29,235 nt of DNA. Source: a virus. How positions within the stretch are numbered: position 1 is the first letter of the stretch; each line of letters starts with the position of its first letter. The position numbers and the translations under genes are program-made. The DNA lies in IMG/VR virus record IMGVR_UViG_3300000115_000124, positions 1 through 29,235 of that record; one strand, 5' to 3'. The notes beneath the pieces were generated by a model, which was not told where the DNA came from, did not search any database, and saw only the letters and a list, made by a program, of their open reading frames with translations. Shown piece by piece: positions 1 through 29,235 of the stretch.

Positions 1-774
1 ACCCCCATACTCTAAAACATTAACATCTTCATTTTTTGTATCTTGTTTATCGTACCAAATTTTTAATAATCTATTATCAAAACTACCATTTACCCCAGGT
101 ATTAAAGTTTGAATAAATTCCTGGAATGGGTTTGGTTGTTCACTTCCTAATATAAGTGGATTATTTAAATTAAATAAATCAAAAAGTGGGTTTTTTTCCG
201 TTGTTGTTGTTGAAGTTGTAGAAAATACATTATTATCTGCTAAATTTGCTACCTTAGCAGCAGTTTCATATTTTACTAAACCACCATTAGATAATTGAGA
301 AGTTAAACTGTTATTATCTAAACCCGGAGAAAATGGATTTAATCCTAATAAATTTGAATGTGTTCCTGTGAAATTAACCCCAGCTTGGGCTATTGTTGAA
401 GTTGGTAAATATACACCTTGATTAACAGTACCTCCTGCAGTTCCGGCACCTCGCGAAGCTTCTGTTTTTACAGATGTTCTTGATAAAACATTCTGCTTTG
501 CTATAAATAATAAACCATTAGGTGATTTTAAATCGAAAAACATTTGTGTTAATCGACTTACATCATTAATAGATTTAATAGGAGCCATTAACCCTCCTCG
601 CAAGAGAGAATCAGGGCCCCCAGTATTAAAAATGTTGGAACCATCATCATCATAGTCTGGTATAGGTTTTACAATATAAGGTTGATTACTATAACCTCCT
701 CCAGGTTTATCTGATGCTTGTCCTAAACCAAACTTTAATGACCTTAAATCTGTTTTTAGGTCTATTAAAGCCAT
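1..774 (-). CDS. Uncharacterised virion-associated protein, N-terminal part (truncated by window edge)
   Basis: The reading frame opens with ATG at 774 (MALIDLKTDLRSLKFGLGQ) and stays open for 258 codons to the first base of the window, so the C-terminus is missing. The N-terminus is rich in Gly, Asn and Pro. It contains the segment RLTQMFFDLKSPNGLLFIAK (about residues 95-115), a style familiar from structural proteins of marine myoviruses. A Thr-rich stretch (TTSTTTTE) lies near residue 190. There is no signal peptide or membrane segment. It sits ten bases after the 76-aa gene and downstream of the tape measure, where T4-like phages keep baseplate and tail-tube-initiator genes, so a baseplate role is plausible. 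That role is inferred from position only. The start is preceded by an A/T-rich leader without a Shine-Dalgarno sequence. Confidence 0.75.
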   Translation of the reverse strand, partial: MALIDLKTDLRSLKFGLGQASDKPGGGYSNQPYIVKPIPDYDDDGSNIFNTGGPDSLLRGGLMAPIKSINDVSRLTQMFFDLKSPNGLLFIAKQNVLSRTSVKTEASRGAGTAGGTVNQGVYLPTSTIAQAGVNFTGTHSNLLGLNPFSPGLDNNSLTSQLSNGGLVKYETAAKVANLADNNVFSTTSTTTTEKNPLFDLFNLNNPLILGSEQPNPFQEFIQTLIPGVNGSFDNRLLKIWYDKQDTKNEDVNVLEYGG

Positions 775-784
775 ATATTATTTA

Positions 785-1015
785 TTAAAATGATGTACCT
801 TCAGGTGCGTTATCTCTATAATTATAAATTGGAGTTTCTCCATTTAAATCTAATAGAGATGGGGATGGTTTGTTTGGTACATTAGGATCTCCAATAATTG
901 AATATTCATCATGTAATTTTGATTGATCAAATTGTGGGATTGGTGGAGTTGCTCCATCTAATTCTGATAGAAGAGATCCTCCTGCTGTTAATTTGTTTAA
1001 TAATGATGTTGCCAT
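785..1015 (-). CDS. Small protein of unknown function downstream of the tape measure
   Basis: A 76-residue open frame starts at 1015 (MATSLLNKLTAGGSLLSEL) and ends ten bases before the next gene. The N-terminus could form a short amphipathic helix. The rest is Pro-, Asn- and Asp-rich and probably extended (PPIPQF, NKPSPSLLDLNGETP). It has no Cys, membrane segment or recognisable domain. The conserved ATATTTATAA leader motif lies 25 bases upstream of the start, as for the main tail genes, which supports real expression. Its position between the tape measure and a probable baseplate protein suggests a minor tail or baseplate component. I do not recognise the family and assign no function. Confidence 0.65.
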   Translation of the reverse strand: MATSLLNKLTAGGSLLSELDGATPPIPQFDQSKLHDEYSIIGDPNVPNKPSPSLLDLNGETPIYNYRDNAPEGTSF

Positions 1016-1040
1016 AATTTTATATTTTTATTTTATTTTG

Positions 1041-1050
1041 TTATAAATAT
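1041..1050 (-). promoter_or_regulatory. ATATTTATAA leader motif before the 76-aa gene
   Basis: On the coding strand the ten bases read ATATTTATAA, followed by CAAAATAAAA. The motif ends 25 bases before the ATG at 1015 and its first base overlaps the tape-measure stop codon region. It is one of seven copies found only in front of structural genes. Its complement contains TATAAATA, the T4 late-promoter box, pointing away from the gene. The function is unknown. Confidence 0.5.
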
Positions 1051-4000
1051 TAACCAATTTTAGAGGATGACAATTGTATTGTTTTTCCTACTTTATTACC
1101 ATCAATAAATACATCTCCTCCTGCTTCTACTATTGAAATTAATTTATCTAATTTAGCTTCTACTCCGGACATCTCTGATTCCTTTTTTTTACTTCCAGCT
1201 CCTTCTTCTTCACTACCCCCAAATATTGAACTTAATCCTCCTGATACAGCACCTAATGCTGTTAAAGCTCCTATAATAGGTAATGCAAAAAATCCTGCTA
1301 ATGATATTGCTGTTAACCCTAAGGCAATAGATCCTAAACTAGCACCTACCGTAAAAAGGGCTGGTGCCGCAGCTGCAAGTGGAAGTAATGATGAGGATAA
1401 CGTTGTTATATTAGGTGCTAATTTTTCTACAGCAATTCCTAAAGGTAAAAGCGCAAGTCCCAATAACCCTAAACCAAATGCTACAAATGGCATAAATATT
1501 GCAGCAGGTACTAATGAAAAAATTCCTAATGCTAAGGCTGCAAAACCTAATCCTGCCATAGGTAATAATGCAACCTTTTCAAAGGTAATAGCATCAAATA
1601 ATGTAGCAAACCCATCAGCAGCAAATTGAATTCCTTTACCCATCATCATTGCTCCTGCTCCTATTAATGTAAAACTTATACCTAACCCAACACCCATTGC
1701 TATTAAAGCTGCTAAACCAATTGCACCTACTCCACTAACCATTGCTGTTCCTAATGCAACCAATGCTGGAATTAAGACTGTTATACCTGCTGCTGCTATA
1801 TATGAAGCTCCTCCAAATAGTGCTAAACCTACTGATCCAGGAATCATTAATATTCCCGCAAGTGCTAATAAAGATAAGGCTCCTATACCTGAAAAAGTTG
1901 ATGACATACTATTAAGACCTGTTGATAATGCTGTAAAATTAGCTGTTAATGCTGTTAATGGTACTAATCCTATAAATGCTAAAAATGGAATTGAAGCTAC
2001 TGCTGGGATAGCAGCTATACCAAATATTCCTAAATTTATAGCACCTTTTCTAACTGGGCCTCTGCCCATAGAACGTAAACCTGCAGCTAAACCTTGTAAG
2101 CTTTTTTTAACTCCTGCTCCTCCTGAGCCTGTTTTTCCTAATTTTTTAGATGCATCTGCTGCTTTGTCAGCACCCTTAGTAGGCGTCATAGACTTAGCTG
2201 CAGCTTTTAACCTTCCAGTCCCACCACCTTTAACCATTTTTGAAATACCACTAGATAGTTTACCAAAATTTGATAAAGCACTTTTAAAACCACCAGCTAC
2301 ACCTTGTGCTCCTTTTACAAGACTTGGCATTTTTGTAAATAAGGCAACTCCTAGTGCACTATAAATTACTATACTATTTGAAGCAATATCAGCAAATAAT
2401 CCTACTATAGGAGCTAATGCTTGTTGTAGTTTTGCAATTGCAGTAGCAAATTTTTCTTGAGCATCTACTCGTTTTAAATCTTCTAATGTTGCTTTTTGAG
2501 CATCATTTAAAGCACCTTCTGAAAGGCCATTTTGCATTTCTTGAGAAAGTAGCATTCTAGCCATTTCATCTCTGCTCATACCCAACGCCTTAGCTTGTGC
2601 TTCTTGTTGGATACGGTTCATTGTACTAAAATTAGCGGATGTAATGCCTTGGTTAGCTAGTTCTTTTGCTACTCCTGCTAAGTCATTATTTAATGCTAAT
2701 TCTCTTGCTTTTTCTAAGTTAAGACTTCTACCAGTTAATAATTCAGCTTGCATTTCTGCTTCAATAGAAGATTGGAAATCTAATAATGAACTTGCAATTT
2801 TATCAACATCACCTAATGACATCCCCAACCCTCTAGCAGCTGCTGCTGCTTCACCTAATTTATCTGGGAATCCGGCATAACTAATAGCAATACCATCAGA
2901 TACATTAGCTACATCTCGTAATACTTGACCATGAGCTACTGCTGTTTTATTTTGTCTATTTGCGGAATTAATACCACTTATAATGGCTTCATTTTGAGCT
3001 TCAATATTACCACCATTTACTTTAGATAAACGTGCTAAATTAGCTGCTTCTTTACCAGCTAACCCCATTTCTTTCGTCATGGAAGCGGCTTCGGATAAAT
3101 TCTCAGGTGTGAAAACAGCTGCGGCGTTTACACCAAATTCTTTAGTTAAATCACTTGCAGTTTTAATATATTCAGCAGATGTAATTAAACCACCATTAAA
3201 TTGGTTTAACGATGTGCTCATCGTATTCAGATCTTGACCTGTTTGTTGTTGGAAGTCTGTTGCTACTTTATCTACTTCATTAAAACCTTTTATTAAATTT
3301 GTTAAAAGAAATGATGGGTCTGTTAAAGTATTACCTAAACCTTTAAAAGCAGATACCATACCTACACCTAGCACTTGAAGTCTTGATACTTTTTTTCCAG
3401 CATCATCTGCCTTAGTTGCGAAGTCTTTCATATCCTTCGCAACTTTGTCTATTCCTATAGCTTGAGCTACACCCCCAAATGATTTTTTAAAGGCGTCAGC
3501 AAGTCCACCTGCTATTCCTAGGGATTTATTTATTCTTTTTTGGGATTCTTCTTGTTCTTTTGAGGTTTTAACATTTTTTCCTGCAGTATTAACTAATTGT
3601 TTTCCAAAAGCTATACGTTGTGAATCTGCATCGGCCGTTTCTAATGCTACTCTTAAATCTTCTTCTGCAGTATTAAGTTTATCTTGTTCTAATGAAATGG
3701 AATTTAAAATTGCTTCTTCCTCTTCTTTGGAAGAATCTACAAGTTGTTGTTTTAATTTATCGATTTTAGATACAGAATCCGTCCTTGCAGAATTAGCATT
3801 TACAATATTATCTGCTTCTTCTAGTATTAATTTATTTAAATCTTTATCAGTTCCAAGAATAGAATTTGTAAGAATTAATTGTTCTCTTTTAGCTGCTTCT
3901 AAAGTTTTTTCATCTTTTCCGAGTTGCTTGGTGATATCACCTGATTCTCTTAATGAAACTTTATTTTCTTGTGCTGATTTTGTTATACTCTGTGAAAGAG

Positions 4001-4190
4001 AAAGAAGTGTTTTATCACCCTCACTATTTTTAGATCTAATACCTAATTGATCTCTTAATTCGTCAGTAAGTGATCTAGACTCTTCAGTAAGTTGGGCAGC
4101 TTTAGCATTAGCCTCACGTAGTGCTTTTTGGGTAGCATCTAGCTCTTTATTAATATCTTTCTGATTTTCTAAACCGTCCTTACCAATCAT
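1050..4190 (-). CDS. Tail tape measure protein
   Basis: This 1046-aa protein has the usual tape-measure layout. An N-terminal region of roughly 240 residues is charged and coiled-coil-prone (KDINKELDATQKALREANAK and onward). A central Ala-rich helical domain of about 250-620 contains FGVNAAAVFTPENLSEAA-type segments. Several strongly hydrophobic stretches lie between about 720 and 1000 (for example FGIAAIPAVASIPFLAFIG), and the tail ends in a charged linker with a short terminal segment. Tape measures set tail length during tube polymerisation and are thought to be ejected with the DNA. At roughly 1.5 angstrom per residue this one would specify a tail of about 150-160 nm. It lies directly after the chaperone pair, the standard order for tailed phages. 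Length and position make it the equivalent of T4 gp29 in role, though I see no sequence identity to gp29. Confidence 0.88.
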   Translation of the reverse strand: MIGKDGLENQKDINKELDATQKALREANAKAAQLTEESRSLTDELRDQLGIRSKNSEGDKTLLSLSQSITKSAQENKVSLRESGDITKQLGKDEKTLEAAKREQLILTNSILGTDKDLNKLILEEADNIVNANSARTDSVSKIDKLKQQLVDSSKEEEEAILNSISLEQDKLNTAEEDLRVALETADADSQRIAFGKQLVNTAGKNVKTSKEQEESQKRINKSLGIAGGLADAFKKSFGGVAQAIGIDKVAKDMKDFATKADDAGKKVSRLQVLGVGMVSAFKGLGNTLTDPSFLLTNLIKGFNEVDKVATDFQQQTGQDLNTMSTSLNQFNGGLITSAEYIKTASDLTKEFGVNAAAVFTPENLSEAASMTKEMGLAGKEAANLARLSKVNGGNIEAQNEAIISGINSANRQNKTAVAHGQVLRDVANVSDGIAISYAGFPDKLGEAAAAARGLGMSLGDVDKIASSLLDFQSSIEAEMQAELLTGRSLNLEKARELALNNDLAGVAKELANQGITSANFSTMNRIQQEAQAKALGMSRDEMARMLLSQEMQNGLSEGALNDAQKATLEDLKRVDAQEKFATAIAKLQQALAPIVGLFADIASNSIVIYSALGVALFTKMPSLVKGAQGVAGGFKSALSNFGKLSSGISKMVKGGGTGRLKAAAKSMTPTKGADKAADASKKLGKTGSGGAGVKKSLQGLAAGLRSMGRGPVRKGAINLGIFGIAAIPAVASIPFLAFIGLVPLTALTANFTALSTGLNSMSSTFSGIGALSLLALAGILMIPGSVGLALFGGASYIAAAGITVLIPALVALGTAMVSGVGAIGLAALIAMGVGLGISFTLIGAGAMMMGKGIQFAADGFATLFDAITFEKVALLPMAGLGFAALALGIFSLVPAAIFMPFVAFGLGLLGLALLPLGIAVEKLAPNITTLSSSLLPLAAAAPALFTVGASLGSIALGLTAISLAGFFALPIIGALTALGAVSGGLSSIFGGSEEEGAGSKKKESEMSGVEAKLDKLISIVEAGGDVFIDGNKVGKTIQLSSSKIG

Positions 4191-4202
4191 GGGGTGTTTT
4201 AG

Positions 4203-4212
4203 TTATAAATAT
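4203..4212 (-). promoter_or_regulatory. ATATTTATAA leader motif before the tape measure gene
   Basis: The coding strand reads CTATATTTATAACTAAAACA, 12 bases before the tape-measure ATG. The motif directly abuts the ten-base-pair inverted repeat at 4215-4240, so here it sits at the base of an RNA hairpin. Confidence 0.5.
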
Positions 4213-4214
4213 AG

Positions 4215-4240
4215 GAAGGCATCATTTCTTTGATGCCTTC
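4215..4240 (-). terminator. Perfect 10-bp hairpin spanning the stop codon upstream of the tape measure
   Basis: The inverted repeat GAAGGCATCA / TGATGCCTTC is separated by a six-base loop. In RNA from the minus strand the downstream arm starts with the TGA stop of the 114-residue frame. It is not followed by a T-run, so it is a poor intrinsic terminator. It could instead be an attenuator, a processing site or a 3'-end stabiliser that sets the ratio of chaperone to tape-measure expression. Confidence 0.5.
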
Positions 4241-4566
4241 GCTACATACGTTGGAGATTTCTTTGCTGTTTTTATATGTTGAGGGGCTTCAACCTTACCC
4301 TCAGAATTTATAACGGTATTTCCTGGTGAGGATTTACCTTGAGCTTTTTTCATATTTGCTGCCTCTTTATCATAATGCTCTTTCATTTTATTAAATGTAA
4401 AATTACGAAGCCAAATAGGCATATTATATACGGTATGCCAATCATACCCTCCATTTCCATGAAACACTATCTCATGGATCTGGGCGAATAATGAAATTCT
4501 ATATGTTTGCGTCAGGCCAAAAAAACGTGACAGTAATGGGAATCTCAACGTCCTCCCCACCGTCAC
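4222..4566 (-). CDS. Probable frameshift extension of the tail assembly chaperone (T-like domain)
   Basis: The open frame is 114 codons if read from the ATG at 4566, but the first 68 bases overlap the end of the 248-aa gene in another frame. The part that looks like real protein begins near SLFAQIHEIVFHGNGGYDWH and continues through MPIWLRNFTFNKMKEHYDKE into a Lys-rich, low-complexity tail. The first 16 residues look like out-of-frame reading. A gene made of a short domain overlapping the end of an upstream gene, placed between tail tube and tape measure, is the classic layout of G/GT chaperones, where the second domain is made only by ribosomal frameshift. A +1 or -2 shift on the seven-T run (4519-4525) would fuse 242 residues of the upstream product to the last 98 residues here, giving about 340 aa. 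Independent initiation cannot be excluded. Confidence 0.65.
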   Translation of the reverse strand: MTVGRTLRFPLLSRFFGLTQTYRISLFAQIHEIVFHGNGGYDWHTVYNMPIWLRNFTFNKMKEHYDKEAANMKKAQGKSSPGNTVINSEGKVEAPQHIKTAKKSPTYVAKASKK

Positions 4567-5245
4567 TCAATTCCACTTGTGTTAATAAATTCACGTCAGG
4601 TTGATGTGCTGCTACGTGTTTTCTAAATGCTCTTGCGTCTGATGCTAGGAAGTATGTATCAACAAATTCCCGCACTGTTTTACGTTCAGAATCTCCGTTG
4701 ACTGATAATATCATCTGTTTCATACGTGTAGACATTGACGGATCTGCATTTTTGTTAATTTTTTTCAATCCTTTAAGTTCAGCTTCTATTGCCATTTCAT
4801 CTTTATGACATAAAAGTTTATAAGTAATTTCAGTACCCGATGTAGGTAATGTAAAGTTAAATTCATTAACACCTTGACTAATAGAACTTTCATCAAATTC
4901 TTTATTTTCTAAAGTACTTAAATCAACTTCAACTTCTTCTCCTTTATACTCAAACTTATAATCTTTACCATATCCTAAAATACGGGCTGCAATCATAATT
5001 GCATTTTTATCTCCTACAATAAGATCACTGTAGTTAACTTTAGATACAATTAGTGCTTTTAACAGTTTATCTAAAACTGTTCCATTTTGAATATATGATT
5101 GGTTTGAAAGAATATCTTCTTCCTTAGCAGTCATATACTTCATTTCAACTTTACCACTTGATAAGGGGTTGTCTTCGGGGTAAATTAACCCTTTTGAGGG
5201 CAAATCAATAGTTTCGGTGGGAAACTTTAATGCATTTTCTTCCAT
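4499..5245 (-). CDS. Putative tail assembly chaperone / T4 gp26-like baseplate protein
   Basis: This 248-aa protein begins MEENALKFPTETIDLPSKGL and carries the segment GKVEMKYMTAKEEDILSNQS at about 31-50. That pattern resembles the T4 base-plate family containing gp26 and gp51 (remembered family resemblance, not a search). The middle is alpha/beta (residues 85-150), and the C-terminal part contains MILSVNGDSERKTVREFVD, ending in VTFFWPDANI. It is encoded between the tail tube and tape measure, where most tailed phages encode the chaperone that coats the tape measure, and it ends inside the overlap with a downstream frame. I therefore favour a chaperone role, with baseplate-hub assembly as the alternative. 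A terminator and an A/T-rich leader with TATAAT precede it, suggesting its own promoter. Confidence 0.62.
   Translation of the reverse strand: MEENALKFPTETIDLPSKGLIYPEDNPLSSGKVEMKYMTAKEEDILSNQSYIQNGTVLDKLLKALIVSKVNYSDLIVGDKNAIMIAARILGYGKDYKFEYKGEEVEVDLSTLENKEFDESSISQGVNEFNFTLPTSGTEITYKLLCHKDEMAIEAELKGLKKINKNADPSMSTRMKQMILSVNGDSERKTVREFVDTYFLASDARAFRKHVAAHQPDVNLLTQVELSDGGEDVEIPITVTFFWPDANI
4519..4525 (-). promoter_or_regulatory. Seven-T slippery run, candidate programmed frameshift site
   Basis: In the coding strand the sequence is ACG TTT TTT TGG in the 248-aa frame and CGT TTT TTT GGC in the downstream frame. A peptidyl tRNA-Phe on the second TTT can move one base forward and still pair perfectly. 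A two-base backward slip also leads to the downstream frame. Polymerase slippage on the homopolymer is a third possibility. The site lies six codons before the zero-frame stop. Confidence 0.5.
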
Positions 5246-5256
5246 AGTTTTTATTT

Positions 5257-5262
5257 ATTATA
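5257..5262 (-). promoter_or_regulatory. Candidate -10 box for the chaperone-tape measure unit
   Basis: The coding strand reads AAAGTTATAATAAATAAAAA, with a perfect TATAAT hexamer between the terminator at 5293-5320 and the ATG at 5245. No good -35 box is visible. It is one of three TATAAT hexamers, each placed directly after an intrinsic terminator in this window. Confidence 0.35.
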
Positions 5263-5292
5263 ACTTTATTACGTTAATACATACTAACGATA

Positions 5293-5320
5293 CAAAAGAG
5301 CTTGACATAAGCCAAGCTCT
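5293..5320 (-). terminator. Rho-independent terminator after the tail tube gene
   Basis: On the minus strand an eight-base stem AGAGCTTG / CAAGCTCT with an eight-base loop is followed by TTTTGT. It lies 25 bases after the tube stop codon. It would let the abundant sheath-tube message end before the less abundant chaperone and tape measure are transcribed. Confidence 0.75.
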
Positions 5321-5344
5321 CTTTAAAAATATTTAACAGTTTTT

Positions 5345-5833
5345 TTAGAAATTTAATACTGCGTAATCTATAGCTAATGTTAAACTAATAGATTGTGCTT
5401 GAGCATCTGTATCCCAATTGTATCCATCGAATGTTGCATCTTTAATAAATGCACCTTTTAAAATCCATTCAGAAACTACATCACCAACTGGACCTAATAC
5501 ATTTACTGTAACATCCTTCTTATAGAAATCACTATAACCATCTCTACCTGTTACTGATTCATGGTGTAATCTTACCCACTCCATTACCGCTTGAGCACCT
5601 GAAGGTGTAATTGGGTCATAAAGTTTCATTGTTACATCACTCCATGTTGATTTACCTTTAACTTTACGTTGAACGTTAATGTGATTTAAGGTAACTTCTG
5701 CTTGCTCGATTTTCACTTCTCCAAACTCTTTAATCATATATGATGGAATTCCATCTACATACATGATAAACCTATTTGCTTGTTTTGGTTCAAATGCTGT
5801 GAAAAATATTTCGTTTGGATCTAGTACTGCCAT
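5345..5833 (-). CDS. gp19: Tail tube protein (T4 gp19 family)
   Basis: The 162-aa product has the size and pattern of the T4 gp19 / PF06841 tube family. The N-terminal strand region is FEPKQANRFIMYVDGIPSYM. The central block VTMKLYDPITPSGAQAVMEW is followed by RLHHESVTGRDGYSDFYKKD, then DATFDGYNWDTDAQAQSISL and a final strand DYAVLNF. Hexameric rings of this protein stack to form the inner tube through which DNA passes. It directly follows the sheath gene, as in T4, and has its own ATATTTATAA motif 29 bases upstream and a terminator downstream, both fitting high and separate expression. The start at 5833 gives MAVLDPNEIFFTAFEPKQAN. Confidence 0.93.
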   Translation of the reverse strand: MAVLDPNEIFFTAFEPKQANRFIMYVDGIPSYMIKEFGEVKIEQAEVTLNHINVQRKVKGKSTWSDVTMKLYDPITPSGAQAVMEWVRLHHESVTGRDGYSDFYKKDVTVNVLGPVGDVVSEWILKGAFIKDATFDGYNWDTDAQAQSISLTLAIDYAVLNF

Positions 5834-5862
5834 TTTTATTTGTGTTTATTTTTTTTATTCAG

Positions 5863-5872
5863 TTATAAATAT
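5863..5872 (-). promoter_or_regulatory. ATATTTATAA leader motif before the tail tube gene
   Basis: The coding strand reads ATAATATTTATAACTGAATA. The motif ends 29 bases before the ATG at 5833, the largest spacing of the seven copies. Confidence 0.5.
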
Positions 5873-5887
5873 TATATCTTTAAATTC

Positions 5888-7894
5888 TTACGATGGGAAA
5901 GTTGCTCCTGTTGGAAGAATGTTGAAATCTAAGTAAATAAATTCAGCCGTTTTAGTAGGTTGTAAATAAATAGCACCTATTAATTGGTTTCTATCAATAA
6001 CATCTGGTGTGTTATTAGTAGCATCCATTACTACCTTAAAAGCATATAATCCTTGTCTTTGTTGAACTGATTCTAGGTATGGATTTACTTGGCTTAAGAA
6101 TTGATTTCTTGTAGCTGCTGTATTTTGTTCAAATACTAAGTTATCAGAAATTTGTGCTATATAAGATTTCAATGCAATTAATAACCTTCTAACATTTACT
6201 CTATCTAAAGCACTTGCTTGTGTTTGGAGTGTTTTTTGTCCAAATACTGTAACGCCTTGTCCTGGGAATGTTGCTATTGGGTTTACTTTATTAATATATA
6301 AAGTATCTCTATTTGCTTGAGTTAATTTTCTTTCAGCTTGTCTTACTGTTCCTAATCCACCTCTATTAATACCTGCAGGTGCAAACCATGGCTCAGCTAC
6401 TCTATCAGTATAAGCATAAACTCCTGGAATTAATGCTCCTGCTGGTGCCCATACTAATTGTGCAGTATCTGGATCTGTAATTTGTACCCATGGCCAATAT
6501 GAAGCTGCATATGAAGTATCTAAACTAGCTGCTGTTGAAGAAGCTGCTGTAATTGTTGATCCATAATTTTCAAGATCAATTACTGTAATTGCATCTCCTC
6601 TATTTTCAGTATTTGCTATTAGTGTATTTAATGGTGTTGCATGATCAGCATTAGCATATATTAATCCTGGTGTTGTGATTATATTATAAACATATTCATC
6701 CTGATTTGCTAATAAATTAATTGCATCTGTATAATTAGCACCTGTTAATCCCTGAGTGTCATTATTATCAACATTTTGATAAAAATTATCCCCGGCGCCT
6801 GTGATTTCTCCTACAGCATCTCCAAATGAACCACTTTGAGCTACTGGAATTGAACCTGTATATGCAGGATTTACATTTCCATTATTATCAAAATAATCTG
6901 GGGTTTTAACGTTTACTTCTTTTACTCTTATGTATCTTGAAGCATTTGGATATGAACCTGTTGATTGTAAATATGGATCAGATGAACCTGCTCCTAATAA
7001 GTTTGTTGTTGAATCACCAATTACTCGGGCAATATAATTTGATGCTTTTGGATCTAAAGAAACATTAGTAAATGATTCTAGTACTGATTTTGATTTTGTT
7101 GTATCACTACCTTGTCTAACGATTACAGTAAATACACCTCTTGCAGTATTTGGTGAAGTAATTTCCCATCTTACGTTATTAGTTGATCCTGATGGTAAAG
7201 TTCCTCCTGCTCCTTCTGGTGAAGTACTATTCATTACATCACCTTCAGCTAAAGTTTCTAATGTAAATATATTATTTCCTTCTTGAATATTATCAGCAGC
7301 TAATGTTATGGTTAAATCTGTTCCAAGTGGTTCTGATGCACCTAATGATTCGGAAGTAAATGTAAGTATTTCTCCTGAAGCATAATCTGAACCTGTTGAG
7401 GTTACTGTGATTGAAGCTAATGATTCTGAGTTAGATAGTACAAATGTAAATTCTGCTCCTGCTCCTACTCCATCAGTTAATGATGCCGTAACACCTGTAA
7501 CTGTTCCACCTACTGATCCGGATGCATTAAATGCTCCTGTTACATACGTTCCTACTCCTCCATTTAAACCAGTATTACCTTCTACGTTAGATGAAGTAGC
7601 TGGACTAAATGATCCTGATGCTACTCTAGTAACAATTAAAGAAGTACCTCCGTTTTGGAAGTAGTTAAATGCTGAAATTGAGGTTAAAAAGCTATATTCA
7701 TCAGAAGCACTAGAGAAAGTACTACCAAAATTAGCTAAGTACTCACTATAAGTTGTTACTAAAGTTGGAATATTTACTTTACCTAATACTGTAGGGCCTA
7801 TTATAGCGGCTCCGGCTTGTATAGGTTGGGCTGTAATTTGAGATTGATCGTTTTCTCTCGCTAATACACCTGGTGATAATAATGTTTCTGCCAT
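5888..7894 (-). CDS. gp18: Contractile tail sheath protein (T4 gp18 family)
   Basis: This 668-aa protein has the N-terminus usual for phage sheaths, MAETLLSPGVLARENDQSQI followed by PIQAGAAIIGPTVLGKVNIP, and the motif FLTSISAFNYFQNGGTSLIV at about 68-87. A Gly/Ser/Thr-rich region (about 95-250) is probably a surface-exposed insertion domain. The C-terminal domain, which carries the core sheath fold, includes WPWVQITDPDTAQLVWAPAG, then GQGVTVFGQKTLQTQASALD and VNVRRLLIALKSYIAQISDN. The protein forms the contractile outer tube that drives the inner tube through the host envelope. At 668 residues it is close to T4 gp18 (659). The tube gene follows 54 bases downstream, the conserved order. A variant leader motif (ATATTTATCA) lies 15 bases upstream. 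Confidence 0.95.
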   Translation of the reverse strand: MAETLLSPGVLARENDQSQITAQPIQAGAAIIGPTVLGKVNIPTLVTTYSEYLANFGSTFSSASDEYSFLTSISAFNYFQNGGTSLIVTRVASGSFSPATSSNVEGNTGLNGGVGTYVTGAFNASGSVGGTVTGVTASLTDGVGAGAEFTFVLSNSESLASITVTSTGSDYASGEILTFTSESLGASEPLGTDLTITLAADNIQEGNNIFTLETLAEGDVMNSTSPEGAGGTLPSGSTNNVRWEITSPNTARGVFTVIVRQGSDTTKSKSVLESFTNVSLDPKASNYIARVIGDSTTNLLGAGSSDPYLQSTGSYPNASRYIRVKEVNVKTPDYFDNNGNVNPAYTGSIPVAQSGSFGDAVGEITGAGDNFYQNVDNNDTQGLTGANYTDAINLLANQDEYVYNIITTPGLIYANADHATPLNTLIANTENRGDAITVIDLENYGSTITAASSTAASLDTSYAASYWPWVQITDPDTAQLVWAPAGALIPGVYAYTDRVAEPWFAPAGINRGGLGTVRQAERKLTQANRDTLYINKVNPIATFPGQGVTVFGQKTLQTQASALDRVNVRRLLIALKSYIAQISDNLVFEQNTAATRNQFLSQVNPYLESVQQRQGLYAFKVVMDATNNTPDVIDRNQLIGAIYLQPTKTAEFIYLDFNILPTGATFPS

Positions 7895-7909
7895 TTTATG
7901 ATTGTTTTA

Positions 7910-7919
7910 TGATAAATAT
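7910..7919 (-). promoter_or_regulatory. Variant leader motif (ATATTTATCA) before the sheath gene
   Basis: The coding strand reads TAATATATTTATCATAAAAC. It differs from the other six copies at one base (C for A at position 9), and ends 15 bases before the sheath ATG. Confidence 0.42.
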
Positions 7920-7938
7920 ATTAAAGTTCTTCAAAATT

Positions 7939-8190
7939 TTATTTAGTTGGTAAAAACTCACCAGATTCTAAAGAAATGGATCCTTTTCCATACTTTTCTT
8001 CTAGTTCTTTAGCTAAAGTTACTTCTTGGGATTGAATATCAGCAAACTGTTGCTTTAAATTATTTTTTGTAAATTCTAAATTCATCATTTGAATTTCGGT
8101 TTCCCCTAAAACAACTGTTAGTTGTTGAAAGCGAGATTTTAAATCTTTTAAATTTTTAATTTCTTTTTCTGTTAAAACTTTTTTTTCCAT
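7939..8190 (-). CDS. Small coiled-coil protein of unknown function
   Basis: The 83-aa product is almost wholly helical and charged, with heptad-like spacing of hydrophobic residues from about 5 to 65 (LTEKEIKNLKDLKSRFQQLT, then EIQMMNLEFTKNNLKQQFAD), ending in the short tail YGKGSISLESGEFLPTK. That ending resembles small conserved proteins found near tail genes of other aquatic phages, but no function is known to me. It has no membrane segment and no Cys. It lies between a fibre protein and the sheath and has its own ATATTTATAA motif only four bases before the ATG, so it is probably expressed with the tail proteins. It may be a tail-assembly factor or minor virion part (inference). Confidence 0.72.
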   Translation of the reverse strand: MEKKVLTEKEIKNLKDLKSRFQQLTVVLGETEIQMMNLEFTKNNLKQQFADIQSQEVTLAKELEEKYGKGSISLESGEFLPTK

Positions 8191-8194
8191 CTTG

Positions 8195-8204
8195 TTATAA
8201 ATAT
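8195..8204 (-). promoter_or_regulatory. ATATTTATAA leader motif before the 83-aa gene
   Basis: The coding strand reads TTTAATATTTATAACAAG directly before ATG. The motif ends only four bases from the start codon. If it were a sense -10 box, transcription would start at or inside the coding region, which argues for a role other than a simple sense promoter. Confidence 0.5.
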
Positions 8205-8233
8205 TAAATTATTTGTTAAAAATTATTTGATTT

Positions 8234-9634
8234 TTAGAAATACCATATTTGCCCCATAAAGCTAAACCCTCCTGCTAATGCTATATCAGTTACCTCTATT
8301 GTTCCAGAAGAAAGATCGACAGAAAGTGAAGAAGGTTCTGCTGGTGGAGAATAGTACGTAAGTGTAATAAAACAATTAGTTCCTAAAGTTTTACCTGTTA
8401 ATTCAGTTGAAAACCTTGCAGTTGAAAAACTACCACCACCTGATGCTGTTCCTGAAAATAATAATAACTTAGGGTTTTGTGCTGTTGATGTTGCATTATT
8501 AACACTAACAGATGCTGTTACATTTAGTGCTGTTGTTGCTGTTGTTGCTGTTGTTGCTGTTGTTGCTGTTGTTGCGGTTGTTGCGGTTCCAGCATTACCT
8601 TCAATATCATTTGCTAATGTTGTTCCACCATTAAAGGCTAACATATTATCTAATATAGATATTTGATCTGTTCCTAAATATATTGTTGAATCTGTTAGAT
8701 ATAAATCTCTCCATTTTTGAGAAGCATTTCCTAAATCGAACTGCCCATCTGATGATGGGAGAAATGTTGTATCTAATTGTAAGTTATTACTACCATCAAA
8801 GTCTAATGTAGAAGTACCATCAGTAATAGATGAACCACCACCACCTGAGGAGTTGATAGTAACTGCACCAGTTCCTCCTACAGGGGAAATAGTAACATTT
8901 GTTCCTGCTACTATAGATGTAACACCACCACTACCACCGGCTGTAGTTTGAGAAGTACCATCATTAAAATCAATTCGAGAAGCTGATATAGCTCCTGATG
9001 AAGAAATATTACCTAATACTTGTAAAGAACTTGAGTATAGCCCTGAAGGTAGTTGGGCTGAACCCGAAACTACACCTGAAGGGAGGTTAGCTACTGTTTG
9101 TGCTGAACCCGAAACTACACCTGAAGGGAGGTTAGCTACTGTTTGTGCTGAACCCGAAACTACACCTGAAGGTAATAATGAGGGGATTTGAGCTGAACCC
9201 GAAACTACACCTGAAGGGAGGTTAGCTACTGTTTGTGCTGAACCCGAAACTACACCTGAAGGTAATAATGATGGGATTTGAGGAGAACCTGAGACTAAAC
9301 CTGAAGGCAACCCAACATATTCTGATGCTGTAATAGCGCCAGTTACATCTATATCTCCAGATGCTGTAATGTTTGTAAAAGGTTGGAAGATATTATCTGC
9401 TAAAACATAAGAAGATGTTGAAGCTACTCCAAATAAAGATCCGGTTATACCCACACTAGCACTTATAATAGATGCTGTTAAATTGGTTATTGGGGCTTCA
9501 TTAATATTTAATGAACCTGATATAGTAATATCATATGGTGCTATTCCTGTAAATGCATCTACAGACTGAGTTACATTCCATGCTTCAACAGCATTTCCAT
9601 CTGTAATGTTATTTTTTGAAAGTGTATTTGCCAT
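8234..9634 (-). CDS. Repeat-containing tail fibre / virion surface protein
   Basis: This 466-aa protein is beta-rich and Ser/Thr/Gly-rich. Residues 1-108 form an N-terminal region with ITASGDIDVTGAITASEYVG. Residues 109-194 are six copies of a 15-residue repeat with core LPSGVVSGSAQ. Residues 225-270 form a Gly-rich linker. The motif FDLGNASQKWRDLYLTDSTI (about 299-318) is of a kind frequent in phage fibre and spike proteins just before a receptor-binding or trimerising head. Residues 350-369 are a TTA peptide microrepeat. The last hundred residues form a separate C-terminal domain ending GGFSFMGQIWYF. It probably forms a fibre or whisker. It follows the glycosyltransferases and has its own leader motif, so it is also a possible acceptor for them. 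The exact place in the virion is unknown. Confidence 0.75.
   Translation of the reverse strand: MANTLSKNNITDGNAVEAWNVTQSVDAFTGIAPYDITISGSLNINEAPITNLTASIISASVGITGSLFGVASTSSYVLADNIFQPFTNITASGDIDVTGAITASEYVGLPSGLVSGSPQIPSLLPSGVVSGSAQTVANLPSGVVSGSAQIPSLLPSGVVSGSAQTVANLPSGVVSGSAQTVANLPSGVVSGSAQLPSGLYSSSLQVLGNISSSGAISASRIDFNDGTSQTTAGGSGGVTSIVAGTNVTISPVGGTGAVTINSSGGGGSSITDGTSTLDFDGSNNLQLDTTFLPSSDGQFDLGNASQKWRDLYLTDSTIYLGTDQISILDNMLAFNGGTTLANDIEGNAGTATTATTATTATTATTATTALNVTASVSVNNATSTAQNPKLLLFSGTASGGGSFSTARFSTELTGKTLGTNCFITLTYYSPPAEPSSLSVDLSSGTIEVTDIALAGGFSFMGQIWYF
8528..8587 (-). repeat. Nine-base microsatellite encoding (Thr-Thr-Ala)n
   Basis: A nine-base unit (GTTGTTGCT on the plus strand, with GTTGTTGCG variants) recurs about six times and encodes residues 350-369 of the fibre protein. 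Gain or loss of units keeps the frame and would change only the length of this linker. Confidence 0.85.
9053..9310 (-). repeat. Six 45-bp tandem repeats in the fibre gene
   Basis: AACCCGAAACTACACCTGAA recurs exactly every 45 bases at 9061, 9106, 9151, 9196 and 9241, with a diverged copy at 9286. Each unit encodes 15 residues around LPSGVVSGSAQ, with two alternating spacers, TVAN and IPSL. Near identity at DNA level points to recent duplication or gene conversion. Confidence 0.9.
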
Positions 9635-9646
9635 TTGTGGTTTTGT

Positions 9647-9656
9647 TTATAAATAT
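9647..9656 (-). promoter_or_regulatory. ATATTTATAA leader motif before the fibre gene
   Basis: The coding strand reads CTTGATATTTATAAACAAAA. It ends 12 bases before the ATG at 9634 and overlaps the stop codon of the heptosyltransferase-like gene, so fibre expression can be separate from the glycosyltransferase operon. Confidence 0.5.
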
Positions 9657-10855
9657 CAAGAATTTTTTATTCTTTCAATAGCTTTAATTATTAATTCAGG
9701 ATGAATTGATTTAGTACATTCAAACTGTTTTTCTGTGTTTTTGTTTTTGGGACACCATTCCCAATCTCCGGGATCTAATTTTTCTTTATTATAACAACTA
9801 TTACAGGTATTAAGGTCAGGGGTAAATATTCTTTCGCAATCTTTAAATTCACTAAAGGGTGCGCTAAATCCTGATATTAATATTGTTTTTTTATCTAATG
9901 CCCAATTTAACCAACTTAATCCACTACCTATACCTATAAAGAATTCTGCATTCATCATATCATTAGCTCTTTCAGCTAAAGAATAATCTCCAGTTTTATC
10001 AATTACCCCTGTTAAAGTACCCCCTAATTTAGAATCATGCCATTCATCCCCTAAAGGTTCTTTAGTAATCATTACAACTTTATAACCTTTACCATTTAAA
10101 TAATCAATAATAGTTTGCCAACCTCCTGGGGTGTTCCAGTACTTAGCATGAGCAGATCCATGAGGTGCTATGCATACATATTTCCCATCAATTGTGGGGC
10201 CATTATTTGTAAATGTTAAATTAGGTTTTAATTCATTATAATCTATACCTAAAATATCTGCACTACATTCTTGTAAACTATATTTTCTAAAATCACTAGG
10301 GTTAGTTTCATAATTTATAGTATTATTTTCATTATAATGCCAACCAACTTCGTACATAGCATATAAATCAAATACTTCAGTTCCAGGTTTTATAAATTTT
10401 ATGTTAGGGTAATTTTCTTCAAACCATTCATTATAAAAAGTAGAAACAATTAAATCGCAATTGTGTTTTTTTCTAAATTCTTCGGCATAAGGAAACCATG
10501 CTAAAGTATCACCTATTGCTTTTGAAGCAAAGTGAATGTAAACTTTTTTCCCCTGGGCATTATATGAGTGTTCATATATAATATTTCCACTATCTACATC
10601 TTTAACTTTTACTAAATAATTTACAAAATATTGCTTAGTACATTTAGTCCACATATTATTTGTAATTGTGGTTTCATAAACTATTTTCCCATTATCTTGG
10701 TTAATAAATTGAACATTAAATTTTCCTTCTTTTTCACCTAAAATTTCTAAAGTAGAATTATTAATAAAATTTAATTTAAATACATAATCTCCAATTTTAG
10801 ATTTTATGGTTGTTTTCTTTAAGTTATTATATTCTTTAATTAAAACTTCTTTCAT
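9656..10855 (-). CDS. Autotransporter-type O-heptosyltransferase homologue (Aah/TibC family)
   Basis: This 399-aa protein resembles the bacterial autotransporter O-heptosyltransferases, which transfer heptose from ADP-heptose to Ser of repetitive adhesins in the cytoplasm. An N-terminal beta-rich domain spans 1-100. The GT-B core then shows AIGDTLAWFPYAEEF (113-127, with Asp116 a candidate catalytic base) and SLQECSADILGI (193-204). It continues with HAKYWNTPGGWQTII (236-250), GIGSGLSWLNWAL (308-320) and ISGFSAPFSEF (327-337). Four Cys (351, 354, 368, 380) with the spacing CxxC...WCP...FEC match the metal-binding finger of the TibC type. The length fits the family. It overlaps the upstream glycosyltransferase by ATGA, so it is translationally coupled. 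The donor sugar is uncertain, because ADP-heptose synthesis would depend on the host. Family assignment is strong, substrate is inference. Confidence 0.85.
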   Translation of the reverse strand: MKEVLIKEYNNLKKTTIKSKIGDYVFKLNFINNSTLEILGEKEGKFNVQFINQDNGKIVYETTITNNMWTKCTKQYFVNYLVKVKDVDSGNIIYEHSYNAQGKKVYIHFASKAIGDTLAWFPYAEEFRKKHNCDLIVSTFYNEWFEENYPNIKFIKPGTEVFDLYAMYEVGWHYNENNTINYETNPSDFRKYSLQECSADILGIDYNELKPNLTFTNNGPTIDGKYVCIAPHGSAHAKYWNTPGGWQTIIDYLNGKGYKVVMITKEPLGDEWHDSKLGGTLTGVIDKTGDYSLAERANDMMNAEFFIGIGSGLSWLNWALDKKTILISGFSAPFSEFKDCERIFTPDLNTCNSCYNKEKLDPGDWEWCPKNKNTEKQFECTKSIHPELIIKAIERIKNS

Positions 10856-11802
10856 AAAAACTGATTGTATATTTTGATAATTTCTTTACTACGATTATAC
10901 CATGATAATCTATTTGAGGTTTCTAAACATTGATTCTTATAAGATTTCCAATTATTTAATATATCTTTTAACCCTTGATCCATTTTAAATATATCACGTG
11001 GGGCTCTCCAACACCCATGCAAATCAACTTCCATCTCCCAATCAGCTATAACAGGCAAACCTGCAGCCATAGCTTCAATCATTGTTAAATTTGGATGACC
11101 TGCCTCTAACATAGTGGGGTGGATGAAAATATCGTGGAGGTGAAATAAATTTAATAGTTTATTATTAGGTGTATCAAATACTAAATTTAGTTTAGGATAA
11201 CTTAACATCCAAAGATGACCATTAAAAAAATTTTTATTATTAGAAGGTCCAGCTATAGTAATTTCTAAATCATTCATCATAGCTAATCCTAAACCATATT
11301 CAAATCCTTTTCTATCAAACGTATGATCACCCCCTAAACCATTATTGGCTAACATTAATAATTTTGGATTAGTAGGGAGAGGATGATATGTTTTTTGGTA
11401 AAAATCATCAGTGTTTACACCATGAGAAAAATAAACACATTTTGGGTGGTTAAAATAATCAACTAACCAATTAGCAGGCATTAAAGATATTAATGAACCC
11501 TCTATGGCTTGTAAATTTTCTTTATATACACGAGATTCTTTACCATAATGTAATACATGGTGATCATGTAATTGGTAAATATAAGGTATACCTCTTTCTT
11601 GTAAGCTAATTGCTAAATTAGCTACATGACAATGGACTATATCAAATTCTTCAGGAATAATATCACCAGCCATTTTGTGGATAGAATCATGACCTAATTT
11701 AGTTTGATTAATTTCAAATTCCCATATAATTTTTTCAATTGCCCCCCAATCCTTAGGAGGTATATTTAAACCACATGCTGGGTCTACATGACATATTTTC
11801 AT
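10852..11802 (-). CDS. GT4-like glycosyltransferase
   Basis: The 316-aa product has a GT-B fold pattern. The N-terminal domain starts MKICHVDPACGLNIPPKDWG, followed by FDIVHCHVANLA (53-64) and YIYQLHDHHVLHYG, a form common in GT4 acceptor domains. The C-terminal donor domain has LLMLANNGLGGDH, then DLEITIAGPSN, HDIFIHPTMLEAGHPNLTMI and EAMAAGLPVIADWE. The two acidic residues that usually form the E-x7-E motif are here E233 and E243, slightly further apart. There is no membrane segment. It overlaps both flanking glycosyltransferases by four bases, making a three-enzyme operon. It probably extends or starts a glycan on a virion protein. Donor and acceptor are not determinable from sequence. Confidence 0.85.
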   Translation of the reverse strand: MKICHVDPACGLNIPPKDWGAIEKIIWEFEINQTKLGHDSIHKMAGDIIPEEFDIVHCHVANLAISLQERGIPYIYQLHDHHVLHYGKESRVYKENLQAIEGSLISLMPANWLVDYFNHPKCVYFSHGVNTDDFYQKTYHPLPTNPKLLMLANNGLGGDHTFDRKGFEYGLGLAMMNDLEITIAGPSNNKNFFNGHLWMLSYPKLNLVFDTPNNKLLNLFHLHDIFIHPTMLEAGHPNLTMIEAMAAGLPVIADWEMEVDLHGCWRAPRDIFKMDQGLKDILNNWKSYKNQCLETSNRLSWYNRSKEIIKIYNQFL

Positions 11803-14453
11803 AGTTTAATATCTCCTTTTATATTAGTTTCACTTATTTTATGGTCTACCAAACTATGGCCTTTTGCTTGGAAAACCAAAGGTTCTTTAAAAAATCCTTT
11901 AGGTTCATTTCTAAAATTATTAGTTACCCATAAGTCAAAAGCATCCCATTTTGAATTTTTTATCACAGCATGGACTCTATCAATTTTATTCCCCATAATT
12001 AAATAAGAATGTGCATCTGTAAACATACCAGCATCCAGATGGTTTTCATATTCATTAAATACTTCATAATTATGAGCAAAGCTAAAGAAAGTATATTTTT
12101 TTTCTTTAGATATTTCAATGGATTTATATAATTTATTTACAAACTCTTCAGTATCAATTAATAACAAAGCATCACATTCGAAAAATAGATATGTTGTATC
12201 ATCATCTTTAGGACAAGACATTATTGCATCTGTGTGTGCTTTAAAACAACCATAATGTCCATAAGATAATTTATAATAACCTGGTTCTGGTTGTACATCA
12301 TTAGGTCTATTACAAGTTCCTATAGGAAGTAAATCTGTGTTTGGATTATTTATTACTTGAGTGTATTCTATATCTTTAAATTCACCTAACTTACTAATTG
12401 ATTCTATTGACCTTTGCTCCCTTTCAGAATTTGGTTGTGATAATAAATGTATTATTTCTACTTTAGGTTTAGGTAATTCTCCTTTCCATCTAAAATGACC
12501 ATTATTAGATAAATTATTAAAATATTCTTCATCTATAATGAATTCTTTAGTTTCTATAAAATCATCTCCATTAAAAATATTAAATTCTACCCTATAGTTA
12601 TTTTCAAATTTAATTAAATCCCAAAATGAATATTTTTGATCTATATTTAATTCTCTATCAATAATTAATTCTTCATTTTTATAAACTTTATATTTAACTA
12701 TTCTACTATCTTTGCTATTAGAAATGTAAAAATAAGGTACAAAATAATTTGGAACGTTTGTAGGTAAAATAGAAAAATATTCTATACGAGAAAAATCTTT
12801 ATGTAAAAATATTTCTTGTGTTTTCAATTCAAATAAATTTTCTTTTTCTCTATATATTGCTCCTTCATTTTTAAAAATATGATGGAATAAATTTTCTAAA
12901 CCGTTAGATTCAGAACCATAAACTTCCATTAAATTATCATATTCTTCTCCTGTAGTTATTTTAGGTAATACTCTTAATAGTTCTTTGGGGTTCGCTGAAA
13001 AGAAATAAGTGTATAAAGCATCTCCTTCCATAGGGTGATGGTTAGAAAAGTAAAAATTGTTTTTATTTAAAATTTTAGAAATATCTTTTATTCCTTGTTT
13101 ATCTTTTAAAATATAATCATAATTTAAAAAATGGACTTTAGAATAATTTAATTGAGTAGATAAAGCAGCACCATTATAATAATTAGTGTAAACTGAGGGG
13201 CCATGATATACGTCATTATTTTCACCTTTTAAATTAAGATCAACATCATATAAATCACTATTCCAATAAAATTTTTCATAAAATGTATGTTTAGTTAAAA
13301 TATTATTAGTATCGACAATACAATAATCTGCTTGATCTTGAAGAATTTTAGGAATTGAAATGTGTGAGGTTAATATAACTTTATAACCATTATCTTGTAT
13401 GGATTTTACGCAGTCTAACGTTGTATTAATAATGCTATCTGTTGATGGGTACGTTGATACTACAAAAACTTCATCGTGTATTAATACATTAAAATTAATA
13501 TCTAAATTTGATTTAATTAAATTACAATTTTTTTCAAAATTATTAGGTTCTAAGTAATTAATAGATTCAAATTTATCAAAATAATTAAGGTAAACTGGTA
13601 GGTTATATAATAATTGAGGTATTCGATATGATAATGCTTCACGAATTACTAAGGGCATTGTTTCCTTATCATTATTAGTACCACGAGATGTAAATAAAAA
13701 TAAATCCATAGATTGGTAAAAATTATTTACATCCGAACGTTCATTCCACCATGTTAGATTATTAGGTTTATCCCCCATTAAAGGTTCCCAATAATGTTTA
13801 AAATTTTCTGCTTGATTTCCTACACAATGAAATTCATACTCAGGTAATGCTTTAGCATATTTAAAAAATTCTTCTTGGTTTTTTCTTGGGGTGAATAAGC
13901 CTATGTGTAATATATGTTTTTTTGTAGGATCTAGACCTAATTTTTCTAAGCTTTCTTTTCTATTAGGTCTATCAATATATTCAATTGGGTATTCTACTAA
14001 AGATTTTGGTATATCTAAACCTTTATATTGATTTATTTGCCATTGAGAGACAAACATAAATTTATCTGGGAAGAAACGTTTTTGGGATGTATCAAAAGAT
14101 GAGTCATGAGATGTTTCTACAATAAAATAATCTCTATCTAAAGTATATAATTTTTTAGATACCTCATTATCCATAAAATATTCAGGAATTTCTTCTAAAT
14201 GAACTATATTAGGTTTTAAATCATTAATAATGTCTAAAAGTTCAAATTTATTTTCTCCTAAAGTATAAAATTTATCAGAATCAACTAAATCTACAAGTTT
14301 ATCTCTTTGTATAGTAAGAACTCCCCCAGTACAATCCACCCATTCAACAAGATAAATTTCAAAATCTTGCTTTAATAGTTCTATTTTTTTAACTAAATAT
14401 TGAGGTAGACCTCCTGTAGATAGATGTGGGGCTACATATAGTAGTTTTTTCAT
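11799..14453 (-). CDS. Multidomain glycosyltransferase with GT-B N-terminus and GT25-like C-terminus
   Basis: This 884-aa protein appears to have at least three parts. Residues 1-320 look like a GT-B enzyme: LLYVAPHLSTGGLPQYLVKK at the N-terminus, HILHIGLFTPRKNQEEFFKY (180-199), then DLFLFTSRGTNNDKETMPLV and REALSYRIP. Residues 327-545 start VFVVSTYPSTDSIINTTLDC and resemble nucleotide-sugar-binding folds, but are less certain. Residues 550-650 are beta-rich. Residues 664-875 resemble GT25: EIIHLLSQPNSEREQRSIES, then LSYGHYGCFKAHTDAI (729-744) in place of the usual GEIGC-SH motif, and TYLFFECDALLL (754-765) in place of the acidic EDD metal-binding motif. Relatives of GT25 include lipooligosaccharide and collagen galactosyltransferases. 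It lies 52 bases after the 47-aa frame and couples to the next gene by ATGA. Confidence 0.78.
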   Translation of the reverse strand: MKKLLYVAPHLSTGGLPQYLVKKIELLKQDFEIYLVEWVDCTGGVLTIQRDKLVDLVDSDKFYTLGENKFELLDIINDLKPNIVHLEEIPEYFMDNEVSKKLYTLDRDYFIVETSHDSSFDTSQKRFFPDKFMFVSQWQINQYKGLDIPKSLVEYPIEYIDRPNRKESLEKLGLDPTKKHILHIGLFTPRKNQEEFFKYAKALPEYEFHCVGNQAENFKHYWEPLMGDKPNNLTWWNERSDVNNFYQSMDLFLFTSRGTNNDKETMPLVIREALSYRIPQLLYNLPVYLNYFDKFESINYLEPNNFEKNCNLIKSNLDINFNVLIHDEVFVVSTYPSTDSIINTTLDCVKSIQDNGYKVILTSHISIPKILQDQADYCIVDTNNILTKHTFYEKFYWNSDLYDVDLNLKGENNDVYHGPSVYTNYYNGAALSTQLNYSKVHFLNYDYILKDKQGIKDISKILNKNNFYFSNHHPMEGDALYTYFFSANPKELLRVLPKITTGEEYDNLMEVYGSESNGLENLFHHIFKNEGAIYREKENLFELKTQEIFLHKDFSRIEYFSILPTNVPNYFVPYFYISNSKDSRIVKYKVYKNEELIIDRELNIDQKYSFWDLIKFENNYRVEFNIFNGDDFIETKEFIIDEEYFNNLSNNGHFRWKGELPKPKVEIIHLLSQPNSEREQRSIESISKLGEFKDIEYTQVINNPNTDLLPIGTCNRPNDVQPEPGYYKLSYGHYGCFKAHTDAIMSCPKDDDTTYLFFECDALLLIDTEEFVNKLYKSIEISKEKKYTFFSFAHNYEVFNEYENHLDAGMFTDAHSYLIMGNKIDRVHAVIKNSKWDAFDLWVTNNFRNEPKGFFKEPLVFQAKGHSLVDHKISETNIKGDIKL

Positions 14454-14505
14454 ATAACTTATTTGGTTTTTGGTAATATAACATCTTATTTTTAATATTC
14501 CAATC

Positions 14506-14649
14506 TTACTTGGTTTTTTTCTTTAAAGAATGTACCAGTGGTGGTTTAGTTGAAATAGTAACATTTTTTAAATCTTCTAAAGTAATATCTACTATTGGTA
14601 TGTTACTATCTTTTATCTGTTTTGCTATTTTAGGTGTTAATTTTATCAT
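14506..14649 (-). CDS. 47-residue peptide between fibre and glycosyltransferase genes
   Basis: A short frame starts at 14649, two bases after the fibre stop codon (TAATTATGA), and ends at 14506. The product begins MIKLTPKIAKQIKDSNIPIV, contains DITLEDLKN, and ends in a basic tail SLKKKTK. It has no hydrophobic segment. The close stop-start spacing points to translational coupling with the fibre, and GAAGG lies eight bases ahead of the ATG. Filling an otherwise empty gap, with sensible composition, supports a real gene. A fibre-assembly chaperone is a common kind of gene in this place, but nothing in the sequence shows that function. Confidence 0.55.
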   Translation of the reverse strand: MIKLTPKIAKQIKDSNIPIVDITLEDLKNVTISTKPPLVHSLKKKTK

Positions 14650-14651
14650 AA

Positions 14652-17600
14652 TTATCCTTCTGGAGAGTATCCTGGGAATACATAAGGTTCACCTTGCACA
14701 TTTATCCTTAACCATACATCAGGTGTACCTGTAACATTACTGTCAGGTTGATTACCCCATATCATGTTTATCCCTGCTCCACCTTCTGGGTTTTGCATTG
14801 TTGGTGGATTAAATGGATCGTCAATTCTTGCGGTATCTGTTCTTGTTTGACCTGTATTATATAAAACATTGGTCGAATTATTTGCTGTAACAAAATCTAC
14901 TGAAGATACTTGTGTTGTTGAATCAGTTTTAACTAAATAATCTGGGTGATTAACAAAAGCACCACCACTAATACCACTTGTACCATTTATACTAGTACCT
15001 GAAGTTCCTGGGACACCTGATGTACCATTTGTTCCATTCTTACCTGATGTTCCATTTGCACCACTTTGTCCTGAAGTTCCGGATGCTCCTGTAGTACCAT
15101 TTCCTCCATTTACCCCTGAAGTTCCGGATGCACCATTTCGTCCTGAAGTTCCTGCTGCTCCTGAAGTTCCTGAAGCACCATCTATTCCTGAAGTACCATT
15201 CGAGCCATTAGTTCCATTTACACCTGAAGCACCATTTGCACCACTTGTACCATTTGCACCATTTGTTCCATTTGTTCCGGAAACACCATTCTTACCACTT
15301 GTACCATTTGCTCCTGTTGTACCATTCCCACCGTTAGTACCATTAGTACCTGATACTCCGTTTTTACCGCTTGTACCGTTAGCTCCAGTAGTACCATTTC
15401 CTCCATTTACCCCTGAAGTTCCTGATGCTCCGTTTTTACCTGAAGTTCCTGCTGCTCCTGTTGTACCTGAAGTTGCTGCAACACCTGAAGTTCCTGCAGC
15501 ACCATCTACACCTGAAGTACCATTTGAACCGTTTGTACCATTTACACCTGATGCTCCATTTGCACCACTTGTACCATTTGCACCATTTGTTCCATTTGTT
15601 CCTGAGACTCCGTTTTTACCGCTTGTTCCATTAGCACCAGTTGTACCATTCCCACCGTTAGTACCATTAGTACCTGATGCTCCGTTTTTGCCTGAGGTTC
15701 CTGCTGCTCCTGTTGTACCATTTGCACCGTTTGTACCTGAAGTTCCTGATGCACCATTTTTACCTGAAGTTCCTGCTGCTCCTGTTGTTCCTGATGTTGC
15801 AGCGACACCACTTGTTCCGGCAGCACCATCTATACCTGAAGTACCATTTGAACCATTAGTTCCACTTACTCCTGAAGCACCACTAGCGCCTGAAGTACCA
15901 GGATCTCCTGATGTACCATGTGTACCATCTTTTCCAGAGGTACCATTTGTACCATTTTTACCTGAAGTAGCTGCGACACCTGAAGTACCTGCAATACCAT
16001 TTTTACCATTTGTACCTGCTGAACCATTTGTTCCACTTGTAGCTGATAAACCTGAAGTACCTGCTACTCCCGAAGTTCTATTAGCACCTGAAGAACCAAA
16101 TGTTCCAGATGTAGTACTTGAACCTGAAGTTCCTGCAACTCCTGAAGTTCTACTATCACCTGAAGTGCCATTAGTACCACTTGTAGCTGATAAACCTGAA
16201 GTACCTGCTGCTCCATCTACACCGGAAGTACCATTAGAACCATTTGTTCCACTTACTCCTGAAGCGCCTGAAGCACCTGAAGTACCTGGATCTCCTGAAG
16301 TACCGTTAGTACCATCTTTACCTGAAGTACCTGCAACACCTGTTTTACCACTTGTTCCATTATCACCTGATGTACCATTTGTACCATCTTTACCTGAAGT
16401 ACCATTAGTACCATTTTTACCTGATGTTCCTGCTACTCCTGAAGTACCACTACCTCCATCTACACCTGAAGTTCCTGAAGAACCTGAAGTTCCTGAAACT
16501 GCTGAAGCACCATTTGCACCTGCTGTACCATTAGATCCTGAAGAACCTGTTGTTCCTGAAGTACCTGATTTTCCTGAAGTACCTCCTACACCTGAAGTTT
16601 TATTATCTCCTGAAGAACCTACTGTTCCTGAAGTATTACTTGAACCTGAAGTCCCTGCTATACCTGAAGTTCTACTAGCACCAGATGAACCAAAGGTTCC
16701 AGATGTAGTACTTGAACCTGAAGTTCCGGCTTGTCCTGAAGTTCTACTATTACCAGATGAACCATTTGTTCCGCTTGTAGCTGATAAACCTGAAGTTCCG
16801 GATGCTCCATCTATACCTGAAGTACCATTTGAGCCATTTGTTCCGCTTACACCTGAAGCACCTGAAGCGCCTGAAGTTCCAGGATCTCCAGATGTACCAT
16901 TTGTTCCATCTTTACCTGATGTTCCTGCTACCCCATTTTTACCACTTGTACCTGCAGCACCTGTTGTACCTGAAGTAGCTGCGACACCTGAAGTACCTGC
17001 AATACCATTTTTCCCTGAAGTACCTGCTGAACCATTTGTTCCGCTTGTACCTGCTACTCCACTTGTACCTGATCCTCCATCTGTACCACTTGTACCTGCT
17101 GAACCATTAGTTCCACTTACACCTGAAGCACCTGAAGCACCTGAAGTACCTGGATCTCCTGAGGTACCTGCTGTACCATCTTTTCCAGAGGTACCATTTG
17201 TACCATTTTTGCCTGAAGTTGCAGCAACACCTGAAGTTCCAGCTACACCATTCTTACCTGAGGTACCTGCTGAACCATTTGTTCCGCTTGTACCTGCTAC
17301 TCCACTTGTACCTGATCCTCCATCTGTACCTGAAGTACCTGCTGAACCTGAAGTACCTGAAACTGCTGAAGCACCATTTGCACCTGCTGTGCCAGAAGTA
17401 CCTGAAGAGCCTGTTGTACCTGAAGTACCAGATTGACCTGAAGTACCTATTAATCCATTTTTACCTGAAGTTCCTGATGAGCCTGTTGTACCTGATGTTG
17501 ATGCAACACCACTTGTACCAGAAGCACCATCTATACCTGAAGTTCCTGATGAGCCTGAAGTTCCTGAAACTGCTGAAGCACCATTTGCACCTGCTGTACC

Positions 17601-20468
17601 TGCTGAACCTGTTGAACCTGAAGTTCCTGAAGTTCCACTTACTCCTGAAGTTCCACTTGCCCCTGTACCTGAAGTTCCTGTTGAACCTGCTGTACCTGAA
17701 GTACCTGAAATAGCACTAGTTCCACTAGCTCCATCTATACCACTTGTTCCTGCTGAGCCACTAGTTCCACTAACAGCTGAAGCACCATTTGCTCCTGCCG
17801 TACCAGAAGTACCAGATGAACCTGTTGTACCTGAAGTACCAGATTGGCCTGAAGTTCCTACTATGCCATCTTTACCTGAAGTACCACTTGAACCTGTTGT
17901 TCCTGAAGTACCACTATCACCTGAGGTTCCTGAAGCTCCATCTATACCACTTGTTCCTGCTGAACCTGAAGTTCCACTTACACCCGAAGCACCTGAAGCA
18001 CCTGAAGTACCTGTTGATCCTGAAGTTCCTGAAGTTCCACTTACGCCTGAAGTTCCTGATGCTCCTGTACCTGAAGTTCCTGTTGAACCTGCTGTACCTG
18101 AAGTACCTGAAATAGCACTAGTTCCACTAGCTCCATCTATACCACTTGTTCCTGCTGAACCTGAAGTACCTGAAACTGCTGAAGCACCATTTGCACCTGC
18201 TGTACCTGAAGTACCAGATGAACCTGTTGTACCTGAAGTACCAGCTTTACCTGAAGTTCCTATTATACCATCTTTACCTGAAGTTCCTGAAGAACCTGTT
18301 GTTCCTGAAGTACCACTATCACCTGAGGTTCCTGAAGCTCCATCTATACCTGAAGTACCTGATGAGCCTGAAGTTCCTGAAACACCTGATGCTCCACTGT
18401 CACCTGAAGTACCTGTTGAACCTGAAGTTCCTGAAGTACCACTTACACCTGAAGTTCCACTTGCTCCTGTACCTGAAGTACCTGTACTACCTGCAGTACC
18501 ACTTGTACCTGATATAGCACTTGTACCACTTGCTCCATCTATACCTGAGGTTCCGGCTGAACCACTAGTTCCACTTACACCTGAAGCTGCACTAGCTCCT
18601 GAAGTACCTGGGAGTCCTGATGTACCTGAAGTACCTGCCGTACCTGATGTATTTCCTTCTCCATTATTTCCTGCAGTACCTGTTGAACCTGATGTTCCTG
18701 AAGTACCTGAAGATCCTGATCCTCCATCTATACCTGAAGTACCTGAAGATCCTGTTGTACCTGAAACGGCTGATGCTCCTGATGCTCCTGCTGTACCTGA
18801 AGAGCCGGTTGTTCCTGAAGTTCCTGATGAACCTGTTAACCCTGAAGTGCCGCTTGTACCTGAAGTACCACTTGTACCACTTGCTCCATCTATACCACTA
18901 GTACCTGCTGAACCAGAAGTTCCAGAAACTGCACTTGCTCCATTATCTCCTTGGGTTCCTGATGAACCTGTTGAACCTGAAGTACCTGATGAACCTGTTA
19001 ATCCTGAAGTGCCGCTTGTACCTGAAGTACCACTTGTACCTGCAGTACCACTATCTCCATCTATTCCTGATGTTCCTGATGAACCTGAAGTACCACTTAT
19101 ACCTGAAGCTCCACTATCGCCTGAAGTACCACTCGAACCTGTTGTTCCTGAGGTGCCTGATGTGCCTGAAGTACCTGAGGTACCTGCTAAACCACTTGTA
19201 CCACTTGCTCCTGTACCACTTGTACCAGTTGAGCCTGATGTACCTGAAGTACCATTAGCCCCTGAAGTAGCATTAATTCCTGATGTACCTGAAGTACCTG
19301 AAGATCCTGCTGTACCTGAAGATCCTGCTGTACCTGATGTGCCTGAAATTCCTGAGGTACCACTTACACCTGTACCACTTGTACCAGTTGATCCTGAAGT
19401 ACCTGAAGTACCGCCTTGACCTGAGGTTCCTGAAAATCCTATAGTTCCTGAAGTACCGGTTGTACCTGAAGTTCCTGACGTACCTGAAGTTCCAGATGTA
19501 CCAGCTTTCCCTGATGTACCACTATCACTTCTACCGCTTGATCCTACGGAGCCACTTGAACCACTTGTACCTGATTTTCCTGATGTACCAAGTGAACCTG
19601 AATTACCAGCGGATCCTTCAGTACCAGAAGTGCCTGAAGTGCCATCTAAACCACTTTGTCCAGATTGACCATTTGAACCAAAAGTACCATTTGTACCTGA
19701 TTTTCCAGAAGTACCTGATGAACCTGTTAAACCTGAAGTACCATTTATACCTGAAGATCCATTTTCTCCTGATGTACCTGATAAACCAGAAGTACCACTT
19801 ATACCTGAAGAACCTATTTCTCCAGATGTGCCTGATGTACCGGAATCTCCTGAAGTACCACTTGTTCCTGATGATCCTGCAGTACCTGAAGTACCACTTG
19901 TTCCTGATCCTCCTCCTGCTCCTGGGAGTGTTCTATATTGAATTTTTTTAGTTGATAGATCGTAAGTAGCTACTGTAAATAAATCTGATCTTTCTGTAAG
20001 TGAATCAATAGATAATGGATCTGTTCCATTTATACTAAATGAACCTGTTAATTTTAAATCAGTATTATCATAATCAAATGTAAATTTATTAGAACCACTT
20101 AATTCAGTACTACCTGCTGAACCAGAAGCAAATTGGATTTCTGTATCTGAACCACCTGCACTTTCGCCTTCTGGAATAAATATTGTAACTCCTCCATTAG
20201 GAAGTGAAGTTACATCAACACCTCCACCTGTAAAAAATAAGGATTGTGCATAATTTACTTGTGAACCAGTATAATATACTTGAACACCTCCTATACCAGG
20301 TAAAGTACTTAAATCTATACTTTGAGATAAAGGAGGAGTACTACCAGTAAAGAAAAAGTTAACTACACTACCTGCTAATGAGCTAGAATAAAAAAGTGAT
20401 GAAAAATTTCCATCTACTTCACTGAATGTTAATTCAGATCCTTTATTTTGTCTTAAAATAATACTCAT
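14652..20468 (-). CDS. Giant collagen-like fibre protein (Gly-Thr-Ser repeats)
   Basis: This 1938-aa protein has three parts. Residues 1-186 form a non-repetitive N-terminus. It opens MSIILRQNKGSELTFSEVDG, a pattern often seen at the virion-attachment end of tail fibres, and contains IQFASGSAGSTELSGSNKFT. Residues 187-1835 are about 550 Gly-x-y triplets, dominated by GTS, GSS, GAS, GID, GKN and GNG and nearly free of Pro. Residues 1836-1938 form a distinct C-terminal domain (HPDYLVKTDSTTQVSSVDFV, then PDVWLRINVQGEPYVFPGY) that may bind a receptor or trimerise. If the triplets form a triple helix with about 0.29 nm rise per residue, the shaft would be about 470 nm long. It overlaps gp15 by ATGA and is followed by three glycosyltransferases, suggesting its many Ser, Thr and Asn residues are glycosylated. 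That link is inferred. Confidence 0.85.
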   Translation of the reverse strand: MSIILRQNKGSELTFSEVDGNFSSLFYSSSLAGSVVNFFFTGSTPPLSQSIDLSTLPGIGGVQVYYTGSQVNYAQSLFFTGGGVDVTSLPNGGVTIFIPEGESAGGSDTEIQFASGSAGSTELSGSNKFTFDYDNTDLKLTGSFSINGTDPLSIDSLTERSDLFTVATYDLSTKKIQYRTLPGAGGGSGTSGTSGTAGSSGTSGTSGDSGTSGTSGEIGSSGISGTSGLSGTSGENGSSGINGTSGLTGSSGTSGKSGTNGTFGSNGQSGQSGLDGTSGTSGTEGSAGNSGSLGTSGKSGTSGSSGSVGSSGRSDSGTSGKAGTSGTSGTSGTSGTTGTSGTIGFSGTSGQGGTSGTSGSTGTSGTGVSGTSGISGTSGTAGSSGTAGSSGTSGTSGINATSGANGTSGTSGSTGTSGTGASGTSGLAGTSGTSGTSGTSGTTGSSGTSGDSGASGISGTSGSSGTSGIDGDSGTAGTSGTSGTSGTSGLTGSSGTSGSTGSSGTQGDNGASAVSGTSGSAGTSGIDGASGTSGTSGTSGTSGLTGSSGTSGTTGSSGTAGASGASAVSGTTGSSGTSGIDGGSGSSGTSGTSGSTGTAGNNGEGNTSGTAGTSGTSGLPGTSGASAASGVSGTSGSAGTSGIDGASGTSAISGTSGTAGSTGTSGTGASGTSGVSGTSGTSGSTGTSGDSGASGVSGTSGSSGTSGIDGASGTSGDSGTSGTTGSSGTSGKDGIIGTSGKAGTSGTTGSSGTSGTAGANGASAVSGTSGSAGTSGIDGASGTSAISGTSGTAGSTGTSGTGASGTSGVSGTSGTSGSTGTSGASGASGVSGTSGSAGTSGIDGASGTSGDSGTSGTTGSSGTSGKDGIVGTSGQSGTSGTTGSSGTSGTAGANGASAVSGTSGSAGTSGIDGASGTSAISGTSGTAGSTGTSGTGASGTSGVSGTSGTSGSTGSAGTAGANGASAVSGTSGSSGTSGIDGASGTSGVASTSGTTGSSGTSGKNGLIGTSGQSGTSGTTGSSGTSGTAGANGASAVSGTSGSAGTSGTDGGSGTSGVAGTSGTNGSAGTSGKNGVAGTSGVAATSGKNGTNGTSGKDGTAGTSGDPGTSGASGASGVSGTNGSAGTSGTDGGSGTSGVAGTSGTNGSAGTSGKNGIAGTSGVAATSGTTGAAGTSGKNGVAGTSGKDGTNGTSGDPGTSGASGASGVSGTNGSNGTSGIDGASGTSGLSATSGTNGSSGNSRTSGQAGTSGSSTTSGTFGSSGASRTSGIAGTSGSSNTSGTVGSSGDNKTSGVGGTSGKSGTSGTTGSSGSNGTAGANGASAVSGTSGSSGTSGVDGGSGTSGVAGTSGKNGTNGTSGKDGTNGTSGDNGTSGKTGVAGTSGKDGTNGTSGDPGTSGASGASGVSGTNGSNGTSGVDGAAGTSGLSATSGTNGTSGDSRTSGVAGTSGSSTTSGTFGSSGANRTSGVAGTSGLSATSGTNGSAGTNGKNGIAGTSGVAATSGKNGTNGTSGKDGTHGTSGDPGTSGASGASGVSGTNGSNGTSGIDGAAGTSGVAATSGTTGAAGTSGKNGASGTSGTNGANGTTGAAGTSGKNGASGTNGTNGGNGTTGANGTSGKNGVSGTNGTNGANGTSGANGASGVNGTNGSNGTSGVDGAAGTSGVAATSGTTGAAGTSGKNGASGTSGVNGGNGTTGANGTSGKNGVSGTNGTNGGNGTTGANGTSGKNGVSGTNGTNGANGTSGANGASGVNGTNGSNGTSGIDGASGTSGAAGTSGRNGASGTSGVNGGNGTTGASGTSGQSGANGTSGKNGTNGTSGVPGTSGTSINGTSGISGGAFVNHPDYLVKTDSTTQVSSVDFVTANNSTNVLYNTGQTRTDTARIDDPFNPPTMQNPEGGAGINMIWGNQPDSNVTGTPDVWLRINVQGEPYVFPGYSPEG
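14964..19910 (-). repeat. Collagen-like triplet repeat tract
   Basis: About 4.9 kb in units of nine bases encode Gly-x-y triplets. Gly, Thr and Ser codons vary from unit to unit (GGT/GGA/GGC, ACT/ACA, TCA/TCT/AGT). Triplets lacking Gly (AVS, AIS, ATS, RTS, TTS) and two-residue Gly-Thr insertions before GAS or GVS interrupt the pattern. Toward the C-terminal end GTS gives way to Asn-Gly-rich triplets. Confidence 0.95.
17300..18540 (-). repeat. 402-bp higher-order tandem repeat inside the collagen-like tract
   Basis: The landmark ATAGCAC recurs at 17710, 18112 and 18514, exactly 402 bases apart, with flanking sequence shared over long stretches. In protein each unit is 134 residues and contains GIDGASGTSAISGTSG, then GTGASGTSGVSG, KDGI and GANGASAVSG. 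The copy nearest the C-terminal end of the fibre is shortened and all three have diverged by point changes. Confidence 0.8.
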
Positions 20469-21415
20469 TCTTCGTTAAAATTTGCAGGGTTTGTATCATT
20501 TATTATCTCTGTAGGATCTGGTTGATTATAATTATTGATTTTATTTATATCTGTTGTTGAAATTTCCATGTTAAATATAATCTGTGAACTATCACTATAT
20601 TTTTTAATAGCAGTTAAATCTTTTTGTATTGTGTCTGGTACTACATACCCATGTAGTTTTAGACTAAAATTTGCTTTTACTAACCTTTCCCCACCGGATG
20701 AAATTTCAAGAGGGGTTGCAAAATTATCTACTCTTGCTATAAACTGAAATTGTTCTGGATTTCCCCAATATGCATCTGATGCGTAATTAAACGCTTCAAT
20801 TAATTTATTTAGTTGCTCAATATAGTACGTAGAGATAATGAAGTCGTACGTTATATTTACATAATCAGGCATGACCACGGCATAGCGTGTTTTTGTTGGG
20901 GTAGTATTGTTTAATATGTTAAAATTACTATATGTATTTGCAGGATTATAATTTTTTGTAAAAAGTTGAGCATTATGGGGATTATTAGAATCTAATTTAT
21001 TAGACAAACTTCTAACTTTTTCTATATTGTTACGTTTAAAAGTAATTAAGGGCATCATTATTTTACCTTTTTGATCCCTATAATAACCATCTTTTTGTAC
21101 TTGTTTCCACCTTTCAGGATTACCATAAATAACAGGGACTTTTTGTACTACGCCATTTTGTATTACTGTAGGTTTAATTACATTTTCCATGTAATAAAAA
21201 ATAGATTCATCAATTTCTTTAAATCCTAAAGAAAAGGGTTTCGTAGTATCATTTCTGAAAGAAGATTGTTCACCTCTATTAAACTTAGGCGTTGGGTTTG
21301 GATTACCAATTTCAGAAAACCCCATAGCACCCGCAGGTGGAACATAAGGTTCAATCTGGGAATTCATTATCTCTCTTTGAGTTTTTGGTACTGGTATTTT
21401 TCCTTTTTCTGCCAT
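20465..21415 (-). CDS. gp15: Tail sheath stabilizer / tail terminator (T4 gp15-like)
   Basis: The 316-aa protein has the segment order of T4 gp15. KVPVIYGNPERWKQVQKDGY (about 93-112) corresponds to the gp15 IPVTYASKEHF region. YDFIISTYYIEQLNKLIEAF (about 190-209) corresponds to YELSIFTRYEDDMFQIVEQI. LVKANFSLKLHGYVVPDT (about 244-261) corresponds to the WSLTFEVNGWMYP strand. This family caps the finished tail tube and sheath as a hexamer and joins the tail to the head. It follows gp14 with stop and start directly adjacent, and overlaps the fibre gene by four bases. The N-terminal 60 residues and the Asn-rich C-terminus look disordered. The match is by pattern recall, not by search. Confidence 0.8.
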   Translation of the reverse strand: MAEKGKIPVPKTQREIMNSQIEPYVPPAGAMGFSEIGNPNPTPKFNRGEQSSFRNDTTKPFSLGFKEIDESIFYYMENVIKPTVIQNGVVQKVPVIYGNPERWKQVQKDGYYRDQKGKIMMPLITFKRNNIEKVRSLSNKLDSNNPHNAQLFTKNYNPANTYSNFNILNNTTPTKTRYAVVMPDYVNITYDFIISTYYIEQLNKLIEAFNYASDAYWGNPEQFQFIARVDNFATPLEISSGGERLVKANFSLKLHGYVVPDTIQKDLTAIKKYSDSSQIIFNMEISTTDINKINNYNQPDPTEIINDTNPANFNEE

Positions 21416-21979
21416 TTATATAAATCTTTCTCTTGTAATTCCTACTTTATCTCCAGGCACATAATGAGTGTTACAAATTACCGAAATATTACTTCCAAAA
21501 TCTTCTAAATTTGGATTCCAATTTCCTGGTTGGTTAGGATAATCTGGGTTTTTACCCATAAAATATTGGTTTGCTATAACATTATCTACTTCATAGTATC
21601 CTTCATTATATAATATAATATCCCCAACTTCGGGAACCAACTCTGCTCCATAATTATGATCGGTTGGTGAAAAATTAGCATTGAAATCTTCAGCAGCTGA
21701 TAATAAATCATCTCTAAGAAATTTAAATTTAGCACCCCAATTAAAATCTGTACCTAAATCTGTTTCAGGATATTCTTGATCACTTCTTTCTATTAAACAA
21801 TTTAATAAAACAGGACCCATATAATATTTTTCTTCTGCTGCTTCACCATAAAGGTTAACTTTAGTTTCTTCAATTTTATATTTATAAAAGGCACACTGTT
21901 GAGTGATTATATCACCCATCAGTTCTCTGTTTACGTGTCTAAATAGACTTATATCTCTTGCACCCCCAAATAATGCCAT
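21416..21979 (-). CDS. gp14: Neck protein (T4 gp14-like head completion protein)
   Basis: The 187-aa product starts MALFGGARDISLFRHVNREL and contains QQCAFYKYKIEETKVNLYGE, then WGAKFKFLRDDLLSAAEDFN, and VPEVGDIILYNEGYYEVDNV followed by NQYFMGKN. The last block parallels the T4 gp14 sequence [20 protein letters not shown] with the following YQLG. It is shorter than T4 gp14 (256), lacking the long C-terminal extension. With gp13 it forms the neck that closes the filled head and receives the tail. It begins three bases after gp13 ends and its stop codon touches the gp15 start, so the three genes form a coupled neck operon. Confidence 0.85.
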   Translation of the reverse strand: MALFGGARDISLFRHVNRELMGDIITQQCAFYKYKIEETKVNLYGEAAEEKYYMGPVLLNCLIERSDQEYPETDLGTDFNWGAKFKFLRDDLLSAAEDFNANFSPTDHNYGAELVPEVGDIILYNEGYYEVDNVIANQYFMGKNPDYPNQPGNWNPNLEDFGSNISVICNTHYVPGDKVGITRERFI

Positions 21980-21982
21980 ATC

Positions 21983-23143
21983 TTATCCTATATAAATTGG
22001 AAAGGGAACATTAGATAGCTCTTCTTGAATGAATTTACTTTCTGCTGCTCTTCTTTCTAATAATTTTTCTCTTGATGTTTCTCCTAAATAAGCTCTTAAC
22101 CTATCAATTAATCTTTCTTTTTCTCCTGTTGCAGCTGTAATTAAATCTGATTGGTTTAATTTTACAGTATCATTAGGAATAGGAACAGTATCATATTTAC
22201 CTCTTACATACCCTAACATTTCTTTACATAAGGCTAGAGCATATTCAAATATCCAACTTCTACCTACTGAGTTAATTTTATCATAATTAGGGTTAGTATA
22301 AGGAACATCATAAATGTTTGCAATAGTACTACTTTCTCCTACTATAAATGAAGCATCTGAACGTTCTGTACCTAGAATATATTCAAAATACATTTCTTTT
22401 ACAGTCCCATCTGGTATTGGGAATATTCTTAAATGATTATTATGCATTTCAAATGAATAATTAGATCTTCTAATAGTATCACTCATTTCAATTTGCTGAA
22501 TGACTTGTAAGTCATAATTTAAAGGCATTAATACAAAGTTAATTGCTGGTGAATAATTACCCCAACCAAAACTATCCATCATATTCATTACACCCTCTCC
22601 AGTACCAACATAAGGATCAAAAAACTTAACAATTGCTGGTGGGGATTCATAAAATACTCTCATGATTTCTATATCATGTTTTTTGTAATGAGGAATATTT
22701 TCTTCTGCCCATTTTTCTAAATCATAATCTTGTATTGATGAGGTTAATTGGACAGATCCTTTATGCCAATCTACATTTCCCCCAGTTCCAGCTTCAACAC
22801 CATATTGTTCAGCCATCTGAATGATACGACCTAAGTTTGGAACAATTATAGTTTCTTCCATATCTAACTTAGCAGAATTCGCACCTTCTAATGTTAAATA
22901 ATTATCTCTAACCTTATAAGCATATAATTCATTAGCATACACGGTAACTGCATCTTCTAACGCTGTATAAAAATTATATTTTTGTAGTTCAATATCAACT
23001 AAAGGATAGCCTAATCTTTGTGCTGCAAATTTTGAAAATTTGTCTGCATCTACTTGAAACTCAGGATCATTATCATAAAAACCAAAAGGTGTATCTCCTG
23101 GGTGGAATGAACTAGATCCGGGCCATATTGGTATATTTGCCAT
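21983..23143 (-). CDS. gp13: Neck protein (T4 gp13-like head completion protein)
   Basis: This 386-aa protein matches gp13 in pattern. FAAQRLGYPLVDIELQKYNF (about 39-58) with FYTALEDAVTVYANELYAYK corresponds to the gp13 N-terminal helix set ([20 protein letters not shown]). SYSFEMHNNHLRIFPIPDG-type strands lie in the middle (about 228-246). VGRSWIFEYALALCKEMLGY (about 291-310) corresponds to [20 protein letters not shown]. The C-terminal end PFPIYIG parallels PFGILVG. It forms the ring on the portal after packaging. It is about 75 residues longer than T4 gp13, mostly in the middle. It lies ten bases after the 152-aa gene and three before gp14. Confidence 0.9.
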   Translation of the reverse strand: MANIPIWPGSSSFHPGDTPFGFYDNDPEFQVDADKFSKFAAQRLGYPLVDIELQKYNFYTALEDAVTVYANELYAYKVRDNYLTLEGANSAKLDMEETIIVPNLGRIIQMAEQYGVEAGTGGNVDWHKGSVQLTSSIQDYDLEKWAEENIPHYKKHDIEIMRVFYESPPAIVKFFDPYVGTGEGVMNMMDSFGWGNYSPAINFVLMPLNYDLQVIQQIEMSDTIRRSNYSFEMHNNHLRIFPIPDGTVKEMYFEYILGTERSDASFIVGESSTIANIYDVPYTNPNYDKINSVGRSWIFEYALALCKEMLGYVRGKYDTVPIPNDTVKLNQSDLITAATGEKERLIDRLRAYLGETSREKLLERRAAESKFIQEELSNVPFPIYIG

Positions 23144-23153
23144 ATTTTTTCTT

Positions 23154-23612
23154 TTATGCGTTATCTGAATTAACTATTACATACTCTACATCTAAACTTG
23201 AACTTAATGAATATAAAGCTATGTTTGTTATATCATCCGGAAAAGTGCCATTAAATTCACTTCCAGTTACATCTGGGCTTGAAAACATAAGAGATGATTC
23301 TGGTAGGCATTTCATACTCCAATTATCACTATTAGAAGACGTAAAGGAAACTGCTAATGAAGATGATGTATCTAAGTTAGAAATTCTAACATATTTCATA
23401 CTACTAGAGGGGAATGTACCTGGTCCAGGATCTACACCATTAATATTAATTAAATCTATAGATGTTGTTGGAGGTAGAGTAACAATTCTTCTATCTACAT
23501 TTGTTATATCTTTTATAGTAAAAAAGGTTTCATTTAAGGTTTTTAAACCTTTAACTATATGTTCTTCCTTAATTTTTATACGAAAAGTTGTTGGTGTAAG
23601 TGTGGATGCCAT
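23154..23612 (-). CDS. Small beta-rich putative virion protein
   Basis: The 152-aa protein has no clear helix-forming region after residue 20. Alternating hydrophobic strands rich in Ser/Thr follow (RRIVTLPPTTSIDLININGV, then MKYVRISNLDTSSSLAVSFT, and DVEYVIVNSDNA at the end). This fits a small jelly-roll or beta-sandwich virion protein, for instance a head decoration or neck-associated protein, but I cannot name a family. It opens the neck operon and carries an ATATTTATAA motif ten bases before the ATG, suggesting expression at structural-protein level. A longer antisense frame covers it (23128-23628), but the minus-strand frame fits the neighbours' direction, spacing and leader. Confidence 0.7.
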   Translation of the reverse strand: MASTLTPTTFRIKIKEEHIVKGLKTLNETFFTIKDITNVDRRIVTLPPTTSIDLININGVDPGPGTFPSSSMKYVRISNLDTSSSLAVSFTSSNSDNWSMKCLPESSLMFSSPDVTGSEFNGTFPDDITNIALYSLSSSLDVEYVIVNSDNA

Positions 23613-23622
23613 GCTATTTTTA

Positions 23623-23632
23623 TTATAAATAT
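23623..23632 (-). promoter_or_regulatory. ATATTTATAA leader motif before the neck operon
   Basis: The coding strand reads CTAATATTTATAATAAAAAT, ten bases before the ATG at 23612. It is the only copy outside the tail segment and marks the first gene of the 152-aa, gp13, gp14, gp15 run. Confidence 0.5.
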
Positions 23633-23678
23633 TAGAAATATTGTTTTCAATTTAAAAATTGATAGAAACATTAAGTTT

Positions 23679-24422
23679 TTATTTTTTAGAACGACCAGAA
23701 GTTCCAGAAGATCCTAATTTTAATCCTTGTTCACTTGCATCTTCATAAAGATTAATTAAATCATCTACAATAGGATCTCTATGGTTTTGTAATAATGTAA
23801 TTGAACACATATTTTTTATTCTTCTAGCTGATTTATATAAAAATCTAAACCCTGATTCTCGTTTTGACTTTAAATCTACTTGATGATCATCACCACATAC
23901 AATCATTTTACTTCTTAAACCAATTCTTGTAGCAATCATTTCCATTTGATCGTGAGTAACATTCTGAGCTTCATCTACAATTATACATGAATCTAAAAAT
24001 GTTCTACCTCTCATAAATGCTAAAGGAACTATTTCTATTTTACCATCTTCAATTAATTTTTCAACTTTTACTTTATCAAATAAAGCATACATATTTTGAT
24101 AGATTGGTTGAATCCAAGGATCCATTTTTTCTCTTAAATCCCCAGGTAAAAAACCAATTTCTTCTTTAGACACTGTAGGTCTAGTGATAATTATTTTTTC
24201 ATAATGTCTTCTAAGAAGACCATCTAATGCGATTTGTACTGCTAATAAAGTTTTACCTGATCCTGCTCTACCAGCTAATATAGTTAAAGTATGTTTTAAT
24301 ATTTCTTCTTTAGATAATTTTTGTTCTTCATTTAGTGAAATTTTAAATTTAATTGGATTTTTAACTACTCTTTTTTTTCTGAAGACTTCATCTTCATGAT
24401 GGTTTGAGGTCATACTTTTCAT
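23679..24422 (-). CDS. phoH: PhoH-family P-loop ATPase
   Basis: The 247-aa protein has a Walker A motif GRAGSGKT (51-58) and then IIITRPTVSKEEIGFLPGDL (77-96), a signature of PhoH proteins. A Walker B motif IIVDEAQN follows at 147-154, then ATRIGLRSKMIVCGDDHQVD (164-183) and SGFRFLYK. PhoH proteins are predicted RNA-linked ATPases or helicases. They are frequent in marine phages, where their role is unsettled. The 20-residue N-terminal basic segment replaces the KH or PIN domains of longer forms. Unusually, the C-terminus ends GSSGTSGRSKK, the same GTSG character as the collagen-like fibre. It is placed between two structural modules, just after a strong terminator and with its own candidate -10 box. 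An alternative start at 24413 (MTSNHH) is possible. Confidence 0.95.
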   Translation of the reverse strand: MKSMTSNHHEDEVFRKKRVVKNPIKFKISLNEEQKLSKEEILKHTLTILAGRAGSGKTLLAVQIALDGLLRRHYEKIIITRPTVSKEEIGFLPGDLREKMDPWIQPIYQNMYALFDKVKVEKLIEDGKIEIVPLAFMRGRTFLDSCIIVDEAQNVTHDQMEMIATRIGLRSKMIVCGDDHQVDLKSKRESGFRFLYKSARRIKNMCSITLLQNHRDPIVDDLINLYEDASEQGLKLGSSGTSGRSKK

Positions 24423-24448
24423 ATTTTATTTGTAATAACTTTTTATCA

Positions 24449-24454
24449 ATTATA
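24449..24454 (-). promoter_or_regulatory. Candidate -10 box for phoH and the neck operon
   Basis: The coding strand reads CAATATGTATAATTGATAAA just after the terminator T-run. The TATAAT hexamer lies 26 bases before the phoH ATG. No convincing -35 box is present. Confidence 0.35.
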
Positions 24455-24461
24455 CATATTG

Positions 24462-24489
24462 AAAAAAAAAGCCCCGCTTGCGCGGGGCT
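24462..24489 (-). terminator. Strong Rho-independent terminator after the major capsid gene
   Basis: On the minus strand the stem AGCCCCGC / GCGGGGCT closes a GCAA tetraloop and is followed by nine T residues. It stands out in this AT-rich sequence. An AT-rich perfect inverted repeat (24494-24510) lies just upstream. Confidence 0.93.
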
Positions 24490-24493
24490 CTTT

Positions 24494-24510
24494 AAACTAA
24501 TATTTAGTTT
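24494..24510 (-). repeat. Seven-bp inverted repeat preceding the capsid terminator
   Basis: AAACTAA and TTAGTTT are separated by TAT, immediately ahead of the terminator in the direction of transcription. A similar repeat with a three-base loop sits ahead of the terminator after gp21. Confidence 0.55.
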
Positions 24511-24515
24511 TTAGA

Positions 24516-26168
24516 TTATAGAGTGTTTAAACCACTAACTAAAATCTTACCATAAAATTCTGGACGAACCACTTTCTTAGCGTATCTAGTCAATAGACCT
24601 TTACGTGGAGTGAAAGTATCTGGATCGTAAACCATTGGAGTCATGATTAATGGAATATATGGAGCGAATACCGCACCTGCTTCCAAGAATTGACCACCTC
24701 TGAATCCCATTAAAATGGTATTTTCAGTCATGTATGGGTTTTTGTAAACTGTGTATCTAGAATTGATAGCACCTGCTTTCTGAACACCAAACGCATAAGT
24801 AGCTTTACTTACATCACCATCTGAGTTACTAGCGTATCCTGGGATTGATTCCAAAATAGTAGCTACAGTTGGAGAACATACTAAGAAATTAGCACCACCT
24901 CTAAGAGTTTTCTGGTGAATAATGTTACTTAGTTTTTGCATTTTAGTTCCTAAAGTTTGGAACCATTGTCCCTGTGTGTTATAGAAACCAGCAGTGTTAG
25001 TAAATGCTGTTGCTGTAGGATTGATTTGCTCGTTATTAATAGCAGACCAATATTCAGTAGAAGCACCTGCAGACTCAATCAACATATCCATGATTTCAAG
25101 ATCAATCTCTAAAGAGATATACTCACTCATGATTGAAGTTAATTCAGCTTCAGCATCTAGAGAATGGTAAGCATTTAAATCTTGAGCAAATTCTGGAGTC
25201 CAGACAGCTTTTAATTTACGTGTTTTAGCAACAATCGCTTCACTTCTCATCTGAACATTAATTTCAGGGATTATGATTGGGTTGTTGTTACCATTCAATG
25301 AAGTGTTTCCTTCTTCGAAATCACCTCTATCAGCATCTGTAGTTTGAAGTACATATTCAACTGTTACTGATCCACCATCACCTGTTGGGGCAACTGAACC
25401 TGAAGAGATGAAAGATACTGTAGCACCACCTGCGTATTGTGTGAAAGCTGATAATTGAATACCATCTGCACCTGCTACGAATGATCCAGTATGTACTTGG
25501 AATGCTCTAACTGCTTCAGTATCTAGGTTACCTAAAGATGCAGTTGTAACTGTAAATTTAACGAATTCACCAGCGGCTGCAGAAGCAGAGTAAGTTGAAT
25601 CGAAATTTAAATCTGCCCAACTAGCAACTCCTAATGCTGCTTCTGAAGATGTAGTAGCTACAACTAAAGATGAAGTATCGTTGATAGAATAACTAAATCT
25701 ACCAGCACCATAAAGACCACCTGTAGCACCGTTTCCGAAAGGAGCGTTACCATCTTGATCACCGTACATTGAATCACCTTGAGAGAAAGGAGATTTTGCA
25801 GTTCCATATTGGAAATCTAGATAAAATACTAGACCTGATGGTAAGTTCATTGGTTGAACCGAAACGAATTCTTTCGCTGCGATTTGTCCAAATACTTTTC
25901 TTACCAATGGAAGAGCTACACCAGCCCATTGTGCACCTGTACCTGGACTAAATGTTCCAGCTCCAGCACCACCGCCTGTGTTTGATTCCTCAGTAACTAA
26001 TTGCTTAGCCTGATTTTCTAGGATCATAGACATATTGTTTATGTTGGTTTCGCCTTCGATACCTTCTAACAATCCTGTCTTTCCCCACTTGTTGGCTAAC
26101 CTAGCAGCATCACTTTGTAGTGATTTGTATGGGTTAGCACTTTGTAAAAGAGAATTTAATTGACTCAT
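24516..26168 (-). CDS. gp23: Major capsid protein (T4 gp23-like)
   Basis: The 550-aa protein matches the gp23 family. After an N-terminal propeptide-like region (MSQLNSLLQSANPYKSLQSD, then KWGKTGLLEGIEGETN) comes GVALPLVRKVFGQIAAKEFV (83-102) with VSVQPMNLPSGLVFYLDFQY (102-121), the gp23 core signature. Late blocks include MRSEAIVAKTRKLKAVWTPE and AQDLNAYHSLDAEAELTSIM. The C-terminus is TRYAKKVVRPEFYGKILVSG. It forms the hexamers of the prohead and, by analogy, is cleaved by gp21. Candidate sites of the T4 type (I/L-x-E) occur at residues 33-35 and 49-51. A strand-rich insertion (about 130-290) is probably surface-exposed. It follows the scaffold by 34 bases with an A-rich leader built of ACAAAA units and ends at a strong terminator. 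Confidence 0.95.
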   Translation of the reverse strand: MSQLNSLLQSANPYKSLQSDAARLANKWGKTGLLEGIEGETNINNMSMILENQAKQLVTEESNTGGGAGAGTFSPGTGAQWAGVALPLVRKVFGQIAAKEFVSVQPMNLPSGLVFYLDFQYGTAKSPFSQGDSMYGDQDGNAPFGNGATGGLYGAGRFSYSINDTSSLVVATTSSEAALGVASWADLNFDSTYSASAAAGEFVKFTVTTASLGNLDTEAVRAFQVHTGSFVAGADGIQLSAFTQYAGGATVSFISSGSVAPTGDGGSVTVEYVLQTTDADRGDFEEGNTSLNGNNNPIIIPEINVQMRSEAIVAKTRKLKAVWTPEFAQDLNAYHSLDAEAELTSIMSEYISLEIDLEIMDMLIESAGASTEYWSAINNEQINPTATAFTNTAGFYNTQGQWFQTLGTKMQKLSNIIHQKTLRGGANFLVCSPTVATILESIPGYASNSDGDVSKATYAFGVQKAGAINSRYTVYKNPYMTENTILMGFRGGQFLEAGAVFAPYIPLIMTPMVYDPDTFTPRKGLLTRYAKKVVRPEFYGKILVSGLNTL

Positions 26169-26202
26169 TTTTTTCGTGTTTTTGTTTTTGTTTTTATTAA
26201 AA

Positions 26203-27321
26203 TTAAATTATTCCGGCTAATTTTTTAAATCTACTAACCATTTCATCTGATTCAACAATTGGTTTTTTCTTAGATACTCTTGGAGAACTAGTAGATTTAG
26301 AAGCAGATCCTAATACATTTTCGTTTACTTTTTTCTTTTTAGTAACGAGGTTTTCGGAAATAGTAGAATATACTATTTTTGCTTCTTTAACTGTAGTTGC
26401 TTTATCAAAAGCGCCTAATACTTTAGCTTTTTGTGCTTCAGTTAAGTTTTTAGATTTAAAGATTTTATTTGCATAAAGAAGCTTAGCGTTCAGTAGGTTT
26501 ATTTCATTAAGTTCTAATCTTAAAGTAGCAACAGTATTCATTGCTTCTTCTAAATCTTTCTTTAAATCTTCTTTCTCATCCTTCATTCCGTCTTTGTAGC
26601 CTTCTTCTTCAGCATCAGTACGTGCATCTTCATCTATTGTTACCTCTTCTTCATCTTCAACATCAATGTCGATTTCTTCACCTTCAGATTCTTCATCTTC
26701 AGCTTCAGATCCTTCACCTGCTTCTAACTCACCAGCGGCAACCATATCTTCGATTACATCTTCAATAAATGATTTAAGGTCGTCTTCTGACATATCTTCT
26801 AAGTCGATGTCTTCATCGTCCATTCCATCCATGTCTTCTTTTTCGTCTTCCTCACCGTCTAAAAAGCCTTCTTCTTCAGCATCAGTACGTTCGTCCTCTT
26901 TCAAGTCCTCTTTTTCGTCCTTCATACCGTCCTTGTAGCCTTCTTCTTCAGCGTCTGTACGAGCATTTTCCTTAAGATCTTCATCTTTTTCTAACTCTGC
27001 TAAAATTTCGTCTAAGCTCATGTCATCTTCTTCACGCATTTTTTCAGTTTCTCTTTCGGCTTTATTATCACCGCGATCACCTTTACGCATTACTGGATTT
27101 GACATTTTCTCATCCATTTTTTCAGCATCGTCTTTACCTTCATCCATCTCGTCGTAGCCTTCATCTACATCTTCTTTATCCATTTCCTCTATTTTACTAG
27201 CGAACATAGATTGAAGTTGTGGAGTAAACGCTTCTTCAAGAGCGACTTTGGCATTTGCAATAGCTGATTCTTTTACAGCTTTAGCATCGGCAATAGCCTC
27301 TTGTAAAAATTGTCTGTTCAT
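26203..27321 (-). CDS. gp22: Prohead core scaffolding protein (T4 gp22-like)
   Basis: The 372-aa protein is very acidic. Residues 1-45 are an Ala-rich helix (MNRQFLQEAIADAKAVKESA). Residues 46-255 are dominated by Asp and Glu and contain three related repeats with core RTDAEEEGYKDG at 120-141, 144-164 and 233-254. A helical region follows with LNEINLLNAKLLYANKIFKS and LTEAQKAKVLGAFDKATTVK (about 271-312). The C-terminus is MVSRFKKLAGII, a type of ending common in T4-like scaffolds. It would form the inner core around which gp23 assembles and then be degraded by gp21. Position between protease and capsid genes matches the T4 order 21-22-23. Its leader contains a terminator for gp21 and a candidate promoter, so it opens a new transcription unit with the capsid gene. 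Confidence 0.88.
   Translation of the reverse strand: MNRQFLQEAIADAKAVKESAIANAKVALEEAFTPQLQSMFASKIEEMDKEDVDEGYDEMDEGKDDAEKMDEKMSNPVMRKGDRGDNKAERETEKMREEDDMSLDEILAELEKDEDLKENARTDAEEEGYKDGMKDEKEDLKEDERTDAEEEGFLDGEEDEKEDMDGMDDEDIDLEDMSEDDLKSFIEDVIEDMVAAGELEAGEGSEAEDEESEGEEIDIDVEDEEEVTIDEDARTDAEEEGYKDGMKDEKEDLKKDLEEAMNTVATLRLELNEINLLNAKLLYANKIFKSKNLTEAQKAKVLGAFDKATTVKEAKIVYSTISENLVTKKKKVNENVLGSASKSTSSPRVSKKKPIVESDEMVSRFKKLAGII
26560..26964 (-). repeat. Three acidic 21-22-residue repeats in the scaffold
   Basis: Copies lie at 26899-26964, 26830-26892 and 26560-26625. The first and third encode the same 22 residues although about half of their codons differ, always synonymously. The middle copy is diverged (GFLDGEEDEKEDM). 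Confidence 0.9.
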
Positions 27322-27345
27322 TTTCCTAAAATTTGTTTTTGGAAC

Positions 27346-27366
27346 TACGTTTATTCAAGAAACGTA
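27346..27366 (-). repeat. Inverted repeat in the scaffold leader
   Basis: TACGTTT and AAACGTA are separated by a seven-base loop, 24 bases before the scaffold ATG. It would fold in the 5' leader of the scaffold-capsid message. Confidence 0.45.
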
Positions 27367-27372
27367 ATGGGG

Positions 27373-27378
27373 ATTATA
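27373..27378 (-). promoter_or_regulatory. Candidate -10 box for the scaffold-capsid unit
   Basis: The coding strand reads CAATCAAATTATAATCCCCA, with a perfect TATAAT 51 bases before the scaffold ATG. The hexamer 17 bases upstream (TTCTTA) is a weak -35 match. Its position after a terminator supports a promoter. Confidence 0.4.
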
Positions 27379-27388
27379 ATTTGATTGA

Positions 27389-27407
27389 TGTCATATAAGA
27401 AATGACA
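27389..27407 (-). repeat. Second inverted repeat in the gp21-gp22 gap
   Basis: TGTCAT and ATGACA flank a seven-base loop. It lies directly upstream of the candidate TATAAT box, where an operator-like site could act, though nothing else indicates a regulator. Confidence 0.4.
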
Positions 27408-27465
27408 TATTATGCTAATACATATGTGGGGGTATTTCAAAATATAAAAAAAAATGTAAAGGAAT

Positions 27466-27490
27466 TAAAAAGCCCGCTTTCGCGGGCTTT
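27466..27490 (-). terminator. Rho-independent terminator after the prohead protease gene
   Basis: On the minus strand the stem AAAGCCCGC / GCGGGCTTT closes the tetraloop GAAA and is followed by a T-rich run. It lies 31 bases after the gp21 stop codon and separates protease from scaffold and capsid transcription. Confidence 0.92.
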
Positions 27491-27492
27491 AA

Positions 27493-27511
27493 CTTAGGAT
27501 ATTATCCTAAG
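27493..27511 (-). repeat. Eight-bp inverted repeat preceding the protease terminator
   Basis: CTTAGGAT and ATCCTAAG are separated by three bases, between the gp21 stop codon and the GC-rich terminator. The arrangement parallels 24494-24510. Confidence 0.6.
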
Positions 27512-27520
27512 AGGGGAGGG

Positions 27521-28126
27521 TTATATAATCGGACATTGTCCGTTGGAGCAAAGTATTTCGGATATAATGGAATTTACTTTTTGGTAATTAGTTTGTTTTG
27601 AAAAATCTAAACCTTCACTTACTAAATGCATAAATGAATCTGGGTTAGATGGAGTTGAAACAAAATCCCAACATAATAATTCAAAATCATCTTGAACTTC
27701 CATTAATCCACCTACATCCTTAAGTGAACCCATCCCTCGGGATGAAACACCTACTGTAATATTTGATTCAATTAATGCTTTTAAGATATTTCCGGATGGG
27801 GTAGGTAGAATTTCTATTTTACCTATTACATTATCTCCATCCCACCACATATCAGCAATGTTGTGTGATACATTTTTTAAATTAATAACAGATGATTCTG
27901 GGTGGTCTAATTCTCCCATTGCTCTATGTTCTTTAACAAGAGGAAGATATTTATTTATTTCTCTATCCCACAACTCCCTAGAATAATATCTACCATTTCC
28001 ATTTTTGATTTCAGCCGTAGCTAAAATCCCTTCAACTAAAGGTAAACCCCTTTCGGATGTTTTACCTTCTGCTAAAAATACAGGATTTGCTTTAAATATA
28101 TGGGTTTCTGTTAATAAAGTTGACAT
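27521..28126 (-). CDS. gp21: Prohead core protease (T4 gp21-like)
   Basis: The 201-aa protein carries the motifs of the T4 prohead protease family (serine peptidase). ATAEIKNGNGRYYSRELWDR (about 36-55) precedes GELDHPES (71-78), where His75 is the likely catalytic His. GVSSRGMGSL (126-135) contains the likely catalytic Ser128 or Ser129. DFELLCWDFVSTPSNPDSFM (147-166) is the conserved C-terminal block. The enzyme cleaves scaffold and the capsid propeptide during head maturation and also cleaves itself. The length is close to T4 gp21 (212). It begins one base after the upstream stop codon, so translation is coupled. A terminator follows. Confidence 0.94.
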   Translation of the reverse strand: MSTLLTETHIFKANPVFLAEGKTSERGLPLVEGILATAEIKNGNGRYYSRELWDREINKYLPLVKEHRAMGELDHPESSVINLKNVSHNIADMWWDGDNVIGKIEILPTPSGNILKALIESNITVGVSSRGMGSLKDVGGLMEVQDDFELLCWDFVSTPSNPDSFMHLVSEGLDFSKQTNYQKVNSIISEILCSNGQCPII

Positions 28127-28127
28127 A

Positions 28128-29162
28128 TTAATCTTCGTTTTGAGTTTCGTCTACTACTTCTTTTTTAGAATAAGATTTACCACACATTTTTTCATATAGT
28201 TTTTCTATTCCAGCTTTTTTCTTTTCTAAAAGCTTAATTTCTTTTTGCATTTCCTTCATCTTCTTTTTATCTACTAATTCAGATAAACTTTCATCTTCTG
28301 ATACCATAGATAATCTTTCATTTTTACTTGAAATTATTTCTTCTAAAGCCTCAATCTGCATTTCTAGTGTAGCAATCCTTCCATTATTTTCAATTTCAGC
28401 TAATTTACTATCTGTCGTTTCTTTTTTAACTGATTTTTTCTTAACTTTTATAGGTGCTTTTTCTCCTAATGGCATACTTTCCATTAAATCTACTAATGAT
28501 ATCATTTTATTTTCTTTTAATTCTACATAACCAGTACCAACATCTCCTTTAGGGAAGTCTTTTTTAGTAGCTTCTCCATATCCACCACCTTTACCAGCAT
28601 CTTTAACCATTTTACCTTTACCTAAACCTGGTAGGTCTTCTTTATATCCAATTCCTTCAATTCCAAATTGAGCATCTTCAACATAAAACAAAGCATTTTT
28701 TTCTAAGTTCTTTTGAACTATGTCTTTTAATTCTTGTTCTGTCTTATCTGAATTTTTAGGATTTTTCATTTCTGTATAATAACCACGAAGATATTCTTCA
28801 AAATTCATGTTATTAACATTGTCTTCATCCTTATAATCATACCCCGCAGTTTCTAAATCAACAACAGCTTTAGTAGGTTTTTTTTCTACTGATTTAGCTT
28901 CTTCAGCTACTAGGTTCATATTTTTATCAAAAATAGCAAACCAATCTGGTGTAGTAGGGCTTTTAGCAGAATTACCTATACCTAATGATATACTTTCTGA
29001 TATAATATGTCCATGTTTTAAACTAGCTACAGTTTCATTTAATGAAGCTGCATTACGAACCATATTTGGAAACTGTCTTTTAGCAGCCCTTATAAATGAT
29101 TCTTTATTTCCTTTACCTTCAGAAATTAAATTGTATTGTTCTTGTAATGTTTTCTGTTTCAT
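28128..29162 (-). CDS. Putative prohead core protein of unknown family
   Basis: The 344-aa product starts MKQKTLQEQYNLISEGKGNK. It contains KESFIRAAKRQFPNMVRNAA with SLNETVASLKHGHIISESIS (about 20-59), a motif I associate with proteins encoded beside portal and protease genes of aquatic T4-like phages. The middle is Gly/Lys-rich (GLGKGKMVKDAGKGGGYGEA). The C-terminal third is a Lys/Glu-rich coiled coil (about 255-330: IATLEMQIEALEEIISSKNE, then MKEMQKEIKLLEKKKAGIEK). T4 has small core proteins gp67 and gp68 at this place. This protein may take that role, but there is no sequence match to them. It is tightly coupled to gp21, one base apart. Confidence 0.72.
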   Translation of the reverse strand: MKQKTLQEQYNLISEGKGNKESFIRAAKRQFPNMVRNAASLNETVASLKHGHIISESISLGIGNSAKSPTTPDWFAIFDKNMNLVAEEAKSVEKKPTKAVVDLETAGYDYKDEDNVNNMNFEEYLRGYYTEMKNPKNSDKTEQELKDIVQKNLEKNALFYVEDAQFGIEGIGYKEDLPGLGKGKMVKDAGKGGGYGEATKKDFPKGDVGTGYVELKENKMISLVDLMESMPLGEKAPIKVKKKSVKKETTDSKLAEIENNGRIATLEMQIEALEEIISSKNERLSMVSEDESLSELVDKKKMKEMQKEIKLLEKKKAGIEKLYEKMCGKSYSKKEVVDETQNED

Positions 29163-29169
29163 TCTATTT

Positions 29170-29235
29170 TTATTTTAATAAGTCTTTTATGTCTTTGATA
29201 TAATCTAAAACTAAGTCTGTTGGTTTAACTACAGA
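29170..29235 (-). CDS. C-terminal end of an upstream gene (partial, possibly portal)
   Basis: Twenty-one codons in frame with the window edge encode SVVKPTDLVLDYIKDIKDLL plus Lys, then TAA, seven bases before the next ATG. The helical ending is not diagnostic. In T4-like order the gene upstream of the core proteins and protease is the portal (gp20) or a small core gene, so either could end here. Confidence 0.5.
   Translation of the reverse strand, partial: SVVKPTDLVLDYIKDIKDLLK

Follow-up and report, generated by a model that had tools for sequence, protein, structure and literature searches.

Very probable +1 programmed frameshifting in the tail assembly chaperone genes of a T4-related phage group

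Introduction

In a T4-type structural module two reading frames overlap between the tail tube gene and a probable tape measure gene, raising the question of whether they are separate genes or the two halves of one tail assembly chaperone joined by a ribosome that changes frame and, in the latter case, in which direction the change occurs. The stretch analysed (the window) is the 29,235-base virus record IMGVR_UViG_3300000115_000124, a 29-kb fragment for which a search of a phage collection returned no DNA match. Its minus strand carries the genes for sheath and tube, ORF A, ORF B and a gene of 1046 aa (Table 1). A first-pass annotation had proposed a programmed +1 or -2 frameshift that makes a chaperone fusion in a T4-like phage, and the elements on which it relied, including the coordinates, the 248-aa gene, the 68-base overlap and the seven-T run at 4519-4525, were all correct.

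Frameshifting in tail chaperone genes is a textbook example of recoding, usually in the -1 direction. Vladimirov and colleagues reportedly encountered frameshifting in several T4-like groups. The review by Atkins et al. (2016, PMC5009743) describes G-T frameshifting as widely conserved "except T4", with -1, -2 and +1 shifts in different phages. The study of Vladimirov, Gautam and Davidson (2022, Virology 566:9) is reported to have identified the T4-like chaperone genes; later papers refer to it when they mention the two-gene solution or -1 poly-T signals.

Results

The Locus and Its Protein Family

ORF A matches phrog_150, the family of T4 gp26/gp51, with an E of 2.1e-9. In the Pfam search ORF A itself gave no match to PF12322, a family that is reached by its relatives in Listeria phage LIS04 (SP-15-type), Streptococcus phage GXN1 and the 484-kb uncultured phage LR756508 (E 5e-24 to 2e-15). 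The second frame is open from 4566 to 4222, at an offset of +1 (equivalently -2) relative to ORF A. The 1046-aa gene had no match of its own in Pfam or PHROG; its counterpart in Flavobacterium phage immuto carries a tail tape measure annotation. A location between tail tube and probable tape measure is also that of G/GT-type chaperones.

Table 1. Features at the chaperone locus of the window (positions in the window)
Feature	Position	Strand	Description
ORF A	4499..5245	-	248 aa; gp26-family protein, predicted short tail assembly chaperone (TAC-N)
ORF B	4222..4521	-	+1 frame, from last TTT of the T-run; ~100 aa; predicted TAC-C of the long form
Putative frameshift site TTTTTTTGGCCTGAC	4511..4525	-	T7 at 4525-4519; near-invariant across 97 lineages
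SD-like element GGGGAGGA	4551..4558	-	5' of the slip site; possible stimulator
Tail tube protein, gp19-like	5345..5833	-	phrog_4542 E 5.5e-24; Pfam Phage_T4_gp19 E 2.8e-6; upstream neighbour
Probable tape measure protein, 1046 aa	1050..4190	-	Assigned by position and size; downstream neighbour

PF12322 spans residues 1-206 of T4 gp26 and 1-201 of T4 gp51, and phrog_150 extends through the gp51 C-terminus, while gp26 and the A proteins that are matched up to their own ends stop at profile position ~233-241. This coverage indicates that T4 gp51 has the layout of an A part followed by a B part. Profile comparisons suggest that B is linked to the C-terminus of T4 gp51 through the cyanophage gp51, which was described as short and as matching the C-terminal part by Sullivan et al. 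(2010). Specifically, B of the window clade aligned to cyanophage gp51 (hhalign 89.8%, E 1.8e-6) and the latter to the T4 gp51 C-terminus (hhalign 97.7%, E 1.6e-12); the direct alignment of window-clade B to the T4 gp51 C-terminus was weak (hhalign E 0.08) and in register.

The structures of A and B were modelled as two separate chains. The AlphaFold model of A (pLDDT 89.6) strongly matched baseplate hub proteins of SP-15 and other phages in BFVD (SP-15 E 1.5e-16), and its best PDB row in VIA-align was the HK97 tail assembly chaperone 2ob9, a weak match (Z 4.7, 74 residues, residues 5-97; Foldseek E 3.5). B was predicted to be helical with modest confidence (pLDDT 71), and its model returned no significant fold match; the second row was a 57-aa protein of phage pf16 (E 0.62) that, judged by its length, is probably the -1-frame half in that phage.

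Elsewhere on the minus strand of the window, a 1938-aa ORF (14652-20468) with very long SGTSGTSG/GXY-type repeats probably encodes a fibre protein, and the long open frames on the strand opposite to it look like repeat artefacts. The structural module also includes ORFs of 399, 316 and 884 aa (9656-14453) that appear glycosyltransferase-like by eye.

Conservation of the Slip Site and of the Frame Offset

Read in the frame of ORF A, the codons at the T-run are ACG TTT TTT TGG CCT GAC, and a T7 in such a phase occurs only once in 21 kb of coding sequence of the window. Among 155 homologous loci having both frames, B lies at the +1/-2 offset in 153; the canonical -1 direction of G/GT chaperones is not the one found in these loci, and the offset noticed in the first-pass annotation is real and well outside what chance would give. 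After thinning of the homologues to 97 lineages (<85% identity), the site reads TTT[T/C]TTT, and the GGCCTGAC that comes next hardly varies; the site is preserved almost unchanged even where the proteins share only ~33% identity, and the stop codon of A sits at a few fixed distances 3' of it. Both features for which an alignment of homologues had been suggested, T-run and offset, are therefore conserved. A few lineages have eight T's rather than seven.

Codon usage at the junction is biased in the same sense: 187 of 187 Phe codons are TTT across the 97 lineages vs 695 of 846 (82%) elsewhere in the same genes, for which the naive chance, ignoring shared ancestry, is ~1e-16. This conservation of TTT could in part be due to another constraint. 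Base 4 of the run is the variable one among close lineages and changes always to C (7/97), so that slips from UUU to UUC or from CUU to UUU stay possible.

The nearly invariant GGCCTGAC was considered as an additional signal and dropped, since its conservation can be put down to a double reading as W-P-D and G-L-T. The post-shift codons GGC CTG (window 4518-4511, minus strand) are little used by this AT-rich phage (CTG accounts for 5 of 7103 codons) yet conserved, for which dual coding with the zero-frame W-P-D may be the reason.

The Second Frame Is Under Coding Selection and Often Has No Start Codon

In 47 aligned sequences B becomes conserved precisely from the T-run onwards, in agreement with the earlier remark that the sensible part of the second frame starts just after it. 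Nucleotide differences in B numbered 144, 83 and 359 at codon positions 1, 2 and 3 (31 independent pairs), a pattern which shows that B changes in the manner of translated DNA. No ATG, GTG or TTG precedes the conserved peptide FFGLT in the second frame of 43 of 95 lineages, and an ATG in that position is found in only 18; in eight lineages the frame is open just three codons upstream of the Gly codon. The first-pass annotation would have been contradicted by homologues in which the frames are separate genes with their own starts; the 43 lineages lacking any start codon are of the opposite kind. A conserved slip site and frame offset, together with a second frame that often has no start of its own, are the features expected of a G/GT-type pair.

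Relatives With a +1-Frame or a -1-Frame Second Half

A +1-frame B follows A in immuto (TTT_CTT_TGG), Microcystis phage Mel-JY01 (TTT_TTT_TGG), LR756508 (TTT_CTA, in the context AAC_UUU_CUA), Bacillus phage SP-15 (TTT_TTT_CAC), LIS04 (TTT_TTT_AGT) and GXN1 (TTC_TTT_CGT_C). It is also present in contigs from Bacteroidota bins and in a WOR-3-bin contig that is only 33% identical and still has TTT_TTT_TGG_CCT. The six named relatives, five of them isolates or complete phage genomes and the sixth the 484-kb metagenomic phage, have one A and one B each and no full-length second A+B gene, SP-15 showing one extra weak partial hit (E 0.03); a long form would consequently need the shift in these phages.

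In other relatives B follows in the -1 frame at T_TTT_TTN, namely in P-SSM2, S-PM2, Syn9, HTVC008M, pf16, K575, Aeh1, OLIVR5 and a Rhizobium phage. The site is T_TTT_TTC in 80 of 80 cyanophage-type loci and T_TTT_TTT in HTVC008M; Vibrio phage D503 gave no clear site. The Phe-Phe pair is common to the +1 and -1 groups, and what differs is the position of the T-run relative to the frame. The tree of A has a fully supported side that holds the +1 members and also two -1 members (L255 and L257, with B in the -1 frame at T_TTT_TTC); the remaining -1 members and the T4 group lie on the other. L255 and L257 have long branches and are possible reversals of direction. Over all groups the tree requires four label changes, a count of switches that is provisional as two of the branches concerned are long. 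Altogether, it is rather likely that one chaperone family has switched direction, at one and the same Phe-Phe pair, between -1 (T_TTT_TTN) and +1 (TTT_TTT_T or UUU_C), the gene duplication of the T4 group being a third solution.

In immuto, LIS04, SP-15 and GXN1 the B half has either been overlooked or been entered as a small hypothetical protein that begins at an internal start; the misannotated halves lie at L159 6851-6961, L162 5711-5942, L256 2321-2440 and L163 5733-6000. The "gp51" of cyanophages and Pelagibacter phages (L283, L284, L285, L286 and L287-L366) usually appears in annotations as a tiny gene standing by itself; it looks instead like the second half of gp26, read in the -1 frame.

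Possible Stimulators

RNAalifold predicted no pairs in 82 sequences and thus no conserved RNA structure. Folding is somewhat stronger in the 50-nt windows just 5' of the site (mean -10.6 vs ~-4 kcal/mol), which are also higher in GC. A GGAG, GAGG or AGGA motif lies ~27-33 nt 5' of the T-run in 80 of the 97 lineages vs 24% of background windows; this SD-like element may be there just to specify Glu-Glu. With 9 UGG codons per 1000 in the window, the zero-frame codon is not a rare one, and a simple model of a starved A-site codon therefore fits poorly.

Discussion

Proposed Mechanism and Alternative Explanations

The match to phrog_150, the position between tube and tape measure genes, the offset, the T-run, the missing start codons and the selection on B support the programmed frameshift and the T4-like chaperone fusion put forward in the first-pass annotation. 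Very probably, this locus yields a short and a long tail assembly chaperone of the G/GT type by programmed +1 frameshifting. Most ribosomes would read A to its stop codon and release the short form. Some would move one base forward on UUU_UUU_UGG with tRNA-Phe holding UUU in the P site; the tRNA would re-pair to the UUU one base on, and reading would continue as GGC CUG AC. into B, giving a fusion A-FFGLT...-B of ~340 aa. VTFFGLTQTYR, the peptide previously named for detection by mass spectrometry, is the junction expected from a +1 shift. Either of the two adjacent Phe codons could be the one that slips. By analogy with lambda, the short form and the shared A part would bind the tape measure protein, and the rarer long form would recruit tail tube subunits via B. 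That the shift occurs, that it proceeds by +1 over -2 and that its products act in assembly is what we infer from these comparisons.

The same pair of proteins would result from programmed -2 frameshifting, in which tRNA-Phe moves back two bases in the T-run and adds one extra Phe (FFF-GLT). On UUU_UUU_U re-pairing is perfect at both +1 and -2, and the window sequence alone cannot decide between them; a -2 shift is known in tail genes of Mu, according to Atkins et al. (2016, PMC5009743). The CUU_UGG variants were considered as proof of +1 and dropped, given that a -2 shift is compatible with them, as the tRNA on CUU could pair again at UUC, and that the UUU before it can also slip, to UUC. The sites that favour +1 are those of GXN1 (UUC_UUU_CGU_C) and LR756508 (AAC_UUU_CUA), where re-pairing is good at +1 only; as these are distant members the argument is one by homology, and it leaves -2 as an unlikely reading. 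Translation of B as a separate gene by reinitiation or coupling, with no fusion, could draw on the ATG, GTG or TTG that lies upstream in the open frame in 52 of 95 lineages, on the SD-like element present in most of them and on the annotation of B from an internal ATG in immuto. Nevertheless, the 43 lineages with no start codon, the eight lineages open only three codons before Gly, the onset of conservation exactly at the T-run and the presence of both parts in one protein in T4 gp51 speak against it, the constraint on the T-run would be left unexplained, and we regard this possibility as very unlikely.

Two further readings place the frame change outside translation. RNA polymerase slippage on a homopolymer of seven T's, or eight in a few lineages, would yield some mRNAs one T short from which ordinary translation makes the fusion. 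Seven T's are short for efficient transcriptional slippage, and relatives with TTTCTTT, TTTCTA or TTCTTTCGT have no such run and an unchanged B frame, making this scenario highly improbable. A sequencing or assembly error that split one gene would be of a common type, frame breaks at homopolymers being frequent errors; it is refuted by the comparison across loci, since the same offset recurs in cultured phages and in more than 100 contigs that were assembled separately, and the stop of A falls at a few fixed distances after the site.

Significance and Comparison With Known Systems

If +1 frameshifting is accepted as the very probable reading, a large, mostly marine and environmentally common T4-related group departs from the usual -1 direction, and its relatives that very probably shift by -1 at homologous codons provide a natural series for what decides direction. 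Should the switch be true, these comparable proteins would reveal what sets the direction of recoding and how one direction gives way to the other during evolution. The analysis also corrects the annotation of the B half in immuto, SP-15, LIS04 and GXN1 and of the cyanophage "gp51". The first-pass annotation had considered a T4-like member using +1 or -2 notable; T4-like chaperones shifting at -1 had been published before, and T4 has two genes for the purpose. A partial literature search found no paper on the +1 clade. The clade appears to be new, as do the near-invariant UUUUUUUGGCCUGAC site it carries and a switch of direction inside a single family.

Within the T4-like chaperones (T4 gp26/gp51; PF12322, phrog_150) the A parts are homologous, and T4 has a short (A) and a long (A+B) form, as the window clade would. 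T4 achieves this with two genes, gp26 and gp51, whereas the six named relatives have no second full-length gene; the cyanophage, rhizobial and Aeromonas relatives would shift by -1 at the same Phe-Phe codons at which the window clade would shift by +1 (or -2). At the level of mechanism, the RF2 site (CUU_UGA) offers a P-site slip from CUU to UUU that resembles CUU_UGG in immuto and other members. In the influenza PA-X type of site a +1 slip takes UUU to UUC, to which UUC_UUU_CGU_C of GXN1 is alike. RF2 and PA-X are unrelated genes and the chaperone sites have no A-site stop codon, thus the likeness is one of mechanism and not of homology. As described by Atkins et al. (2016, PMC5009743), tail chaperone genes of different phage groups, Mu (-2) and the halovirus HSTV-2 (very likely +1), also reach the +1 frame. 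The same source describes lambda gpG/gpGT, which shares with the window clade the place between tube and tape measure genes, a short form with a frameshifted long form and an overlap of low complexity close to where the first gene ends; lambda shifts by -1 and the window clade very probably by +1, and the likeness is one of layout, with no sequence similarity claimed.

Follow-up and report, generated by a model that had tools for sequence, protein, structure and literature searches.

Why should a fragment of a T4-like phage encode three glycosyltransferases in a single run with a collagen-like fibre? The window (the whole stretch of DNA that we analysed, 29,235 nucleotides of an IMG/VR virus record) carries a set of five genes on its minus strand, and sequence comparison suggests that the locus is probably a phage-encoded O-heptosylation cassette for the Y-position serines of that fibre, extended by other transferases. 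The features are as follows.

20465..21415, minus strand: 316-aa protein, named gp15 in the first-pass annotation; no family match in profile searches
14652..20468, minus strand: collagen-like fibre, 1938 aa, proposed sugar acceptor (Pfam Collagen match and triplet count)
14955..19904, minus strand: fibre residues from about 189 to 1838, forming the Gly-X-Y domain, with many G-[S/T]-S-G motifs and almost no proline
14506..14649, minus strand: 47-aa ORF between the fibre and the enzymes (relatives compared)
11799..14453, minus strand: 884-aa multidomain glycosyltransferase (Pfam and structure model, pLDDT 86.5)
11802..12488, minus strand: C-terminal domain of the 884-aa enzyme (Foldseek, COLGALT1 matches)
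10852..11802, minus strand: 316-aa GT4-type glycosyltransferase (weak family match, just below the Pfam cut-off)
9656..10855, minus strand: 399-aa Aah/TibC-type protein O-heptosyltransferase by TIGR04414 and PDB TibC, proposed priming enzyme
8234..9634, minus strand: second fibre-like protein of 466 aa, rich in Ser and containing VVSGSAQ repeats; might be an alternative acceptor
5888..7894, minus strand: tail sheath by its match to phrog_23 (253.9 bits), marking the downstream edge of the cassette
5345..5833: tail tube (identity confirmed by the same profile search as the sheath)

The five ORFs lie where the first-pass annotation had placed them and are coupled or closely spaced as it described: ATGA overlaps join the 884-aa and 316-aa transferase genes and, in turn, the 316-aa transferase and heptosyltransferase genes; 2 nt separate the fibre from the 47-aa ORF, and 52 nt separate that ORF from the 884-aa gene. 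A 4-nt ATGA overlap also joins the upstream gp15-named gene to the start of the fibre. The sheath, likewise predicted earlier, is borne out by its profile match. That the set had been inserted between gp15 and the sheath holds for part of the evidence: in L126, L128 and L138, three relatives that lack the enzymes, what comes immediately after the gp15-like gene is a small p83-like gene, the sheath, or both, but in two others that also lack them (L141 and L172) other genes occupy the interval. The 47-aa ORF, retained in some relatives and replaced in position by other genes in others, is possibly a fibre accessory protein; the 466-aa protein is absent from many relatives. The T4-type late-promoter sequence TATAAATA occurs nine times in the window (6.1 expected); since 19 of 100 shuffles reach nine, its presence 74 nt ahead of the fibre gene is no evidence for a promoter. 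A nucleotide search of known phages with the opening 25,000 bases of the 29,235-base window matched the capsid gene of Flavobacterium phage immuto and nothing else (four records, 2% of the query); neither a heptosyltransferase nor a collagen match was found in the 160-kb immuto record MW353175.1.

The fibre is collagen-like by its long uninterrupted Gly-X-Y runs, and a triple helix is its candidate fold: 477 triplets lie in runs of at least six, the longest run being 53, as compared with at most 21 triplets in 200 residue shuffles and a run of at most 12 in 1000. It matches Pfam Collagen (PF01391) with 588 bits; its N- and C-terminal pieces have no match among PHROG profiles. The X position is occupied mainly by Thr (229), Ala (65) and Ser (54), and the Y position by Ser (270), Asn (79) and Ala (50). 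Proline normally stabilises the collagen triple helix; residues 186-1838 of the fibre contain just six.

The 399-aa enzyme had been labelled a heptosyltransferase, and correctly so: it scores 320.7 bits against TIGR04414 (curated cut-off 200) and matches PDB TibC (4rap) with E 6.5e-59, and a profile built from 13 diverse family members matches PDB TibC with E 2.5e-90. Judged from its sequence, it is a member of the Aah/TibC O-heptosyltransferase family. According to the available text of PMC4358343, TibC needs Asp110, Lys230, Arg286 and Trp305, and it modified Ser, not Thr, in a TibA peptide. In counts over 174 domains (duplicates included), the equivalents D116 and K238 are each present in 173 and W315 in all 174; R296 is present in the window, but in just 111 of the domains; and the iron-finger cysteines C351, C354, C368 and C380 are each present in 172. 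Ser replaces the donor contact Thr226 of TibC (S234). The position that sets the heptose epimer, occupied by Pro300 in TibC and Ser294 in Aah, has Gly in the window enzyme and in 136 of the 174 domains, and Ser in 35. The beta-hairpin thumb used for the dodecameric TibC ring is unlike in sequence here, and L001 and L002 lack it. In nine longer relatives that we scanned, the enzyme is fused to GT4, FkbM or other domains, as it is in phage Mel-JY01.

Two of the three cassette enzymes carry GT4-type domains. In the 884-aa enzyme, residues 1-325 are GT-B (GT4-like), and the structure model is read as GT-A-like at about 328-550, followed by a beta-sandwich (about 555-650) and a GT25-like GT-A domain (656-884). 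The GT25 label given at first pass finds no Pfam match in the 884-aa protein up to E 0.1, and a profile of the C-terminal domain finds nothing among PDB sequences; some support comes from the fold. In Foldseek, human COLGALT1 takes ranks 1, 2 and 5 (E 8.4e-7 to 8.2e-6), the entries at ranks 3 and 4 bear just the title 'a glycosyltransferase', and mimivirus R699 is at rank 14; in VIA, COLGALT1 (Z 15.7, rmsd 3.4, 202 aligned) is tied with GnT-I (Z 16.5).

Do enzyme and fibre travel together? In an annotated phage collection, tblastn located the heptosyltransferase in four of 50,697 records (phage Mel-JY01, plus three records of uncultured huge phages, of which two are equally long) and the 884-aa enzyme in two of 50,697; with so few relatives in annotated phages, the survey was based on uncultured IMG/VR contigs, using the best 80 matches of each of two heptosyltransferase profile scans and a sheath scan. 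Its loci come from similarity scans and so are not independent. Among the matches listed, a Gly-X-Y ORF is present in 75 of 123 distinct enzyme loci, in 73/100 of at least 10 kb and in 50/55 of at least 15 kb, and three of the five fibre-less loci in this last class have a collagen match elsewhere in the record. Random viral loci, drawn by one arbitrary 14-base pattern and all shorter than 15 kb, have a Gly-X-Y ORF in 7/120 cases overall and 4/40 at 10 kb or more, and a heptosyltransferase in 0/120. The co-occurrence survey called for by the first-pass annotation is thus mostly favourable, and the pattern it had named as damaging, that is, enzymes routinely found without a Ser/Thr-rich fibre, was not seen. 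Among the 90 listed loci (duplicates included), a Gly-X-Y ORF is present in 48 of the 52 whose sequence continues beyond the 884-aa gene by more than 500 nt on its left.

Clustering at 60% identity gave 25 enzyme clusters with a locus of at least 12 kb, of which 17 have a fibre (among the matches listed). For three of the remaining eight (L294, L312 and L332), a collagen match lies outside the locus but within the record; the other five (L002, L098, L100, L307 and L318) have none in the sequence searched, which for L098 and L100 is the fetched locus only. The pairing is retained across rearranged genomes, huge phages among them: in L025 and L069 the enzymes adjoin the capsid gene and the fibre gene lies downstream in convergent orientation, and in huge phages (e.g., L001) the enzyme domains are fused and the fibre is on the opposite strand. 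The 636-kb record LR756504 encodes the enzyme at 33% identity, and its full length contains no collagen match; collagen matches are also absent from the records of L307 (52.7 kb), L350 (15.5 kb), L303, L316, L318, L344 and L351, which as IMG/VR records may be fragments. Taken from sequence, a large phage group appears to pair an enzyme type that modifies bacterial adhesins with a viral collagen-like fibre gene.

The composition of the fibres follows the enzyme. Enzyme-linked fibres contain a median of 45 G[ST]SG motifs per 100 triplets (74/75 above zero), as compared with a median of 0 (82 at zero; p 2e-24) in 119 unselected viral Gly-X-Y proteins, that is, 120 Gly-X-Y loci minus L224, which carries the enzyme; median Y-position Ser is 0.58 versus 0.02, and Pro 0.001 versus 0.12. 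In a reciprocal search, the enzyme was found in 6 of 17 records with at least three motifs (L224 among the six was known beforehand) and in none of 25 with fewer. This search covered 42 of the 120 unselected records (17 of 18 with at least three motifs, the omitted one being L183 with 3 motifs in 15 triplets, and 25 of the 102 others), with eight further records being sheath relatives and immuto. No heptosyltransferase was found in the other 11 of the 17 motif-bearing records, six of which are 32-68 kb long. Ordinary transferases were tried as motif partners in these records and rejected: among 35 Gly-X-Y records (the motif-bearing, enzyme-less L177 and L245 left out), GT2 occurs in 2/10 motif-rich enzyme-less versus 11/25 motif-poor records, and GT4 in 1/10 versus 7/25. 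The motif does occur in two enzyme-less sheath relatives: 18 times in L143, whose fragment ends within the fibre, and once in L160.

These observations are consistent with the following scheme. With an ADP-heptose as its most likely donor, the 399-aa enzyme would attach heptose to the neighbouring fibre, at serines that mainly occupy the Y position in G-[S/T]-S-G triplets. Extension or decoration of the heptose would then fall to the 316-aa and 884-aa transferases; the cassettes of relatives also include methyl-, carbamoyl- and other transferases. The resulting glycans would most likely stabilise, and coat, a collagen-like rod without proline, presumably on the virion; we rate fibre stabilisation as just as likely a purpose as hardening against proteases, masking or a change in adsorption. 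The earlier proposal that the phage sugar-coats its own fibre is supported by comparison (co-occurrence, and a motif that tracks the enzyme), not by chemistry. Its description of the system as self-contained needs qualification: donor genes lie outside the window, but close relatives have heptose-kinase-like and adenylyltransferase-like genes. An rfaE_dom_II-like gene is present in 10 of 30 enzyme-bearing records versus 4 of 45 controls, the enzyme-bearing records being larger than the controls; heptose-kinase-like genes occur in 8/30, including the close relatives L025, L030 and L119, and GmhA-like genes in 3/30 (counts that cover enzyme-bearing records only). Most of these heptose-pathway matches are under the curated cut-offs.

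Could the transferases instead alter host surface glycans, for receptor masking or superinfection exclusion, with the fibre a neighbour only by a shared role in host recognition? A host-glycan function has been proposed for glycosyltransferases in a pelagimyophage host-recognition cluster (available text of PMC7029224), hypervariable regions of other T4-like phages hold both fibre and glycosyltransferase genes, and the GT4-type domains of two of the enzymes are common in polysaccharide synthesis; nevertheless, the studied members of the proposed priming enzyme's family modify protein serines, the heptosyltransferase gene is ATGA-coupled within a structural gene run beside the sheath, and nothing in a host-glycan role predicts that enzyme presence should follow a Ser motif inside the fibre. 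We consider it unlikely. A similarly low probability attaches to the glycosylation of another virion protein, e.g., the adjoining, Ser-rich 466-aa protein, with the collagen-like fibre as a bystander. Capsid and tail-tube proteins of mycobacteriophages are glycosylated (available text of PMC12363180), but 44 of 88 relatives that span the enzyme-to-sheath interval (duplicates included) have no gene of at least 150 aa between the two, and the Gly-X-Y ORF is near in the 48/52 listed loci described above and stays near in genomes whose cassette has relocated to the capsid gene.

Alternatively, the enzyme might not act on the fibre at all, and the association would be a by-product of shared ancestry and composition, these being AT-rich phages of aquatic origin whose proteins have Ser-rich repeats. 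The similarity-scan origin of the loci would allow this, as would the lower median GC of the enzyme-bearing set (0.34 versus 0.45 in the comparison set) and the 11/17 records with Ser-rich Gly-X-Y proteins and no enzyme. However, the motif difference is still there when the comparison is confined to GC below 40% (p 3.5e-12 for 107 enzyme loci, duplicates included, versus 39), the S+T content of other ORFs is alike (0.136 versus 0.130), the pairing in 17/25 listed clusters spans varied gene orders and fusions, and no motif occurs in the Gly-X-Y fibres of the enzyme-less sheath relatives L128 and the near copies L125 and L126; we judge this explanation slightly more improbable still.

The cassette proposed here resembles the Aah/TibC systems (available text of PMC4358343) in an above-cut-off enzyme that retains the catalytic Asp, the donor-contact Lys and Trp and the iron-finger cysteines, and in a Ser-rich repetitive candidate acceptor encoded next door. 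It differs in that the expected acceptor is a collagen-like phage fibre rather than a beta-helical autotransporter passenger, in the thumb and epimer residue, and in the domain fusions of its relatives. With COLGALT1 (GT25), which supplies the two best Foldseek matches to the 884-aa C-terminal domain, and mimivirus R699/R655, represented by R699 at rank 14, it shares a nearby collagen-like candidate acceptor; sequence similarity of either to the 884-aa enzyme is undetectable, VIA does not split COLGALT1 from GnT-I, and a Pfam search recognised no lysyl hydroxylase in the window cassette. The enzymes that glycosylate BclA of the Bacillus exosporium presumably differ from those of the window. 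BclA is itself a glycosylated microbial collagen-like rod, whose sugar is believed to aid hydration and stability; bacterial collagen regions are proline- and threonine-based (available text of PMC8968730), whereas the window fibre is nearly without proline and dominated by Y-position Ser. Phage-encoded transferases act on virion proteins of mycobacteriophages (available text of PMC12363180 and PMC12619734, citing Freeman 2023); there the acceptors are capsid and tail-tube proteins, and the word 'collagen' is absent from both papers. A literature search of titles and abstract starts, with few subscription journals and preprints, returned no Aah/TibC-type phage enzyme or glycosylated phage collagen.

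If the proposed O-heptosylation is correct, widespread tailed phages, including jumbo and huge phages, make glycosylated collagen-like fibres with their own enzymes, and a family of bacterial adhesin-modifying enzymes extends to viral collagens; G-[S/T]-S-G becomes a testable acceptor rule, a way to stabilise collagen without proline is suggested, the enzymes could serve in producing glycosylated collagen-like materials, and glycosyltransferases beside phage fibres gain a reading besides host O-antigen modification. More tentatively, and a little less likely than not, these fibres could be a proline-free collagen whose helix is held by O-heptosylated Y-position serines, with G-[S/T]-S-G as the recognition sequence, an Aah/TibC-type enzyme (often fused) as the writer and some phages supplying part of the ADP-heptose route; glycosylated Ser would play in phage fibres the part of hydroxyproline in animal collagen, and L067, the single proline-rich exception, would represent a hydroxyproline-type alternative. 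In L067, the enzyme adjoins a proline-rich fibre without G[ST]SG, and the cassette also holds a 2OG-Fe(II) oxygenase and two GT2 enzymes.

The fibre, the 47-aa ORF and the three glycosyltransferases of the cassette lie exactly where the first-pass annotation had placed them; the fibre gene is as follows:

14652-20468, minus strand, 1938-aa collagen-like Gly-X-Y fibre

The gene order on the minus strand is a 316-aa protein (gp15 of the first-pass annotation), the fibre, the 47-aa ORF, the 884-aa, 316-aa and 399-aa glycosyltransferases, a 466-aa protein rich in Ser, a protein of 83 aa (p83), tail sheath and tail tube. An ATGA overlap links the fibre with its preceding gene, and the last two transferases are each ATGA-coupled to the gene before them. 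The fibre contains 477 Gly-X-Y triplets counted in runs of at least six, far more than in shuffles; X is most often T, Y is most often S, and the whole Gly-X-Y domain has just six prolines. The long plus-strand open frames opposite the fibre (15688-17436, 582 aa; 17863-19419, 518 aa) are interpreted as by-products of the Gly-X-Y codons on the other strand, not as genes. The 466-aa protein (8234-9634) contains VVSGSAQ-type repeats, encoded by 45-nt tandem repeats at 9053-9307, whose conservation among relatives is weak or absent.

With the Aah/TibC profile TIGR04414, the 399-aa protein scores 320.7 bits, above the curated cut-off of 200, and a PDB search with a profile from 13 diverse relatives retrieves TibC at E 2.5e-90. 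The functional residues of TibC, as reported in PMC4358343, are conserved, with Thr226 replaced by Ser. The 316-aa transferase has a weak GT4 match, slightly below the Pfam cut-off. In a model of the 884-aa protein (built from 33 sequences; pLDDT 86.5), a GT-B half matches GT4 enzymes (Z 25.7, 300 aligned, rmsd 2.9), a second region is read as GT-A-like, and after it come a beta-sandwich and, at the C terminus, a GT-A domain. When the C-terminal domain is predicted alone (pLDDT 85.9, pTM 0.86), human COLGALT1 takes Foldseek ranks 1, 2 and 5, the last in the COLGALT1-LH3 complex; the entries at ranks 3 and 4 bear no title beyond 'a glycosyltransferase', and LH3 and then mimivirus R699 (rank 14) follow below. 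In VIA, COLGALT1 (Z 15.7) is tied with GnT-I (Z 16.5). Thus, calling this domain GT25-like finds support in its predicted fold, without backing from sequence, and not exclusively.

At least 585 viral stretches with a heptosyltransferase relative were found in one scan; among the matches listed, three scans gave 164 loci, which carry 123 different enzyme sequences. Of the 123 distinct loci, 75 contain a Gly-X-Y ORF; it is present in 73/100 of those of at least 10 kb and in 50/55 of those of at least 15 kb, again among the matches listed. In random viral loci, a Gly-X-Y ORF occurs in 7/120 (4/40 of those of at least 10 kb) and the heptosyltransferase in 0/120. For three of the five long loci that lack the ORF (L312, L332 and L352), a collagen match is located elsewhere in the whole record; none was found in the whole records of L307 and L350. 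Among loci that extend more than 500 nt beyond the 884-aa gene, 48/52 contain the ORF (from 90 loci listed, duplicates kept). Two of the four that do not, L074 and L075, stop within 0.8 kb, inside a Gly/Ser/Thr-rich open fragment; L068 has three genes sized as those in L067, and L082 has genes as far as the contig edge, the one scanned being without a Pfam family. Per enzyme cluster at 60% identity, the fibre is in the locus for 17/25, elsewhere in the record for 3/25 and not seen for 5/25. The pairing fails most clearly in LR756504 (636 kb): it encodes an enzyme (33% identity), and a collagen match was not found in its record.

The pairing is retained across gene orders, that is, where the cassette adjoins a capsid gene and the fibre is on the opposite strand (L025, L069), and in huge phages whose heptosyltransferase forms a fusion with GT4, FkbM-methyltransferase or DXD-transferase domains; it also occurs in the 735-kb phage LR756501 and in the 190-kb Microcystis phage Mel-JY01. 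In Mel-JY01 (L003, PP395634.1; regions 2-3052 and 4750-8430), the annotation splits a plus-strand 1016-aa Gly-X-Y frame into shorter genes on both strands, and the C-terminal end of the 'methyltransferase FkbM' is the TIGR04414 enzyme (317 bits). In the enzyme-less relatives L126, L128 and L138, the p83-like gene and/or the sheath directly follows the gp15-like gene, an arrangement that looks like the empty site of the cassette; in L141 and L172 other genes occupy this place. L138 also has a tandem pair of tail-sheath-like genes (10001-14295; 731 and 596 aa).

The paired fibres are enriched in a candidate acceptor motif, G-[S/T]-S-G. We compared 75 enzyme-linked fibres with 119 Gly-X-Y proteins without the enzyme, taken from viral contigs by Gly-codon spacing alone: the median number of motifs per 100 triplets is 45 vs 0 (above 0 in 74/75; exactly 0 in 82/119), the median for Y-position Ser is 0.58 vs 0.02 and that for proline is 0.001 vs 0.12. 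The motif contrast holds when limited to GC below 40%, and the S+T content of the remaining ORFs does not differ between the two sets; even the enzyme-linked fibres dominated by G-A-Q (L325, L327, L341, L356) still contain motif blocks. In the reverse search of whole records, the enzyme was found in 6/17 with at least three motifs (L224 was known beforehand), not found in the other 11, and found in 0/25 with fewer than three. Among enzyme-less sheath relatives, the motif is absent from the Gly-X-Y ORF of L125 and L126 (near copies) and of L128, occurs once in L160, and occurs 18 times in L143, in a fragment cut within the fibre. Three contigs of 32-55 kb (L249, L212, L236) encode G[ST]SG-rich collagen-like proteins without a heptosyltransferase, GT2 or GT4 match; these are either partial contigs or unglycosylated fibres. 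In a TibA peptide, TibC is reported to modify Ser and not Thr (PMC4358343); together, this preference and the association of the motif with the enzyme suggest that the likely acceptor is the Ser in position Y.

Most likely, the enzyme would heptosylate the fibre while late genes are expressed, and the sugar would then be extended by other transferases. Helix stabilisation is an attractive purpose because the fibre is practically without proline; for BclA, glycosylation is believed to aid the hydration network (PMC8968730). The sugar may instead coat the fibre against proteases or influence adsorption. Phages are known to glycosylate virion proteins of the capsid and the tail tube (work cited by PMC12363180 and PMC12619734), and for glycosyltransferases beside fibres in T4-like pelagimyophages, the host O-chain was the proposed target (PMC7029224). 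The pairing of an Aah/TibC-type enzyme with a phage collagen-like fibre was not found in the literature searched, the coverage of which excluded most subscription journals and preprints.

The fibre of L067 is proline-rich (P is 74% of X) and has no motif. Within the cassette, genes for two GT2 enzymes and for one 2OG-Fe(II) oxygenase (PF13640, 53.9 bits) separate it from the other enzymes (L067:1-6414 for the fibre and these genes). The 2OG-Fe(II) oxygenase superfamily includes prolyl hydroxylases. L067 looks like a hydroxyproline-based alternative in which the heptosyltransferase is nonetheless retained, possibly a phage route of prolyl hydroxylation plus glycosylation. A carbamoyltransferase in the L069 cassette (8383-10017) and an FkbM methyltransferase in that of L117 (4395-5273) suggest that the glycan is capped.

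Some of the enzyme-bearing records also carry genes resembling those for heptose-donor synthesis. A heptose-1-phosphate adenylyltransferase-like gene occurs in 10/30 enzyme-bearing records vs 4/45 controls (one control at only E 2e-4), an enrichment that is no more than suggestive, since record size is lower overall among the controls; in a search of these 30 only, heptose-7-phosphate kinase-like and GmhA-like isomerase genes occur in 8/30 and 3/30. All three kinds are present in L337 and L340 (near copies). Of all these matches, the GmhA of LR756504 alone exceeds its own cut-off. In the close relatives L025, L030 and L119 the kinase-like gene scores 98-125 bits with rfaE_dom_I vs 33-52 with ribokinase; L030 and L119 also have the adenylyltransferase-like gene. 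Short heptose-7-phosphate-kinase-like proteins of 245-248 aa are encoded by large relatives of the window phage (L509:1520-2263, L510:1308-2042 and L511:1354-2097); together with the adenylyltransferase-like gene of L030 and L119, these proteins resemble a split HldE.
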